This document shows, piece after piece, positions 1-64,000 of a stretch of DNA of 64,000 nucleotides. Where the stretch lies: positions 620,001 through 684,000 of the forward strand of contig CP039998.1 of the NCBI GenBank assembly GCA_013099015.1. The letters run 5' to 3'. Source of the stretch: Candidatus Saccharibacteria bacterium oral taxon 488. Its GTDB lineage: Bacteria > Patescibacteriota > Saccharimonadia > Saccharimonadales > Saccharimonadaceae. The notes below the pieces were generated by a model. It saw only the letters and a list, made by a program, of their open reading frames with translations, had not been told where the DNA came from and ran no database searches. A program made the translations under genes and the position numbers. How positions within the stretch are numbered: position 1 is the stretch's first letter; the number at the start of each line of letters is the position of its first letter.

Positions 1-56
1 CAACAACTCTTCCATAATAATCTAACTGTAACATATAATATTTATTCCGTCAAACA

Positions 57-983
57 TCACTCTAAACTACGAATTGCTTCTGCCACCACTTTGGCCGAAT
101 GACGCAGTGCCGCCTGTTCGCGCTCATTAAGCGGATACCCAGTCAAGATCTTCACACCATCCGCACAAATCGTTGATGGCAGGCCGAGCACTACATCGTG
201 CAGCCCATACTCGCCCTCAACCAGTGAGCAGACTGGATAGACCGAGCGTGACGACGAGCGTAGTGCCGAGACAATCTTGGAGATAACGAAACCAATTGCA
301 TAATACGTCGACCGCTTGGTCTCGATTACCCGATACGCTCGCTGGCGAATTTGCTCCTCAATACCGTCGACCATCGCTGGCTTAAATCCCGGATAATCAG
401 CGAGCGGCACCTCACCGACTTGCGCCGATTCGATTGTCGCAAATGATGAATCACCATGCTCCCCTAAAATATAGGCGTCAACCTCCCGACTATGCACATC
501 TAGCTGATCCGCGATATATGATTTAAGCCGCGACGTGTCAAGCGTTGTCCCCGTGCCAAACACCCGACTCTTTGGCAGGCCCGATTCTTTCAGCGCCACA
601 TACGTTAGTGCATCAACCGGATTTGACACCACAATGATATACGGGCGAGCACCGTTTCTCATAATATTTCTAACTGTCCCACGCATAATCTCAGCGTTCA
701 CACCGAGCAGCTCCAGTCGCGTCTGCCCCGGTTGTTGCGGCGCACCGGCAGTAACGACCACGATATCATCAGTCTTGATATCATCATAATCGCCTGGCCG
801 CACCACAACACACCGATCAATCCCCATCGCATCATTGATATCCGCCGCCTGCCCCCACGCCAAGTCAGGGTTGCGGTCGATCAGCACAATTTCCTCAACC
901 ACGCTCCGTAGTGCGCAGGCGTATGCCGCTGTCGCACCGACCATACCGCCCGCACCGACGACCACCAACTTCTGTTTATTCAT
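57..983 (-). CDS. ldh: L-lactate dehydrogenase
   Basis: NAD-dependent cytoplasmic enzyme reducing pyruvate to lactate and regenerating NAD+ in fermentation. The 308-residue product has a Rossmann glycine cluster GAGGMVG at 10-16 (one residue longer than the usual GxGxxG spacing), the substrate loop APQQPGQTR at 81-89 and the catalytic-histidine motif GEHGD at 174-178. The loop carries Gln where malate dehydrogenases carry Arg, which favours lactate over malate specificity. Length is normal for the family. The ATG at 981-983 has an AGGAG ribosome site about 8 nt upstream and a full promoter further up. It stands alone, back to back with the tuf terminator. Family assignment is secure; substrate choice rests on the loop residue. 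Confidence 0.95.
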   Translation of the reverse strand: MNKQKLVVVGAGGMVGATAAYACALRSVVEEIVLIDRNPDLAWGQAADINDAMGIDRCVVVRPGDYDDIKTDDIVVVTAGAPQQPGQTRLELLGVNAEIMRGTVRNIMRNGARPYIIVVSNPVDALTYVALKESGLPKSRVFGTGTTLDTSRLKSYIADQLDVHSREVDAYILGEHGDSSFATIESAQVGEVPLADYPGFKPAMVDGIEEQIRQRAYRVIETKRSTYYAIGFVISKIVSALRSSSRSVYPVCSLVEGEYGLHDVVLGLPSTICADGVKILTGYPLNEREQAALRHSAKVVAEAIRSLE

Positions 984-1018
984 GTTTGTCTCCTAATTTT
1001 TATTGCGATAACTTCTCT

Positions 1019-1047
1019 ACTGTAACGCTATCTTGTTGTTTTGTCAA
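1019..1047 (-). promoter_or_regulatory. ldh promoter
   Basis: On the minus strand TTGACA (1047-1042) and TACAGT (1024-1019) are separated by 17 nt, a near-consensus sigma-70-type promoter, leaving a short leader that carries the AGGAG site of ldh. Confidence 0.7.
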
Positions 1048-1070
1048 GATACTCATAGTAATATATCATT

Positions 1071-1099
1071 AAAAATCCCCCGGAAACCGGGGGATTTTT
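1071..1099 (-). terminator. tuf intrinsic terminator
   Basis: Perfect 13-bp stem (1071-1083 with 1087-1099) and a 3-nt loop. Read on the minus strand it ends in a run of T just after the tuf stop codon. The stem is symmetric with A/T tracts on both sides, so it could also stop transcription coming the other way. Confidence 0.9.
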
Positions 1100-1116
1100 G
1101 GGTTGCAGTGTAAAGA

Positions 1117-2301
1117 CTATTTGTTAATCTTTGTTACCACACCAGCACCAACGGTACGGCCGCCTTCGCGGATAGCAAAGTTCAAACCTTGCTCCATAGC
1201 GATTGGCGCGAGCAACTTAACCTTGAAGGTTACGGTGTCGCCTGGCATGACCATTTCTTTGTCAGCTGGCAGCTCAACTTCACCAGTCACGTCAGTGGTG
1301 CGGAAGTAGAACTGTGGCTTGTAACCCTTGGAGAATGGAGTGTGGCGACCGCCTTCTTCCTTCTTCAAGATGTAAACCTCAGCCTCAAACTCGGTGTGCG
1401 GCGTAATGGTGCCTGGCTTTGCCAAGACCTGGCCACGCTCAATGTCAGTCCGCTCAATACCGCGTAGCAAGACACCAGCGTTGTCGCCTGCTTGACCCTG
1501 ATCCAGAGACTTCTTAAATGCCTCAATACCGGTCACCACTGATTTCTGAGTTGGGCGGATACCAACGATTTCAACCTCGTCGTTCAGCTTAACAACACCC
1601 TGCTCAATACGACCGGTTGCCACAGTACCGCGACCCTTGATTGAGAAGACGTCCTCAATTGGCATAATGAATGGCTTGTCCATGTCGCGTGGTGGCTCTG
1701 GGATGTAGTTATCCATCGCGTCAACCAGCTCCATGATAGCGTCTTCGTACTTCTCGTCGCCTTCTAGCGCCTTGAGAGCTGAACCCTTGATAATTGGAGC
1801 ATTCTCATCAAAGCCGTTCTTAGCAAGCAGCTCGCGAACTTCTTCTTCGATCAGCTCGACCATATCTGCGTCAGCCATGTCCATCTTGTTGAGGAAGACA
1901 ACGATCTTTGGCACGCCAACCTGCTTTGCTAGCAGCACGTGCTCGCGGGTTTGCGGCATTGGGCCGTCGGTTGCCGCAATCACTAGGATCGCGCCGTCAA
2001 CCTGGGCAGCACCGGTGATCATGTTCTTGACGTAGTCAGCGTGGCCTGGCATGTCAACGTGTGCATAATGACGGTTTGGTGACTCGTATTCTTGGTGTGA
2101 GCTGGCGATAGTAATACCGCGCTGGCGCTCTTCTGGTGCGTTGTCGATCTGATCATACGCAATTGGTTTGTTAACTGCGCTTGGGAGGCGCTTTGCGAGC
2201 ACTGCCGTAATTGCGGCGGTCAGTGTCGTCTTGCCGTGGTCAACGTGGCCCATAGTACCGACGTTCACGTGCGGCTTGCTTCGGTCAAATGCATCTGCCA
2301 T
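1117..2301 (-). CDS. tuf: Elongation factor Tu
   Basis: GTPase that delivers aminoacyl-tRNA to the ribosome. 394 residues, normal length, with GHVDHGKT at 18-25, DMPGH at 81-85 and NKMD at 136-139, followed by the two beta-barrel domains. The switch-II motif reads DMPGH where most bacterial EF-Tu have DCPGH, so the reactive cysteine of Escherichia coli EF-Tu is replaced by methionine. It is a single-gene unit here, not next to fusA or ribosomal protein genes. An AGGAGA site lies about 8 nt before the ATG, and the promoter has TTTACA (2409-2404) and TATAAT (2386-2381) 17 nt apart. The leader is about 75 nt. Confidence 0.97.
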
Positions 2302-2380
2302 TTGTAGAAGTTCTCCTTTACTTAATTATATTTTCACGCGGGTACAGTCCATTAAACAGACCTCACGGCGTATGTTCTTG

Positions 2381-2422
2381 ATTATAACTGGTTTGCAAAC
2401 TGTTGTAAATAGGGTTTATACT
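2381..2422. promoter_or_regulatory. Overlapping divergent promoters, tuf and membrane protein gene
   Basis: Minus strand (tuf): TTTACA 2409-2404 and TATAAT 2386-2381, 17-nt spacer. Plus strand: TTGCAA 2393-2398 and TATACT 2417-2422, 18-nt spacer. The two promoters interleave, so RNA polymerase cannot occupy both at once. Confidence 0.65.
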
Positions 2423-2428
2423 ATGAGC

Positions 2429-2947
2429 ATGAGTATCTTTTCTAAGAAAGTAACACCCGAAGCAGTTCGCGCCGGTGTATACCCAAAACGATTATCGTAT
2501 GACGAGCGTCAGGAGCTAAATGCCGAGTATGATCGTCGTCATCAAACCAGTCTACCGAAGCTACCCTCCTTAAGTATTGCCTTCCTTCTAACCATAGCGC
2601 TCGCAGCAACCTGGATGTTCATCAAGCTCACCACCTTATTTATCAAGGCCAGCGGACAGTCTGCCGTCTTTCTATTATTCTTTCTATTTATCTTCATCGC
2701 GATCTGCTACGGTGTCACATTTTTCTACGTCAAGCGCACCCTTGATAGGCTCAGCGTTAGTGGCACAAAATTTGTTATCGTTTACGTCGCACTCATTAGT
2801 GTCGTACTCGGGTGCTGCCACCAACTCGGTGTCGCTCCCTTTCATACACTTCTGTCACTGCCGCTCCCAACTTTGTTGGTCGCTACTGGTGGACACTACG
2901 TTGCGACGAGTATACTCGCCAAATGCTGCGTCCATTTTGAGTGGTAA
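2429..2947 (+). CDS. Predicted four-helix membrane protein, function unknown
   Basis: About 172 residues. A charged N-terminal segment (roughly 1-45, rich in Lys, Arg and Glu) is followed by four hydrophobic stretches in two hairpins, with short charged linkers. I recognise no family. The frame is open further upstream, but the TATACT box at 2417-2422 ends 6 nt before the ATG at 2429, so that ATG would be the first base of the transcript. An in-frame ATG at 2423 lies between box and start and could not be transcribed from this promoter. Divergent from tuf with overlapping promoters. The C-terminus carries two adjacent cysteines. Confidence 0.6.
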   Translation: MSIFSKKVTPEAVRAGVYPKRLSYDERQELNAEYDRRHQTSLPKLPSLSIAFLLTIALAATWMFIKLTTLFIKASGQSAVFLLFFLFIFIAICYGVTFFYVKRTLDRLSVSGTKFVIVYVALISVVLGCCHQLGVAPFHTLLSLPLPTLLVATGGHYVATSILAKCCVHFEW

Positions 2948-3083
2948 TATCGATGATTGTATTATATACAACAGTTTCTTACAGGGGTAGATTGTTGTAA
3001 TTATTACTTTTTGTTTATTATTTTCTCTGTGATGTCGTATACTGAAGAATGTGTATCAGTTAATGCTAAAGGAGAAATAATGT

Positions 3084-4910
3084 ATGTGTGGAATTGTTGG
3101 CTATATTGGTGAACGCGAGGCGCAGAACATCCTCGTCGCCGAGCTCAAGCGGCTCGAGTACCGCGGCTATGACAGCGCCGGAATTGTCACCCTGTCGGGT
3201 TCTGCCACACCAACCCTGCTGCGCACCAAAGGCAAGGTGGCAGCGCTGGAAGAGCTTGTCGGACAACATAAGACGAGCGATACGGTCGGCATCGGACACA
3301 CCCGCTGGGCAACGCATGGTGAACCAAGTAAACGCAATGCTCACCCACACCATGTTGGCGAGATTTATCTGGTACATAACGGTATCATTGAGAACTACCA
3401 AGACCTTAAAACGATGCTTTCTGGCCATGAGTACGAGTTTAAGAGCGATACCGATAGCGAGGTGTTGGCAGCCCTGATTGACTATCTACGGCGTGACTCG
3501 CCGGATCTACTGACAGCAGTCACTGGCGCGTTGAAAATGGTGGTTGGAGCGTATGGCATTGCAGTGCTTGACACCACGAACCCCGAAGAAATTATCGTGG
3601 CTCGCCAAGGCAGCCCGCTGATCATTGGCGTCGGAGATGGCGAAACATATATCGCTAGTGACGCCTCGGCGCTGGTTGGCTACACCAATCAAGTGGTGTA
3701 TCTACACGATGGTGAAATCGGCCGCTGCACTCGGCACGGACTAGAGTTACAAACAATCGAATCACGGAAGCTTGACGTTAAAATCGAAATGCTCGACATG
3801 GATATGCAGGCGATTCAGAAGCAAGGCTTTGACCATTTCCTCGCCAAAGAAATTTATGAACAACCAACCAGCCTCACCTCCACTCTGGCCGGCCGCGTAC
3901 TGCCTGAACAGAAATATGCGCGCCTCGGCGGTCTCAACATGAGCGATGATGAACTACGCCAAGTCAAACATGTTATCATCGTTGGCTGCGGCACTGCCTA
4001 CTTTGCTGGTGTGCAGGCCAGCTACTTTATCGAGCAACTGACCGATGACGTGACTATCAGCGTCGAGATTGCCAGCGAGCTACGCTACCGCGCATTCAAT
4101 GTACCTGAGCACTCGGTCGCTATGATTGTTAGCCAGAGTGGCGAAACGGCCGATACCCTTGCCTGCTTGAATGAATTGAAGCGGCGTGGCGTCAAGTGCC
4201 TCGGCGTCGTCAATGCCGTCGGCAGTACAATCGCCCGAGCGGTTGATGGCGGCGTGTACTTGCACGTTGGCGCCGAGATTAGTGTCGCCAGCACCAAGGC
4301 CTTTACCTCACAAGTCGCCGCTCTGACGATCTTTGGTATCATGCTCGCCAATGCCAAGGGCACCAACCCACAATTTATTGATGAATTTGTGCAAGAATTA
4401 GCGATACTACCAAGCGAGATCCAAAAAGTCCTCGATAAACAAGGTGCCGAGATACCTTCCATCGCTAGGGCGTATGCTGATTACAATCACGCACTCTATA
4501 TCGGTCGTGATACGCTGTATCCGATCGCTATGGAGGGTGCGCTAAAACTCAAGGAGGTGAGTTACATTCATGCTGAAGCGTATGCCGCTGGCGAGCTGAA
4601 GCATGGCCCGATTGCCCTGATCGATGATCGTTTCTTTGAAGTCTGCTACCTCCAAGACAACTGGCTGTACGAGAAGTCGCAGAGCAACTTGATCGAGATG
4701 AACACTCGTGGCGCTCATGCCATTGTTATCACCGATACGACGAAAAAGGTGCCAGGCGAAACCGTTATCCGCGTCTCAACCAAATTGACGCACCTCACGC
4801 CGCTCTTATTCAATGTCGTGTCGCAGCTCCTAGCCTATCACGTGGCTGTCAGGCGCGGTCATGATGTCGATCAGCCACGCAATCTGGCCAAGAGCGTGAC
4901 GGTCGAATAA
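3084..4910 (+). CDS. glmS: Glutamine--fructose-6-phosphate aminotransferase (isomerizing)
   Basis: Makes glucosamine-6-phosphate from fructose-6-phosphate and glutamine, the first committed step toward UDP-GlcNAc and peptidoglycan. 608 residues, normal length. The N-terminal MCGIVGY supplies the Ntn-type glutaminase nucleophile Cys2. Two SIS sugar-isomerase domains follow (about 285-420 and 455-590), with SQSGETADTL and a C-terminus ending in the family's DQPRNLAKSVTVE. AAAGGAG at 3068-3074 gives a good ribosome site. A TATACT box at 3039-3044 is the likely -10 element. It converges on tgt with 10 bp between the stop codons. Confidence 0.97.
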   Translation: MCGIVGYIGEREAQNILVAELKRLEYRGYDSAGIVTLSGSATPTLLRTKGKVAALEELVGQHKTSDTVGIGHTRWATHGEPSKRNAHPHHVGEIYLVHNGIIENYQDLKTMLSGHEYEFKSDTDSEVLAALIDYLRRDSPDLLTAVTGALKMVVGAYGIAVLDTTNPEEIIVARQGSPLIIGVGDGETYIASDASALVGYTNQVVYLHDGEIGRCTRHGLELQTIESRKLDVKIEMLDMDMQAIQKQGFDHFLAKEIYEQPTSLTSTLAGRVLPEQKYARLGGLNMSDDELRQVKHVIIVGCGTAYFAGVQASYFIEQLTDDVTISVEIASELRYRAFNVPEHSVAMIVSQSGETADTLACLNELKRRGVKCLGVVNAVGSTIARAVDGGVYLHVGAEISVASTKAFTSQVAALTIFGIMLANAKGTNPQFIDEFVQELAILPSEIQKVLDKQGAEIPSIARAYADYNHALYIGRDTLYPIAMEGALKLKEVSYIHAEAYAAGELKHGPIALIDDRFFEVCYLQDNWLYEKSQSNLIEMNTRGAHAIVITDTTKKVPGETVIRVSTKLTHLTPLLFNVVSQLLAYHVAVRRGHDVDQPRNLAKSVTVE

Positions 4911-4920
4911 TGCTCTCGCG

Positions 4921-6123
4921 CTAGTGGCGATAGTACGTCGCTAAAAACGCCTCGCGAAACTCGTAAAATGTTCCGTCCTCTAGGCTGGCACGAATATCAT
5001 CAACTAGTTTGACGATAAATCGTTCATTGTGGATCGACAGCAGCGTGCCAGCCAGAGATTCGCGGGCGTGGAGTAAATGACAGAGATAGGCGGCAGTATA
5101 ATTCCTGCAAGTATAGCAATCGCAATCTTCCATAATTGGTTCAAACAGTTCGCGGTATTTTTGGCCGCGAACATTGACTCGACCACACGGCGTGTAGGCC
5201 GCGCCGTTTCTGGCCACGCGCGTCGGACTGACACAGTCAAAGGTATCAATTCCCTGCTCAATCGCCGCAAAGATATCGTCCGGCTCAGAAATACCGAGCA
5301 AATGCCGTGGCTTGTTCTCGGGCAAGATTTGATTGACCCACTGAATCGTCTGCGCCATGGTTTCCTTTTCCAGCGCGCCACCGATGCCGTAGCCATCAAA
5401 GTTCATTGCACCTAGAAACGCAGCCGTTTGCTTGCGCAGATCCTCGTAATTTGCACCCTGCAGCACGGCAAATAACGCTTGATACGGCTTGTCGGGACGA
5501 GCCTTGCGCAGACGTTTCACTTCCGCCAAACTGCGCTCCGCCCACGCATGCGTCCGTGCCAAAGCCTCCACTTGATACTCATACGGATCAATCAGCGAGG
5601 TCAGCTCGTCAAAAGCGAAGGTAATATCCGCGCCAATGCCCGCCTGAATCTGCATAGATAACTCTGGCGTAAATTTGTGGTACGAGCCGTCGAGGTGCGA
5701 TTTAAACATCACACCATTTTCATCCACCCAAGCGTGGCGCGACGATTTTTTAGCGATGGCAATTTCCTCATCAACATCAGTACTCATCGCCAAAACTTTC
5801 TTAAAACCCGAACCCAGACTCAGCACCTGAAAGCCACCACTATCAGTGAACGTCGGCCCGCCCCAGTGCATAAACTTGCCCAAATAGCCAGCCTTCTCGA
5901 TGAGCTGATGGCCTGGCTGCAAATACAGATGATAGGCGTTCGCCAGCACCGCCTGCGCACCAACATCCGCCACCATCTCGGGCAACATCGCCTTAACATT
6001 AGCCTTAGTGCCGACCACGATAAATGCCGGAGTCTTGATATCCCCGTGCGGCGTGTGAATAACGCCAGTGCGCGCCAGCGTGCCATCAAATCGCGAAGTG
6101 ATTTCAAAAGAAAATGGTTTCAT
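4921..6123 (-). CDS. tgt: Queuine tRNA-ribosyltransferase (tRNA-guanine transglycosylase)
   Basis: Exchanges guanine 34 of GUN-anticodon tRNAs for a queuosine precursor. 400 residues. TPAFIVVGT near the start, TDSGGFQV in the middle, FDCVSPTRVARNG carrying the nucleophilic aspartate, and a zinc site formed by CDCYTC and a downstream His (SIHNE) are all present, so it looks active. There is a longer-than-usual segment between TDSGGFQ and the FKSHLDG motif. The ATG lies 7 nt after a TATAAT box (6136-6131), giving a leaderless start. Head-to-head with glgB with 39 bp between the start codons. No queuosine biosynthesis genes are nearby, so it may use salvaged base. Confidence 0.95.
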   Translation of the reverse strand: MKPFSFEITSRFDGTLARTGVIHTPHGDIKTPAFIVVGTKANVKAMLPEMVADVGAQAVLANAYHLYLQPGHQLIEKAGYLGKFMHWGGPTFTDSGGFQVLSLGSGFKKVLAMSTDVDEEIAIAKKSSRHAWVDENGVMFKSHLDGSYHKFTPELSMQIQAGIGADITFAFDELTSLIDPYEYQVEALARTHAWAERSLAEVKRLRKARPDKPYQALFAVLQGANYEDLRKQTAAFLGAMNFDGYGIGGALEKETMAQTIQWVNQILPENKPRHLLGISEPDDIFAAIEQGIDTFDCVSPTRVARNGAAYTPCGRVNVRGQKYRELFEPIMEDCDCYTCRNYTAAYLCHLLHARESLAGTLLSIHNERFIVKLVDDIRASLEDGTFYEFREAFLATYYRH

Positions 6124-6130
6124 TTGATAG

Positions 6131-6156
6131 ATTATATCAGTTTTTTCCGCTACACT
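6131..6156. promoter_or_regulatory. Compact divergent promoters of tgt and glgB
   Basis: Minus strand TATAAT at 6136-6131, 7 nt from the tgt ATG. Plus strand TACACT at 6151-6156, 6 nt from the glgB ATG. Only 39 bp separate the start codons, so the two -10 boxes are 14 bp apart and any -35 contacts must overlap the opposing promoter. Confidence 0.6.
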
Positions 6157-6162
6157 ATAACC

Positions 6163-8127
6163 ATGAGCAAGAAAACGCTGGTTGAGCTTGACCCGTGGTT
6201 AGCACCGCATGAGGGCGTCATCAACGCCCGCGAGGCGTATGTTTCGTCGACGTTAAAGAAGGTTTTGGATGGAAAATCGCCGGCGGATTTTGCGCTGGGA
6301 TTTCGTCATTTTGGACTGCACCGCGCTCAAGATGGTTGGATTTTTAGAGAATGGGCGCCAAACGCTACACGCGTAGTGATGGTTGGCGAGTTCTCCGATT
6401 GGCAAGAGCGCGAGGAATTTGCCCTGCAACCTGGCGCGCATGGCGAATGGAATGTTGATTTGCCGAAAGACGCGCTGCACCACGGCCAGAAATATAAACT
6501 GCGCGTCTATTGGCCTAACGGCGACGGCTGGCGCTTGCCATCATATGCCACCTACGTCGTCCAGGATGATGATTCGGTGGATTTTTCAGCCGTCGTTTGG
6601 CAGCCTGATGAGCCATATCAGTGGCAGCATGACATTCCGCCTGCGCCAAACGTGCCGCTGATTTACGAGGCTCATGTCGGCATGAGTAGCGAAGAGGAAA
6701 AGGTTGCCAATTTCAATGAATTTACCGCCAATATCCTACCGCGTGTCAAACAAGCCGGCTATAACACCATCCAGCTGATGGCCATCGCCGAACACCCGTA
6801 CTACGGCAGTTTTGGCTATCATGTTAGTAATTTTTTCGCCGTGTCATCGCGCTTTGGCACGCCCGATGATTTTAAGCGGTTAGTTGACGCGGCGCACGGA
6901 CTAGGACTGCGCGTTATCATTGATATCGTCCACGCTCATGCCGCTAAAAATGAGGTCGAGGGCCTCGGCAATTTTGCGGGCAGCCCGACGCAATACTTCA
7001 AAGCTCACGACCATCCAGCGTGGGATTCGCGGCTGTTTGATTATGGCAAGCCGGAAGTGCTGCACTTTTTGGCTAGCAATTGCCGCTGGTGGTTGGATGA
7101 ATACCACGTTGACGGCTTTCGGTTTGACGGTGTGACCAGTATGCTGTATCACGACCACGGTTTGGGCAAAAGCTTCACCAGCTATGACGATTATTTTGGC
7201 GACGATGTAGATAAGGACGCACTGGTCTATCTCAGACTGGCAAATGACGTCATTCACGCTGTTCGCCCCGATGCCATGACCATTGCTGAGGAAATGAGCG
7301 GGCTGCCGGGTTTGGCGGCGCCGACAGAATACGGCGGCCTGGGTTTTGATTATCGTTTGGCGATGGGCGCGCCCGACCTCTGGATTAAAACACTGAAAGA
7401 AAAGCGCGACGAAGATTGGGATTTGGGCGAGTTGGTACATACGCTGAGCTCGCACCGCCCAGAGGAAAAAGTCATCACCTACGCCGAGAGTCATGATCAA
7501 GCCTTGGTTGGCGACAAAACGCTGATTTTTCGACTAATTGATAAAGAAATGTATTGGCATATGGATAAGGCCGACCTTGACCTGACCGTGGAGCGTGGCA
7601 TAGCCCTGCACAAACTAATTCGGCTGCTGACCGCCGGACTGCACGGCGGCGGCTACCTCAACTTTATGGGTAATGAATTTGGGCATCCCGAGTGGATCGA
7701 CTTTCCGCGCCAAGGTAATCATTGGTCGTTCAAATATGCGCGGCGCCAGTGGAGTTTACGCGACAATGGTTTTCTCAAATACCAATGGTTGGGCGAATTT
7801 GACGCGGCGCTGATGAAAATCATCCAAGCAGTTGACGACCCAGGCACTCACTACCTCACCATTCGCCAGCACGATCACGTGGTTAGTTTCATGCGCGACA
7901 ATCTGCTGTTTATTATGAATTTCTCGCCCAGCCAGTCGTGGACGGATTACGGCGTACCAGCGGCGGCTGGGTCATACCGAGTAGCGCTCAGTAGCGACGA
8001 CCAGCAGTTTGGCGGGCAGGGCCGGGTTGATCCTAACGGCCGCTACTTTACGACGCCACATAACGGCGAGCACATTATGCGTGTATACATACCGACACGA
8101 AGTGGCCTCGTGCTACAAAAAGATTGA
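6163..8127 (+). CDS. glgB: 1,4-alpha-glucan branching enzyme, eukaryote-like GH13 subtype
   Basis: Introduces alpha-1,6 branches into glycogen. About 654 residues from the ATG at 6163, chosen because TACACT ends 6 nt before it; the open frame runs much further upstream. A CBM48-like N-terminal domain (FREWAPNAT, about 65-165) precedes the GH13 barrel with YEAHVGMSS, the nucleophile motif GFRFDGVTSM, the acid/base region TIAEEMSG and YAESHDQALVGDK. FMGNEFGHPEWIDFPR follows. These stretches match from memory the animal and plant branching enzymes better than the usual bacterial GlgB. Together with glgP at 32-34 kb it implies glycogen-like storage. Confidence 0.93.
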   Translation: MSKKTLVELDPWLAPHEGVINAREAYVSSTLKKVLDGKSPADFALGFRHFGLHRAQDGWIFREWAPNATRVVMVGEFSDWQEREEFALQPGAHGEWNVDLPKDALHHGQKYKLRVYWPNGDGWRLPSYATYVVQDDDSVDFSAVVWQPDEPYQWQHDIPPAPNVPLIYEAHVGMSSEEEKVANFNEFTANILPRVKQAGYNTIQLMAIAEHPYYGSFGYHVSNFFAVSSRFGTPDDFKRLVDAAHGLGLRVIIDIVHAHAAKNEVEGLGNFAGSPTQYFKAHDHPAWDSRLFDYGKPEVLHFLASNCRWWLDEYHVDGFRFDGVTSMLYHDHGLGKSFTSYDDYFGDDVDKDALVYLRLANDVIHAVRPDAMTIAEEMSGLPGLAAPTEYGGLGFDYRLAMGAPDLWIKTLKEKRDEDWDLGELVHTLSSHRPEEKVITYAESHDQALVGDKTLIFRLIDKEMYWHMDKADLDLTVERGIALHKLIRLLTAGLHGGGYLNFMGNEFGHPEWIDFPRQGNHWSFKYARRQWSLRDNGFLKYQWLGEFDAALMKIIQAVDDPGTHYLTIRQHDHVVSFMRDNLLFIMNFSPSQSWTDYGVPAAAGSYRVALSSDDQQFGGQGRVDPNGRYFTTPHNGEHIMRVYIPTRSGLVLQKD

Positions 8128-8169
8128 CCGCGAAGCTATGTTAGTATGAATACCCTACCATGATCTTGA

Positions 8170-8748
8170 CTACTGTGCTAATTCTTTGACCATCTCAGAC
8201 AGAATCGGAATGACGTTCATTTCGAACCACGGATTGTGCGCCCGCCAGCGGAAGTTAAGCGGTGATGGATGGACAAGTGGAAAATAATGAGGCAGATACT
8301 CCATATAATGCGCGACTGTTTCGGTCAGGTTGCGCTTCGCCTGCTTGTCGAGATAGTATTGCTGAGCATGAGCACCAACTAAAATCGTCAGCCTCACATC
8401 CGGCATCTGTGCTAGCAGCCGTGGATGCCACTTTTTGGCAAACTCCGGTCGCGGCGGTAAATCACCATGCGCAGCCTTACCTGGATAATAAAAATCCATT
8501 GGCATTAGAGCAAACAAATCAGGATCATAAAATTGTTCATCAGTAACCCCCAGCCACTGACGCAACGTGCGACCACTGGCATCATTCCATGGCGTGCGTG
8601 TTTCCTGCGCTATTCGTCCCGGCGCCTGACCAACCAGCACGATACGTGAGCGGGGTGAAGCGGTATAGACTGGCGGCCAACCACGAGCGTGAAACGAAGC
8701 ATTCATACTATCTTGATCGATTTCATCATATAGCAACGGCCTGGTCAT
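8170..8748 (-). CDS. Uracil-DNA glycosylase superfamily protein
   Basis: Likely base-excision repair glycosylase of the COG1573-type superfamily, 192 residues. The water-activating motif appears as VLVGQAPGR (about 37-45) and the C-terminal leucine-loop motif as HPSPLNFRW. No iron-sulphur cysteine cluster is visible, so it is not an obvious family 4 or 5 enzyme; the exact subfamily and preferred lesion are open. A GTG codon sits one position upstream, but a TATACT box (8760-8755) ends 6 nt before the ATG at 8748, favouring a leaderless ATG start. It converges on glgB and is divergent from the regulator at 8829. Confidence 0.8.
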   Translation of the reverse strand: MTRPLLYDEIDQDSMNASFHARGWPPVYTASPRSRIVLVGQAPGRIAQETRTPWNDASGRTLRQWLGVTDEQFYDPDLFALMPMDFYYPGKAAHGDLPPRPEFAKKWHPRLLAQMPDVRLTILVGAHAQQYYLDKQAKRNLTETVAHYMEYLPHYFPLVHPSPLNFRWRAHNPWFEMNVIPILSEMVKELAQ

Positions 8749-8811
8749 CACGTTAGTATATCACAATCATTCTATACTGTTCACGCTTCAGGCTACCCTT
8801 CGTCAATATTA

Positions 8812-8829
8812 TGTGATATATTGTTCACA
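8812..8829. promoter_or_regulatory. Candidate operator over a -10 box
   Basis: TGTGA (8812-8816) and TCACA (8825-8829) form an inverted repeat with an 8-nt spacer that contains the TATATT box (8817-8822) of the downstream HTH gene. Binding there would block its promoter, fitting autoregulation. The 13-base string TGTGATATATTGT recurs at the HTH-murA promoter (about 35512-35500, minus strand). Confidence 0.4.
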
Positions 8830-9281
8830 TGGATATAAACTCAAAAAATATCATAGCCACCTTGATCTCGCTCGGCATCCCGCCAGCCTCGGCAACGATC
8901 ATACATTGCCTCCTTGTCGCCCCACCGTACCACCATAGCCACACGAGCCTGCATGAGCAAACTGGCTTTAGCAAGGCGGCCATTACTGGCGGGCTACGCT
9001 ACCTAGAAACACTTGATATGATCTCCTACCAAACAGACAGTTCACGGCGGCAGCATATCGCTCTTGATATCAAGCCGTTAGTCACCTACACTCAACAACG
9101 TATGCTGCTGTTCGACAAACTGGCTGACGAATTACATGCAGCATCAGCCGAACAAGCAGACGGTGAGTTTTCATCGGATATCGCCACGGTAGCTGAGCTG
9201 TATAGCGCAATCAACGAAACAATTTGGCAGGCTATAACGACCTGGGAAGAGCAATATACCTCTACTCATCCATTGAAGTAA
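8829..9281 (+). CDS. Winged-helix transcriptional regulator, MarR/GbsR-like
   Basis: 150 residues. Residues about 20-85 form a winged helix: SLHEQTGFSKAAITGGL reads as helix-turn-recognition helix, and YQTDSSRRQHIAL as the wing. The C-terminal third is a long helix suited to dimerisation. The ligand is unknown. TATATT at 8817-8822 ends 6 nt before the ATG, giving a leaderless start, and lies inside an inverted repeat that may be its own operator. The 3' end overlaps the convergent HD-domain gene by 20 bp. MarR-like is the closest description; I cannot name a subfamily. Confidence 0.65.
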   Translation: MDINSKNIIATLISLGIPPASATIIHCLLVAPPYHHSHTSLHEQTGFSKAAITGGLRYLETLDMISYQTDSSRRQHIALDIKPLVTYTQQRMLLFDKLADELHAASAEQADGEFSSDIATVAELYSAINETIWQAITTWEEQYTSTHPLK

Positions 9282-9975
9282 GATATTCTTCCAGGAAATC
9301 GCCCCACTCCGGTGCATTCTTTTCTCGAAAATAGGCACGAAGAAAGGTGACCATAGTTTGCTGACGAACTAACGCTTCGTCTCGGCCCGGGTCGGTCATC
9401 ATAATCTTTGGCAACTTCAACAACTTCTCAAAGAAATAATTAATAAAGCTATCACCATCATGCGTGCCACCATTGGCGTTATATCGATGCGCATCAATGT
9501 TCACATCAGGCCAAACAGTTGGATCAAATATCCGACAACTACCGTGATTCACTGCATAAATAAGCGCCCGCTCAATACCGCACGCCCCAATCGCATCACA
9601 CATATCAGCGTCAGACACCAGCTGACCAGCTAGACGCTCTGGCCGCACACCATGTAGATAACGACTATAGCCAATCCGAGCAATATTATGACGCACCGCA
9701 TCCTGCAAATCAGCCGCAACACCAGCTTTCGCCATAATTGACGTGGCATTATTAAGTTTATCCGCCTGCTTTTTGCCAACTAATTTATAATCATCAACAT
9801 CGTGCAGCCATGCCGTCAGTAGCACTTCGTCCATCGAGGCCGCTTCTTTATGCTCATTCGCGAATCGCTCTGCTAGCCGTGCCACACGCTCAACGTGATC
9901 GTCGCTATGGCCTGACGTATCGTCGCCAAGCAGTCGGCAAACTTCCCGTCTTACTATCGTCATTGATTTGTTCAT
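9262..9975 (-). CDS. HD-domain phosphohydrolase
   Basis: Predicted metal-dependent phosphohydrolase, 237 residues. Metal-binding residues follow the HD pattern: GHSDDHVERV (about 22-31), WLHDVDDY (about 56-63), a mid-domain His in VRHNIARIGYS and the final Asp in SDADMCDAIG. The layout resembles the YedJ-type standalone HD hydrolases. The substrate is unknown; nucleotides or phosphate esters are typical. TATAAT (9988-9983) ends 7 nt before the ATG, a leaderless start. It shares its 3' end with the convergent regulator gene. Confidence 0.75.
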   Translation of the reverse strand: MNKSMTIVRREVCRLLGDDTSGHSDDHVERVARLAERFANEHKEAASMDEVLLTAWLHDVDDYKLVGKKQADKLNNATSIMAKAGVAADLQDAVRHNIARIGYSRYLHGVRPERLAGQLVSDADMCDAIGACGIERALIYAVNHGSCRIFDPTVWPDVNIDAHRYNANGGTHDGDSFINYFFEKLLKLPKIMMTDPGRDEALVRQQTMVTFLRAYFREKNAPEWGDFLEEYLTSMDE

Positions 9976-10022
9976 AGACTTTATTATACACCCTATGCAA
10001 GTTATGGACGTAAATCTATTTA

Positions 10023-10445
10023 TTAGCTACGAAATCCCAAGGTGCATAATACATCATACACGCTCGGAACAACGTAAACTAGTTCGCGCAGCATGATATC
10101 AACCGGTGCTGTTCGTGAAAAGATTGGTTTCTTTAGTGCGAGAGCATAACCGATCTCCATCGCAGCACTTATGCCAACATAGCCTTTGGGGGCATGCAGT
10201 AAAATAAAATCAGACTGCTCAATAGCCCGTAAATGCCAGTTTTCTATCTCTCGAGGCGACAGGCCAACTTCTGCAGTATCAACAACAAATTCACCGTCCA
10301 TAAAGTCCACTCGTCGCGGTGACAATACCTGACAGCCGGTTACGGCTAGCTCGTCGTAAGCGCGCCGCAGCCCGCCAATATCGCGCCTGTACGACCCGCA
10401 CAATACCGCACGTGCTGCCCGCGGCCTAGAACTCCGCACTACCAT
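10023..10445 (-). CDS. Nucleoside 2-deoxyribosyltransferase-like protein
   Basis: About 140 residues. CGSYRRDIGGL near the N-terminus and GISAAMEIGYALALKKPIF in the C-terminal half match the 2-deoxyribosyltransferase/DUF4406 fold, where the Glu of the EIGYA segment is the candidate nucleophile. A role in nucleoside salvage or nucleotide clean-up is likely, but the base specificity is unreadable. An in-frame ATG at 10451 exists. I prefer ATG 10445 because TAATAT (10457-10452) ends 6 nt before it, as in other leaderless genes here. It lies 28 bp downstream of the NUDIX regulator gene on the same strand. Confidence 0.6.
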   Translation of the reverse strand: MVVRSSRPRAARAVLCGSYRRDIGGLRRAYDELAVTGCQVLSPRRVDFMDGEFVVDTAEVGLSPREIENWHLRAIEQSDFILLHAPKGYVGISAAMEIGYALALKKPIFSRTAPVDIMLRELVYVVPSVYDVLCTLGFRS

Positions 10446-10473
10446 ATTCATATATTATTTCAGTCAGCTCGCC

Positions 10474-11136
10474 TCACCCATTGATACACGCCGTGATTTC
10501 TCGCAAAAAACTCTTGTACTTTTTTGGCTCATCACGCATCTCATCGAGTGTACGCCAGGTATTTCTACCGCCCTCAAACTGTACGGCCAATTTACCCGAA
10601 AATACCTTGCAAAACATCAGGTGAAAGATCTTGTCTTCAATAATTTCACCTGTTTGCGCATGGCGCACACGTTCATGGTATACCCCGCAATGAACAAACT
10701 CACCCCGTAACCCCGTCTCCTCCGTCAATTCACGCGAGGCCGCATCGACGATTGACTCGGCCCACCGCACTTTGCCAGTAGGCGCACCCCAAAACCCATA
10801 GTAGGGATGTTTGAGCCGTTGTTGTAATAAATATTGTTTTTCTCCATTACGCTCACGTTCAATCACGAGCATGACTGCCACCTTTGGCTGCCGCTCAATA
10901 ACACCGGCATCAGTATCAAGCTTATTCGCATACTCTTTGCCCTTGACCGAGAGACAGTACCCGCCGTCGACTTTCTGCACATAACCTAGCTCAACGAGCC
11001 GTTTGATATGAAATTTGATATGATCGCTTTCCAGGCCGCTTGCTTTTTGTAGTGTTGCGAAATTAGCCACTGGCAAAAATAACAACTCTCGCAAAATTTT
11101 CGTTTGTGCCTCATGGATCTTTGCTTCAAAACTCAT
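10474..11136 (-). CDS. HTH-NUDIX fusion protein
   Basis: 220 residues in two parts. Residues 1-75 form a winged-helix domain (FATLQKASGLESDHIKFHIKRLVELGYVQKV). Residues 85-220 form a NUDIX hydrolase with a perfect box: G-x5-E-x7-REL-x-EE-x-GL in GKVRWAESIVDAASRELTEE and following. The domain order is reversed relative to NrtR regulators, which have NUDIX first. It may be a nucleotide-sensing repressor or a hydrolase with a DNA-binding arm. AGGAGA precedes the ATG. A 24-bp perfect palindrome lies in the divergent spacer to the ABC exporter, a natural operator candidate. Confidence 0.75.
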   Translation of the reverse strand: MSFEAKIHEAQTKILRELLFLPVANFATLQKASGLESDHIKFHIKRLVELGYVQKVDGGYCLSVKGKEYANKLDTDAGVIERQPKVAVMLVIERERNGEKQYLLQQRLKHPYYGFWGAPTGKVRWAESIVDAASRELTEETGLRGEFVHCGVYHERVRHAQTGEIIEDKIFHLMFCKVFSGKLAVQFEGGRNTWRTLDEMRDEPKKYKSFLREITACING

Positions 11137-11180
11137 ATCGTCTCCTTTTGGCTCTAGTGTAGCGCGATCAGATTAGAAAA

Positions 11181-11204
11181 ACTAGGGAAGTCGACTTCCC
11201 TAGT
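11181..11204. promoter_or_regulatory. 24-bp perfect palindrome, candidate operator
   Basis: The half-site ACTAGGGAAGTC (11181-11192) is followed directly by its exact complement GACTTCCCTAGT with no spacer. It sits between the divergent HTH-NUDIX gene and the exporter promoter. The lack of a loop and of a T-tract makes a dimeric-regulator site likelier than a terminator. Confidence 0.55.
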
Positions 11205-11274
11205 GTAGAGACATAGACACGTCACGCTCCCTTGGCTACCTTTTATTCATAGTACGCTAACATTCTTCCATCAG

Positions 11275-11304
11275 TTGACAGCCAACCCACCTCTGTTATA
11301 CAAT
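11275..11304 (+). promoter_or_regulatory. Promoter of ABC exporter gene
   Basis: TTGACA (11275-11280) and TACAAT (11299-11304) with an 18-nt spacer, near consensus. The leader to the TTG start is about 95 nt and contains a possible stem (GGTCACCC near 11331 pairing with GGATGACC near 11361), so leader control is possible. Confidence 0.7.
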
Positions 11305-11406
11305 GAAATTTGTATTATTATCGTGAGTCTTGGTCACCCGAGCCCACCATAGCAGATCGTGGATGACCTATCTTTATATCAAAATATAAATCTAAGGAGT
11401 TTTACC

Positions 11407-13170
11407 TTGCGACAACAACACGCAAAAACAACATTACAATTACTATGGCGAGCATCGCGTCCATATAAATGGCGGCGCAATCTAGCTCTCATCATAACTA
11501 CATTAACCCTAGTGGTAGGCACAATTGTCGGGCCACTGATTATCGCACAGCTCCTGGATATGATTCAACATGGTCAGCTACAGACCGGCTCTGTGTGGAC
11601 ATTGGTAATTTTCTATGGCATAAGTCAGCTATGGTCAGAGATTATTGGGTGGCGAATAGTACTGTATTTGATGTGGACGCTAGAAACCATTATGCAGCGC
11701 GACATCGCAAACAAGGTATTCGCCAAGCTATCTGGCGAGACCATGTTTTTCCACTCCAACAAATTTGGCGGTTCGCTCGTCAGCCAAAACAGCAAGCTCA
11801 GTAGCTGTGTTGAGCGATTTTGGGATGAGCTAGTATGGGCAGTACTGCCGCTGGTCATCTCACTCACCGGATCAATTGTTATCCTGTCAATGTTACTCTG
11901 GCAGTACGCGCTCTTTCTATTCATGTTCTCGATCATCTTTGGCGTAGCCGTCTTCTTTGGATCGCGTCCGATGGCCAAATTAAGTAGGCGTGAGGCGGAG
12001 GCCAGCAACAAAGTAAGCGGCAACCTCGCTGACATGGTGTCAAATGTGCTTGCTGTCAAGTCATCCAGTGCTGAAAAAATCGAGCAGCAGCGATTTGATA
12101 AAACGAATCGTGCATGGCGCAAGGCTAGCCTGGCCACCATGCGAGGGTTCCTCACTGTCAGCAGTGTTTACTCAACAATAAATACCAGCATCCGAATCGG
12201 TGCTATCGTGTTCGCTATTTATGCAGCACAGCATAATATCGTTTCAGTTGCAGCGGTGTACTTAATCATCACCTACACTGGTAGTGTTGCCCGTGAGCTG
12301 TGGAATATGAATAGCATTATGCGAAATTATAACCGGATCATCGGTGACGCCCATGAGATGGTCGAGATATTACACACACCAACATCACTTGTTGACAAGA
12401 GTGATAAAAAGCTTCACGTCGATCGCGGTGTCATTGATTTTGATACCGTGACCTTTACGCATGACGAGGGTAAAGGCGCAACCTTGTTCCACAATTTTTC
12501 ACTGCATATTACGCCAGGCGAAAAGGTCGGGCTGGTTGGTTCTAGTGGTTCGGGCAAGACGACTCTGACGAAATTGCTGCTGAGATTTGCCGACATCGAC
12601 TCGGGCACAATCATGATTGACGAGCAGGACATTGCCGAGGTCACACAGGCCAGCCTCCGTTCGCAGATCGCTTACGTGCCACAGGAGCCGCTACTATTTC
12701 ATCGTTCAGTGCGCGAGAACATTGCCTATGGCAGGGCCGACGCTACTGATGCCGAGATTGAACAAGCAGCCAAAAAGGCGGGGGCCTATGATTTTATTAC
12801 TCAGCTGCAGGACGGCTTTGACACACTGGTCGGTGAGCGCGGCGTAAAGTTATCGGGTGGACAGCGCCAGCGCATCGCTATCGCTCGGGCCATCGTGAAA
12901 GATGCGCCAATCTTAGTCCTCGACGAGGCGACCTCGGCGCTTGATTCTGAGTCAGAAGTTCTAATCCAAAAATCACTCAAGACACTGATGAAAAACCGTA
13001 CCTCAATCGTCATTGCTCATCGACTTTCAACAATCGCCAAGCTTGATCGAATCATCGTGATGCATAATGGCAAGATAGTCGAGGATGGCTCGCATGATCA
13101 GCTCATTAAGCATGGCGGCCACTACGCAAAACTGTGGCAGCATCAATCTGGCGGCTTTATTGACGCCTAA
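11407..13170 (+). CDS. ABC exporter half-transporter (permease fused to ATPase)
   Basis: Membrane exporter of the ABCB/MsbA type that works as a dimer. About 587 residues: an N-terminal permease domain with six predicted helices (about 20-310), then an ATPase with Walker A GSSGSGKTT, Q-loop YVPQEPLLF, signature LSGGQRQRIAIARA, Walker B LVLDEATSALD and H-loop AHRLST. The substrate cannot be read; peptides, lipids or drugs are typical. I place the start at TTG 11407 because TAAGGAG lies at 11393-11399, 7 nt upstream. An ATG at 11359 lacks such a site. Divergent from the HTH-NUDIX gene, which may control it. Confidence 0.88.
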   Translation: MRQQHAKTTLQLLWRASRPYKWRRNLALIITTLTLVVGTIVGPLIIAQLLDMIQHGQLQTGSVWTLVIFYGISQLWSEIIGWRIVLYLMWTLETIMQRDIANKVFAKLSGETMFFHSNKFGGSLVSQNSKLSSCVERFWDELVWAVLPLVISLTGSIVILSMLLWQYALFLFMFSIIFGVAVFFGSRPMAKLSRREAEASNKVSGNLADMVSNVLAVKSSSAEKIEQQRFDKTNRAWRKASLATMRGFLTVSSVYSTINTSIRIGAIVFAIYAAQHNIVSVAAVYLIITYTGSVARELWNMNSIMRNYNRIIGDAHEMVEILHTPTSLVDKSDKKLHVDRGVIDFDTVTFTHDEGKGATLFHNFSLHITPGEKVGLVGSSGSGKTTLTKLLLRFADIDSGTIMIDEQDIAEVTQASLRSQIAYVPQEPLLFHRSVRENIAYGRADATDAEIEQAAKKAGAYDFITQLQDGFDTLVGERGVKLSGGQRQRIAIARAIVKDAPILVLDEATSALDSESEVLIQKSLKTLMKNRTSIVIAHRLSTIAKLDRIIVMHNGKIVEDGSHDQLIKHGGHYAKLWQHQSGGFIDA

Positions 13171-13211
13171 CCAGCACAGTCTCTAGGTAGTATGCTATAA
13201 TGCATAATGAT

Positions 13212-13868
13212 ATGATGCACGCGTTTATTGATTTTATTGTTCATTTTGGTGTTGTCGCGATTTTGCTGGTTGTCTTTGCCGAATCGGGCCTACTCTTTGG
13301 CTTTATCTTTCCAGGCGACAGTCTACTGTTCACGGCTGGCTATATGGTTCAGCAGCATATTTTGCCAATTGATATTCATTTCTTTGCGCTCCTGCTCTCA
13401 TTAATGGCTATTCTCGGCGACAGTGTCGGTTACGCATTTGGACATAAAGTTGGCCGTAAATTATTTGAACACAAAAACTCTCGCTTCTTTAAGAAGAAAT
13501 ATCTCGTGCAAGCCGAAAAGTTTTACGAAAAGCATGGCTCACTTACTGTGGTGCTGGCACGGTTTGTACCGATTGTGCGTACGTTTGCGCCAATCGTGGC
13601 CGGCGCTAGCAAGATGCACTATCGAACTTTTATTATTTTTAATATTATCGGTGGTGTTATTTGGGCCACGCTTTTCACCTACCTTGGATTCTTTGCTGGC
13701 AAGGCGCTCACCGACGCTGGTGTTAATATAGAAGTCGCCGCACTGATTATCATCTTCTTGTCAGTGCTGCCAATGATCATTCACGCCCTCAAGCAGGAGC
13801 ATACTCGCGCGGCGTTGCGCCAACAAGTATCAGTCCTGCTCGGCAAAACTCGCCGCAAAAAGCAATAA
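13212..13868 (+). CDS. DedA/VTT-domain membrane protein
   Basis: About 218 residues with five to six hydrophobic segments. It carries DedA family marks: FPGDSLLFTAGYM near residue 35 and the RFVPIVRTFAPIVAGASKMHY stretch, with the conserved Arg and Pro, near 120. Members move or scramble lipid carriers such as undecaprenyl phosphate, so a link to envelope synthesis is plausible. An ATG at 13200 overlaps the TATAAT box (13196-13201) and cannot be the start of a transcript from it. I choose the ATG at 13212. It lies about 40 bp after the ABC exporter on the same strand. Confidence 0.85.
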   Translation: MMHAFIDFIVHFGVVAILLVVFAESGLLFGFIFPGDSLLFTAGYMVQQHILPIDIHFFALLLSLMAILGDSVGYAFGHKVGRKLFEHKNSRFFKKKYLVQAEKFYEKHGSLTVVLARFVPIVRTFAPIVAGASKMHYRTFIIFNIIGGVIWATLFTYLGFFAGKALTDAGVNIEVAALIIIFLSVLPMIIHALKQEHTRAALRQQVSVLLGKTRRKKQ

Positions 13869-13910
13869 GCCTTCATGATAAAGCCTGCTCGTTAGTAGCT
13901 ATACGTCCAA

Positions 13911-16745
13911 CTACAGCAAACTTTTCAGATACCTACCGGTAAATGATTCTGGCACGTTGGCGACTTCTTCTGGCGTGCCGCTCGCCACCACCGTACCGCC
14001 GCCGAGACCGCCCTCAGGCCCCATATCGATAATCCAGTCGGCCGATTTGATAACATCCAGATTGTGTTCAATGATGATCATACTGTTACCGCCATCAACC
14101 AGCTGCTGTAAAATACCCAGCAGCCGCTTAACGTCGGCAGAATGCAGTCCAGTTGTCGGCTCGTCTAAAATATACATCGTCTTGCCCGTCGAGCGCTTGG
14201 AGAGTTCCGTCGCCAGTTTAATCCGCTGCGCCTCGCCGCCCGAAAAGGTAGTTGCCGGCTGGCCAAGCTTGATATAGCCAAGGCCGACTTCCACCAGCGT
14301 CTGTAGTTTCCGAGCGATATTAGGCACACTATCAAAGAAATCGGCTGCCTGCTCGACTGTCATATCGAGCACGTCAGCAATGGTCTTATTTTTATATTTA
14401 ATCTCTAATGCCTCGCGGTTATAGCGCTGGCCATGGCACTCGTCGCACTGGACGTAGACATCCGGCAAGAAATGCATTTCGATCTTGATCATACCGTCGC
14501 CTTGACAATTCTCGCAGCGGCCGCCCTTTACATTAAAGCTGAACCGCCCCGCTTTATAGCCGCGGACATTAGCCTCGGGGGTACTGGCAAACAGTTCGCG
14601 AATTGGCGTAAAAATACCAGTGTAGGTCGCTGGGTTAGAGCGCGGCGTGCGGCCAATTGGCGACTGGTCGATGACGATGGCTTTATCCAGCTGCTTGATA
14701 CCCTCAATTTTATCGTGTGCCCCTGGTACATCGCTGGCCCGATTAAGCCGTGCCGCTAATTCTTTGGCGACAATATCATTGACTAGCGTCGACTTACCGC
14801 TACCTGAGACGCCCGACACCACTGTCATCAGGCCCAAGGGAAACGCCACGTCGATCTGCTTCAAATTGTTCTCGCGAGCCCCGCGGACGATTAGTTGACG
14901 GCTCGCATCAACCTGGCGGCGATGTTTTGGTACGGCAATTTTTTCTGCACCCGACAGATACCGGCCAGTCACGCTATCTGCACATTTGGCTACCTCTTCA
15001 GGAGAACCCAGCGCCACCACCGCGCCGCCATGCACACCAGCGCCTAGGCCCATATCGATCAAAAAGTCACTCTGCCGAATGGTATCCTCGTCGTGTTCGA
15101 CTACCAGCACCGTATTACCGAGGTCGCGCAGACGCTTCAGCGTAGCAATCAGTCGGTCATTATCGCGCTGATGCAAACCAATCGACGGCTCATCCAGCAC
15201 GTATAGCACGCCCTGCAAACCGCTGCCAATCTGCGTCGCCAGCCGAATTCGCTGCGCCTCGCCACCGCTTAGTGTATTAGCCGCCCGCCCTAACTCCAAA
15301 TAATTCAGCCCGACATTACTCATAAAGCCGAGGCGGGCGGTAATCTCTTTCAAAATAAGCCGCGCAATCATCGCTTGCTGCTCGTTCAATGTTAACTTGT
15401 GAGTGAACAAATCAAGCGCGTCATCAACGCCAAGGTCGCAAATATCCATAATATTCAGGCCCTGCACCGTTACCGCCAGGACAACCGGCTTTAGCCGCGC
15501 ACCGCCGCAAACATAACAATCCCGCTGGCGCATAAACCGCTCAATGTCCTTGCGCATAAATTCGCTATCGGTTTCTTTCCAGCGCCGCTCCAAATTGGGA
15601 ATCACTCCTTCATAGGTTGTATCGTAATGCCGCCCATTGCCAAGCTGTACTGGATATTTCTGATCGCCCGTACCGTAGAGTACCTTCTGGCGCGCCTCAT
15701 CAGACAACTGCCCGACCGGTGTCCGGATACTGAAACCATGCGCCTCGGCTACCGCCGAAATCTTGCGCATGTAAAAGTTATCGACATTGATCCTGTTGTA
15801 TGGCCGAATCGCACCCTCAGCAATCGTCAGGTTTTCGTTCAGTACTAAATTAGGATCGACCTCCAATCGACTGCCAAGTCCGGTACAGCTCGGACAGGCC
15901 CCTTGCGGTGCATTAAAACTAAATAGACGCGGCTCAAGCTCTGGAATCTCCTCATCCGGATGGTCAACACAGGCATAACGCTGCGAAAACATCTTCAACT
16001 CATCCGTATCAGCATCCAGCACCTCGACAACCCCCTGCCCAAGCTCCAGCGCCTGCTCGACGCTCTGACTCAACCGGCTAGTTAGGTCATTGTTCATTGC
16101 CAGGCGATCAACCACTAACTCAATACTGTGCTTGTAACTTTTCTGTAACTGCGGAAACTCATCCAGCGCATACACCACGCCATCCACGCGCACCCGGGCG
16201 TAACCTAACCGTCGATACTGCTCTGGAATGTGCGCAAACTCGCCCTTCTTATTTTTGACAATTGGCGCGAGTAGCAGCAATCGCTTGCCATCATATTGCT
16301 TGGCAATCTCCTGGATGATCGCCTCGGCTGTGCGGCGCGACACTGGTTTATGGCAGCGCGTACCGTCTGGTTTGAGAGCCGGACAATGCGGCGTGCCAAT
16401 CCGCGCAAACAAGAGGCGCAGATAATCATAAATCTCGGTCACCGTCGCCACGGTTGAACGCGGATTACGGCTGGTTGACTTTTGATCAATTGAAATTGCC
16501 GGACTCAGGCCCTCAATGCTATCAACATCCGGTTTATCCATAATGCCTAAAAATTGCCGCGCGTAGCTCGACAAACTCTCGACGTAGCGGCGCTGCCCCT
16601 CGGCGTAAATCGTGTCAAACGCTAGTGACGACTTACCGCTGCCACTCAGACCAGTGATCACCACTAATTTATCGCGCGGGATCTCCACGTCAATATTTTT
16701 CAGATTATGTTCACGAGCGCCCTTGACGCGAATTACCTCTGGCAT
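13911..16745 (-). CDS. uvrA: UvrABC excinuclease subunit A
   Basis: DNA-damage recognition ATPase of nucleotide excision repair; loads UvrB. 944 residues, normal length. Two ABC modules: Walker [11 protein letters not shown] near 32 and [10 protein letters not shown] near 645, signatures [12 protein letters not shown] and [12 protein letters not shown], and Walker [12 protein letters not shown] and [11 protein letters not shown]. The zinc module in the second half is intact (CENCQGDG ... [12 protein letters not shown]). In the first half the usual CPxC pair reads [15 protein letters not shown], so that finger is altered or lost. A TATAAT box (16760-16755) lies 9 nt before the ATG. No uvrB or uvrC in the window. 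Confidence 0.97.
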
Positions 16746-16891
16746 ATCTGGTCTATTATACCGAATAGGCGTTTATTTTTCCAGCCGCGGGGAGTGAGGT
16801 GACCTCCCTTGACATCATGCTTTGCTGTACTTGTAGCAACATATTATGCTTATGATTGCAAATATAATAATCGGCTGTTATAGTAAAATAC

Positions 16892-17311
16892 ATGAAGAGG
16901 TTTGTGATCATCTGTGGAATTGCTGTTGCCGTCGCAACCTTGTTCTATGTGACCCGCGAAGAGTGGTTTTCATTCGTAACGATAGGCCGAGTTCCGTTCA
17001 CTAGCATGATCCTACCGGCGGCCGTCATGATGGGGTTTTGGATGATCATTGTGCCGGTATGTATCGTCTGGGGCAAGTCGATCAGCATTACCTTCTGGAA
17101 TAGTATCGAGATGCTCGGGAGACTTGATCAACGTCGTATCAACCGACAGGTCCGCCTGGCAGCACGAGCTCGTCACACCGCAACGCAACAGGTTAGTCTA
17201 GCGATGGTTGCCGCGTGGTTAGTGGTAACCCAACGCTACGTGACACACACTGACACTGCTACGAAAGCGGATGATCAGTCAACTGCGCGATTAGCTGTCG
17301 CAACAAATTAA
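16892..17311 (+). CDS. Small membrane protein, function unknown
   Basis: 139 residues. Two hydrophobic helices (about 3-20 and 37-60), then a basic, Arg-rich segment (about 75-100) and a third, weaker hydrophobic stretch near 105-115, ending in a Thr/Ala-rich tail. I recognise no family. TATAGT (16879-16884) ends 7 nt before the ATG, the same leaderless layout as neighbouring genes, which supports real expression. Divergent from uvrA. Confidence 0.5.
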   Translation: MKRFVIICGIAVAVATLFYVTREEWFSFVTIGRVPFTSMILPAAVMMGFWMIIVPVCIVWGKSISITFWNSIEMLGRLDQRRINRQVRLAARARHTATQQVSLAMVAAWLVVTQRYVTHTDTATKADDQSTARLAVATN

Positions 17312-17514
17312 ATACGCTATGCCTCGCTTATTCAATCTGATCTGTTTCTATAACGTCAGCTTCTGCTCTTTGCCTCATCTTGCACCCAGACTATCCCAAG
17401 TAGCGAAACGGTGCTCACCAATATCCGCCGCCAACTCACGCCAATAATTGATACCAAGTGCCTGTGATGATAAGTGGATGTTTAGCGTCAATGTAACCAC
17501 GAAGCGGCCGGCTT
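17312..17514 (-). other. Intergenic stretch with residual coding signal
   Basis: Downstream of the reductase stop, another minus-strand frame stays open to a TGA at 17377-17375 and reads like protein (for example INYWRELAADIGEHRFATWD). A GTG at 17500 could open it, but no ribosome site is clear. It may be a short gene, a frameshifted tail or decayed DNA. I see no RNA gene or terminator in the rest. Confidence 0.3.
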
Positions 17515-18483
17515 TTACCCAGCTGCTATTTGTTTCTCTGCCAAAGCAGTCGACTTATAGCGCTGAACAGCCGAATTATATAATTGCCACGCTGTCATCG
17601 GGATGCCCAATCGCCTCCCCTCAGCTAGCACCTCGTCATATCCAGCCAGCCATTCACCAAATCCGTGCTTCATATGACCTGTTACCATATCAACAACATC
17701 AGGCTGTTGAAGTGCATGCTGCATTATCGGAGTTGCCACCCTTAGTGGCATTATTGATAATACATTAAGGGGGAAAACTCGCCACACTGCAACACCTTGA
17801 TGACGACATAGGGACATACCATCACGAAGTGCCATAATTAGCCGTCGAATCGCCCCTGGGTCGTGCGTTAATGCCGAGAAACTACCGCTGCTAGCTATGG
17901 CGCCAGCGGTCGCTGACTGCTGGAGATAATGAACCTTCATCCAATCAAGCAGATGAGCATCATAGCTAGTTGCCACACCAGCCTCTTTTAAATGCTGCAT
18001 AAACAACTTTGCTCCCGCCTTTATGCCACCAACCCGCGTCGGTGTCGGAAAGACAATAACCTTTATGCCATGATCATCACGCCCACCGCCAACACTGGAA
18101 GGAAAGGCGATAAAATAATCATCAGGCGATATATATTGATCAACCTCACCAGCCAGATGCCAATTGTTTTGCATAAATCCAATCCACCTAGCCTTCGGCT
18201 GATACTTTGCTAGCATCGGTAGTACCGATTGAAGCTGACAGCGATTCACCGTCACTAGTATAACGTCGTAATAACCTTCTGGCGACGTGATACACTGTGG
18301 GTGAAATACTGTCGACTGATACGTATCGTTACGCTGGCGCAAATCCTTTATAGCAAGCGGCACGCCTTGCGACACCTTCTCATACCGCTCAGGCAGCGCT
18401 AGCACATCAACATCATGGTGTGCCGTTAATAAATACGCGTACGTCAGACCGATTGTTCCCGCGCCATAAATCAGGTACCGCAT
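17515..18483 (-). CDS. Ketopantoate reductase family (PanE/ApbA-like) oxidoreductase
   Basis: 322 residues. The N-terminal Rossmann motif is GAGTIGLTYA at about 7-16, followed by a ketopantoate reductase-type helical C-terminal domain. NAD(P)-dependent reduction of a 2-keto or related acid is expected. The catalytic Lys/Glu pair of true PanE is not obvious, and no other pantothenate or CoA gene lies nearby, so I leave the substrate open. The ATG is one base after the sbcB stop, so the two are co-translated. It is the last gene of a three-gene operon with the serine hydrolase and sbcB. Confidence 0.65.
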   Translation of the reverse strand: MRYLIYGAGTIGLTYAYLLTAHHDVDVLALPERYEKVSQGVPLAIKDLRQRNDTYQSTVFHPQCITSPEGYYDVILVTVNRCQLQSVLPMLAKYQPKARWIGFMQNNWHLAGEVDQYISPDDYFIAFPSSVGGGRDDHGIKVIVFPTPTRVGGIKAGAKLFMQHLKEAGVATSYDAHLLDWMKVHYLQQSATAGAIASSGSFSALTHDPGAIRRLIMALRDGMSLCRHQGVAVWRVFPLNVLSIMPLRVATPIMQHALQQPDVVDMVTGHMKHGFGEWLAGYDEVLAEGRRLGIPMTAWQLYNSAVQRYKSTALAEKQIAAG

Positions 18484-18484
18484 C

Positions 18485-19900
18485 CTATTCCTCGGTCGGC
18501 ACTATTGCCTCTGCCCACAGTTGCAATTCTTGTAAGATAAACTGCTGCTCATCGGTCGCTGTCGAGGCTAGCCGCTGCAGAGACGCCATAAATTGTGGTA
18601 GTTGCGCCTGCAGGTGTCGGGCCCGCCATGCTTCCCATTGCGTTAGATCATCTTCGCTGAGTGAGCGCGGAAAGTTGCGCGCTTTGTAGTGGAGCAGCAG
18701 CGGCGCCAACCGCTCGTCCTGAAACTCCGGATGAAAATCAGCTAGCTCGCGCTCATCGGCATTGCGCACCGCTTCTACTCGCAGGCGATCACGGTCATTC
18801 AAAAAGCCATCATATAGTTGCGCTTCCGGATCGGGCAGTTTTTTGAAGGCTGGCTTGTTTTCAAAAATAGTCCGTAATTTTTCAGCAAAATCTGGGTGGC
18901 CCAGTAATATATTTTGGTGTTTTTGGACAGTTGCTAGGTCAAGCGAAATCTTCTGCCAGCCATCGCCCTGCTCCAGTACACCCAGCGGCGCCACTGCCGG
19001 ACAGCGATTGTACTGCAACTCTTTGACTGGCAATTTGACGAAGTCCTCAGCTTGCCGCTCCTCCCAGGAAGCAAATATTTTCTTCGCCAATTCCTCCGCA
19101 CTCAACCCAACAAACGGTGTCGGATCATACCGCAGATCATAGACAAATATGCCGCCGTTTCGACTGGTTATCAGCGGAAATGCCACCGTAGTTTTAGCAA
19201 ATTCTTTATCGTAGCGCCCGCTGGCATAGACAAACGGTTTTTTGTCGTCCACATTGACCAGCTGCTGGACTAATTTTTTATCACGCATTTTTAGTAAGTA
19301 GTCATACAGCTGCGGCTGCTTTTGCTTGATCAATTTCGTCACAGCGATCAGTGCCGTCACGTCCGCCAGAGCATCATGAGCATTTTCGTGCGCAATGCCA
19401 TTGGCACTGGTGATGAGTTCCAGGCGATTGCTTGGCTCACCCTTAGCATCAAGCGGCCACTTGACTCCTTCCGGCCTCAGTGCCCTGGTCAACCGCACCA
19501 CATCCAGCAAGTCCCAACGCGAGCGACCATCTTTCCAGCTCCATTCGTACGGATCATGAAAATTGCGCCACAACAAATGACGAATAAATTCGTCGTCAAA
19601 CCGAATATTATTAAAGCCAACCGCAATAGTATCCGGCGTGAAAATCTCCTCACTCAACATCCGGGCAAATTGCGCCTCGGTGTAGCCTTCCTCGACCGTT
19701 TTTTGCGGCGTGATGCCGGTTACCATCAGCGCATCAGGACTTGGCAAGGTGTCATCATTCAGCGTCACTAGCAGATTATACGGCTCACCAATTGGCTCGA
19801 GGTTCATGTCTGTCCGCTGCCCAGCAAACTGCATGATGCGGTCTTGCCGCGGATTTAATCCACTCGTCTCGAGGTCGTAGAAGAAGAATGTTCGCGCCAT
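18485..19900 (-). CDS. sbcB: Exodeoxyribonuclease I (ExoI)
   Basis: 3'-5' single-strand DNA exonuclease used in recombination and repair. 471 residues, normal length. The DEDDh catalytic set is present: FYDLETSG (Asp, Glu) at about 7-14, GFNNIRFDDEF with the third acidic residue near 95-105, and HDALADV with the His/Asp pair near 175-181. The ExoI-specific SH3-like and C-terminal helical regions appear to follow. E. coli-type ExoI is best known from Proteobacteria, so its presence in this type of genome is worth noting. The start is 7 bp after the serine hydrolase stop; GGGG serves as a weak ribosome site. Confidence 0.9.
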   Translation of the reverse strand: MARTFFFYDLETSGLNPRQDRIMQFAGQRTDMNLEPIGEPYNLLVTLNDDTLPSPDALMVTGITPQKTVEEGYTEAQFARMLSEEIFTPDTIAVGFNNIRFDDEFIRHLLWRNFHDPYEWSWKDGRSRWDLLDVVRLTRALRPEGVKWPLDAKGEPSNRLELITSANGIAHENAHDALADVTALIAVTKLIKQKQPQLYDYLLKMRDKKLVQQLVNVDDKKPFVYASGRYDKEFAKTTVAFPLITSRNGGIFVYDLRYDPTPFVGLSAEELAKKIFASWEERQAEDFVKLPVKELQYNRCPAVAPLGVLEQGDGWQKISLDLATVQKHQNILLGHPDFAEKLRTIFENKPAFKKLPDPEAQLYDGFLNDRDRLRVEAVRNADERELADFHPEFQDERLAPLLLHYKARNFPRSLSEDDLTQWEAWRARHLQAQLPQFMASLQRLASTATDEQQFILQELQLWAEAIVPTEE

Positions 19901-19906
19901 ATAACC

Positions 19907-20881
19907 CTACCCCTTGTCTATCGCCCGATATATTACTTCAAATGGCCGATGCTTAATTTGATTAATTGTACCCGTCACAAAGACGTCCTTTGATGGACAA
20001 TAAAAAGCAAAACTACCACTCATACCACTATGACCGATAATCTCTGGTGCTGGAACAAACGGAGACAATATTCGCGGAATTTTGAGTTGCATCATCCCGC
20101 TTCCGTACTTGAGCGGCACAAATTGAATAGGTCGAAAAGTAGGATTAGTAATGTGTTTTTGAGAAAATAACTTGCCGCCGAAAAATGCTCGCAAGAACTG
20201 CATTAACTCGTTATTAGTTGAGACTATACCACCCTGTGCCATTTGTGTTGATAGATATTTCGGGAGCATGACTATACGGTCGCCATTATAAACCGGCATG
20301 ATGTCCTTTTCAGATAACGTATGGTAGTGCGTCTTAGTGAAGCCAAGCGGTCGGCAGATAATTTCTTCAAGCAGCTTAGGCAATGTCTTACCAGTAGCAC
20401 ACTGACAGATCTCGCCGATTAGGAGTGCATTGATATCGGCGTAATAAGCACGCTCACCGGGTTTACCTTTTGGCGGCAACTCGGCTACCATTTTCAACGC
20501 ATCCTCTACGTTCACTGGATGGTCGTGCCGCAAGACTTCCTTAAACAACACCGTACCGTCTAGTAATTTATCTACCTCGTAATTTGCAAAGCCTGATGTC
20601 TGATCAATCAAATGCCGCAGCGTTACCCCATCGACATTTGGTAGGCCGCCAACCATAGTCGCCGGTAATAGCTCAATCAACCGTGAAGTATAGCTAAGCT
20701 GTTTTTGATCAATCAGCCAGAAGGCTAGTGCATCAGTATATAGCTTTGAGATGCTCGCAATCACAAATGGCGAATCGCTGGTCATACCACCTTTTGATAG
20801 CTCTGCAATTTTCTTATCATCCCTGTATACTAACAGTGTCGACTGATGAATCTTCTTATTCTTAAAAATCGTATCATTCAT
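19907..20881 (-). CDS. Serine hydrolase, beta-lactamase class C / esterase family
   Basis: About 324 residues. The SxxK motif appears as ASISKLY (about 42-48), the second element as YADIN, and the third as GHSGMSG where class C enzymes have KTG-like residues. It is probably a D-Ala-D-Ala peptidase-like or esterase enzyme rather than a resistance beta-lactamase. No signal peptide is seen from the start chosen. The frame extends 25 codons upstream, but the ATG at 20881 has AGGAG 8 nt before it and a TATACT box further up, so I use it. First gene of the operon with sbcB and the reductase. Confidence 0.75.
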   Translation of the reverse strand: MNDTIFKNKKIHQSTLLVYRDDKKIAELSKGGMTSDSPFVIASISKLYTDALAFWLIDQKQLSYTSRLIELLPATMVGGLPNVDGVTLRHLIDQTSGFANYEVDKLLDGTVLFKEVLRHDHPVNVEDALKMVAELPPKGKPGERAYYADINALLIGEICQCATGKTLPKLLEEIICRPLGFTKTHYHTLSEKDIMPVYNGDRIVMLPKYLSTQMAQGGIVSTNNELMQFLRAFFGGKLFSQKHITNPTFRPIQFVPLKYGSGMMQLKIPRILSPFVPAPEIIGHSGMSGSFAFYCPSKDVFVTGTINQIKHRPFEVIYRAIDKG

Positions 20882-21116
20882 AAGCCCGCTCCTAGCCAAT
20901 CCTAGTATAACATACAACCAACAATCCTCTGCTCTTCGGTTTTTGTGAGCCGGCACAGATACCCGTTGGCCTTTACCTAAAAGAAGCCACGGCCGATCCA
21001 GTGTTGCACCTTATCGTGACTATGTATTAACTGATATCCCGGCTCTGCGAGTTACCCGTTATAACAACCAGGGATAAAGCAGCAGCCTACTCTATTCTTT
21101 TAATATATCGATTCTT

Positions 21117-22448
<1,332 letters not shown>

Positions 22449-22450
22449 TC

Positions 22451-22484
22451 AAAAAGCGCCCCCGAGAGATAGCGGAGGCACTTT
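22451..22484 (-). terminator. Terminator of the LysM-CHAP gene
   Basis: On the minus strand a stem of 9 pairs, two of them G-U, with a 7-8 nt loop is followed by TTTTT. It lies 17 bp past the stop codon and directly in front of the obg -10 box. Confidence 0.75.
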
Positions 22485-22500
22485 GTTGCCTTAGAACATC

Positions 22501-23547
22501 CTAGTGGATAAAGTTATACCGACCAACTTCAGACATCGGGATTGTTCGATGCGTCACGACGTTATACCCAGCATAATTCATGTCGCTAACGTAGATCGTG
22601 CCACCTTCAACCCGCTCGACCATACCGACGTGGCCAAGACCGCCACCGCCCCATGTCGTCTGGAAGATTGCCCCTGGTGCCGGTGTATGATTAACAACAA
22701 AACCTGCTGCCCGAGCACTTGCCGCCCACGACGTTGCGTTGCCCCAGAAACTACCGATTGGTCGACCAAGTGCTGCTCGCCGCTCGTACACATACCACGT
22801 ACAGTTGCCAAGAGCGTATCGATTGCCAACTGATGCTCGAGCGTAACCATAGCTGACACCACTGACTGCGCCGCCCGTTGTCCGCCCTGCATAACCCCGA
22901 CGGCCCGAGCGCGACGCCACGTAACCTGGCTGCTCATTTTCTGGCAACACACCGCCTGGCAAGACAATCCGCGTATCTTTAGCTAGTGCCGCCCCACTTG
23001 CCAAGTCGTTATACAATGCCACTCGTTCAGGATTTGCTTTATACTTTTCTGCCAATTTTTCGATGGTGTCGCCGTCCTTAACAGTGTAGACCACACCATC
23101 AACCATCGGAATAATCAATGTCTTGCCGGCTTCAACCGCATCAGATGTCGTATTGTTCGCCCAGCGTACCGTCTGTGCTGTCACGTTAAACTTCTTGGCA
23201 ATAGAATTGATCGTATCACCCTGTTTAGTGACATAAGTCTTGATACCGCGCTGGGCCGACTTTTCTGGCTGGACGATTTGTGGCTTGGAGATAACTTCAG
23301 TATCGCCCTGAGCCAGTTCTTTTTTGATCGACAGTGTTGCCGTCGCTTCGCGCAAGTCACCCGCAGTCGGCAGATTAACTGTCTCAGCTAGATCAGTTAC
23401 CGCATTAGCAGCCGCTAGCTGGTCTACCGAGACCTTATTGGCCTTATTCGTCTCATGAGCTGGGCCAGCAGACGGTGCGACCGGTTGGGAGGCGGACACC
23501 GAGCCCTGCCGGCTGGCAACCCCGCCCGTTTGGTAGCTCAATGCCAA
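22501..23547 (-). CDS. LysM-CHAP peptidoglycan hydrolase
   Basis: Secreted or membrane-tethered cell-wall amidase or endopeptidase. The listed frame gives 348 residues: two LysM domains (YVTKQGDTINSIAKKFNV and VYTVKDGDTIEKLAEKYKAN, about 105-200), a Gly/Arg-rich linker, and a CHAP domain with the catalytic Cys in GNCTWYVYERR, His in GHVGMVE and a polar residue in VSDMNYAG. The only start codon in frame is TTG 23547, which lies inside a hydrophobic helix. The same frame stays open upstream and encodes a basic stretch plus the rest of that helix (KKLKLSAVSAYGGIFLLVV), so the true N-terminus lies further up; see the next entry. Confidence 0.85.
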   Translation of the reverse strand: MALSYQTGGVASRQGSVSASQPVAPSAGPAHETNKANKVSVDQLAAANAVTDLAETVNLPTAGDLREATATLSIKKELAQGDTEVISKPQIVQPEKSAQRGIKTYVTKQGDTINSIAKKFNVTAQTVRWANNTTSDAVEAGKTLIIPMVDGVVYTVKDGDTIEKLAEKYKANPERVALYNDLASGAALAKDTRIVLPGGVLPENEQPGYVASRSGRRGYAGRTTGGAVSGVSYGYARASVGNRYALGNCTWYVYERRAALGRPIGSFWGNATSWAASARAAGFVVNHTPAPGAIFQTTWGGGGLGHVGMVERVEGGTIYVSDMNYAGYNVVTHRTIPMSEVGRYNFIH

Positions 23548-23720
23548 AAATGAAACAACTAATAGAAAAATCCCACCGTACGCCGATACTGCGCTTAACT
23601 TGAGTTTTTTGCCCCGACGGGCAGATACTTGATTACGAATAACGCTTCTCCCGTGTCAATGTCTCCATCAACACTGACTACCGTACTAAGTCTTTCTTCT
23701 CGCACAAGAACAGGATGCAT
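23548..23720 (-). other. N-terminal region of the LysM-CHAP gene with a frame break
   Basis: The hydrolase frame is open upstream to a TGA near 23664 but has no ATG, GTG or TTG before its transmembrane helix. A second frame starts at ATG 23720 (MHPVLVREERL), runs 41 codons and stops at TAA 23597-23595. The two overlap in the -1 relation. The overlap contains the heptamer A AAA AAC at 23610-23604 in the phase used by -1 ribosomal slippage, two codons before that stop. A -1 slip there, or one extra A in the run, would join the frames. An ATT start preceded by GGGAG is a third possibility. Confidence 0.5.
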
Positions 23721-23869
23721 TGTCGACCTAATAATTAGTTAATATTGCTAAACGATTAGTTTTCCGCATCCGTGCGACCGTTCTGGTAGGCCCGCGCGCC
23801 TACACGGCGTATACCCTGTATGAGCGCAAGCTTGTTTCCATTATACGCGATCCTCTCATAATTTGTCAA
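23721..23869 (-). promoter_or_regulatory. Promoter and structured 5' leader of the LysM-CHAP gene
   Basis: TTGACA (23869-23864) and TATAAT (23845-23840) with 18-nt spacing, then a leader of about 115 nt. It can form hairpins at 23786-23803 (GTAGGC/GCCTAC, 6-nt loop) and 23765-23776 (CGCA/TGCG), and an alternative arm at 23801-23820 that competes with the first. It does not match a riboswitch class I can name. Confidence 0.5.
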
Positions 23870-24669
23870 TGCTTTATCTTGTAATACACCTCACCCTTTA
23901 GCATATACACCAGCCCAACAACAAAGCTCAAAATGACTGCATGTGGCACCACCGCAGACATCGCCATAATCATCGCAAAGAGAATGGTAGCAGGAGCAAT
24001 ATACAACAGTGTCACGACAAGTATGAACGCACATATGAGTGCGAACGGCACTCGCACCATCAAGGTTAGACCAATATTGCGATAACGCAGACCCCGCCTC
24101 TGCTTGATTCTCTCCGCCTCAGATAGTTGATCGGCTGAACGCGGCTGCCAGTATGACGCTCCCTTAGGCATCGCGATAATCTTCCATAGCCACAGCGAAC
24201 CAATAGTCGTACACGCCACCATAAACAATATAGCCGGGAGCGAGTTATTAAAGGCTAGTATAGCACTAAATATCGCACGGGTAACCTCTCGAAGTGCTGA
24301 ACTAAATGGGCCAACCTGAGAGATATAGAACAGCGCCAATACCACGAATTGCACCACCGGATACACCACAGCCATGGCAAGCGCAGCGATGCGTTGCCGG
24401 TACTGGTCAGTTCGACGGGACTGCTTCAAGACAATGAGACCCTGAACGAGGAGTGATGCGATAGCTACGCCAATGACAGCCAGTACTAACGGCATATCCT
24501 GAAGGTTCTGAAAGAATAGCGGTAGTTGACCTATGAATACCCCCGTTGAACAAACAAGTATTGCCGCCTCAATGACAATGACTGCCTCACATCGAATATT
24601 ACGCTCTGGTGAAGATGCAGCTTGTTTCTTAGGTTTATTCTTTGTAGTCGTGGCTGTCGTCTTTGTCAT
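23866..24669 (-). CDS. Multi-pass membrane protein, function unknown
   Basis: 267 residues. A Lys/Thr-rich N-terminal tail (1-25) is followed by about six hydrophobic segments, with a basic loop near 85-95 and another rich in Arg and Glu near 180-200. No family recognised and no catalytic motif. AAGGAG precedes the ATG by about 11 nt. The stop codon overlaps the -35 box of the LysM-CHAP promoter downstream, so the two genes are tightly packed but separately promoted. Confidence 0.55.
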   Translation of the reverse strand: MTKTTATTTKNKPKKQAASSPERNIRCEAVIVIEAAILVCSTGVFIGQLPLFFQNLQDMPLVLAVIGVAIASLLVQGLIVLKQSRRTDQYRQRIAALAMAVVYPVVQFVVLALFYISQVGPFSSALREVTRAIFSAILAFNNSLPAILFMVACTTIGSLWLWKIIAMPKGASYWQPRSADQLSEAERIKQRRGLRYRNIGLTLMVRVPFALICAFILVVTLLYIAPATILFAMIMAMSAVVPHAVILSFVVGLVYMLKGEVYYKIKH

Positions 24670-24745
24670 TCGAGGATTTTCTCCTTTCTTTTTGAAGTGT
24701 CCTACTGTCTATTATACCAGAGTATTTTTACGTTTTGACGTCAAC

Positions 24746-24778
24746 AAAAATAGCTCGCTATCAAAACTGAGCGAGCTA
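24746..24778 (-). terminator. Terminator after tRNA-Glu
   Basis: TAGCTCGCT (24751-24759) pairs with AGCGAGCTA (24770-24778). On the minus strand the stem is followed by TTTTT, 38 bp past the tRNA 3' end. Confidence 0.75.
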
Positions 24779-24815
24779 CTGCAAATTCAAACGGGATAAC
24801 TATCCTTATAAATAT

Positions 24816-24890
24816 TGGTGACCTCACGGAGAATCGAACTCCGATTGCCAGGATGAAAACCTGGTGTCCTGACCGTTAGACGATGAGGCC
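24816..24890 (-). tRNA. tRNA-Glu (TTC)
   Basis: Cloverleaf on the minus strand with acceptor GGCCTCA/TGAGGTC, anticodon stem CCAGG/CCTGG around the loop TTTTCAT (anticodon TTC), T-loop TTCGATT and encoded CCA. Confidence 0.95.
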
Positions 24891-24966
24891 ATCAAACAGG
24901 TCGTATTGTAGCAGATTGGCAATATTTTGTCTAGGAATTAGCTGCGGCTGCTGGCTGTGGTAAAAA

Positions 24967-24995
24967 TTGACTTTTACAACATTTTGGTGTATGCT
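24967..24995 (+). promoter_or_regulatory. Promoter of the LPXTG protein gene
   Basis: TTGACT (24967-24972) and TATGCT (24990-24995), 17-nt spacer, about 30 nt upstream of the ATG. Confidence 0.65.
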
Positions 24996-25026
24996 ACATA
25001 GAGTTATGAGGATAAAGGAGGAAGCT

Positions 25027-26259
25027 ATGCGAAACTTATCATCACTATTCCGCTCGCTATCGCTGCGCCACTATGCCGTTTTAGCGGTAGTCGCAGTTAC
25101 AGCGGCAGTGCCAACTACATTATGGGCGCTAGATTCTGATCACTCCGCCAACACCAATACCCAAGCGCCGACGAACACAAAACCTACGCCAGTTTACAGC
25201 TGTAATGCACTCAGCATTGATCAGTTTTCGGCTACTAGTTTCAAGTTTTCAGTCAAATATTCCGCTCATGGTGGCGCAACCTATAAGACAACAATTTACA
25301 AAGTCTACGACGCCAGCGGCAAAGAAGTATACCGAACTGGTAACGAGTTTAAGGGCTTCGCGCCAGGCACGTACACGGTTAAAGCCTTTATCGTCGTTGA
25401 CGTAAACGGCAAGGAAGAGACGGTGACCAGCGATGCCTGCACCAAACAGGCCACAGTCCCTGGCGAAACCCCGGCTCCACAACCAAAGCCTGAGCCGAAA
25501 CCACAACCAAAACCTGAACCAAAGCCAGATAAACCACCGAAAATCACTCTAGCGCTTGCCGTCAAGACTACCGTCAATGGTGCGCAACACAAGACAGTCG
25601 CCGTCAACGAGGCCTTCACTTACCAGGTAACTGTCATCAACACGGGGACGGTTACGCTGCGGGATACGTACGCCACCAATGCCGCACCACAAGGTGTAAC
25701 CTATCTAAAGGCGTCTGGTGGCACAATTCAGAATAATACCTGGCAGACATTGATTAGTGAGCTCAAGCCAAATGAGTCAAAAACATTCACTATTGACGCG
25801 GTCGTTAAACAATACGTCGCGGGCACATTGACCAGCACAACTTGTCTCAAGAGCGAGCAGGCTTCGCTTGAGGGTCATAGCAATTGCAGCAGCGCTACTA
25901 TAGAGGTGACTAAGCCGCAGGTCCCGGCTCCCCAACCAAAGCCAGCGCCAACGCCACAACCAAAACAACCAAAGCCAGCACCGGCTGACCCAAAACAACC
26001 AAACCCGGCCCAACCAGCTCCACAACCAAAACCTGAACCAAAAACGCCAGACCAGTCGAAGCAGCCATCGACCAACGACAATCAGCAGTCACCATCAGCC
26101 TCAGGTGGCGCACAAGCCACCAACCCACCTGCCGCACCGACGACCGTTGGCGAACTACCGCGGACCGGTAACGCCACCGACACGCTCGTTGGTGGACTGG
26201 GTCTTGGCGCCCTGCTCACTGCTGGAGTCGCCTACCTCATCAGTCGACGTCATGTGTAA
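25027..26259 (+). CDS. LPXTG-anchored surface protein with proline-rich repeats
   Basis: About 410 residues. Signal peptide with basic start and hydrophobic core (RNLSSLFRSLSLRHYAVLAVV). A first extracellular domain (about 40-140, two Cys) precedes a PKPEPKPQPK repeat linker, a DUF11-like beta domain (about 165-290), a second Pro/Gln/Lys-rich linker and the sorting signal LPRTG with hydrophobic helix and SRRHV tail. It should be covalently attached to the wall by a sortase, none of which is in this window. AAAGGAGG sits just before ATG 25027; upstream in-frame ATGs lack this. A surface adhesin role is an inference. Confidence 0.85.
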   Translation: MRNLSSLFRSLSLRHYAVLAVVAVTAAVPTTLWALDSDHSANTNTQAPTNTKPTPVYSCNALSIDQFSATSFKFSVKYSAHGGATYKTTIYKVYDASGKEVYRTGNEFKGFAPGTYTVKAFIVVDVNGKEETVTSDACTKQATVPGETPAPQPKPEPKPQPKPEPKPDKPPKITLALAVKTTVNGAQHKTVAVNEAFTYQVTVINTGTVTLRDTYATNAAPQGVTYLKASGGTIQNNTWQTLISELKPNESKTFTIDAVVKQYVAGTLTSTTCLKSEQASLEGHSNCSSATIEVTKPQVPAPQPKPAPTPQPKQPKPAPADPKQPNPAQPAPQPKPEPKTPDQSKQPSTNDNQQSPSASGGAQATNPPAAPTTVGELPRTGNATDTLVGGLGLGALLTAGVAYLISRRHV

Positions 26260-26281
26260 ATCATAAATCTGGTTGACGTGG

Positions 26282-26309
26282 ATGCCCCTCGCACCCCGAG
26301 GGGCATTTC
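26282..26309 (+). terminator. Terminator of the LPXTG protein gene
   Basis: ATGCCCCTCG (26282-26291) pairs perfectly with CGAGGGGCAT (26297-26306) across a 5-nt loop, followed by TTT. Confidence 0.75.
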
Positions 26310-26325
26310 ATGGTACAATAGTATT

Positions 26326-26541
26326 ATGGCAAAACAGAAGAAAAAGCGCTCTAAGAAATACTCTGGCGTTGACGCAGCAACAACTCGGCCCAGTGTCACG
26401 CGCATCCAGGCGGTCAGCCGCTCGTCGGCCAGTCAGTGGCTATATGAACGCAAAAAATTACTGCGTGGTGTCGGCATCGGCGTAGTAATAGTCATCATCG
26501 TCATTGTGATCATCACTGGCATCATTAGTTTATTCCGGTAA
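26326..26541 (+). CDS. Small single-helix membrane protein
   Basis: 71 residues: a strongly basic, Lys/Arg/Ser-rich N-terminal half (KKKRSKKYSG) and one C-terminal transmembrane helix made almost only of Val, Ile and Gly. Function unknown. TACAAT (26314-26319) ends 6 nt before ATG 26326, the leaderless pattern, so I discard an upstream in-frame ATG at 26278 that lies ahead of the terminator. It converges on the sensor kinase gene. Confidence 0.6.
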   Translation: MAKQKKKRSKKYSGVDAATTRPSVTRIQAVSRSSASQWLYERKKLLRGVGIGVVIVIIVIVIITGIISLFR

Positions 26542-26548
26542 AACTTTC

Positions 26549-28720
26549 TCAGTGACTTGTCGCCTTTTTCTTGTTCGCGGCCGTCCTATCAAGTGGCAGA
26601 CGAAAACCAAACGTGCTGCCCTTGTTTTCTTTCGAGGTAAAAATCATCGCCCCACCGTGCTCCAACACAACTTTACGCGCCAAAAACAAGCCAACGCCCG
26701 TGCCGTCAGGACGACGCTTGCGAGCATTTGAAGCGCGAAAGAATTTACCAAACACGCCAGACTGCTCAGCTTTTGGCACGCCGATACCTTGGTCTTCGAC
26801 CGTAAACACCACTTCCCGCGTATCGCAACAGAGCGACACCTTGACCGTCGTTCGTTCTTTAGAATAAAAGATTGCGTTATCAATCATGTTCATGATGACT
26901 TGGCGGAGTTTTTCAGCATCAATAGCCAAGGTCGGAACATCATCGTCAATACGCACCGAAAGAGTGATGTTATGCTGCTTGGCCACAATCTTCAGCAGAG
27001 CCATTTCACTTTGTACAATATCACCGAGGTTAGCCGGCTGACGATTCATAGTGAATGTTCCGGTCTGCAAGCGAGAGATACTGAGAAAGTCATTGATCAG
27101 TTGTACCATGCGCTCACTCGAGGAAAAGGCTTCGCGCAGAACAGCTTTCTGAGTTGGATGAACTGGGCCGAGATCACCTTGGAGCAACATATCGAGATAG
27201 CCCTTGATACTGGTTAGCGGTGTCCGCAGCTGATGGGACGCCATAGAAATAAACTCATTCTTCGCCTCGTCTAGCCGCTGTAGCTGCTGGTTACTCATCC
27301 GCAGTTCCTGCGTCGCCGCCTCGACACGCTGCTGTAGTTCGGCATTCAGCTCATTCACCTCCTCCATCGACTGAGCATTTTTAATGGCGATCGCTAGTTC
27401 ACCGCGCACCGCCCGAAGCATTGAGAGATCACGCTCGACATAGTTATTTTTCTGACTTTCGCCGATCAGCACAAAACCAACGATGTCTTCCTGCAGCGAT
27501 AATGTCATGACGATAGCCAGTTTTTGTAGTTTCATCGTCCGCCGTAGCTGCTCTGGCAGCGATTCGACGACCGCTACGTCATCAAGTTGTTCAATTTGGT
27601 GTTGCGCTGCCAATCCCGTTAGGTCCACTTGCGGCGGACGAGTGTGTCCACGTGAGCCAAATATCCGAAAGCGCCCGTCATCATAGACCGCAAAGATCAC
27701 CTGACGAGCCTTGAGGAGCCGCGTCAGGCACGCCGCTAATCGAGTCGTCAGCAGCCGCAGCCCCATTGTGTGCAGCAAAATTTGCCCAATCTCGTTGATA
27801 AAACTTTCAATGGTATAATCCTGTCGATAAAACAACTTGTCGGTCAGGCGATCAAAAAACTGCTTGGTCGGTTGAAACAAAAACCCTAAAAACAATGCTG
27901 CCAGCACGCCCCAAAAGCCCGGTATCCCACCGATGTCGTGACCGCTGAGCGCACTGACAATCGCCGAGATAATATACGTCGCCGCGTAATATACGATCGC
28001 TAACAAGCTCAACAACATCGCATATGCAATCGTTCGCACCGCCGCATCTTTCAGACCAAAGAGACGATGTTTAACAATCGTTAGGTATGCCAACGGTATA
28101 AAAATAAAGGTGCTCAGCGGACCGGCCCAAATGAGATCGTAGCGACCGACAGCTGGTAGTAACAAATTAAATACCATGCCCACGCCACCAGCAATCCCGT
28201 ACGCATGAGAAATAAGCCGTAGCTGAGAGCGCACCAAAAGCGCACTGCGACGACGAGCCTGATACGCGAGAATTACCAGTGCCGCCAAAAACAGCAGTAT
28301 GAAATACGCCATATAGATGAAATAACCGATCGGATGGATGACGACGGTATGCTCATCCACTACCACTTGTGCTATCAGCCAGTCAACTCGCACGACAATC
28401 ACCGCAGCAACGATACTGAATAACACCCAAGCAGTGGCCGGTAACCATTTCATTGTTCGTCGAGAGCCGATATGAGCCGCCACCGAGATCATGGCTACCG
28501 CGATCAGCGCTGCTCCGATGTAATATATCCTCAGGTACATCAGTGCCGCCGCCAGTACATTCGTCGCTAAAAACGCCGCAATACCCAGTGCCCACAGCGC
28601 AATGCCAACCGTCAGTACAAAAAAGAATCTGGTCGCCGGCTGGCGTGGTTGATGAGCCACGACCATAAGGCCAAATACCAATGACATCACCCCGGCAATA
28701 ATCAGCCCCGCTATCTCCAT
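26549..28720 (-). CDS. Membrane sensor histidine kinase
   Basis: About 723 residues. Eight or so hydrophobic segments in residues 1-285 form a 7TM-type sensor module, followed by a GAF-like region (about 330-460), a coiled-coil linker, the HisKA domain with the phospho-acceptor His in SMASHQLRTPLTSIKGYL, and an ATPase domain with the N-box (NMIDNAIFYSK) and glycine boxes (DQGIGVP, GTGVGLFLA). The signal is unknown. ATG 28720 is preferred over GTG 28726 because of a GAGGGAG site. A receiver-only response regulator lies 1.2 kb away, a likely partner. Confidence 0.9.
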   Translation of the reverse strand: MEIAGLIIAGVMSLVFGLMVVAHQPRQPATRFFFVLTVGIALWALGIAAFLATNVLAAALMYLRIYYIGAALIAVAMISVAAHIGSRRTMKWLPATAWVLFSIVAAVIVVRVDWLIAQVVVDEHTVVIHPIGYFIYMAYFILLFLAALVILAYQARRRSALLVRSQLRLISHAYGIAGGVGMVFNLLLPAVGRYDLIWAGPLSTFIFIPLAYLTIVKHRLFGLKDAAVRTIAYAMLLSLLAIVYYAATYIISAIVSALSGHDIGGIPGFWGVLAALFLGFLFQPTKQFFDRLTDKLFYRQDYTIESFINEIGQILLHTMGLRLLTTRLAACLTRLLKARQVIFAVYDDGRFRIFGSRGHTRPPQVDLTGLAAQHQIEQLDDVAVVESLPEQLRRTMKLQKLAIVMTLSLQEDIVGFVLIGESQKNNYVERDLSMLRAVRGELAIAIKNAQSMEEVNELNAELQQRVEAATQELRMSNQQLQRLDEAKNEFISMASHQLRTPLTSIKGYLDMLLQGDLGPVHPTQKAVLREAFSSSERMVQLINDFLSISRLQTGTFTMNRQPANLGDIVQSEMALLKIVAKQHNITLSVRIDDDVPTLAIDAEKLRQVIMNMIDNAIFYSKERTTVKVSLCCDTREVVFTVEDQGIGVPKAEQSGVFGKFFRASNARKRRPDGTGVGLFLARKVVLEHGGAMIFTSKENKGSTFGFRLPLDRTAANKKKATSH

Positions 28721-28733
28721 GCCCACTCCCTCG

Positions 28734-29939
28734 TCATATTTCTAGTGTACCACCAACCTTTGGTCTACGCATAGCATACAGTGCATAGACACCGTCATTA
28801 GGACAATATACATCGACCTGCCAATCACCCAAACCCGCTACCCCCACAATCCGCTGCATTGTTTCGATTGACCGAGGCTGAATATGTGGCCACTGCACAA
28901 CATTAAGCGTAAATCCCAGCTGCGGATGCGTATCACGCATATTACCAACCAGCAGTAGCCCACCAGGCTTCACTAGTTGAGCAGCATTGGCTAGGAAAGT
29001 TGCCGCATTAACCTGCAACGCCGTCGGGCTTTCATCTGAAAGCACCTCAGGTACATACTCCAAAATTCCAACGGCATCGACTGCATCGTACGTAGCCACC
29101 TCAAGACCAACCTGCCGCCGCAGTGCTCGAGCCGCTACGTTCATTTGAGCGTCTACTGCGGGCAGGGCTACGCCCTGAGCACGCAGAATATTCATACAAC
29201 GAACGTCGGTAAACTGATCAACTTCCATTTCCTGAGCATACGCTTTTGCAGCACTGAGTGCTGACCGATCGAGATCAACCAGTGTGACTCGCGGCATGGT
29301 ACCACCACTCTCTTTAATGTGCCGGAGTGCATGACAAACCGGCTGAGCAGCACCGCAAGCCAGACTAACCCACTGCTGTTCTGCGGTGCCCGGAGACGCT
29401 TGATCAATAGCGTGCCTGGAAAGAATATCCTGAACAATTTCACCGCGACTGCGAATACCGTGCGCATCCAAAATGTTACAAGCCCAGTCGCGCACCGCTG
29501 GCGAGACTGGTTTGCCATTCGTTAATTGCTCAATACTCGGATCATATAACAAGTCCAGTGCCGACGCTGTCGGTATCAGTTCCAGCCAATTCTCGACGCC
29601 AGGAACCCGAGCGATCAACTCGTGTGTCGCTGGATTAGTATCATCAATCCTCGTTCGCTGGCGCCCAATCGCTGCGTTAAGATCACAATCACCATGAAAG
29701 CCCATACCAGCTAACTTTTCTAGCTCCGCCGTTATCCTCTCGTGTGATGATGTCTGATATTGGTCACATATCGACACCTGATGAATCTGCCAATTAGCTA
29801 CACCAATCTCTATGCCATGACCTGGCGCTTCGGCCGGTATCTTAGGCCAATCACCACGACCTGACTGAATATTCACCCCTTTACGCTGCTCTACTATCAC
29901 CTTGCCCACCTTTATAGTAATAGTTTTACAATACACCAC
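28734..29939 (-). CDS. Class I SAM-dependent methyltransferase-like protein
   Basis: Up to 401 residues. The SAM-binding motif I is LACGAAQPV (about 190-199), followed by the acidic ribose-binding VDLDRSALSAA, DAVDAVGILEYVP as the motif near the active site and LVKPGGLLLVGNM. The N-terminal 170 residues are of unknown type. The substrate is unknown. The start is uncertain: the longest frame begins with tandem GTG codons at 29939, while a GTG near 29900 has an AAAGGTGG-like site. Divergent from the response regulator, with only about 20 bp between the longest frame and its ATG. Confidence 0.65.
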   Translation of the reverse strand: MVYCKTITIKVGKVIVEQRKGVNIQSGRGDWPKIPAEAPGHGIEIGVANWQIHQVSICDQYQTSSHERITAELEKLAGMGFHGDCDLNAAIGRQRTRIDDTNPATHELIARVPGVENWLELIPTASALDLLYDPSIEQLTNGKPVSPAVRDWACNILDAHGIRSRGEIVQDILSRHAIDQASPGTAEQQWVSLACGAAQPVCHALRHIKESGGTMPRVTLVDLDRSALSAAKAYAQEMEVDQFTDVRCMNILRAQGVALPAVDAQMNVAARALRRQVGLEVATYDAVDAVGILEYVPEVLSDESPTALQVNAATFLANAAQLVKPGGLLLVGNMRDTHPQLGFTLNVVQWPHIQPRSIETMQRIVGVAGLGDWQVDVYCPNDGVYALYAMRRPKVGGTLEI

Positions 29940-29958
29940 TGCCTGCTATAATACAATT

Positions 29959-30330
29959 ATGGTTAAAATTGCTATCATTGAAGATGATGCCACAATCAGT
30001 CAGATGTACCGAATGAAGTTCGAGGCGGACGGATTTGACGTGCGGCTAGCCAGTAATGGGATTATCGGCGTCAGGTTAATTGAATCATTCCGCCCAGATA
30101 TCATTCTGCTTGATATCCAAATGCCAGAAATGGATGGAGCTGAGGCCCTGCAACATATTCGGTCACACACATGGGGCAAGACAATACCGGTTATCGTACT
30201 GACCAACCTCGGCGAAGAAGAAGCTCCGCGCGAGATGCGCTCACTCGGCATCCAAGGCTACATCGTCAAGGCCAACCTCACCCCGCGCCAAGTTGTCGCC
30301 CAGGTCAAATCAGTCATTACAAAGCCGTGA
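29959..30330 (+). CDS. Receiver-only response regulator (CheY-like)
   Basis: 123 residues, a single receiver domain. The acidic pair is EDD (about 8-10), the phospho-acceptor Asp is in LLDIQMP (near 53), the Thr is in VLTN and the Lys in GYIVKANL. No output domain, so it acts through protein contact or relays phosphate. TATAAT (29947-29952) ends 6 nt before ATG 29959, a leaderless start. The neighbouring sensor kinase is the obvious donor. Its stop lies 4 bp from the convergent folD stop. Confidence 0.9.
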   Translation: MVKIAIIEDDATISQMYRMKFEADGFDVRLASNGIIGVRLIESFRPDIILLDIQMPEMDGAEALQHIRSHTWGKTIPVIVLTNLGEEEAPREMRSLGIQGYIVKANLTPRQVVAQVKSVITKP

Positions 30331-30334
30331 GTTT

Positions 30335-31144
30335 CTACCGGATATTGACCCGGCGCAGGCACGCCGTAATGACATTATCAAACAATGCGCTCACCGTCAG
30401 CGGACCGACGCCGCCTTTTTCTGGTGTCAAGTGAATATCGGTGCGCGTCCGATTCACCGGTGCCACGTCACCAACAATCTTACCATCCTCCGAGGCGGTT
30501 CCTGCATCAACCACCACCGCACCAGGTCGGATCATATTCGGCTGGATCAATCCCGCCACACCAGTTGCCGTGACGATGACATCATATTCGTGTAGTCGCG
30601 ATAAATCATCACCCCTACTAAATACCGTTACGTCCAGCCCCGACGCTCGCCACATCCGCTCCAGCGGCGCACCGACCAGCCGCCCACGCCCGACAATAGC
30701 CAACCTTTTACCAGCCAGCTCCACGCTATAGCCCGCCAATAGCCAATTGATGGCCATCGGTGTCGCCGGGTCAAACAGCGTTCGCTCAGAATTAAGGCCA
30801 TCGACGTCTTTTTCTGGTGCCACCAGCCGCACAATTTGATCAGTCCGCTCTGGTTCAGCGAGCGGCAGTTGGACGATAATTCCTTGGACGTCATCACGTT
30901 GATTCAGCGCCGTGATTGTCTCCGGTAGCTGACGAGTCGCCACCCGACAAATTTCTACCTCAATCAAAATATCCGCACCGTAGCGCTGCTTGAGGCGCAT
31001 GTAGGTAGCGATGACCGGATTGTCCGAATCGGTGACGATGGCGAGGCGCGGCTGAATGCGGTGCGCTTGACGGAGCATGCGCACTTGCTTGGCCTGACGC
31101 TGCTTGATAAACGACGCGAGTTCTGCACCATTGAGAGATTTCAT
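30335..31144 (-). CDS. folD: Bifunctional methylenetetrahydrofolate dehydrogenase/cyclohydrolase
   Basis: Interconverts 5,10-methylene- and 10-formyl-tetrahydrofolate. About 269 residues. The catalytic Tyr/Lys pair lies in YMRLK (near 48-52), VQLPL and KDVDGLN follow, then the dinucleotide motif GRGRLVGAP and the terminal GGVGPLTV. The lengths of both domains fit the family. TACAAT (31156-31151) ends 6 nt before ATG 31144; an upstream in-frame ATG at 31168 lies beyond the box. With glyA at 35.5 kb it supplies one-carbon units. Confidence 0.93.
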   Translation of the reverse strand: MKSLNGAELASFIKQRQAKQVRMLRQAHRIQPRLAIVTDSDNPVIATYMRLKQRYGADILIEVEICRVATRQLPETITALNQRDDVQGIIVQLPLAEPERTDQIVRLVAPEKDVDGLNSERTLFDPATPMAINWLLAGYSVELAGKRLAIVGRGRLVGAPLERMWRASGLDVTVFSRGDDLSRLHEYDVIVTATGVAGLIQPNMIRPGAVVVDAGTASEDGKIVGDVAPVNRTRTDIHLTPEKGGVGPLTVSALFDNVITACLRRVNIR

Positions 31145-31223
31145 TGTTTGATTGTAGCAAATCAGCATGGGCGCGTCGAGCGCCTTGAGGATGGTAGCCG
31201 CCTGTGGTATAATCGGGAAGCTT

Positions 31224-31301
31224 GGCGGATGTAGCTCAGTTGGTTAGAGCGCTGGATTGTGGCTCCGGAGGCCGTGGGTTCGAGCCCCATCATTCGCCCC
31301 A
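31224..31301 (+). tRNA. tRNA-His (GTG)
   Basis: Anticodon loop TTGTGGC (GTG). The extra 5' G(-1) at 31224 pairs with C73 (31298), the tRNA-His hallmark. CCA is encoded, and a TATAAT box lies at 31208-31213. Confidence 0.95.
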
Positions 31302-31374
31302 AGCATTGTCCGTAGCAAAAGGTGCGACGCTATGTTTACCTTCACCACTCATTATGCTATAATCTGGACTGATT

Positions 31375-31451
31375 GGGCCAGTAGCTCAGCTGGTTAGAGC
31401 ACCTGCCTCTTAAGCAGGGTGTCGAGGGTTCGAGCCCCTCCTGGCCCTCCA
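31375..31451 (+). tRNA. tRNA-Lys (CTT)
   Basis: Acceptor GGGCCAG/CTGGCCC, anticodon stem CCTGC/GCAGG around CTCTTAA (CTT), T-loop TTCGAGC, encoded CCA. Confidence 0.95.
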
Positions 31452-31461
31452 AGGAATTATC

Positions 31462-31486
31462 AAACCCCAGTTTTTCTGGGGTTTTT
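31462..31486 (+). terminator. Terminator of the tRNA-His/tRNA-Lys unit
   Basis: AAACCCCAG (31462-31470), loop TTTTT, CTGGGGTTT (31476-31484) and further T: a textbook intrinsic terminator 10 bp after tRNA-Lys. Confidence 0.9.
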
Positions 31487-31510
31487 AGTATGCCTGGTAA
31501 ATCATACTGT

Positions 31511-31921
31511 TTATGAAAATGGATTATAGCCGCGTGAAGGCGGCTCTTGAAATCGAGGCGATGATGGTGACGGACAACCGGTACCGCCCTCGCTAGTGGG
31601 GCGAGGCGGCGGTGTATTTTGTGCCGATGACGACGGCTCCGCTTGGCGCAGTGGATTACCCACAAAGGTACGATTGGAAAGCGGAGCGTCGCTAGTCGTG
31701 TCATAGTCTTCCGCTATATCGCCGGTGCTTGCTGATGGTACATAACCACGCGCACCCAGCGCTGATGACTGATAATTCCCGATCCGCTGGCGATCGCAGT
31801 TGCGGTCGCTCACTCGACGACTTCGACCGGTATTACCAAACGCCGGCTGCGTCCGTGGCCGATGCGCCATTAACCGCTGAACTAACCGACGCGAAATTCG
31901 CGGTTTACCACTAGCATCCAT
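31511..31921 (-). CDS. Small disordered basic protein, function unknown
   Basis: 136 residues, rich in Arg, Ser and Pro, with no hydrophobic core or transmembrane helix. It begins with a basic Arg-rich half (ISRRLVQRLMAHRPR) and ends in a Pro/Ser/Gly-rich tail, so it is probably largely unstructured. No family recognised. An AAGGAGGG ribosome site lies 7 nt before the ATG, which is the main argument that it is real. It sits between the tRNA-Lys and tRNA-Arg genes. A nucleic-acid-binding role would fit the charge but is a guess. Confidence 0.5.
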   Translation of the reverse strand: MDASGKPRISRRLVQRLMAHRPRTQPAFGNTGRSRRVSDRNCDRQRIGNYQSSALGARGYVPSASTGDIAEDYDTTSDAPLSNRTFVGNPLRQAEPSSSAQNTPPPRPTSEGGTGCPSPSSPRFQEPPSRGYNPFS

Positions 31922-31943
31922 ATGACCCTCCTTCGATCATTCC

Positions 31944-32020
31944 TGGCGCCCCGAGTAGGATTCGAACCTACGACCTTAGGCTTAGAAGTCCTCTGCTCTA
32001 TCCAGCTGAGCTATCAGGGC
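31944..32020 (-). tRNA. tRNA-Arg (TCT)
   Basis: Minus-strand cloverleaf: acceptor GCCCTGA/TCGGGGC, loop CTTCTAA (TCT), T-arm GTAGG/CCTAC, encoded CCA. The anticodon stem GAGGA/GCCTA has non-Watson-Crick pairs at both ends (G-A and A-G), leaving only three normal pairs. Confidence 0.9.
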
Positions 32021-32063
32021 ATGTTCACATTATAGCATCTTTCTGGTACAATAGTGCAAGCTC

Positions 32064-32138
32064 GCGGGTGTAGTACAGCGGCTAGTATGCAAGTTTTCCA
32101 AACTTGAGATGGGAGTTCGATTCTCCCCACCCGCACCA
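32064..32138 (+). tRNA. tRNA-Gly (TCC)
   Basis: Acceptor GCGGGTG/CACCCGC, anticodon stem CAAGT/ACTTG around TTTCCAA (TCC), T-loop TTCGATT, encoded CCA. TACAAT at 32047-32052 is the likely -10 box. Divergent from tRNA-Arg. Confidence 0.95.
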
Positions 32139-32173
32139 ATGTAAGATAATTTCAATCCGCAAAAAAGGGCATC

Positions 32174-33943
32174 ATGGATTCATATTCATACACAAACACT
32201 TCACCATACCAGCCACAGGACATTGAAGACGCCTCCGAATTTTATGACGTGATTGAGCGTAGCAACCTAACGCATCAACTGTCTGAGTCACGGCCGTACG
32301 TTTACTGGACAATGGAAATTTATGACAAAGCCAACGGCATCAAAGGCGGTGGCGGCCTGGGCGTATTGGCGGCAGACACGCGGCGGGTAGCCGAAAAGCT
32401 AGAAGTGCCATTTGTGGTGGTGACGCCATTTTACCGCAGCGAATCACATCAAAAAATTACCAACCTCGCACAAACTGAATACGTTGAGAAGGTCTCGCCT
32501 CAAGAGTATGGCTTTCATTATATTGATGAGGTTTCGGTTAGCTCCGCCGGCTTTCCCGATGCTAGTTTAAGTATTTTCAAAAAGACACTTGGCTCGACTC
32601 AATTTGTTACCATCTCAGAGCCAAACTTTGGACAGTTATACGAAGGCGAAGGCTCGGGTGATCACCGGCTGTACCAAGAAGTAGCGCTTGGGTTTGGCGG
32701 CTATAAAGCCTTGAAATTACTCGGCATCAAGCCAGCCGTCATCCAGCTCAACGAAACCGCGACAATTTTTGCGGCGTTGGCTCGACTGGATGAACTATGC
32801 GCCAATGGCATGAACCTATATGAAGCAATCGTTTACGTCCGCAAACACACGCTCTACACCAACCACACCCTACTCCAGGCGGCTGAACCAGAGTTTCACC
32901 GCTCGCAATTTGAAAAATTAGTACTGCCAAACCTCAAAAGCAACGCCGTGCGCTGCTGGCTGATGGAGCAATTTCGGGGAGACCACTTGCGACCAAACTT
33001 GTTGGCAATTGAGCTGACCGAAGCCAAAAATGGCGTCAGTAAACTGCACGCCCGCGTGGCAAATTTCCGCGACCGCAACAACGACAAGGTCAAGTTTCAC
33101 GCCATCACCAACGGCATTGACCTCGAGACATGGGTACTGCCGGAAATCCTGCAGGCTTATCGTGAACATGCCATACTTGATAAATTTGGCCTGCCGACCG
33201 AACAGTATCAAGAGGCAATCACTGGGCTATCAGCCGCTACTATTCGATCACTTAAGCGTACTGGTCGGCTGGAATTAAATAGAATTCTCGCAAGGCGCAA
33301 GGATCAATACAACAATCCAGTTCACCTACCCGAAGGCGCACTGGTATTTGACTTCAAACGGCGATTTGCCAATTACAAGCGACCACACCTGGCATTTGAG
33401 CGCCCAGAGATGCTCAAGCAGATTTTGCTCGATAGCAACGCTCACTACATTCTTGCCGGTAAGGTTCATCAGGGCGATCATGATATGTATCAGCAGCTCC
33501 TGACCATCCTCAAGCTCGTCGATAGCGACCCTGTCCTGCGTGAGCGCGTCCACTACATTCAAGATTACGACGAGACCCTGGGACGAGCGCTGGCGATTGG
33601 CTCAGACGTTGCTATCAACGTGCCGATCATTGGCCTCGAGGCCTGCGGTACATCATGGGAAAAAGACATCGCCAATCTCAAGCTGCTCATCTCTACCAGT
33701 GACGGTGGTGTTGCTGACATTAAACCAATTGCCTGTCTCGAGGTGAGCGGTGTAAGTCCAGAGGACGAAACCACCTCGCTCTACGCTAATATGCGGCGGG
33801 CGGCACAAATTATCGCTAACGACGAGCTGCTGATACAACACATTCATCGCCAGCTCATAGCCTATCTACCGATCATATCAGGTGCACGAATGCTCAAGGA
33901 TTATCTCAAGTTTCTGTTTCCCGCCCGCCACACAACCAAATAG
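32174..33943 (+). CDS. glgP: Alpha-glucan phosphorylase (GT35, short type)
   Basis: Releases glucose-1-phosphate from glycogen or maltodextrin using pyridoxal phosphate. 589 residues, the short form (TIGR02094-type) rather than the 800-residue enzyme. Recognisable are GGGGLGVLAADT near the start, QLNETATIF in the middle, FDFKRRFANYKRP, and EACGTSWEKDIANLKL with STSDGG, where the Lys of the WEK segment is the candidate PLP lysine. The start lies 35 bp after tRNA-Gly with only a weak AAGGG site, so read-through from the tRNA promoter is possible. Works with the branching enzyme at 6-8 kb. Confidence 0.9.
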   Translation: MDSYSYTNTSPYQPQDIEDASEFYDVIERSNLTHQLSESRPYVYWTMEIYDKANGIKGGGGLGVLAADTRRVAEKLEVPFVVVTPFYRSESHQKITNLAQTEYVEKVSPQEYGFHYIDEVSVSSAGFPDASLSIFKKTLGSTQFVTISEPNFGQLYEGEGSGDHRLYQEVALGFGGYKALKLLGIKPAVIQLNETATIFAALARLDELCANGMNLYEAIVYVRKHTLYTNHTLLQAAEPEFHRSQFEKLVLPNLKSNAVRCWLMEQFRGDHLRPNLLAIELTEAKNGVSKLHARVANFRDRNNDKVKFHAITNGIDLETWVLPEILQAYREHAILDKFGLPTEQYQEAITGLSAATIRSLKRTGRLELNRILARRKDQYNNPVHLPEGALVFDFKRRFANYKRPHLAFERPEMLKQILLDSNAHYILAGKVHQGDHDMYQQLLTILKLVDSDPVLRERVHYIQDYDETLGRALAIGSDVAINVPIIGLEACGTSWEKDIANLKLLISTSDGGVADIKPIACLEVSGVSPEDETTSLYANMRRAAQIIANDELLIQHIHRQLIAYLPIISGARMLKDYLKFLFPARHTTK

Positions 33944-33967
33944 AGCCGATGGCAGAACACTCCGTAG

Positions 33968-35491
33968 CTACTCGGTGATAACTTCAATCTCTGCACCCAG
34001 TGAATTGAGCCGCTGTGCTAGTTCCTCGTAGCCGCGATTGATTGAATACACATCGCGCAGGATTGACACGCCCGGCGCCGCTAACATGGCGAGCAGCACC
34101 ACAACCGACGGCCGCAGCGCTGGCGGTGCCACAACATCAGCGGGCTTCCACCTGGTCGGGCCAGTGATATACACCCGATGCGGATCAACCAGCTCGATCT
34201 GCGCATTCAATTTACTCAGCTCGGTGAAATAAATCGCTCGGTTCTCGTAACTCCAGTCGTGCACCAATGTCCGGCCTTTAGCGACGGTCGCAATCAGCCC
34301 CAAGAACGGCAGGTTGTCCATATTAATCCCCGGAAACGGCAGCGCGTGAATCTTGTCCTTTGGCGCAACCAACTTGGAGTGTTTCAGCGTGATATCCACC
34401 AAGCGAGTACGACCGTTGTTGGCTGCATACTCCTCACTTAACTCATATTGCAAACCCATCTCAGCCAATGTTGCCAGCTCAATTTCCAAAAACTCAATTG
34501 GTGCCCGGCGCACCGTGATTTCTGAATCAGTCACCACGGCCGCCGCGATAAAGCTCATCGCCTCGATCGGGTCTTCAGACGGGTAATAATCGACTGTCGT
34601 ATTGATGTGCGACCGGCCCGTGATTTTTAGCGTCGTTGTACCAATTCCTTCAATGGTCACGCCCAATTTCTGCAAGAAGAAACACACATCCTGCACCATG
34701 TAGTTCGGGCTGGCGTTGCGGATGATGGTGGTGTCTGGTGACAGAGCCGCCGCCATGATAACGTTTTCCGTCACCGTGTCGCCGCGTTCAGTCAATAAAA
34801 TTATCCGATCGCCCGTTGTCGGCTCGACGCGCGCATGATAGTACCCACCTTCGGCCGCTACCTGCATCCCAAAATGCTTCAGACCCGACAGATGTGGCTC
34901 CACCGTGCGCTTGCCGAGATTACAGCCACCAGCAAATGGCAACTGAAAATCATGATATTGATGAAGCAGCGGGCCAAGGAACATGATCACGGTACGCGTG
35001 CGTTTAGCGGCAGCGATATCCATATCCTCCAGCCTCAGCCGCGCAGGTGGTATAATCTCCAGGTCGTTCTTTCGCAGCCAGCGGGTCCTGACACCAATCG
35101 AGTTGAGTACCTCGATGATCCGGTTAACCTCCTCGATACGTGCCACATGACGCAAGGTCGTTTTTCCCCTGTTGAGCAAGCTAGCGCAGAGCAGCCCCAC
35201 GGCTGCATTCTTGCTCGTTTTGACCGATATATCACCAGAAAGTTTTTTACCGCCATGCACCCGAAAGTTCATCTTGCCTGAGTGATTGAGCGTAACGATA
35301 TCACAATTGAGTACATCGCTAATCCTCATTAGCATCTCGACGCTAATATTCTGACCGCCGTTCTCGATACGGTTAATGGCACTTTGTGATGTACCAATGG
35401 CCTCAGCTAGCTGTGTCTGGGTGAGGCCTTTACGATTACGATTTTCGGTGATAATAACGCCGATTTTTTGGAGATAGTCATTCATGCTCAT
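33968..35491 (-). CDS. murA: XRE-type HTH domain fused to MurA (UDP-GlcNAc enolpyruvyl transferase)
   Basis: First committed step of peptidoglycan synthesis, adding enolpyruvate to UDP-GlcNAc. About 507 residues, roughly 80 more than ordinary MurA. The extra N-terminus (about 5-70) is a complete Cro/XRE helix-turn-helix (KGLTQTQLAEAIGTSQSAINRIENG). From about residue 75 the MurA fold follows, with the N-terminal KTSKNAA element and the catalytic-loop Cys in FAGGCNLGKR, the fosfomycin target. TATATT (35504-35499) ends 7 nt before ATG 35491, leaderless. A palindrome over its promoter suggests that the enzyme binds its own control region. Confidence 0.9.
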   Translation of the reverse strand: MSMNDYLQKIGVIITENRNRKGLTQTQLAEAIGTSQSAINRIENGGQNISVEMLMRISDVLNCDIVTLNHSGKMNFRVHGGKKLSGDISVKTSKNAAVGLLCASLLNRGKTTLRHVARIEEVNRIIEVLNSIGVRTRWLRKNDLEIIPPARLRLEDMDIAAAKRTRTVIMFLGPLLHQYHDFQLPFAGGCNLGKRTVEPHLSGLKHFGMQVAAEGGYYHARVEPTTGDRIILLTERGDTVTENVIMAAALSPDTTIIRNASPNYMVQDVCFFLQKLGVTIEGIGTTTLKITGRSHINTTVDYYPSEDPIEAMSFIAAAVVTDSEITVRRAPIEFLEIELATLAEMGLQYELSEEYAANNGRTRLVDITLKHSKLVAPKDKIHALPFPGINMDNLPFLGLIATVAKGRTLVHDWSYENRAIYFTELSKLNAQIELVDPHRVYITGPTRWKPADVVAPPALRPSVVVLLAMLAAPGVSILRDVYSINRGYEELAQRLNSLGAEIEVITE

Positions 35492-35495
35492 AGCG

Positions 35496-35537
35496 TACAA
35501 TATATCACACATGATATATGTTGTAAAGTGCTATAAT
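35496..35537. promoter_or_regulatory. Divergent murA/glyA control region with inverted repeat
   Basis: ATATATC (35500-35506) and GATATAT (35513-35519) form a perfect 7-bp inverted repeat with 6-bp spacer, flanked by TACAA and TTGTA. It covers the murA -10 box (35504-35499). The glyA -10 TATAAT is at 35532-35537. A good candidate operator for the HTH part of MurA. Confidence 0.55.
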
Positions 35538-35558
35538 AGAGGAAAAGGAGGGAGTGTC

Positions 35559-36830
35559 ATGCAAGATACACAGGTCGCCGATTTGATTGCGGCAGAAATA
35601 AAACGGCAGCAGTTGGGGATCGAAATGATCCCAAGCGAAAATTACGTTTCAACTAGTGTACTCAAGGCGCTGGGCAGCGTCTTTACCAACAAATATTCTG
35701 AAGGTTACCCCGGCCGGCGCTATTACGGCGGACAAGAAAACACCGACCAAATTGAACAGCTGGCGATTGACCGCGCTAAACAGCTATTCGGCGCTGATCA
35801 CGCTAATGTTCAGCCGCACTCCGGCGCCCAGGCCAACGAGGCCGTATATTATGCGTGGTGCGAGCCGGGCGATACCATTCTGGCCATGGATTTGGCGCAC
35901 GGCGGCCACTTAACGCACGGCGCGCCAGTCACCCGCTCAGCCCGCGAATATACCTTCGTCCGCTACGGCATCAAGGATGTCGAGACTGGCGAAATTGACT
36001 ATGAAGAAATTCGCCGATTGGCGCTAGAACATCGGCCAAAAATCATCTTGGCGGGCTTCTCGGCCTATCCGCGCGAGCTAGGTTACACCAAGTTTGCCGA
36101 GATTGGCAACGAAGTTGGCGCCATGCTGATGGCAGATATGAGCCACATCGCTGGGCTGATCGTTGGCGGCGTGGCTAAAAATCCGTTTGACTATGGCTTT
36201 CACGTTATCACCACTACCACGCACAAAACCTTGCGCGGCCCGCGCGGCGGCTTGATTTTGTCGAGGGGCATAGCTAGCAATCCTTTGAAACGGCCAGAAA
36301 AAACCTTGGAAAACTTGCCAACGCTGATCGACCGGGCGGTCTTCCCTGGCACGCAAGGCGGCCCACACATGCACACCATCGCCGCCAAGGCAGTGGCCTT
36401 TGGCGAGGCGCTCCGCCCAGAGTTCACGGAATACGCCCAGCAAATCGTAAAGAATGCGGCCGTGCTGGCAGATGAATTGAAACGCGGCGGCTTGAAATTA
36501 GTGACAGGCGGCACCAGCAACCATCTGGTGTTGGCAGATGTCTATGGTAGCTTCGGCATTGACGGCAAGACTGCTCAGGAGCGATTGGAGGCCAGTGGCA
36601 TCACCGCCAACGCCAATGCTATACCGAACGACACCCTACCGCCATTCCGTCCAAGCGGCCTGCGCCTCGGTACGCCAGCGGTGACGACGCGCGGCATGAC
36701 GGAGGCGGAAGTCAAACAGATTGCCGAGTGGATTATTACAGCGATAACCGCAGATGACCCGACAGAATACGCAAAAATTAAGCAACAAACTACTAGCCTT
36801 GCGGCGCGTTTTCCGCTACCATATAACTAA
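35559..36830 (+). CDS. glyA: Serine hydroxymethyltransferase
   Basis: PLP enzyme converting serine and tetrahydrofolate to glycine and methylenetetrahydrofolate. 423 residues, normal length. Starts EIKRQQLGIEMIPSENYVS; has NKYSEGYPGRRYYGG, the PLP-lysine motif TTTTHKTLRGPRGG and a C-terminal TPAVTTRGM. The ATG at 35559 has AAGGAGG immediately upstream and a TATAAT box at 35532-35537; an in-frame ATG at 35484 lies before that promoter. Divergent from HTH-murA. The pilin gene that follows has no clear promoter of its own and may be read through from here. Confidence 0.96.
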   Translation: MQDTQVADLIAAEIKRQQLGIEMIPSENYVSTSVLKALGSVFTNKYSEGYPGRRYYGGQENTDQIEQLAIDRAKQLFGADHANVQPHSGAQANEAVYYAWCEPGDTILAMDLAHGGHLTHGAPVTRSAREYTFVRYGIKDVETGEIDYEEIRRLALEHRPKIILAGFSAYPRELGYTKFAEIGNEVGAMLMADMSHIAGLIVGGVAKNPFDYGFHVITTTTHKTLRGPRGGLILSRGIASNPLKRPEKTLENLPTLIDRAVFPGTQGGPHMHTIAAKAVAFGEALRPEFTEYAQQIVKNAAVLADELKRGGLKLVTGGTSNHLVLADVYGSFGIDGKTAQERLEASGITANANAIPNDTLPPFRPSGLRLGTPAVTTRGMTEAEVKQIAEWIITAITADDPTEYAKIKQQTTSLAARFPLPYN

Positions 36831-36844
36831 TACTAAATAACTTG

Positions 36845-36993
36845 GGGGGCAAATCAGAAATGATTTCTTCAAACAAAACTAAAGGTTTCACATTGGTTGA
36901 GCTCTTGATCGTTATCGTGGTCATCGCTATCTTGGCTGCTATTTCGATTGTGGCGTACAATGGTGTGACAAATAAGGCTCGGGATGATGAGCG
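36845..36993 (+). repeat. Left arm of 149-bp inverted repeat (pilin N-terminal cassette)
   Basis: Starts at GGGGGC before the pilin ATG and runs through its first 44 codons. By direct reading it is identical to the reverse complement of 37684-37832. Confidence 0.9.
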
Positions 36994-37282
36994 AGTGGCT
37001 GATGCACGAGATATTATTAACGCTGCTGCAGTGTACAACTCAGAGAATGCCCATTGGCCAACAATATCAGAGCTAGGATCATTCAACACGGTTAAACTTT
37101 CAAATCAGACAAAGAGTCGTCTTGGAACTGTGGCACCAAGTGCAGGTGATAAGAATAAATACCAATACAAGCTGTGCGGGACTGCTCCGAATTTCACTGG
37201 GGCGAAAGTCACTTACTGGAAGGAGGTCATTAGTAGTCATGAGCACCACGAGAAAACAGTAAGCAGTGGCAGCGGTTGCTAA
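36860..37282 (+). CDS. Type IV prepilin-like protein (copy 1)
   Basis: 140 residues. A class III prepilin start with a short basic leader, cleavage site G/FTLVE and a hydrophobic helix (FTLVELLIVIVVIAILAAIS), then a variable globular part ending in a two-cysteine loop (one Cys in KLCGTAP, one at the C-terminus). Exported and cleaved by a prepilin peptidase, then assembled into a pilus. The ATG follows a G-rich AGGGGG-like site. The first 44 codons are identical to copy 2 at 37368; the remaining part differs. It lies 29 bp after glyA and probably shares its transcript. Confidence 0.9.
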   Translation: MISSNKTKGFTLVELLIVIVVIAILAAISIVAYNGVTNKARDDERVADARDIINAAAVYNSENAHWPTISELGSFNTVKLSNQTKSRLGTVAPSAGDKNKYQYKLCGTAPNFTGAKVTYWKEVISSHEHHEKTVSSGSGC

Positions 37283-37296
37283 AGAGACACGTTACC

Positions 37297-37342
37297 ATAA
37301 ATAAAATAATCCCCGACACTGGCCGGGGATTATTTTATTTAT
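37297..37342. terminator. Bidirectional terminator between the two pilins
   Basis: A perfect 19-bp stem (37297-37315 with 37324-37342) and 8-nt loop. The GC core is flanked by A/T-rich ends, so each strand yields a stem followed by a T-rich tail. It serves both convergent pilin genes. Confidence 0.85.
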
Positions 37343-37367
37343 ATTAAGAGCTCCTATCCTGCAGGGA

Positions 37368-37817
37368 TTATGAGCACTTACCAGTCTTCATGACAATCTT
37401 GTGGTTGGTCTCACCATTACCCAAAACATCTTTCCAGTAGGTAACTTTGACACCAGATACGGCAGTACCATCCATGCAGTGCGCAAAGCCAAAGAGATGT
37501 TTATGAGTATCATCTGGTTCTGGCGCTGGTGTAACCGGGCTTGCCGAACCACCAAGACCGGTTATCGCTTTCTCGGAAAGTTTAATGGTCTGGTACTTCA
37601 CTACTTCTTCGACGGTTGGCCACTTATCGTTATCTGCATTATACGAAGCCGCTGCATTCAGGATGCTCCTTGCGTCTGAAGCCCGCTCATCATCCCGAGC
37701 CTTATTTGTCACACCATTGTACGCCACAATCGAAATAGCAGCCAAGATAGCGATGACCACGATAACGATCAAGAGCTCAACCAATGTGAAACCTTTAGTT
37801 TTGTTTGAAGAAATCAT
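37368..37817 (-). CDS. Type IV prepilin-like protein (copy 2)
   Basis: 149 residues. Same leader, cleavage site and helix as copy 1, at nucleotide level identical through codon 44. The C-terminal part differs: a Pro-rich insertion (SPVTPAPEPDDTHK), and a conserved VKVTYWKDV segment between two cysteines matching VTYWKEV of copy 1. Upstream lie TATAAT- and TACAAT-like boxes (about 37846-37880), so this copy appears to have its own promoter. Convergent with copy 1; only one of the two may be strongly expressed at a time if the pair inverts. Confidence 0.9.
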   Translation of the reverse strand: MISSNKTKGFTLVELLIVIVVIAILAAISIVAYNGVTNKARDDERASDARSILNAAASYNADNDKWPTVEEVVKYQTIKLSEKAITGLGGSASPVTPAPEPDDTHKHLFGFAHCMDGTAVSGVKVTYWKDVLGNGETNHKIVMKTGKCS

Positions 37818-37832
37818 TTCTGATTTGCCCCC
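37684..37832 (-). repeat. Right arm of 149-bp inverted repeat (pilin N-terminal cassette)
   Basis: Reverse complement of 36845-36993, 690 bp away. Covers the ribosome site, start and first 44 codons of pilin copy 2. Confidence 0.9.
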
Positions 37833-38004
37833 TATTTTTAGTTAGTTATTATTGTAACTTGATTGTAACAAAGCGATTATAAAAGCGCAAGCATTTTATG
37901 AATAATTCCCTGATTCGACTCACGTTGGCCATAAAAACAGAGGTAGTACCTCAAAGCACTTCCTGCTCGAAACAGGCGTTATCCACACGACCCACCCGAA
38001 CCCG

Positions 38005-38670
38005 CTATGGACACGAGGCGCCGGCAGTGCCGTTTGCAGGAACATTGATTGACTTGATGAGGCGCTGGCTGGAGTACTGAATGTTTTCACCAGCAACGGT
38101 TTTAGTCACCCCAAGGCTGACCTTGAGCGTACCGTCATTAATCTTGCAAACATTGAAATTAAGCACTGTACTGGTGTCGATGATTGTCTCGACTGCCCCG
38201 TCCAGCTGCCAGATACGGTCACTGGCACTCGGACATGAGCCATCGTACATCGTCTTGCGCTTGAGTTCCGAGCCGCTCTGGAAATACTCAGTGGTATAGG
38301 TCTTGGCATCAGCGATAGCAACCGCTCCCCACGCCACACCGCAATCACTTTTTTGGATCAGACGCCGCGTCGGGCTGTAGGGGTTGTCGCTGGTGGCGAG
38401 ACTATGCATACGTACGTATGACGAGGTTGTTCCCTCAAGCGTAGTACTGAGCCGCACGTCCGCCTCAATCCGATCAAGTGCCGTTAGCACATCGCTCTGT
38501 AGTTGTGACCTGGCACTAGTGATCATTGATGAGCCAGTAAGGTTGATAATTAGGCCGATGATACCCGCCAGCACCAAGATAATGACTGGCGCAATCGCCA
38601 AGATCTCGATCAGCGTAAATCCCCGGCTGCGCTGTCGCCGATTAGAATTAGCCCGAAATGTACGTCGCAT
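38005..38670 (-). CDS. Prepilin-like protein, PulJ/minor pilin type
   Basis: About 221 residues. A basic leader of some 18 residues precedes the cleavage motif G/FTLIE and a long hydrophobic helix, then a 170-residue extracellular part resembling pseudopilins of the J type. It probably sits at the pilus tip or primes assembly. ATG 38670 is chosen because AGGAGG lies 6 nt upstream; a start at 38697 would lack it. It overlaps the preceding minor pilin gene by 23 bp, so the three prepilin genes 39618-38005 form one operon. Confidence 0.8.
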   Translation of the reverse strand: MRRTFRANSNRRQRSRGFTLIEILAIAPVIILVLAGIIGLIINLTGSSMITSARSQLQSDVLTALDRIEADVRLSTTLEGTTSSYVRMHSLATSDNPYSPTRRLIQKSDCGVAWGAVAIADAKTYTTEYFQSGSELKRKTMYDGSCPSASDRIWQLDGAVETIIDTSTVLNFNVCKINDGTLKVSLGVTKTVAGENIQYSSQRLIKSINVPANGTAGASCP

Positions 38671-39061
38671 GCACCACCTCCTGCGCTGGCGTTCCATAAG
38701 TAATAATCACTGCGACGCGAATCACTGCGACGCTGTTTGGCACTTTACAATACTCGACTCGGGCACGAACCGGACTCGGTAGTATCGGTGTGGTTGGTGG
38801 CGTCACCTGTTCAGTCTTGACCGCACCACTACCGCAAACCTCGGACACCGTTTTGTATAGGCCGCGTTCACGCAGAATGCTGTATCCGATACTAGCGGCC
38901 TCCGACGTACGGCGAGCCTCAGTATTGCGCGCCAACACCGCCCCGTACAGTTGGTAACCACTCATTATAAAGATCCCGGCGATAATCAAGGTGATCATCA
39001 GTTCGACAACGGTGAAACCGCCCGCATGCTTTAGAGACGTTTGCTGTTGAGTACTTGCCAT
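38648..39061 (-). CDS. Minor prepilin-like protein
   Basis: 137 residues. Leader ending in GG/FTVVE, hydrophobic helix (FTVVELMITLIIAGIFIMSG), and a short globular domain with two cysteines (EVCGSG and EYCKVP). A 14-bp unit repeated with period 15 at 38705-38733 gives a duplicated VAVIR-like segment. It overlaps the upstream pilin gene by 31 bp and the downstream one by 23 bp, so translation of the three is coupled. Confidence 0.8.
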   Translation of the reverse strand: MASTQQQTSLKHAGGFTVVELMITLIIAGIFIMSGYQLYGAVLARNTEARRTSEAASIGYSILRERGLYKTVSEVCGSGAVKTEQVTPPTTPILPSPVRARVEYCKVPNSVAVIRVAVIITYGTPAQEVVHATYISG

Positions 39062-39618
39062 TTACCCGGCTCCTTTGTTTCTAAATGATAAAAAATCGTA
39101 TAGCGCCGACAGGCCGTACCTATCTCGTCACACACGCCACCGTAAACCCCAGCAATGTAGACGTACGCACCGTTCGGATAATTAGTAATCTTGGTGTTTT
39201 CGTAATCATCCTTCTTGGCAAACAGCTGACCCACGTTAGTGATCGGATTAACACCGAATGTACCGTTAATCGCCGATATGAGGCGTTCTCGATCCAGCGG
39301 GCCAGTCTTGGCGGCACCACCCAGTTCGTCAAACGCCGCTGCAAACTGCACCGCAGTCATCTTGCCAGCACCGCTGGCGCCAGAAACGTACGCCGGATAG
39401 CCGCCAGCAGGCTTGATGACGTTACCGGCACTGTCACGAATTTCCCGTGGATAGACGCTCTCGAGGTAGTTCTGCAAGGCTAGTACATCGGCCTCACGTT
39501 CCTTATCGCGTGCCGCCGCCTGATAATTACGAAAACTTAATGTCGCAAGCACCAGCAAAATCGCCATGACGGCAATAGCAATGATCAGCTCGACTAGCGT
39601 AAACCCCCGTCCCTTCAT
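39031..39618 (-). CDS. Prepilin-like protein
   Basis: 195 residues. A very short leader MKGRG/FTLVE, a hydrophobic helix and an alpha-beta globular part with two cysteines in VCDEIGTACRR. First gene of the three-gene minor-pilin operon. TATGAT (39630-39625) ends 6 nt before ATG 39618, the leaderless pattern, and the 6-nt gap is G-rich. An upstream in-frame ATG at 39669 would overlap murB and precede the promoter, so I reject it. Confidence 0.8.
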   Translation of the reverse strand: MKGRGFTLVELIIAIAVMAILLVLATLSFRNYQAAARDKEREADVLALQNYLESVYPREIRDSAGNVIKPAGGYPAYVSGASGAGKMTAVQFAAAFDELGGAAKTGPLDRERLISAINGTFGVNPITNVGQLFAKKDDYENTKITNYPNGAYVYIAGVYGGVCDEIGTACRRYTIFYHLETKEPGKWQVLNSKRL

Positions 39619-39665
39619 ACCCCCATCATACTCGGAAATATGCATAAGCGCAAGCGTTTTGAGAC

Positions 39666-40685
39666 TCAAATTTCCAACGGTTCTTGCTGGATCTGGATGT
39701 GGAACTTATCGTAGACTGCCTGGATGATGGCGTCACGTGCCGCCGCCAGATCGTGGTAGCTGGTCGCCGACTCATTGATCAATACCAGTGCGTTTTTATC
39801 ATGTACCCGCATACCGTGTAGTAGCGCCCCCTTGAGCCCAGCTTGCTCAATCAGCCAGCCCGTCGGCACCTTGTGTCGGCCGTCCGGCATGTCATAGGAC
39901 GGCGCATCCGGATACTGTTCACGAAGTTCATTCAGCTGCCATGATTCGATCAGCGCGTTCTTGAAGAATGAACCAGCGTTGGGTCGCTCGGTCGGATCGG
40001 GCAGCTTATCAAACCGAATCGCCATAACCGCGTCACGGATCACCTGCGGCGTAAAGGTCGTGATGTTCATGTTGGTCAAATACCGTTGTAGACCAGCGTA
40101 AAACGGCGGTTTCGGTGCTGCGCAATGGAGCTTGATGGTAATTGAGAGAATGCAGTAGCGGCCGCTCGCCTCACCGCGAAAAATACTATGCCGATACGAA
40201 AATCCGCACTCCGCTGCGTCTAAGGTCACCACCCGGTCAGCCAGCGAATCGTATGCCTCTAGCTCAGTAAGCACATCAGCGACTTCCTGGCCATACGCAC
40301 CAACGTTCTGCACCGGCGCGGCGCCAGCTGTCCCAGGGATGGCCGACATCGCCTCGATACCACTCAGGCCCATGGCGACCGTACGCTTGACTATCTCGTC
40401 CCATATTTCACCCGCACCAACCTTGATCGTTGCCGTCTGGCCATCATCAGTTAGCACTTCAAATCCCTTAATCCGATTGAGTAGCACCGCCCCCTCAAAC
40501 CCTTCGTCGCGAGCGATGACATTACTACCGCCACCCAAGACAAAAATTGGGATACCCTGCACCTTGGCACTTTTATATAACTCTCTGACTTCATTCACCG
40601 ACGTCGCCGATGCCATAAAGCGCGCCTTGCCACCGAGGCGCATTGTCGTATATTGTTGCAACGGAATCTCTGTTCGTATCTCCAT
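39666..40685 (-). CDS. murB: UDP-N-acetylenolpyruvoylglucosamine reductase
   Basis: FAD/NADPH enzyme completing UDP-MurNAc after MurA. 339 residues, type I layout. TTMRLGG near the start, VLGGGSN for FAD binding, GIEAMSAIPGTAGAAPVQNVGAYGQE and NAGSFFKNAL with the proton-donor Ser are all visible. TATAAT (40698-40693) ends 7 nt before ATG 40685, a leaderless start; further in-frame Met codons upstream lie outside this transcript. It lies just upstream of the minor-pilin operon on the same strand. Confidence 0.95.
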   Translation of the reverse strand: MEIRTEIPLQQYTTMRLGGKARFMASATSVNEVRELYKSAKVQGIPIFVLGGGSNVIARDEGFEGAVLLNRIKGFEVLTDDGQTATIKVGAGEIWDEIVKRTVAMGLSGIEAMSAIPGTAGAAPVQNVGAYGQEVADVLTELEAYDSLADRVVTLDAAECGFSYRHSIFRGEASGRYCILSITIKLHCAAPKPPFYAGLQRYLTNMNITTFTPQVIRDAVMAIRFDKLPDPTERPNAGSFFKNALIESWQLNELREQYPDAPSYDMPDGRHKVPTGWLIEQAGLKGALLHGMRVHDKNALVLINESATSYHDLAAARDAIIQAVYDKFHIQIQQEPLEI

Positions 40686-40741
40686 ATGATACATTATATC
40701 ATTTCTATTTAGGCGCGGTGCGTGGTATAATACCTCTGTAT

Positions 40742-40818
40742 GCACCCGTAGCTCAGCGGATTAGAGTACTTGGCTTCGAACCAAGAGGTCGCAAGTTCGA
40801 ATCTTGCCGGGTGTACCA
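40742..40818 (+). tRNA. tRNA-Arg (TCG)
   Basis: Anticodon stem CTTGG/CCAAG around CTTCGAA (TCG), acceptor GCACCCG with CGGGTGT (G-U at the first pair), T-loop TTCGAAT, encoded CCA. Confidence 0.93.
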
Positions 40819-40869
40819 TGAACTCCGCGCTATTCCTACCGGACCTTTTCCTATCAGCGCGTTAGTTAT

Positions 40870-40946
40870 GCCCCGTTAGCTCAACTGGATAGAGCGTTGG
40901 TTTCCGGTACCAAAGGTTGCAGGTTCGATTCCTGTGCGGGGTACCA
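40870..40946 (+). tRNA. tRNA-Arg (CCG)
   Basis: Anticodon stem TTGGT/ACCAA around TTCCGGT (CCG), acceptor GCCCCGT/GCGGGGT, T-loop TTCGATT, encoded CCA. Likely co-transcribed with tRNA-Arg (TCG), 51 bp upstream. Confidence 0.93.
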
Positions 40947-40957
40947 CTATACTAGAC

Positions 40958-40987
40958 AATACCCTGGTCGATGCTAGGGTATTTTTA
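40958..40987 (+). terminator. Terminator of the tRNA-Arg pair
   Basis: AATACCCT (40958-40965) pairs with AGGGTATT (40976-40983) and runs into T residues. It overlaps the 3' end of the convergent gene by a few bases. Confidence 0.75.
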
Positions 40988-42340
40988 CTTGAATTGCTCA
41001 GTTGTTGGCAATGCCAACTTGCCATTTGTCATATCGTTAATTGTACCTTGAAAATGATCATACGCCTCGTGTATCGATAGACTGGGGGTGATCATCTGCG
41101 GTAATTTATGAATAAAGTCCATTGCCCATTCTATTGCTTGCATACAGATGCCTTGCTCACCTTCACCAAAACTCATCAGCGTTTCTCCGCCCAGAGACCA
41201 TATCAACTCATCATGAAATACTTTCGCTGGTTGATACTCAATTTCTGCTTCGGTAACGGTCGTGAGGCGCTCTATCGTGGCATCAAACTCGCGCCGCGAT
41301 TGTCGTTGCTGTTCTTCCCGCTTTAGTCGGTCGTGTGTCTCTTTCACACCATCGAACAGCTGCAAGAAACAGTCCGCCAAATATTCATCAGTATGACTCT
41401 CACGCGCGTCCAATTGACCATCGTTAGTTTTTATGCCCATGCTAGTACGAACTTCCAGTGCGGCTCGCTCACGCCGTATTGCGTCATACTCTTGTTGGCA
41501 CTCTTGGCACTTCTTGGCAAACATAAGGGCGTCCGAGTTATATCGCGGATCTCTAAATATAAACCGAATAATATTATTGATAGTTATTATCTGTGCATCA
41601 AAGCTAAAGTTAGGGTCGACTCTGCTCGTCTCCCAAAACCACTGCAGACTAGATACCACCGGTGACGGCTTGCTCGCTCGCGCCTTGTCAATAAGGTCGA
41701 GGTTAATGGTAATGTTGTCGGGGCGTTCATGTATTACCCGACTAAGTTGTTCTACCTGCCCCTCAAGCCATTTTCTTTCAGCCAGTCGAAAACCAATCGA
41801 CCCAGCCGCACCACCCACAACAGTCCCAGCTGTCGTCAGAAATGGCTCGCCAGAACCTAGCCATGACATACCTCCACCAGCGACAAAGCTGCCAAATCCG
41901 AGAGCACCCATATCCCGTAGTGTTAGCCTAGTATGTCGATCTTCCCGAGCTATATCTTCAAGTTGCTCGACGATATTCACGAGCATAGGATCTTGGCATA
42001 TGGTAACAAAGCCCTGGCTGGAGATGCGGCCGTTATATTCAACCCTCTCAGACCCGGGGAGATCAAGAAAACACCCCCCTACAATTACCCCGTCCGCGAT
42101 AACAAAACAGGAATCCTGCACCTCTCTTGAAAGCTTCGGGTCAACCAATTCTCCATCCTCTAGCACCTTAATAGGTGTTAATATCTCCACACCCCCTCGC
42201 GGTATGGCACGACGTGTCCGCTCGGTTAGTTGCCCACTTTCATCAATAAGACCACTCTCTACAAGCCCCTCGATTGAGCTGGGCGATCGCTCTCTAACCT
42301 CACTTCCGCGCCCGAAAAAATCCATACCGCTCTTAGCCAT
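40985..42340 (-). CDS. Protein of unknown function with a glycine-rich hydrophobic hairpin
   Basis: About 451 residues. Residues about 145-190 form a Gly-rich hydrophobic hairpin (FGSFVAGGGMSWLG ... VVGGAAGSIGF). The rest is charged and mostly helical, with a coiled-coil-like segment near 335-360 and CQECQQ near 290. No family recognised. TATAAT (42352-42347) ends 6 nt before ATG 42340, so the start is well supported. It follows the Clp-like gene on the same strand with 36 bp between, but has its own promoter. Confidence 0.55.
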   Translation of the reverse strand: MAKSGMDFFGRGSEVRERSPSSIEGLVESGLIDESGQLTERTRRAIPRGGVEILTPIKVLEDGELVDPKLSREVQDSCFVIADGVIVGGCFLDLPGSERVEYNGRISSQGFVTICQDPMLVNIVEQLEDIAREDRHTRLTLRDMGALGFGSFVAGGGMSWLGSGEPFLTTAGTVVGGAAGSIGFRLAERKWLEGQVEQLSRVIHERPDNITINLDLIDKARASKPSPVVSSLQWFWETSRVDPNFSFDAQIITINNIIRFIFRDPRYNSDALMFAKKCQECQQEYDAIRRERAALEVRTSMGIKTNDGQLDARESHTDEYLADCFLQLFDGVKETHDRLKREEQQRQSRREFDATIERLTTVTEAEIEYQPAKVFHDELIWSLGGETLMSFGEGEQGICMQAIEWAMDFIHKLPQMITPSLSIHEAYDHFQGTINDMTNGKLALPTTEQFK

Positions 42341-42376
42341 GTGCCTATTATACAATATTAAATTGTATTGGCAACT

Positions 42377-44845
42377 CTACTGTCCGAGTGACATCGGCGG
42401 TGCACCTGTACCTGGAGATACCATACTACCGCCGTCAGCTACGTCGCCGACCACCGCTCGTATCTGCTCCGCCGTGATAATCGTCGTTGAGCCCGGCGCG
42501 ACAGAGCCAGCGAGTAGCTGCTTGGCGACGGTATTCTCGACAGCTCGCTGCACCACGCGGCGCATCGGACGAGCGCCGAGGCGCGGGTCGTAGCCAGCAT
42601 CAACCAATAATTTTTTGCCCGCCTCTTCGACGGTGACTTGGATTTTTTGTGGTGCCAACGTTCGATTGATACCAGTCAAAATGAGATCAACGACCTGCAG
42701 CAGCTCTTCTTTACCCAGAGGACGAAATAGCACGATTTCATCAAACCGGTTGAGAAACTCCGGACGAAATAGATTGGCGTTAATCAGCTCATTGATAAAT
42801 GTTTGCTCAAACTGCTCCAGCTGGTAGCCACGCTCGATGTATTCACGAATTCTCTCGGCCCCGGCGTTCGACGTCGCAATGACTAAGCAATCACGAAAAC
42901 TAATGTCGCGGTTCTTTTCGTCGCGTAAAATTCCCTCGTCTAGTAACTGCAGAAGCGTCGTGAGTACCTGCGGGTGGGCCTTTTCAATTTCATCAAGCAA
43001 CACCACCGAGAATGGTCGCTTCTGTACCTGGGCAGTCAGGCTCATCGGATCGTTCGCCCCATCAGCGATCAGCCGCGCCACGTCCTCGGCCCGCACAAAT
43101 TCGTTGAGATCCAGCCGGATGAGGTTGCCCTCGCCACCAAAATAGATATCCGCCAGCGCCTTGGACAGCTCGGTTTTACCGACACCAGTTGGGCCCAGGA
43201 ACAAAAACGTACCAATCGGCCGATCAGGGTTACGCACACCGGCACGTGCTCGCCGGATCGCATCAGAGATGACGCTGACGGCACGCGTTTGATTGATCAT
43301 GCGCTGATGGATCAAGTCTTCGAGGTTCAAGAGTTTTTCCCGTTCGTCGTCAGTCGAGGCAGTCGCGATCTTGATACCCATAGTTTTTTCGACCGCGTCA
43401 TCAACCGACTGAGCCGTCACCAGCCCGGACGACGCATAATGAGCTGCCGCTTCTAGCACCTTGAGCGCCCGACCCGGCATCGCCACGTCTTGGACGTACC
43501 GCTCACCGACGCGGTAGGCTTCAGCGATGGCTTGATACATGTAGGTCACTTTGTGGCGATGCTCAAGGCTGATCAGCTGATCACGCATAATCCACACCGT
43601 CTCCTCGGGCGATGATGGCTCGATAACGATGGTATTGAGCGCCGTTGCCAGCTGGGCGTTGCGCTGAGAAATCTGCAAGTAGCGCTGACTATCCATGGTC
43701 AAGATAATTCGCAGCCTGCCCGCCTCCAAAATCGGCAGTAACAAATTACTCAGATCAACCGAACCGACGCCCTCCTCGAAAAACAGCTGGGCATTATCGA
43801 GGCACAGAATCACATTCTTTGATAAAAATGCTTCGTTGAGAATCTGCGTCACCAGTCCTTCCAGCTCGCCCCGACCAGCCGCCGCCGAAATCAGCGACGA
43901 GGCGTCCAGCAGGAAAATCTGCCGATAGAGCAGCGACGACGGCACGGTTTTATGTCCGTCAATGAGCATCTCGGCGAACGCCGCCACGACCGTACTTTTG
44001 CCAGCCCCATCAAGCCCGACCAGCGCTGCATTTTGCCGGCCATTCGAGCCAAAAATTGTCATCAGCTGCTCCAGCGCCGCCTGATGAGCGTCCAGCTGCG
44101 AGATCATCGTCCCGCCCGACACCTGCAGGCTGAGGTTCTGAGCGAACCGACTCAAGAGCGGCGTATAGCCAAACGACCAGTCGCGAGCGATACCGCCGGT
44201 GTGAAGCGGCTTTTGCTTGAACTGTTCGATCAATGACTCGAGGCGTTCATACCACATAATGCCACCCAATACATCACGAAAATCAATTTTTAGATTTGCT
44301 AGCAGAGCGTCATGATTCGGAAATTGCTCAACAATCGCCGCCGCCAGCACCGCACCTGTTACCTTCGGGCTATTGGTGTCACGCCAAATTCGCAGCGCTG
44401 ATTGCCACACGGCCGGCGTGTTATTTGGATCATCCGAAGCAATATTCGCCAAAAAGTTTGGCGTAAGGCCCAACCGCACTCCGAGGAATTGCCCGGCCCG
44501 CGACTGACCAACCGCCAGGGCAATTTCTTTCGGTGACGGCCGCTGGCTCAGGCGGCCCAGCACATCCGCCGCCATCACATCATCAATCGTCTCCGCCCGC
44601 GCGCTCACCGCCATCGTCTTGAGATCGCCCTGCCACCACACACTGAGCATCACCAATGGCCCCACCAGACCAATCATCAACCAACCAATCGGCCCGTGCT
44701 TGATCAATAGCCAAACGCCACCCAGGCCCAATGCAACGGCGACGAGTACCACTAGCACATGCCAAACTGTACCAAACCGCGCCGTGAACCGTGCCTTTTG
44801 CGCCCGCAAGCTGTGATAACGAAACTCCGGTCGCACCTCGTTCAT
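42377..44845 (-). CDS. Membrane-anchored Clp-type AAA+ ATPase
   Basis: About 822 residues. Two N-terminal transmembrane helices (about 25-70), a region resembling a Clp R-type domain (about 85-170), then two AAA+ modules. The first has Walker A GLDGAGKSTV but its Walker B reads LCLDNAQ, without the usual Glu. The second is intact (GPTGVGKTE, VVLLDEIEKAHP) with a Clp C-terminal domain (GYDPRLGARPMRR). Probably an unfoldase or disaggregase held at the membrane; whether it partners ClpP is unclear. ATG 44845 overlaps the upstream stop as ATGA, fixing the start; the longer frame to 44932 is rejected. Confidence 0.85.
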   Translation of the reverse strand: MNEVRPEFRYHSLRAQKARFTARFGTVWHVLVVLVAVALGLGGVWLLIKHGPIGWLMIGLVGPLVMLSVWWQGDLKTMAVSARAETIDDVMAADVLGRLSQRPSPKEIALAVGQSRAGQFLGVRLGLTPNFLANIASDDPNNTPAVWQSALRIWRDTNSPKVTGAVLAAAIVEQFPNHDALLANLKIDFRDVLGGIMWYERLESLIEQFKQKPLHTGGIARDWSFGYTPLLSRFAQNLSLQVSGGTMISQLDAHQAALEQLMTIFGSNGRQNAALVGLDGAGKSTVVAAFAEMLIDGHKTVPSSLLYRQIFLLDASSLISAAAGRGELEGLVTQILNEAFLSKNVILCLDNAQLFFEEGVGSVDLSNLLLPILEAGRLRIILTMDSQRYLQISQRNAQLATALNTIVIEPSSPEETVWIMRDQLISLEHRHKVTYMYQAIAEAYRVGERYVQDVAMPGRALKVLEAAAHYASSGLVTAQSVDDAVEKTMGIKIATASTDDEREKLLNLEDLIHQRMINQTRAVSVISDAIRRARAGVRNPDRPIGTFLFLGPTGVGKTELSKALADIYFGGEGNLIRLDLNEFVRAEDVARLIADGANDPMSLTAQVQKRPFSVVLLDEIEKAHPQVLTTLLQLLDEGILRDEKNRDISFRDCLVIATSNAGAERIREYIERGYQLEQFEQTFINELINANLFRPEFLNRFDEIVLFRPLGKEELLQVVDLILTGINRTLAPQKIQVTVEEAGKKLLVDAGYDPRLGARPMRRVVQRAVENTVAKQLLAGSVAPGSTTIITAEQIRAVVGDVADGGSMVSPGTGAPPMSLGQ

Positions 44846-45222
44846 GCCAAAACCCTCATCTGCCACAAGATAATTCCTATCACCGGTGTTACGGGTAGCA
44901 GTGCCCACACCACGATGCTGCCGACCGCCCACACCGCCCGCAGGCTGATAACCACCAGCCCCGCAAACAGCACCAAAAGCCGCACCACCGCACCAACTGC
45001 CCGTGAGAACAGTCGGTCAAAAAAAGCCTGTATCTTGACAGCGAGCGGCGCCTGAGCACGAACTTGCCCTGCGGAAATTTGGCGAAATGGATCAAACAGC
45101 GTCCGCACCAACAAACCGATTGAGAAAAAATCGGCCGTCCGCAGCACACCGAGACCAACGCGCTGCATATGCCGCCGCCAGCCTGCGCCATACCACCACT
45201 GGAAAATACCCACCAAAAACAT
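44842..45222 (-). CDS. Small membrane protein coupled to the Clp-like ATPase
   Basis: 126 residues with two hydrophobic segments in the C-terminal half (about 70-120) and an amphipathic, aromatic N-terminus (FLVGIFQWWYGAGW). No family recognised. TACAAT (45234-45229) ends 6 nt before ATG 45222, a leaderless start. Its stop codon overlaps the Clp-like start (ATGA), so the two are translationally coupled and probably form a membrane complex. Head-to-head with murT. Confidence 0.6.
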   Translation of the reverse strand: MFLVGIFQWWYGAGWRRHMQRVGLGVLRTADFFSIGLLVRTLFDPFRQISAGQVRAQAPLAVKIQAFFDRLFSRAVGAVVRLLVLFAGLVVISLRAVWAVGSIVVWALLPVTPVIGIILWQMRVLA

Positions 45223-45266
45223 AGTTCTATTGTAGCACACTGCTTGGGCGCGGTATAATACGAAAT

Positions 45267-46532
45267 ATGTCACGACAGATTCTCAGTACACTCATCGGCA
45301 AAACCGTCAAACAAGCTGCCCGACTACGCGGCGGCGGCTCGGCACTCCCGGGGTTAGTTATCGAAAAGATTGATCCAGGTTTTATCGCTCGTACCCTGGC
45401 GCAAGTACCGCGCGGCGTGGTGGTTATCAGCGGCACGAATGGTAAGACCACTACTACTAAAATCGTTGTTGAACTGCTCGAGGCGGCCGGCCTCAAGGTT
45501 TTTACCAATCGCACGGGCAGTAATTTCTCGCGCGGCGTAGCGGCAGCGCTGCTCGGCGAGGTCGATATGCGCGGGCGGCTGGATGCCGACATCGCGGTGC
45601 TGGAGCTTGACGAGGCCTGGGCGGTCAAGTTTGTTCAATTAGTGCCGCCGCGCTACAGCCTGCTGCTCAACGTCATGCGCGATCAGCTGGATCGGTTTGG
45701 CGAGATCGACACGGCAGCTGGTTTCTTGGCAAAAATCGCCCAGGCAACCACTGATACCGTGGTGCTCAACCGCGACGACCCGCGCATCTACCGCCTACAC
45801 CAACAGACGGCGGCCAGCGTAGCGTTTTTTGGTACGACCGACCAGCTGCTCGAACTGATGCCGACCGACGATGCGCTCAAGACCGGCCAAGCTCAGGCAA
45901 ATCAGGCGGCCCCAGCCGACGTGCTGCTCGCTGACATTGATAAGCAAACGGCAACCTTTCAGATTGATGGGGCCAAGCATGCAGTGCGGATGCGGCTGAA
46001 TGGCGTATATAATTTATTGAATGCAGCAGCGGCGCTGAGTTTGGTCCGACAAATTACGGGAGAGAAAGCCGAGCTGACGACGTTACTGGGCGCCCTGTCG
46101 GACGTAGCGCCAGCATTTGGTCGAGGCGAGACTATCGTGATTGACGGCACACCAATCGAGCTAATTCTCGTGAAAAATCCGAGTGGCTTTCGGCTTAGCC
46201 TGCTGTCATTTGCCGACGGGACGGCCGATACGATGATCGCCATCAATGATAATTACGCTGACGGACGCGACGTTAGTTGGCTGTGGGACGTGGATGTCTC
46301 ACGCCTCGAGCAGGTGGCGGTAGTCAGCGGCGTGCGCGCTCATGATATGGCGCTACGGCTGGAGTATGACGACATTACGCCAGAAATCATCGAGCCGGAT
46401 TTAGCGGCGGCGCTGGAGAAATTGCTAGCCCATCATCCACGCCAGCCAAAGCACATTTACTGTACCTACACGGCGATGATGCGGCTGCGCAAATTATTAT
46501 CAATCAAAACCGATGTGGAGGCCATCCGATGA
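45267..46532 (+). CDS. murT: Lipid II isoglutaminyl synthase, MurT subunit
   Basis: Mur-ligase-like subunit that with GatD amidates the D-Glu of lipid II. 421 residues. The ATP loop is GTNGKTTTTK (about 52-61), followed by NRTGSN, ELDEAW and NVMRDQLDRFGE, then a C-terminal DUF1727-type domain. The cysteine zinc ribbon found in known MurT proteins is absent: the only Cys is near the C-terminus (IYCTYTAM). TATAAT (45254-45259) ends 7 nt before the ATG. Overlaps gatD by 4 bp (ATGA). Divergent from the small membrane protein gene. Confidence 0.92.
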   Translation: MSRQILSTLIGKTVKQAARLRGGGSALPGLVIEKIDPGFIARTLAQVPRGVVVISGTNGKTTTTKIVVELLEAAGLKVFTNRTGSNFSRGVAAALLGEVDMRGRLDADIAVLELDEAWAVKFVQLVPPRYSLLLNVMRDQLDRFGEIDTAAGFLAKIAQATTDTVVLNRDDPRIYRLHQQTAASVAFFGTTDQLLELMPTDDALKTGQAQANQAAPADVLLADIDKQTATFQIDGAKHAVRMRLNGVYNLLNAAAALSLVRQITGEKAELTTLLGALSDVAPAFGRGETIVIDGTPIELILVKNPSGFRLSLLSFADGTADTMIAINDNYADGRDVSWLWDVDVSRLEQVAVVSGVRAHDMALRLEYDDITPEIIEPDLAAALEKLLAHHPRQPKHIYCTYTAMMRLRKLLSIKTDVEAIR

Positions 46533-47248
46533 CGATCACGATTATTCAATTGTATCCGCGCGATATGAATCTCTATGGCGACTGGGGCAATACGCTGGCG
46601 CTGAAAAAGCGGCTGGAGTGGCGCGGCTTTACGGTGCGCATTATTGATCATAATCCGGGCGATGCAACTGATTTTACGACGGGAGATATTTTCATCGGCG
46701 GTGGCGGCCAGGATGCCGGGCAAGAACTTATCCAGGACGATTTGCTGGCACGAGCAGATGAGCTACGGCGCTTAGCGGAGAGCGGCGTGCCGATGTTGAT
46801 GATCTGTGGTATGTATCAATTGTTTGGCCGAGCGTTCACCACACACGAGGGACGCGTGATTCGCGGTGCGGGGATTTTGCCACTAGAGACATACGCCAAG
46901 GCAGAGCGCCTGATCGGTAACATCACGCTCGAGAGCGAGGAGTTTGGGCAGATCGTTGGCTATGAAAATCATAGCGGCCAGACGCTGCTCGATGACGGAA
47001 TGTCGCCGCTCGGGCGCGTGGTGCGGGGCGCTGGTAATGATGAGACTGGCCAAATTGAGGGAGCACGGCTACATAATATCGTGGCGACGTACCTGCACGG
47101 GCCAATCTTGCCAAAGAATCCACGGCTCGCCGATTTTTTGATCACCGCGGCACTCACGCGAAAAGGTTATACCGATAAGCTCAGCGCGCTACCCATCGAC
47201 CGCACCGCAGAGCATGCCCAGCGAGTGGCGATGGAGCGAGGGCGATAA
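46529..47248 (+). CDS. gatD: Lipid II isoglutaminyl synthase, GatD glutaminase subunit
   Basis: Class I glutamine amidotransferase supplying ammonia to MurT. 239 residues, normal length. It has YGDWGNTLAL near the start, FIGGGGQD, the nucleophile Cys in LMICGMYQLFG (about 92) and the His in ATYLHGPILPKNP. Translationally coupled to murT by an ATGA overlap. It is the last gene of the region that reads as a uniform chromosome; the sequence character changes within about 80 bp after its stop codon. Confidence 0.93.
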   Translation: MTITIIQLYPRDMNLYGDWGNTLALKKRLEWRGFTVRIIDHNPGDATDFTTGDIFIGGGGQDAGQELIQDDLLARADELRRLAESGVPMLMICGMYQLFGRAFTTHEGRVIRGAGILPLETYAKAERLIGNITLESEEFGQIVGYENHSGQTLLDDGMSPLGRVVRGAGNDETGQIEGARLHNIVATYLHGPILPKNPRLADFLITAALTRKGYTDKLSALPIDRTAEHAQRVAMERGR

Positions 47249-47291
47249 GCCAACCAGATTAGGTTCACATGCAACCTTCTGCGACAAAAAT

Positions 47292-47316
47292 GCCCCCGGA
47301 GCGGAGCTCCGAGGGC
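47292..47316. terminator. Hairpin after gatD
   Basis: CGGAG (47297-47301) pairs with CTCCG (47307-47311), extended by four more pairs after one mismatch. There is no T-tract, so its role as terminator is uncertain. It marks the boundary to the mosaic right arm. Confidence 0.4.
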
Positions 47317-47331
47317 GTGTGTTCGAACAAG

Positions 47332-47976
47332 ATGAGTGTGGTCGGCTACGTCCCCTACCCCTTGAATGAGTCCTCGTTCCTCATCCAGCCGACCCTGCCG
47401 GAGCTGCAGCGGTTGGCTGAGGTGATGGGGTCGCTGCCGACGGACGCACCAGCTGGTGTCTCAGCGATGATCGAGGTAGCGGAACAGCTGCCGACGAACG
47501 CATCGGCTAACGCTGCCCTGATGATCGAGGAGGTGGCTCAGCTGGCGCCTCATGAGGCGGAGCGTGATGCTGTGCGCGTACCGAATGATGTTGCTGTGAC
47601 GTCCAAGCCGGTAATAGCTGCTATGGATGAATATCCTTGCTGCGTCAAGTCTGGGCAGCGGGACGGCACCTCGGATTCCCGTCGGGTGCGGCGCCGGCTT
47701 TCGTCTGAGGCCATTGCCCAGGTGGTGAAACGCTACCGTGCTGGAGCGACGGCAGCGGAGCTTGGTGCTGAACATGGTGTGTCAAAGAACGGCATGCTCA
47801 AGCTGCTGCGTGAGCAAGGGGTGCAGATTCGCGGCAAGTCCCTGCCGACCGCGGTCGTCACCCAAGCCATGCACTTGCACGAGCGTGGCGCGTCGATGCG
47901 TCAGGTGTCGGAGCAGCTGGGCGTCTCGCGCACCGCGCTCAGGCGGAACTTCCGGGAGATGGGGGCTGGGGTGTGA
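47332..47976 (+). CDS. HTH-domain protein, actinobacterial type
   Basis: About 214 residues from ATG 47332 (the frame opens earlier, but through a hairpin). The N-terminal 110 residues are Ala/Pro/Glu-rich with a repeated pattern (SAMIEVAEQLPT, ALMIEEVAQLAP). The C-terminus has two consecutive resolvase/Hin-like helix-turn-helix units (GATAAELGAEHGVSKNGMLKLL and GASMRQVSEQLGVSRTALRR). DNA binding is likely; whether as regulator or recombinase relic is open. Codon use is GC-rich, unlike gatD just upstream. No ribosome site is visible. Confidence 0.55.
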   Translation: MSVVGYVPYPLNESSFLIQPTLPELQRLAEVMGSLPTDAPAGVSAMIEVAEQLPTNASANAALMIEEVAQLAPHEAERDAVRVPNDVAVTSKPVIAAMDEYPCCVKSGQRDGTSDSRRVRRRLSSEAIAQVVKRYRAGATAAELGAEHGVSKNGMLKLLREQGVQIRGKSLPTAVVTQAMHLHERGASMRQVSEQLGVSRTALRRNFREMGAGV

Positions 47977-48201
47977 CGGTAGTCACGATGAGGGGTGATT
48001 GTGGATGGTTCCTCCTTGAGCTAAATCTCGCTTGAAGTACCTACGGTCGCCGGCAACTGGCTCAGCCAGCTGATGTCAATTGACTGCTGGAGTAACCACA
48101 ACAATCCTCAGTCCACGTTTGACTAGGAGGTTTACCAACCGGCCATCACTAAATTCGAACCTTCTGGTGTGACCCAACGACTGGCCGAGTACCATGCGTG
48201 C

Positions 48202-48699
48202 ATGGGATTACTAGATTTCTTTGGGAGAAAGATCCAACACCAACGTGAGTTGGAGCAGCTGTACGACCTTGGCTGTGTTGAGAGTGGACGCTCTCCGGGA
48301 GGATACTGGCGTGACTCGACCTTGAACCGCATGAGCTATGTTTCGATTGGGCGACGAGTAGTTGAAAAAGAACAGGCAAGGGTTGAGCGGGAAACAAAAG
48401 ATCGAGAGTCGCGACGACCCAAGAAGACGGAACAACAGATTCGTGCTTTGTTGGGCCAACTTGCTGCTGATAATTTTTTCGGCCCCAAGTATCGTCAAGG
48501 TAAGCAGGGGCCTCGAGGAAAAGAGGAGCGCATGTATAACGGTCTTCGGGTTCGCACAAAGAGTGGGTATAGCGTTAGCACTGACAGCTATACCACTGAC
48601 GTCATTATCATTGACCCAGAGGATAAAACCGGCAAGTGGCATTTTGTGGTTGACGAGTACGGCGAGATTCTCGTGAACGAATGGCATTCGAATAGATAG
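48202..48699 (+). CDS. Hypothetical protein
   Basis: About 165 residues, soluble, with a basic, Glu/Arg-rich central helix (about 50-80) and a C-terminal beta-rich part (SYTTDVIIIDPEDKTGKWHFVVDEYG). No family recognised. ATG 48202 follows TACCAT (48190-48195) by 6 nt, the spacing of the leaderless genes in the left arm; an alternative Met lies 11 codons upstream. Moderate GC content, unlike the flanking high-GC genes. Confidence 0.45.
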   Translation: MGLLDFFGRKIQHQRELEQLYDLGCVESGRSPGGYWRDSTLNRMSYVSIGRRVVEKEQARVERETKDRESRRPKKTEQQIRALLGQLAADNFFGPKYRQGKQGPRGKEERMYNGLRVRTKSGYSVSTDSYTTDVIIIDPEDKTGKWHFVVDEYGEILVNEWHSNR

Positions 48700-48724
48700 C
48701 TAGATACTGTATACTAGAAATGCT

Positions 48725-49000
48725 ATGCCATGCTATTACATGAGGCAAAAGATTAGCCGGATACGCGAGGAACATGTCCTTTCAGGAGTTTTTCACAGGA
48801 CGCTTATTGCAAGACTTGCTCGTCTTGAAGTGAGTGACCATTATCTTGTTTGCAATAATTGCAAGCATGATCTGCTTGTTCAGCACATCTTGGATAATCT
48901 TGTACCTGATTTAGAATGGCAAGAGTGTCCCTCTCTCAAAGATGAAATGATGTACTCATTGAAGCAGGTCTCGGACTCCCTACAGGAAAACTCAACTTGA
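48725..49000 (+). CDS. Small hypothetical protein
   Basis: 91 residues with a CNNCKHD cysteine pair that could bind metal, and otherwise helical. No family recognised. A TATACT box lies 9 nt before the first ATG, and another in-frame ATG follows five codons later. It ends 5 bp before the palindrome-ended repeat at 49006. The existence of this gene rests on the open frame and promoter only. Confidence 0.35.
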   Translation: MPCYYMRQKISRIREEHVLSGVFHRTLIARLARLEVSDHYLVCNNCKHDLLVQHILDNLVPDLEWQECPSLKDEMMYSLKQVSDSLQENST

Positions 49001-49005
49001 ACCTT

Positions 49006-49083
49006 GAGGCTTATTCACAGCTATCCTTAAGTATGCTTTGAATAGGGGTACTCTGGTTTACGCGTCGCCCATGAATGAGCCTC
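49006..49083 (+). repeat. Palindrome-ended short repeat element, copy 1
   Basis: Begins GAGGCTTATTCACAG and ends with an imperfect complement (ATGAATGAGCCTC). Closely similar over its full 78 bp to 58609-58687 in the same orientation. It has no coding capacity, and the size and ends suggest a MITE-like element. Confidence 0.7.
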
Positions 49084-49121
49084 ATGGCTTCTCCCCAAAA
49101 TCACGCTACGTGAGAGAGAAT

Positions 49122-50237
49122 CTACAAGTTTTTGCCGCGGCCCGATGCCTCGTCATACAAATAGCAAAGCAGACTCACGGCAAACAATGCACCCGTTATC
49201 GCATTGGCCTGCGTAAATTGCTGAGCACTGACCGTATGGACAGTTGCATGCCGATTAAATAGAGCTGGGATAGGGTCACCGCTCCCCGGGTAGAACTTTT
49301 GAAACGCCTGAAACATGGGGGACAGCGCCAGCCACTCCCTAACAAGAAAGTCGTCATACACAGAGAGAGCGTCCTCCATGGTGGAGTAACTAGTATATTT
49401 CTTCCGCTCCTCCTTTCCTAATATTTCAATCGTCAGAGCTTCCACCATCGACGCCGCCAACGCTTGCGCTGGCGCGTAATAGCCCTGATCAATAGACGAG
49501 ATCATCTCCAAGGCATACGCCGCTTGGTCGCGACGCTCAGGAACCTCCGACACCTCACGCAGCTTGTGGCAGCAAGCGACACGTACCTCTGCCCACTTCG
49601 AAACAAGCAGTTTACGGCGGCTATCAGCATCATCAGCCCTCAGCAGTCCTCCGGCAACCTCCTCGTCTGGCACTCCATACAACGCAATCCCATCACAAAA
49701 GATAACCTGCTGTATTTCCGAGAAGGTAAAATCCTTCAGTCTGCACAGGTTTTCGGGAAGCTGCGCCCCCGTCAAACCCTGCCAATCCAAACCTTCAAAA
49801 ACTCTCAGCCAAACGCTCTGTCGCCCAACAAACTGTCGCGTAATTTCTGAGATATCGGGCAGAACTGGCAGAAGGGCGTTCTGAATCAATTTAGCAAACT
49901 TGCTGGATTGATCCCTAAGTACATTCTGCATAGCTTCCAAGGCGCCGGCTTGCATCTTAAAGACTCCAGGATCAAAAGATTGCAAGCCTTTTTCCGCAAT
50001 CCCCTTGAGAGCTTGCGAAAGCTCATCAGAAGGCAAGTTCTTGGCGACGATAGAAGACGGTAATTCAACTGGCGCGTACACGTTCTTAGCCGGTTCAGAG
50101 TCCACAATCCTGCGGGCCATATCAGCATACGGCAAGCTTGGCACTTCAGTTTTCTCCGGATCGGTTCCGGATGACGACTTTTTGGGGCAGGACTCGGTAT
50201 CCACAAGATAAGGGTAGTGCGCAACACGTAATTTCAC
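49122..50237 (-). CDS. Protein of unknown function with C-terminal HEPN-like motif
   Basis: 371 residues, soluble. The N-terminal 70 residues look disordered and the rest is helical. Near the C-terminus FNRHATVH (Arg329 to His334) gives the R-x4-H pattern of HEPN ribonucleases, followed by a helix (NAITGALFAVSLLCYLYDEA) such as closes HEPN-type domains of abortive-infection proteins. This is a pattern match, not a family hit. Moderate GC. It lies just inside the left palindrome-ended repeat, with an XRE regulator upstream on the same strand. Confidence 0.45.
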   Translation of the reverse strand: MKLRVAHYPYLVDTESCPKKSSSGTDPEKTEVPSLPYADMARRIVDSEPAKNVYAPVELPSSIVAKNLPSDELSQALKGIAEKGLQSFDPGVFKMQAGALEAMQNVLRDQSSKFAKLIQNALLPVLPDISEITRQFVGRQSVWLRVFEGLDWQGLTGAQLPENLCRLKDFTFSEIQQVIFCDGIALYGVPDEEVAGGLLRADDADSRRKLLVSKWAEVRVACCHKLREVSEVPERRDQAAYALEMISSIDQGYYAPAQALAASMVEALTIEILGKEERKKYTSYSTMEDALSVYDDFLVREWLALSPMFQAFQKFYPGSGDPIPALFNRHATVHTVSAQQFTQANAITGALFAVSLLCYLYDEASGRGKNL

Positions 50238-50289
50238 TAAACAGAACCCGTGCGGATTGTCACGAGCATCAGTGATGTGGGCCGTCGAG

Positions 50290-50541
50290 CTACCCTTCCA
50301 TTATTAGCCCCCGCACCAGCTCCCCGGCATCCACGTCGAGGCCGCTGGCGATCTTCAGGATGTTGTGGAGGCTGAGGTTGCGCTGCCCACGCTCGACTTG
50401 CCCGATGTAGGTCCAATGCAGTCCTGCTCGTTCGGCCAAGCCTTCCTGGCTGAGCCCCTTCGCCTCCCGGGTGGCACGAACGCGGTCGCCAAAGGCCCCG
50501 GTCACGGGTGACAGGGGCGGCTTCCGCGCAGGATTGGACAC
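50290..50541 (-). CDS. XRE-family transcriptional regulator
   Basis: 83 residues, essentially one Cro/C1-type HTH (AFGDRVRATREAKGLSQEGLAERAGLHWTYIGQVERGQRNLSLHNI read as five helices, about 15-75). High GC and codon choice suggest an actinobacterial source. The start is a GTG in the longest frame; a later start near residue 14 is possible. The upstream 230 bp hold direct repeats of a GACGATNNNTCCTGT-like unit near 50578-50606, possible binding sites, and no other gene I can support. Confidence 0.7.
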   Translation of the reverse strand: MSNPARKPPLSPVTGAFGDRVRATREAKGLSQEGLAERAGLHWTYIGQVERGQRNLSLHNILKIASGLDVDAGELVRGLIMEG

Positions 50542-50776
50542 CTGTCAATCCCAGTCGCCCAAAGACGGAGTATCCAGAGACGATAAGTCCTGTGACGATG
50601 TATCCTGTTAGGACGACCGACGGAAAGGAGACCGCCATGGGTGGCGACTGACCGGCCGCATCATGGCCTCGTGGCGTGATGACAAGAGTCCCAACGAGAC
50701 AGTGAGGGAGGTGACAGCTCATGGGTGGCGAGGGATGATCCAGTAAACCTACACAACGCGTAGATGACGATGCCTG
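50542..50776. other. Intergenic region with direct repeats
   Basis: High-GC spacer. The units GACGATAAGTCCTGT and GACGATGTATCCTGT lie side by side near 50578-50606. Overlapping frames here look like chance: no ribosome site and no domain. Confidence 0.3.
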
Positions 50777-51973
50777 TCAGGCTGCTCGGGCTTGGTGGGC
50801 ATCGTCCTGCGTTGCACCAGATGATCGCTCCCGTTGCTTCTTCAGCGGCAGGTGCTCGCTCTTCAGCTGCCAGACAAAGGTGATGCCTGCTCGCGGTAGC
50901 ACCCAGCCGTCATAGCTAAAGCTGTATGACTGTGCGCCGGCCACCTCGGGAGCTTTCGCGATGCGTGCTCGCTGCGTGCTTGATACATGGTCCACCAGCA
51001 GCATCTGGGCGATCTCGGTATCACGGTAGTCCATTTCCAGCGAGAACCCGCGAACCGGCCGGTCAATGTCGAAGTACACCATGTGGCCGTCCCGCCGTAG
51101 TCGTGACCGGTACGTGAACGACATGACCACGGGCTGCTGAGCGGTGACGATATCCTCACCAATGTCAACCGTGTAAATCTGACTGTGTGTATCGGCGGTG
51201 CGTTCAATTGAGACCGGGCTACCATTCACGCTGAACTCAACCAGGGCGAAGCTCGCTTCGTCGGTCACGTCCAGACCAGTGCCGGATGGCTTGAACCACA
51301 CACTCGTCTCCCCACGCTCAGCCACCATCTGGTCATATCGCTGCCGGTCTGAGACCACAGCAAACTTCCGGAACCGGTGCTTGGGCACGACGGTGTATTC
51401 CCAGCGGACCAGTAAGTCAAAGAAAGGGTTAGGAGCTACGCTCCTAACCCTAGGTATACCTAGGGTCGCGTCGACTCGCGCGTCATACCAGCGCTCCTCG
51501 GCCGTGATCGCCTGGTGCTTAATGTCCCCATAGACTTCCCGCCCGAAGGCCGTATCGCCAAAACGCATGCCCAAACTGTTGACCGCCAGCTCGTCCAACA
51601 GCCGGGGCGTGGCAATCCGCCTGAGATCCTGCGTGTCGAAGCGAAACCCCTCAATCACCGCATCCCGCATCGCCGGCGCCTCATCGTGAATGATCTGGCG
51701 GAACTGGCGAGCGGTGGCAGCTTCCTGATCTTTGCGGAAGGAGTATTCAAACAACGTACCGAGGAGCCCGGCACCAAACAGCGTGCCGCCTAGCTCGCCC
51801 AGTGGCAGTGCGTGCAGCCACGACCAGTCGCCGAGATTGAGGCCAGAAAGCCAGCCATTCAGCATGATGAGCAGCACACCAGCTAGTGTCAGCGCTGTCG
51901 CGAGAAACGCCGCTTTGGTCTTGCGGAGACGAGCGTGAAGCGATGGCTTGTTGTCGGGATTTGGGTGGGGCAT
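50777..51973 (-). CDS. Two-helix membrane protein, function unknown
   Basis: 398 residues. Two transmembrane helices (about 20-45 and 58-80) are followed by a large soluble domain of about 310 residues, rich in beta strands toward the C-terminus (VRGFSLEMDYRD, YSFSYDGWVLPRAG). High GC, actinobacterial style. Codons for TLGIPRVRSVAPNP come from a palindromic DNA element inserted in frame at 51426-51465. A TATAAT sequence lies 11 nt before the ATG. No family recognised. Confidence 0.6.
   Translation of the reverse strand: MPHPNPDNKPSLHARLRKTKAAFLATALTLAGVLLIMLNGWLSGLNLGDWSWLHALPLGELGGTLFGAGLLGTLFEYSFRKDQEAATARQFRQIIHDEAPAMRDAVIEGFRFDTQDLRRIATPRLLDELAVNSLGMRFGDTAFGREVYGDIKHQAITAEERWYDARVDATLGIPRVRSVAPNPFFDLLVRWEYTVVPKHRFRKFAVVSDRQRYDQMVAERGETSVWFKPSGTGLDVTDEASFALVEFSVNGSPVSIERTADTHSQIYTVDIGEDIVTAQQPVVMSFTYRSRLRRDGHMVYFDIDRPVRGFSLEMDYRDTEIAQMLLVDHVSSTQRARIAKAPEVAGAQSYSFSYDGWVLPRAGITFVWQLKSEHLPLKKQRERSSGATQDDAHQARAA
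51426..51465. repeat. Palindromic element inside a coding sequence
   Basis: Two adjoining palindromes: GGGTTAGGAGC (51426-51436) with its complement at 51440-51450 around a 3-nt loop, and the 18-bp CCCTAGGTATACCTAGGG at 51448-51465. The element stays in frame and is translated. Confidence 0.7.
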
Positions 51974-52075
51974 TGCTGGTTATGATTATATACCAGAATG
52001 AAGTGCCCGCATAGGCTTTATGCTATTGCCCAAGGTGGCTATTTCGCGGTAAAATAGATACAAGGAGGATATTAT

Positions 52076-52441
52076 ATGGACGAAATATTGGCGAAGATTA
52101 ATACATTGACAGAGCAGATAGACAAACGCTTTGAAGCTATGGACAAGCGCCTGAACGATCTCGAGAAAGGCCAGGCCGCTATCCGCAAAGACATCAAGAA
52201 CAGCGACGACATCTTCCAGCTGTTTGAACTGAAGACCGATCATAATTTCAAGAAAGTCATGGCCACCCAAAGTGACCTCAAGGCTGAACTGGCTTCGCTG
52301 CGCACCCGCTTATTCCTCGAGGAAGACTCTCGCGAGCACGCCGACACAGTTGGCTGGGACACTCAGGACAAGAAATGGCGAGCGCTGGACAAGCGGCTGC
52401 ATGTGGTTGAGGCTCATCTGGGGCTTGAGTCGGCGGCTTAG
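52076..52441 (+). CDS. Coiled-coil protein, function unknown
   Basis: 121 residues with heptad-like spacing over most of its length (INTLTEQIDKRFEAMDKRL, then LKAELASLRTRLF). Highly charged, no transmembrane segment, probably an oligomeric helical rod. AAGGAGG lies 7 nt before the ATG, one of the better ribosome sites in the right arm. Similar in style to the next gene. No specific family recognised. Confidence 0.6.
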   Translation: MDEILAKINTLTEQIDKRFEAMDKRLNDLEKGQAAIRKDIKNSDDIFQLFELKTDHNFKKVMATQSDLKAELASLRTRLFLEEDSREHADTVGWDTQDKKWRALDKRLHVVEAHLGLESAA

Positions 52442-52463
52442 GGGCGTGATATCAGCGCGTAGC

Positions 52464-52721
52464 ATGAATGATGAACAAGCACTCAAGCTCTACCGCCTCA
52501 TCAAAGATGATATGGATGCCCTTGAGAAGCGTATGAACAATCGGTTTGACGCAGTCGAGCAACAGATTGATGATGTACGCGGGCATATTGATCATCTATA
52601 TGGCGAACAACAGGCGCGTGAAATTGAAGAGAGCGCCATTGGTCATCAACTTGGTCTCCATGAAGAATGGATTGAACAGGCAGCACCCAAGGTGGGTGTA
52701 GCGTATCGGCGAGCAGCGTAG
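52464..52721 (+). CDS. Small coiled-coil protein, function unknown
   Basis: 85 residues. The central part (DDMDALEKRMNNRFDAVEQQ) resembles the repeat region of the preceding coiled-coil gene, so the two may be diverged paralogues. The frame extends upstream through the previous gene in another phase; ATG 52464 is the first start after that gene ends. No clear ribosome site. Ends 26 bp before an IS5-like transposase remnant. Confidence 0.5.
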   Translation: MNDEQALKLYRLIKDDMDALEKRMNNRFDAVEQQIDDVRGHIDHLYGEQQAREIEESAIGHQLGLHEEWIEQAAPKVGVAYRRAA

Positions 52722-52746
52722 GTAGGTAGGAGGTTCGAGCCTTGGG

Positions 52747-52935
52747 GTCAAGTGGTGGCAGTGGCAGAAAACATTCAATGCCACGATCGCCAGCCTCAGA
52801 GCCGGAATCGAACACTGCATCGCCCAACTCAAAAACTGGAAAATCCTCAAAACCGGCTACCGAGGACCACTCCACGAACTTCCCAACATCATCCAAACGA
52901 TCACAAAACTAGAACTCTACAGACTCAGCTGGTAA
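52747..52935 (+). pseudogene. IS5-family transposase remnant (C-terminus)
   Basis: One frame reads FNATIASLRAGIEHCIAQLK, then NWKILKTGYRGPLHELPNII, to a TAA at 52933-52935. This matches the C-terminal helix and Glu of IS5-type (DDE_Tnp_4-like) transposases (ERxIAxLKNWxIL). The N-terminal two thirds are missing. A GTGAATAACC string just after the stop may be the old element end. Confidence 0.65.
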
Positions 52936-52954
52936 CCCTCGTGAATAACCCCCT

Positions 52955-53140
52955 AAAGAGTTCAGACGGCGGATCGTTTTGAAGGTTATTGGGAAGTCTC
53001 GCATGATTAGTGACGTAGCGAAGTCTTACGGTCTGGCCACGCAAACCCTGGGAAACTTGGTGCGTCAGGTCATTGCTGGTCTCGCTTCGGTTCCGCGTTA
53101 TCTCGGGAGGATCAGTTATCGCGTCGCGCTGGTGAAGTGA
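52955..53140 (+). pseudogene. IS3-family OrfA remnant
   Basis: One frame reads KEFRRRIVLKVIGKSRMISD followed by VAKSYGLATQTLGNLVRQ, the N-terminal HTH of IS3-type OrfA, then departs from the family and stops at TGA 53138-53140. No start, no OrfB. Its 3' end overlaps the end of the helicase gene on the other strand. Confidence 0.6.
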
Positions 53141-55613
53141 ACCTGTTGGTGAAGTCTTTGGCTGTAAGTCCGAACGAGGCGAGTAACTGCCCGACGCCAG
53201 CCGCGTCGCGGAAGGTGTCGTTCGCAGCAAGAGCAATCGCATAGTTATGCATGGCGCTGCGGAGGGAGTCTAGCTTCTCCTTGGTGACGACACGACAGCC
53301 GATCGGGACGGCAGCCTTCTTGTCGAATACCGCGTTAGCGTGCACCAGCACTGGCGTCGCAGCGGTCTTCGTGCCGTACAGCTGCCGGAACCAGTCCATC
53401 GCGTTGGAGAGTTGCTCGGCGTGTTTCTTGTAGACCGGGTTCGACTCCTTTACTTGGTTCTTAGCTTCGATGATGTGGAAGGACCTATCAGTCAGTGCCC
53501 ACAGGTTGTCTGGTCCACGGCCGGTGTCCCGCTCGGGACGCTGGCCGTTGAAGCCGATATGATCCGCCAAGTTGTGCCATGCCTGTTCGAAAGCTTCGGC
53601 GCGCACATTCCACGAAAGGTCCTCCAACAGCGCATTGACACCGAGCCGCAACTCGTTGCCGGAGGTGTAGCGTTGTTGAAGGCTGGCTGATGCCGATGCG
53701 CCTTGCTCCAGCGTCGGTGCCGACAGCTTTTCGTACTCGACGCCTTCCATAGGGCGCAGGACACTGCGATTCTTCCGGTTCGCCGACTTCTGGGTCTGCT
53801 GAGCCTGAACAGGGTTGATGTGATGCTCGTAGGCAGCGTACTGCTGCAGCACGTAGCCTTCCTCAGCCGAGCCGTCCGCGGCTTCGACTGCCCGCCGCAT
53901 CGCTTTCAGCGCAGCGTTGAAATCGCCAGCGACAGCATGTCCGAAGGCTTCGCGGCTGACCACCGATAGCTTACTGACGTTGGCCTGCTCGTATCGCAGC
54001 GGCGCAAGGGTGGTACGGCTGATCTCTAACCATTTTGGATCACGGTTGAGACACTGGAGGGCAGCCTCCTTCAGCGCATCCAGGCCTGTACCTTCCAGCT
54101 GCGCTGCGATCTTTTCGGACAGCTCGAGCTGAGCGCGGGTGGCGGGGGAAAAGCAGTCGCGAGCTCCGTTCCCGTGCAGGCGCTCAGCCAGCCGGTTGCC
54201 GAGCAGGAAGATGACACAGTGGTCGTCGTTGGAGCGTGTCGCACGGCCCATCCCTTGTTCAAGCCGCTGCACCTGTCGCGCCACCAGTAGGCCGGAGCCT
54301 GCCAGTTGCGACTGGTCGACTCGTTCTGTTCCTGACATGGCCTCAGGAAGACCGTCGACCACGAGAACGTGACAGGCGTCGCCGGGGAGATCTACGCCGT
54401 CGTACCGATTAATGAGAACGGCCAGACCCAGGTCGGGGTTCTGACGCAGTTGGTCGATGCCCCGCGTCAACGTGTCCTTGGTTAGGACAGACTTGGCGTA
54501 GGGCCGCCAGTACTCCGCTCTACGCGTGCTCGGTACGATTACGACGATGTTGCGCGTGGCGGCAAGGTCGACGATGAGGTCCCGGATTTCATCGTCGGTT
54601 GCTGTGGGGTGTGTCTGCTGTGGGACGAGGATCAGACGATCACCGATATCGCCGGCATTGGCCGGCGTTATCGGATCTGCCACGGCTTTCGGGTCGGCAC
54701 CTAGGTGCCTTACCAAGATGCCGTCGTCGGCGAGCGTTGCCGTCAAATAGATGCGGCGCTCGGCCTGGCTGAACCCGGTAACGATGTCGGAAGGCAGGCA
54801 CGGCGCTTCGATCTCAAGTGCGTCGGAGGTAAACACCGCGCGGGAGATTGGCAGTGCATCAGCGATGAGCGGCCACGAGAACTGATAGTCGTCTTCGGTC
54901 GTCAGGGGCTGCAGGGTGGTGATGACCTCGCGCTGCTTCTCGGCCCAAGACCAATAGGGGACCTGTTGAACACCGCTGCTCGACTTTGCCTTGAGCGCAA
55001 CGAATCCGGCTGGCGACTGATCTTCGAGCGTTGACTCAAACAGCGCTAGGAGCTTGTCGTAGGCGTCATGCTCGCTCGGGATAGCGAGCCGGAAGGCCTG
55101 CTCAGCCTTGTTTAGGCAAGCGTGGGCGTCATCAATGATGACAGTGTTAGGACAGCGAACTGAGGGCAATCGCCCAACGTTCCCGCCGACGCCGAAGACA
55201 GACTTTCCGTTGAACAGTTTCTGGAAGGTGTCAACCAAGATGGCTGACCCTTGGGAGTAGGCGAAGGTTTTGGGGTCGTTAACCACGCAGATACCAAGTT
55301 TGTTGGCCTCGGCGATGACTTGGTCTACGAGGTATTTATCGGGGACCAGATAGGCGACGGGACCGTTACCTTCGGCGAGTGAACTCTTGGCGATGAGCAG
55401 ACCGACGACAGTTTTACCCCCACCGGTGTTGAGTTTGACCACCACGTCTCGCTGTGACCGCCGAGCGAACCACTTCTCTAGGACCTGATCCTGTGGGCCC
55501 CGGAGGAAATTCATTCCGGGCGGTTTGGTAGGAAGCGCGTTGAAGATGTCGCGCGGGTCGATGAGTTTATCGGCAGTACGCGGCTGCTTCAACGCTCCGA
55601 AGTCGATGGCCAT
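53112..55613 (-). CDS. DEAD/DEAH-type helicase fused to PD-(D/E)XK nuclease-like domain
   Basis: About 833 residues. The superfamily 2 helicase core has Walker A NTGGGKTVV (TGGGKT 63-68), a DDAH box (161-164), LTATL as motif III and QRLEQGMGRATRS as motif VI. After a linker of about 200 residues the C-terminus carries GPDN ... FHIIEAKNQ (Asp702, Glu716, Lys718), the PD-(D/E)XK pattern of restriction-type nucleases. It probably unwinds and cuts DNA, and a defence role is plausible. ATG 55613 is preferred: TATCAT ends 6 nt before it. High GC. IS remnants flank both sides. Confidence 0.8.
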   Translation of the reverse strand: MAIDFGALKQPRTADKLIDPRDIFNALPTKPPGMNFLRGPQDQVLEKWFARRSQRDVVVKLNTGGGKTVVGLLIAKSSLAEGNGPVAYLVPDKYLVDQVIAEANKLGICVVNDPKTFAYSQGSAILVDTFQKLFNGKSVFGVGGNVGRLPSVRCPNTVIIDDAHACLNKAEQAFRLAIPSEHDAYDKLLALFESTLEDQSPAGFVALKAKSSSGVQQVPYWSWAEKQREVITTLQPLTTEDDYQFSWPLIADALPISRAVFTSDALEIEAPCLPSDIVTGFSQAERRIYLTATLADDGILVRHLGADPKAVADPITPANAGDIGDRLILVPQQTHPTATDDEIRDLIVDLAATRNIVVIVPSTRRAEYWRPYAKSVLTKDTLTRGIDQLRQNPDLGLAVLINRYDGVDLPGDACHVLVVDGLPEAMSGTERVDQSQLAGSGLLVARQVQRLEQGMGRATRSNDDHCVIFLLGNRLAERLHGNGARDCFSPATRAQLELSEKIAAQLEGTGLDALKEAALQCLNRDPKWLEISRTTLAPLRYEQANVSKLSVVSREAFGHAVAGDFNAALKAMRRAVEAADGSAEEGYVLQQYAAYEHHINPVQAQQTQKSANRKNRSVLRPMEGVEYEKLSAPTLEQGASASASLQQRYTSGNELRLGVNALLEDLSWNVRAEAFEQAWHNLADHIGFNGQRPERDTGRGPDNLWALTDRSFHIIEAKNQVKESNPVYKKHAEQLSNAMDWFRQLYGTKTAATPVLVHANAVFDKKAAVPIGCRVVTKEKLDSLRSAMHNYAIALAANDTFRDAAGVGQLLASFGLTAKDFTNRFTSPARRDN

Positions 55614-55829
55614 AGTCAGATGATATCCCACCTCAATGATCTTTGGGAGCCCCTACAACGGCGCAGGAGCTTTGGGTGTAGGTCAACGAGTCGAACTCGC
55701 ATTTGTGGGGTCTATTCTGGGCTGGCGTCCGGCGCCGAGGGGTATGTGGTGGAGTTCGGGATTAGACGTGATGAACAACTCGAAGTTGATCGAGTGGAAC
55801 GCCTTGGTGTCAAGTGGTGGAAGCAACAA

Positions 55830-56874
55830 GTAGGCGTTCGTATGCTTCGCGTCGGGGTTGGGCCATCCCAGGGCTGTTCTGGGGCGTCCACCCAAGTTCT
55901 TCGGCGATGGCGCCTGTGGTAGGGCTGGTGTGTGGTGATCTGGGTGCCTTTGGGGCAGGATGCTCACAGATTCAGTCCGTTGGTGTTCTCGTTGGTTCCC
56001 CGTTCCCATGGAGAACGAGGATGAGCGAAGTACACCTTCATGTCGGTTGCCAGGGTAAGTGCGGCATGACGGGCCATCTCCGCAACCGTGATCCCAGGTC
56101 AAGGAACCCCGCATCACATCTGGGATGGTGTCGGTTGTGATCGATCAACACATCACACAAACCCTCGGAGTTCTTCCCTAATGGCAGAGCCAGGATCGTC
56201 ACGAACCGGGTGGTGCGTTCTACCAGGGTCGCTGCCGCTGAGGTGCCATGGGCCCCGATGATCAGGTCACCCTCCCAGTGCCCTGGGACCCTACGATCAG
56301 CCACATCCTCGGGGCGGTCATCAATGCTGACCATCCCCACGATCGGATGGGTGCGTTGCCTTACTGGGTGACGCGGCCGGCGTCTGGTGCGTCTGGAGCA
56401 CAGGCATGACGCCTGTGACGGGCCAGTTCTCCTTTCGGGAGGGCATAGAACCCTGGTGTAGACGGCCTCGTGGGACACCAACTACTCCCTTCAGCGCTCG
56501 GGGAGCCCTTGCACGGTTCAAGACTGCCATCACAAGCCTCCGCCCGGAGTCTCCCGACGATTTGGCGGGGTGTCCTGGAACGCTTCAAATCCGCCAGCAC
56601 TCGGGCCTTGAGGACCGGATCGGCATCGATCTTGCGGACCTTCGGTCTGGTCCGGCGTTTCAGGCGTGTTTCGCATCAGCTGCCACACGGGCTGATACCC
56701 ACACTTCCCACCGTTGCGGCGTATCTCCCGAGATACCACAGAGACCGATCCACACGATCCGGTCCGCGGTCCGCCGCAGCGAGCAACCTTCCTACCAACC
56801 CTCTTAGCGATAGCCGCCCGGTCCCGTAACCGTGCAGCATACGCCGCACCAACAACCCCCTCCCTGACAAGCAC
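55830..56874 (-). pseudogene. IS30-family transposase, frameshifted
   Basis: IS30-type segments appear in order but in different minus-strand frames: the N-terminal LVREGVVGAAYAARLRDRAA, VLADLKRSRTPRQIVGRLR (near 56600-56540), VSHEAVYTRVL to VADRRVPGHWEGDLIIGAHG with TLVERTTRFV (56481-56170), and the C-terminal [13 protein letters not shown] and RPRTALGW equivalents (near 56020-55860). At least three frame changes, so it is not functional. The DDE acidic residues fall in separate frames. Confidence 0.75.
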
Positions 56875-56893
56875 TGTTACTACGACCCTATGA
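56851..56893 (+). repeat. Target-site duplication, left copy
   Basis: 43 bp beginning AACAACCCCCTCCCTGACAA and ending CTATGA, repeated at 58515-58557 with a single A/G difference. Long, variable duplications are a known trait of IS1634-family insertion. Confidence 0.8.
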
Positions 56894-58514
56894 CCTGACT
56901 TGGCTCATTTAGTGTTGTTCCTGTGTGTTGTGGATGGCGTTGAGCCAGGTTTGGGTGTTGTTGGGGATGGGGTCTTCAGCGGTGACGATGGTGTCGCCGG
57001 CTTGGATGTCGATGGTTCGGTAGCGGCGTAGTGTTTTGACCAGGGTCTTCAAGCTGACTTTGGTGGTGGCCTCCAACCAGCGAGCGACGGCGAGGGCGGC
57101 GAACACGATGGTGAGGTGGGCCTCGATCGAGTCCTTCAAGTGGTGGTAGATCGGGCGGGCTTTCAGATCGGATTTGCTCATCCGGAACGACTTCTCGATC
57201 TGCCACAACTGGTGGTAGGCGCCGATCACGTACTCCGGCCTCGGGTCAGCCAGGTTCGTGATGTATCCCTTCCAGCCAGCCAGCGCTTTGGCTTCCAAGT
57301 CCCGGTTCACCGATTTCTGTGCGCCGGTGAGGGTGATGAACCGGTTCCGTTTCACCGGGATCTTCCCCGCGACCACGCGTTCGGCCTTGCTGACCTGCTC
57401 GCTGATACCGCGCAACGTCCGGCGTGCACGGTCGGCCCGGTACTGGTAGTAGATCGTCTCTGTCACCGCTGCCCCGGCCGGGCCCCTCGACCAGGGTTGA
57501 GTCAGGATCAGCCCGTCAGGGGGCTGCTGGCCGGAATGAGTCTTCAGCCACTCCCGCACGATGTAGGGGACCTCGGGAATCTTCTGACCCACGATGAACC
57601 GCAACCCCGCCCCGGACAACGCCCGCAGGTTCCCATCAGACAACATGCCCGCATCAGCCACCACCGTTATCTCCGGCAGGGCGTGAGCGGCCTGGAACGC
57701 CTGGAGCGACGGGATGATCGTGGTCGTCTCCGCACGGTTACCCTCGAACGCCTCCACCATCAACGGGAACCCCCGCGCGTCGGTCAACAACCCGATGGTG
57801 ATCTGGGGTTCCAAGCGGCGTTGTTTGCTGTATCCGGGTTCCCGGAACCCGTCCCCAGCATCAGTCTCAAAGTAGAGCGTGCTCACGTCGTACAACACCA
57901 AGGTGGCAGGCCCCAACCCCACATGCGCTGCGCACGCGGACGCTATCTGCTGCCGCCACGCCGGCTCGGCATACACGGCGAGCCGACGCTTCACCGTCGC
58001 GTAGCCGCAAGGCCGAACCCCGATCTCTTCGAGCACCCGCAGGGTCTCCAATTTGCTGGCCGGCTCGATCAACCGGCCCAGCACCAACTGCTTGAAGACC
58101 TCGTCACCGCCACTGGCGGTATCGAACCCGAGCCGTTCAAACCCGACCGACAAAGCATTCCACAAGTGCCCCGCCCGCGACCGCCGGATCGGTAGCGCCC
58201 GCCGTCGTGGCCGCCCGTCCCCGAAATCGAACTCGTCCTGGCCAGCAGCGATCATGCGTTGCCGCGCCACCGCTTTCAACACCTCAACATCCTCCGGCGT
58301 GTGCGCCGACCCGATGTGATCCATCGACCGCGATCCACGAGACGACGACCACACCACCTGAACCGCTGTCGCCCCCGACGCGGTCTTCACCGTCCTCACA
58401 TACGGACTCACCCCAACAGGCTAAAACACCCCCGATTAGTGCACACCACACCAACCAAAACCCCTAGCCAACACCCCCTCCAACCCCAAAACACCAAACA
58501 TGAGCCAAGTCAGG
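56894..58514 (-). mobile_element. IS1634-family insertion sequence, apparently intact
   Basis: 1,621 bp bounded by inverted ends that share CCTGACTTGGCTCAT (56894-56908 and the complement of 58500-58514). It contains one complete transposase gene and is flanked by a 43-bp direct duplication of the IS30 target. Confidence 0.85.
56909..58411 (-). CDS. IS1634-family transposase
   Basis: DDE transposase of 500 residues. Visible family features are LYDVSTLYFETD with the first Asp (about 172-184), VVADAGMLSDGN with the second Asp (about 245-256), and the Glu in LWQIEKSFRMSKSDLKARP (about 408-426) of the Y-x-E-like motif. The N-terminal quarter resembles the HTH-like part of COG5421 proteins. The start is a GTG at 58411. 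No frameshift or stop, so the element may still move. Strongly GC-rich, actinobacterial in character. Confidence 0.92.
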   Translation of the reverse strand: MSPYVRTVKTASGATAVQVVWSSSRGSRSMDHIGSAHTPEDVEVLKAVARQRMIAAGQDEFDFGDGRPRRRALPIRRSRAGHLWNALSVGFERLGFDTASGGDEVFKQLVLGRLIEPASKLETLRVLEEIGVRPCGYATVKRRLAVYAEPAWRQQIASACAAHVGLGPATLVLYDVSTLYFETDAGDGFREPGYSKQRRLEPQITIGLLTDARGFPLMVEAFEGNRAETTTIIPSLQAFQAAHALPEITVVADAGMLSDGNLRALSGAGLRFIVGQKIPEVPYIVREWLKTHSGQQPPDGLILTQPWSRGPAGAAVTETIYYQYRADRARRTLRGISEQVSKAERVVAGKIPVKRNRFITLTGAQKSVNRDLEAKALAGWKGYITNLADPRPEYVIGAYHQLWQIEKSFRMSKSDLKARPIYHHLKDSIEAHLTIVFAALAVARWLEATTKVSLKTLVKTLRRYRTIDIQAGDTIVTAEDPIPNNTQTWLNAIHNTQEQH

Positions 58515-58557
58515 AACAACCCCCTCCCTGACAAGCACTGTTGCTACGACCCTATGA
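58515..58557 (+). repeat. Target-site duplication, right copy
   Basis: Partner of 56851-56893, one mismatch in 43 bp. It carries the outer end of the interrupted IS30-type element. Confidence 0.8.
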
Positions 58558-58608
58558 CACCACCAACCACAGTCAACACCATCGCAGGAATCATCTTCGG
58601 GATTCTGT

Positions 58609-58687
58609 GAGGCTTATTCACAGCCATCCTCAAGTGCGCTCTGACTAGGGATTTCGCTGGTCGACGCGTCGCCTGTGAATAAGCCTC
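58609..58687 (+). repeat. Palindrome-ended short repeat element, copy 2
   Basis: Starts GAGGCTTATTCACAG and ends with its exact complement CTGTGAATAAGCCTC; the last 12-bp motif is repeated once more at 58688-58698. The interior matches copy 1 at 49006 closely. Together the copies bracket 9.5 kb. Confidence 0.75.
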
Positions 58688-58747
58688 TGTGAATAAGCAT
58701 CGTGGTAGAAAAAGACTTGGAGATGGCTGTTAAATAGGTTCAAAAAA

Positions 58748-59251
58748 TTACTTATTGATGTAGCGATCTGGCATAAGATCCAATACTTCTATAGGAATAA
58801 AGGGATTGCGGACCACGCGAAGTGTCTGTTCAATGTAAGCCATATGATTTATCAGGCCGGGGATAATAGGGGAAAACTTGGCCATTTCGTCAGAAGAGCT
58901 TATCCAGCAGAAATCCTCAAGTTCATCGTTCAGTTGGATTTTATCTGAAAGCGCATTGACGCAAAAATGTGCAGCCGCACGTTTCCCCAAGGACGAGTAG
59001 CTGTCGACGTAGAAAGCACTATCAAATTCTAACCCAACTTCTTCGGCCAATTCACGAGCTAGCGCCTGTGTGAGCGTTTCGCAAGCAAATTTACCATTAC
59101 TATTTTCGTAAAATTGAACGCGCCCACCAGGAAACGCCCAGAAACCGGCAAGAGGATCCTCATTATCGGCCCTAGTCCGTCGCACTAAAAGATATTTTCC
59201 TTGGTAATGAACTGTGCCCGTTACGGTGATTCCTTTTGCTTCGTTATTCAT
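58748..59251 (-). CDS. NUDIX hydrolase
   Basis: 167 residues. The Nudix box is the GGRVQ start with an insertion, then ETLTQALARELAEEVGLEF, so the REL-x-EE-x-G core is intact while the first Gly-to-Glu spacing is longer than the canonical five. The fold continues with typical strands (AHFCVNALSD). The substrate is a nucleoside diphosphate derivative of unknown type. ATG 59251 overlaps the upstream gene's stop by 8 bp and has AAGGA before it, so it is the third gene of the phosphoesterase-methyltransferase operon. AT-richer than its surroundings. Confidence 0.85.
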   Translation of the reverse strand: MNNEAKGITVTGTVHYQGKYLLVRRTRADNEDPLAGFWAFPGGRVQFYENSNGKFACETLTQALARELAEEVGLEFDSAFYVDSYSSLGKRAAAHFCVNALSDKIQLNDELEDFCWISSSDEMAKFSPIIPGLINHMAYIEQTLRVVRNPFIPIEVLDLMPDRYINK

Positions 59252-60386
59252 GTGTATCCTTAAGGAGAACTGAAATTGCTTTCCATAGAATAATATTATC
59301 ACAGTTAGCTCGGTTTTCCAATAGGGCTCGGGATTGCAGTTCTCGAGTAAGAGCATTTTTGCCTCTAGAGATCCGCATCCCGTAACCATTAGATGAAATT
59401 ACATTCCAGCCACGTGAACATATTTCAGATAGGCTTGGATTTCTCATACGCTCAGGCTTTTTCTCTATTGCTACCTCGCCCTGTGAAGGTATTACGGGAG
59501 ATACCCTAATAACTCTCCGACCGATACGGATATATTCCCAATTATGAATTAGCCGGGTCGCTTCAACGTCGTAGTTGCGGCACTGTGCCGGCTCGTCGAT
59601 TGATACGGATAGAAGTTCCCCTTCTCGCCAGTCGTCAATTGTATTATCGTCAAACCAATTTGACAGCAAACCCCTTTCGAAATAGGGAGTCTTATACCTC
59701 ACGCTGGTAGTAGACGGATCAAATGAACCCAAACCGCTCAAACGTTTGAAGACATATTCTCTGATTGCTTTTGATGATTTCGACGACAGAGGGCGCGGCA
59801 AAATAATATGGACTATTGACCCCACAGCTATTTGTGGGAGCAAATTTTCAAGCCAACCAACATAGCTTTCCATGTGCCATGGAGGATCTAGAAAGTACTG
59901 CCCTTTAGTAGGCTCTTCCAGCTTGATTGAATCGGCTGATTCATGCAATCGCCGTATATTTTTATCGAGATTGATCCACGGACTAATGTCAATCAATTTA
60001 CTTGGTCGACCAAGCGAACTTAAAGAAAAAGCGATACTCGGACATCCGACTAGCGTCACGGGCAATGAGCAGAGCGCCGCCTTTTTTGCAAGCGAGTCTG
60101 ATGTTTCTTTAGTGAAATACCATTCAGATGTCGCGAAGTCTTCCTCGGCAATTCTAATAGGAAGAATTTCTATTAATCCAGGAATAAGCGCAGGCTGCAT
60201 TTTTTCAGAGAGCTGAAGTAGTTCAGCAACGATACCCGGAAAAGCTCCTAAAGGAGAGTAATCAGCCGCGTTAAATCCACTAGCAAGTTTACTTGGAGGG
60301 TTGTCGGTGATTTCCCGAATGATTTGACGATGATACTCATCGATGGATGAAGTAGCTTTACAGATTGAATCACGCAGAGATATCAT
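59244..60386 (-). CDS. Putative methyltransferase with DPPW motif
   Basis: 380 residues. VGCPSIAFSLSSLG (113-126) with LIDIS looks like SAM-binding motif I and the acidic position after it. FLDPPWHMESY (DPPW 167-170) matches the motif IV of amino-methylating enzymes such as N6-adenine and some protein-lysine or polyamine-type transferases. The C-terminal 150 residues are unassigned. The target (nucleic acid, protein or small molecule) cannot be read. It starts 6 bp after the phosphoesterase stop and overlaps the NUDIX gene. AT-rich compared with flanks. Confidence 0.6.
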   Translation of the reverse strand: MISLRDSICKATSSIDEYHRQIIREITDNPPSKLASGFNAADYSPLGAFPGIVAELLQLSEKMQPALIPGLIEILPIRIAEEDFATSEWYFTKETSDSLAKKAALCSLPVTLVGCPSIAFSLSSLGRPSKLIDISPWINLDKNIRRLHESADSIKLEEPTKGQYFLDPPWHMESYVGWLENLLPQIAVGSIVHIILPRPLSSKSSKAIREYVFKRLSGLGSFDPSTTSVRYKTPYFERGLLSNWFDDNTIDDWREGELLSVSIDEPAQCRNYDVEATRLIHNWEYIRIGRRVIRVSPVIPSQGEVAIEKKPERMRNPSLSEICSRGWNVISSNGYGMRISRGKNALTRELQSRALLENRANCDNIILWKAISVLLKDTHE

Positions 60387-60392
60387 TCGCAG

Positions 60393-62027
60393 TCACCTCG
60401 TCAAGTAACCATCCGTGGGAAGATCGGTTTCATAAATTACCTCTACATTCCCAAGGGTATGATGTAGGGAGACTGTTCTGAAGTTAAATCGAGGCCCCTC
60501 AAACCTAAACAAGTTAAACGACAGATGAGATTCCTTTGGCCTCCAGCTGCATCCAGCCGACCCAGCGCTAAAAATCTCAGTAAAGAATGGTTTGCTTGGA
60601 TCTTTGTTTGGATTTTTGTTTGTGCTATAGATAGCACTTCTAGAAGCAAACACTCGGTGGCTATAAGCATGCTGATGGCCACACAGAACCCCCCGCACCT
60701 TCCACCGGGTACAAAGATCTAAAATTCTGGACTGATCGACCATAGTTGATATTATACCATCAGGTCCTCTGTCGTCTATGCTGCGCCTGCCTTTCCTCCC
60801 GCCATTGTCGTCGTAGTTTTTGATATGATCGATTTCGACGGAAGACAGTAGGTGGTGATGGAAAACCATGAAAGAAAGAGGGTTGACTGCGTCAGCTTTG
60901 TCATGTGCACTTTTCATGGTCATTAGGTGTTTCAGGGGCTCGGTTCCAAACCAGCCAAACTCGGAAACTCTTTGTTCCCGTAGGGCTGTAGAGTCTGCCT
61001 GTAAAATCATTATGTCATTCTCGGGCAATTTAAATTTGCGAACGAGCGATATGCCCGGATCCTCATAAAAGATTGCTTTGAGAAACTTTCGATATTCTGT
61101 TTCAGCACTCTTCTGTCGATCGGTGAGTGGACTATCATCAGTTCTAGGAGCCTCTTCTTGATTTTTGGCTTGGTAACGACGAACGTCGTGATTTCCCGGG
61201 ACTACTACAAGGCTATTAGGACTGTTTCCTGTGAGCTCAAAAAGCGCGCCTAGAAAGTTGACTGGTTCTGTAAAATCTCCTTTATCTGGGCCTTGGTCAA
61301 TCAAATCCCCTGAAACAACAATGGGGCCAATTTCTTTTGGGTCAACTTGGATCTCTGATAGAGAATGTTTGATTCCTTGAAGCAGCGTAATTCCAGATTG
61401 CTTCGGGTGACTCTCGCAGTGCCATTGATGATGGCTGCCAAAATGTAAATCAGATAGATGAAGCATGTATAGCTTATCCATCTCTACAAGCTTTAGAACC
61501 TGGAGATCCTCTGGGGAATTAAGCCAGTGTATTCCTAAGTCATAGGCGGTAAACTCTCTGAATCTTTTTTTTAATTCATCGATCTGCGTCGTTTTTCTGA
61601 GAGGAGTTGACTCGTTGCGTTTTACATTACTTCCGTCGATTCGCTGTATTCCTGTTAACTTAAGCCAAGCAGGGTATTCCTGACCCCTATAGTATGAAGG
61701 GGTGTGGTCAGGTTCTGGGCTCATGAAAGAATTTCCATTTTCAGTTCTTACTTCCTCTACTTGGGCCACATAAGCCCTTTGCAAAGAAGAATTAAAAAAA
61801 CCAATTTCAACTGGCCCGGAAGCTGTGAGCTGCGACAAAGCTTCGATATGGTAAGGAATTTGATCTGCCGGAGCAGTAGAGCGCCACCAAGCCCACCAGC
61901 AATACCCTGCAATTTCGATCACCTTGCAATGCTCCTGAATAGTGCCATCGGGAGCAGAACTCATATTGCGATCGCTAAATTTCATCACAACAGGGAGAGG
62001 TTCTTTAGATGAAGATTCTTTCGACAT
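60393..62027 (-). CDS. Calcineurin-like metallophosphoesterase with N-terminal domain of unknown type
   Basis: About 544 residues. The C-terminal two thirds carry all metal motifs: LHLSDLHFG (190-198), SGDLIDQG (239-246), PGNHDVRR (277-284), FHHHL and CGHQHAYSH, so it should be an active two-metal phosphodiesterase or nuclease. Residues 1-180 form a separate domain with GYCWWAWWRS (41-50) and a TPSYYRGQEYPAWLKL segment, perhaps a PUA/EVE-like sensor; this is inference. The start at 62027 excludes 18 upstream codons in front of it. First gene of a three-gene, AT-rich operon with no mobility genes of its own. Confidence 0.8.
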   Translation of the reverse strand: MSKESSSKEPLPVVMKFSDRNMSSAPDGTIQEHCKVIEIAGYCWWAWWRSTAPADQIPYHIEALSQLTASGPVEIGFFNSSLQRAYVAQVEEVRTENGNSFMSPEPDHTPSYYRGQEYPAWLKLTGIQRIDGSNVKRNESTPLRKTTQIDELKKRFREFTAYDLGIHWLNSPEDLQVLKLVEMDKLYMLHLSDLHFGSHHQWHCESHPKQSGITLLQGIKHSLSEIQVDPKEIGPIVVSGDLIDQGPDKGDFTEPVNFLGALFELTGNSPNSLVVVPGNHDVRRYQAKNQEEAPRTDDSPLTDRQKSAETEYRKFLKAIFYEDPGISLVRKFKLPENDIMILQADSTALREQRVSEFGWFGTEPLKHLMTMKSAHDKADAVNPLSFMVFHHHLLSSVEIDHIKNYDDNGGRKGRRSIDDRGPDGIISTMVDQSRILDLCTRWKVRGVLCGHQHAYSHRVFASRSAIYSTNKNPNKDPSKPFFTEIFSAGSAGCSWRPKESHLSFNLFRFEGPRFNFRTVSLHHTLGNVEVIYETDLPTDGYLTR

Positions 62028-62213
62028 ATGAAACCTATCCGATCTAAAATCAAAAATTACACTTACCTGCAAAATATGCAATACGTTGTTTGGCGAATAA
62101 AGCTGGTGTCAAAAATCGGCTACGCTTAAACTCCGTCCTGCTGGGGGTGGTGCAATGTTGACAGCAATTGTTCGGATGGAACTACTTTAGAATTAATCTA
62201 AATAGTTCCCTGC

Positions 62214-63191
62214 TTATTGCATCTCAGTATACCACTCCCACGCCATCCCGTAGTACAGCCCGCCGTAGGCGTCGTGGAAGTCCGCGGTGATGGTGTTGTT
62301 ATGGCTTGTCAGGGTGAGGGTACGGGTGTGGTGGGGGTCGTCTGGGGTGCCGGGGCGTTCTAGGGCGGTGAGGCCGTGGAAGGCCCAGGCGTGGTGGGGT
62401 TGGGGTCCAAGGAAAGTGACATCAAAGCGGACGAAGCGGGTGGGCTCGTGGAACGCCAGGCTTTCTTCGGTCAGCCAGTAGGGCTCCTGGGGATCGGGGT
62501 TGCAGATACGGAAGGCTAAGTCGTAGGTGTGGCCGCGACGCATCGGGGTGTGGTGCCAGAACTGGTGTTGCCAACCTTCAGAGAGTTGGTGACTACGGAC
62601 CTGCCAGTGAGGACCAAGGGGGATAGGAGGTTCGGGGTAGCTCATCACCATGGTGACGTAGGCCACGTCATCGAATAGAGCGAACAGGCGGTAGCGCTGG
62701 ATGGACTCGAGGTGACGACAGTCACGGACGAAGGTGGAGACGTGAACGGCGTGCTGGACAAAGCCATTGTGGTGTTCGGGGATACGAATCCCGGCTGGGG
62801 ATTTCGGGTACCAGCCGGTGAGGAGTTGCCGGAGAAGGCGCTCGATGGCGGCGCTGTCGCGGTCAGCAACCGCTTCCCGACCGATCCCTAGCCGGTGCCC
62901 TGCTGCGCTGCGTCGTGCCGCCAAGGTGGTGTTGGTGGTTGACGGATCGAGATTGAAGACTTCCAGCAGCAGTGTGGCGTCTTCGTCGTGGAGGGAGTAG
63001 ATGGCAGAGATCAGGCGTTCCTTCAGAACTGACTGGGGCTCGTGGGCGCTGTTTGTGCCGCCGCCGAGGATACTCACCAAGGCTGGGCGAGAGGCCAGGC
63101 GTTGTGGGGTGTAGCCACTGCCCTTACGTAGGTACAGCAGATCTGCTCGGACGTCTTCTGGTTGGAAGCGTGGCATGGCCGGTGTAGTCAC
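62214..63191 (-). CDS. Hypothetical protein, actinobacterial type
   Basis: 325 residues, GC-rich. The N-terminal part (VRADLLYLRKGSGYTPQRLASRPAL) resembles the start of regulator-like proteins common in Actinobacteria. The C-terminal half is rich in Trp, His and Pro (GPHWQVRSHQL, WEWYTEMQ) and probably beta-structured. The longest frame starts at GTG 63191 after GGAAGGGG; an ATG five codons later is also possible. No family recognised. Confidence 0.55.
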   Translation of the reverse strand: MTTPAMPRFQPEDVRADLLYLRKGSGYTPQRLASRPALVSILGGGTNSAHEPQSVLKERLISAIYSLHDEDATLLLEVFNLDPSTTNTTLAARRSAAGHRLGIGREAVADRDSAAIERLLRQLLTGWYPKSPAGIRIPEHHNGFVQHAVHVSTFVRDCRHLESIQRYRLFALFDDVAYVTMVMSYPEPPIPLGPHWQVRSHQLSEGWQHQFWHHTPMRRGHTYDLAFRICNPDPQEPYWLTEESLAFHEPTRFVRFDVTFLGPQPHHAWAFHGLTALERPGTPDDPHHTRTLTLTSHNNTITADFHDAYGGLYYGMAWEWYTEMQ

Positions 63192-63447
63192 CCCCTTCCT
63201 AGTTTGGCCGGGTACTGCTTGCGTCTGAGGGATTTACCCCGACGTCACGTTGAGGCGTCTTCCAAGGCGTCTCTATCCCCTCGGGCTCCAATTCTGCCTC
63301 GGTTTGACTCCAACTCTGCTCGTGGGTCTCGTATCCGGAGCTGGCGGCTCCTAGCGTCGAAGACATCCCCTGAGGGTTGCTTCCCAAAGTGAACGTTTTC
63401 TACAGGCAGAAAGCGGGCATCCCGGGGCGAGTGGAAGGAGTTATGTC

Positions 63448-63795
63448 ATGTCAGATCTCATCCCTACGTCTTCTGCCACTACTGGTGGTTTGGTTTCTGG
63501 CGGCGGTGCGCCGTCGGTGTGGACGGCTCAAGGTCGGGCGTTGTCTCGGCTGGTGGCGAGTAGTGAAATGCAGGTGGCCCGGTTGGCTGCGGCGGCACAT
63601 GTGGAGTCGGCCAAGCTGGATGCGCTGGATCACGTGACTCAGCGGGCTATGCAGGGCGCTGCGTTGGTGGCGCAGTTGGAGGGCCAGCTGGCGGAAGCAG
63701 TGCCGGCGGCGGCGTTCCGGCTGGCGCAGATCGGGCAGGCCCACACCCTGGCCATGGTCGGTGAAGTTCACAACTTCTCCCGGCGGGTCCAGTGA
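63448..63795 (+). CDS. Small Ala-rich helical protein
   Basis: 115 residues. A Gly/Ser-rich start (1-25), then an almost continuous Ala-rich helix (LSRLVASSEMQVARLAAAAH and beyond). No transmembrane segment. AAGGAG lies about 9 nt before the ATG. The stop codon overlaps the ATG of the next gene, so they form an operon, as in small actinobacterial mobile-element or secretion clusters. Function unknown. Confidence 0.55.
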   Translation: MSDLIPTSSATTGGLVSGGGAPSVWTAQGRALSRLVASSEMQVARLAAAAHVESAKLDALDHVTQRAMQGAALVAQLEGQLAEAVPAAAFRLAQIGQAHTLAMVGEVHNFSRRVQ

Positions 63796-64000
63796 TGACC
63801 CCGTTGATCTCCGCTGCAATGCTGCTGGATTTTTCCGGCATTGTGGGTGCATTGCCCAGCTGGCTGCTGGTCGGTCTCGTCGTGGTCGGCGCTGCCGGAA
63901 TGTGGTGGTTGCTGGCGGGTCTTCGGAATATGGTCGAGGCCCGCCGGCGGGAGAAGCAGCGCTGGCGTATGGCGGCCACGCAAACCTTGGCCGAGGCTCG
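63795..64000 (+). CDS. Membrane protein, partial (runs off the window)
   Basis: An ATG at 63795-63797 overlaps the upstream stop (TGATG). The 68 codons present encode a hydrophobic helix near residues 23-42 (SWLLVGLVVVGAAGMWWLL), then a basic cytoplasmic stretch (EARRREKQRWRM). No stop before the window edge. Too short to assign. Confidence 0.6.
   Translation, partial: MTPLISAAMLLDFSGIVGALPSWLLVGLVVVGAAGMWWLLAGLRNMVEARRREKQRWRMAATQTLAEA

Follow-up and report, generated by a model that had tools for sequence, protein, structure and literature searches.

Two pilin genes stand in inverted order in the 64-kb stretch of DNA analyzed here (the window), and they begin with the same sequence. This raises the question of whether the segment between the shared ends can turn over, exchange the C-terminal tails of the two proteins and so serve as a switch for a surface pilus, as a first-pass annotation of this DNA had proposed.

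Anatomy and setting of the inverted pilin pair

The two products, called pilin A and pilin B below, are identified by their sequences as type IV pilins of a Saccharibacterium. Both scored above the cut-off for the prepilin N-terminal methylation motif (PF07963). Profile kinship with solved type IV pilins extended to 20 PDB sequences at E ≤ 0.001 and was confined to the N-terminal helix region. The predicted structure of pilin A consists of a helix (residues 12-63) and three strands (mean pLDDT 79.2); a Foldseek search with this model returned no matches at E ≤ 0.001. The window also encodes a lysM-TM7 RNA, and the named DNA most closely related to it (L001 and L002) comes from Saccharibacteria MAGs.

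As shown in Table 1, each pilin gene opens within one of two inverted arms. Direct comparison of one arm with the reverse complement of the other confirmed the earlier description of perfect 149-bp arms that cover the ribosome site, the start and 44 codons. Each arm runs from 15 bases 5' of the ATG through 44 codons to the second base of codon 45, and the boundaries are sharp, with the match extending 0 bp outward and 0 bp inward. When blocks of 20 bases were compared in register, six flanking blocks matched at 3-8 of 20 positions, compared to 20 of 20 in the seven full arm blocks, and no other copy of any arm 18-mer was present elsewhere in the 64-kb window. A chance origin of the 149-bp match is excluded. 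On the structural model the arm ends at residue 44-45, within the predicted long helix, with the leader and the greater part of the hydrophobic assembly region in the arm and the rest in the tail.

The claim that a flip of the interior would exchange the C-terminal halves in frame also held. Reversal of 36994-37683 by script gave exactly the same two proteins, with their loci exchanged and their tails swapped in frame. The whole segment including both arms measures 988 bp. The interior had been described as two tails and a bidirectional terminator. The tails are as described, and the stop codons are separated by a strong hairpin (arms 37292-37315 and 37324-37347, 92% complementary; -27.1 kcal/mol, z -6.0). 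This hairpin, absent from the output of a simple terminator scan, probably terminates transcription on both strands.

Table 1. Features of the inverted pilin pair and its neighborhood, in window coordinates.
Feature	Position	Strand	Basis
glyA, with its end 29 bases 5' of the pilin A start	35559..36830	+	SHMT PF00464, 1.3e-154
Left arm, with the 5' part of pilin A (ribosome site, start, 44 codons)	36845..36993	+	Exact 149-bp inverted copy of right arm
Pilin A, 140 aa, extra copy behind glyA	36860..37282	+	ORF; N_methyl PF07963, 8.9e-09; tail in nine-row clade
Interior of 690 bp, which an arm-by-arm crossover would flip: tail A, hairpin, tail B	36994..37683	.	Script reversal
Hairpin separating the two stop codons, probable bidirectional terminator	37292..37347	.	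24-nt arms, fold energy
Pilin B, 149 aa, resident pilA	37368..37817	-	ORF; N_methyl PF07963, 9e-09; conserved place and orientation
Right arm, with the 5' part of pilin B (ribosome site, start, 44 codons)	37684..37832	-	Exact 149-bp inverted copy of left arm
Conserved promoter of pilin B, TTGCGC-N17-TACAAT, outside the arm	37862..37890	-	Layout shared in L001, L002, G116
Minor-pilin-like gene, 230 aa	38005..38697	-	No Pfam match at 1e-3; GFTLIE motif, conserved place
Minor pilin, 137 aa	38648..39061	-	N_methyl PF07963, 5.5e-05
Minor pilin, 198 aa from later start	39031..39627	-	N_methyl PF07963, 5.3e-07

Comparison of 11 related loci, picked from search matches, revealed a conserved order murB-pilins-pilA-glyA. 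The murB gene was present in 11 of 11, minor-pilin-like genes in 10 (not L039) and glyA in 10, L041 ending ahead of it. Five loci (L001, L002, L043, L044, L046) contain a single pilA convergent with glyA, five (L038-L042) contain two pilA in direct order and L045 has one pilA adjoining murB; an inverted pilA pair was seen in none of the 11. Pilin B has the place and orientation of the single pilA of the first five loci, which marks it as the resident copy, and pilin A, lying backwards behind glyA, is evidently the extra one. Upstream of glyA, the MurA-like enzyme (EPSP synthase fold) encoded at 33968-35512 carries an N-terminal HTH_3 DNA-binding domain; L001 and L002 encode proteins of the same start and length class. 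A 456-aa ORF (40985-42355) adjoining the gene for a Clp-type AAA protein had no Pfam match at 1e-3.

When the first 60 residues were searched over 394 genomes, 142 gave matches. Among the 150 matches listed there were 21 neighboring pairs within 2 kb (9 genomes); in every pair the two genes had the same orientation, and no opposed pair was present. A search of related contigs for the opposite orientation yielded two loci, both single-copy, and no related pilin locus was found in viral contigs and phages. Whole-genome searches over overlapping sets had a match at the limits used in 11/394, 3/9, 5/392 and 5/249; the best whole-genome identity was at most 62%, so that no tail-A orthologue is among those matches. 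The opposite orientation was unseen, the relatives compared being single-copy or direct pairs and none of them close with both tails.

Recombination between the pilin 5' ends

Inside the arm, pilin A and pilin B agree at 44 of 44 codons. Beyond it, positions with the same residue share the codon in 1 of 11 cases over codons 45-60 and in 14 of 29 cases later (15/40 together). Under tail-like drift, the probability of 44 of 44 would be about 2e-19, that is (15/40)^44, an illustration in which codons are taken as independent. Over the same 44 codons, pilin B and its relatives show 18 (L001), 18 (L002) and 16 (L003) synonymous codon differences. In a tree of 31 tails selected from the available proteins, for which the bootstrap is not fully settled, tail A fell into its own nine-row clade with proteins from other contigs (98/100) and tail B grouped with P0001 and P0006 (98/95), suggesting that the A/B split predates the A clade. 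A recent duplication as the source of the arm identity is ruled out by the codon pattern together with the tail tree. The diverged, old tails set against identical arm codons suggest instead that the arms were equalized recently, and recombination between the two fronts is strongly supported by this pattern.

Proteins from other contigs add to this picture. A-type proteins elsewhere differ slightly at the N-terminus (P0034 has 42 of 45 N-terminal residues as in pilin A), which would fit a conversion with B as donor and A as recipient; an ancestral state might give the same picture in the proteins. P0019, at 99% identity to pilin A, departs from it at residue 2 and shares 44 of 45 front residues with it, and P0001 combines tail B with a front identical to that in the window. 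The N-termini of P0033 (A type) and P0069 (B type), which are perhaps from the same genome, differ, so equalizing of the fronts is not universal. In P0122, also from another contig, the first residues are joined to a tail-A pilin exactly at the expected arm end. We take these residues to resemble a translated Illumina adapter, and the join is perhaps an assembly break at the arm edge.

Equalized 5' ends are also found in direct pairs. Of 17 related loci examined, 13 gave 18 comparable neighboring pilin pairs and four had a single recognized pilin. Three of the 18 pairs were fully equalized, with 36 of 36 head codons identical and an exact run of 212 bp in G086, 36 of 36 and 123 bp in G037, and 34 of 36 and 173 bp in G034 (contig 4). 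Two were partly equalized: G119 (contig 41) agreed at 30 of 33 residue-identical codons with a 65-bp exact run, and G066 (contig 21) had 27 of 36 head codons identical. The remaining 13 pairs, mostly closely spaced pilin genes elsewhere, had 6-23 identical head codons. The five equalized pairs are the direct pairs at the pilA locus (L038-L042). These other Saccharibacteria resemble the window in having two pilA with equalized 5' ends in the murB...glyA locus and, in the three full pairs, diverged tails. They differ in their direct order, in which the geometry implies that a crossover would delete a copy, whereas in inverted order it would flip the interior and keep both. Equalizing of pilA 5' ends evidently recurs and needs no inversion. 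Since direct pairs are equally identical without inversion, the identity of the arms in the window points to gene conversion and is not proof of a switch.

RecA was present in 3 of 3 related genomes examined. The absence of an adjoining recombinase, noted earlier, was borne out by a Pfam scan of all ORFs of at least 200 aa wholly or partly within 26549-47976, in which no recombinase or transposase catalytic domain was found. The ORF at 47269-47976 gave helix-turn-helix matches only (including HTH_7 of resolvases) and a DDE transposase (56909-58411) is 19 kb away; with these two caveats, a site-specific recombinase next to the arms was rejected. PF01548, the Piv-type domain, was found in 0 of 3 related genomes. 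Homologous recombination is the simplest agent, and in a RecA+ cell crossovers are expected between inverted 149-bp arms less than 1 kb apart. The helix-turn-helix protein and the DDE transposase both belong to the right end of the window (47269-63191), which looks like a mobile or defense island. It also encodes a helicase (53112-55631) matching PADLOC candidate PDC-S28 (4e-301) and a phosphoesterase (60393-62081).

Unequal addresses and competing explanations

Pilin B and its orthologues in L001, L002 and G116 have TTGYGY-N17-TACAAT in common, beginning 73-74 bases before the start codon, and the pilin B pattern has a single match in the whole window. A sigma-70 scan did not report this promoter, the -35 box of which fits the consensus at 3 of 6 positions. 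Upstream of pilin A, which is the end of glyA, there was no match to the conserved pilA promoter. The assignment of an own promoter to one copy, with the other placed behind glyA, thus agrees with a promoter that is conserved in three relatives and stands on the pilin B side only. The promoter lies outside the arms, so that a flip would not move it but would put a different tail under its control; this would matter since the pilin B address has the conserved promoter and the pilin A address behind glyA lacks it. Among the loci with direct pairs, L038, L040 and L042 had a promoter-like match at both pilA copies.

Other elements recur around the pilA start. A GCTTGYG element lies 60-75 bases 5' of the start, followed by a -10-like box, in L001, L002, L039-L042, L044 and L046, and a AGGGGGCA-like ribosome site recurs at the pilA of these many relatives. 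A small predicted hairpin (36845-36870 on the plus strand and 37807-37832 on the minus strand) encloses the ribosome site and start codon and is also predicted in L001 and L002. This hairpin, GGGG.AAAUCA-GRRA-UGAUUU.CUUC (-7.1 kcal/mol, z -2.4 to -3.3 in three sequences), could possibly exert translational control of pilA.

We give a somewhat better than even chance to the view that recombination keeps the arms alike and that crossovers flip the interior between unequal addresses. Two anciently diverged pilA paralogues would stand in inverted order, and homologous recombination between their 5' parts, most likely dependent on RecA, would keep 149 bp identical. With inverted arms, one class of crossover would flip the 690-bp interior and exchange the C-terminal tails, a step whose geometry is evident and whose occurrence we infer. 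The tails would thereby move between the pilA locus, where the conserved promoter stands, and the place behind glyA, which lacks that promoter. The outcome would be a slow, reversible change of the tail in the abundant subunit, with the other tail made weakly through read-through from glyA. Homologous recombination probably flips the segment at times, and selection may or may not keep this as a switch. Of the switch first proposed, the anatomy, the in-frame exchange, the promoter asymmetry and the recombination of the arms stand, but the identity of the arms loses its value as a sign of switching, as direct pairs are equalized too. On/off or antigenic variation of the pilus might result, and the exchange may matter to host contact. 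The full proposal, in which homologous recombination shuttles tails between an address with a promoter and a promoter-poor one and alters the host-facing pilus of an episymbiotic Saccharibacterium as a switch that needs no dedicated recombinase, is put forward tentatively and we consider it rather doubtful.

The same caution applies to the explanation that competes most directly, namely that gene conversion equalizes the arms without crossovers and that the inverted order arose by accident in duplication and plays no part in switching. The three direct pairs with 34-36 of 36 identical head codons and diverged tails speak for it, and flipped DNA was unseen. It has to be set against the general expectation, stated above, that such arms should also cross over in a RecA+ cell, and against the promoter asymmetry, which suits a switch; we hold it to be a serious possibility, well short of an even chance. 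Selection on the arm DNA itself, for instance on RNA structure, could keep the arms alike without recombination. The start-codon hairpin is consistent with it, as are the ribosome site and first six codons, which are almost unchanged in L001-L003 (L001 has a single base change 5' of the ATG). The remainder of the front drifts, however, and the relatives differ at 16-18 synonymous codons over 44 where A and B differ at 0, so this explanation was rejected for most of the arm and is the least probable of all.

An assembly artefact, in which the arm was duplicated by the assembler or in a chimera, deserves thought because identical arms trouble short-read assembly. Against it, P0019 on another contig joins tail A to nearly the same front and P0001 joins tail B to an identical one, and tails A and B differ throughout; we regard an artefact as very improbable. 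Equally slim is the prospect that a site-specific invertase flips the segment, like Piv in Moraxella. The layout there, with two inverted pilin tails, is similar according to excerpts of one report (PMC9585708). The lack of a catalytic recombinase domain in the ORFs scanned, and of PF01548 in the three related genomes, argues against an invertase, and recombination of the arms with occasional crossovers remains the reading that we prefer.

Significance and comparison with known systems

If the full switch proposal is true, it would represent the first DNA-inversion switch reported for Patescibacteria, judged by the open-licence PMC literature; no pilin or DNA-inversion switch of this type in Saccharibacteria or Patescibacteria was found there. 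The papers that came up dealt instead with archaeal DNA methylation, an assembler, VirB2 pilin arrays of a secretion system and a repeat-based hypervariable gene in a Gracilibacterium. Inverted order would let the pair recombine repeatedly without loss of a copy, unlike direct pairs, and gene-poor episymbionts could vary their host-facing surface reversibly without a dedicated enzyme. Even without flipping, the recurrent equalizing of pilA 5' ends next to diverging tails is a clear case of modular evolution, and a conserved locus that exists with direct as well as inverted pairs allows deletion-prone and flip-prone geometry to be compared in nature.

Saccharibacterial pilins likewise make up the type IV pili of Nanosynbacter lyticus TM7x. 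Excerpts of the TM7x study (PMC12206443) state that pilA2 promotes host binding and competition, that its loss reduces both and that a deletion of pilA1 was not obtainable. The effect of pilA2 loss described in those excerpts makes it plausible that a tail exchange would affect host contact (PMC12206443). The terms 'duplicat', 'phase vari' and 'paralog' are absent from the main text of that study, and no inverted pair was found in the excerpts (PMC12206443).

The silent cassettes of the Neisseria pilE/pilS system are donor copies without promoter and 5' end. Pilin A, by comparison, is complete, with ribosome site, start and stop, though it lacks the conserved promoter. In the sap locus of Campylobacter fetus, inversion reportedly occurs between homologous 5' ends of opposed surface-protein genes and moves a promoter segment; RecA is said to be involved. 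According to a title cited in PMC5634654, inversion reportedly takes place without RecA as well. The likeness lies in the homologous 5' ends of opposed surface-protein genes, and the difference in that here the promoter would stay and the tails would move. The closest analogue is the pilin inversion of Moraxella, which is said to be a site-specific system with Piv. Excerpts of two reports on M. bovis and M. lacunata describe reads of both orientations, and pilin tail exchange by inversion is already known from that system (PMC9585708; PMC4073114). The window differs from it in that a ribosome site and a start belong to each copy, the arms measure 149 bp, no invertase was found and no flipped DNA was seen; it resembles Moraxella in the two pilin tails in inverted order and in their exchange in frame.
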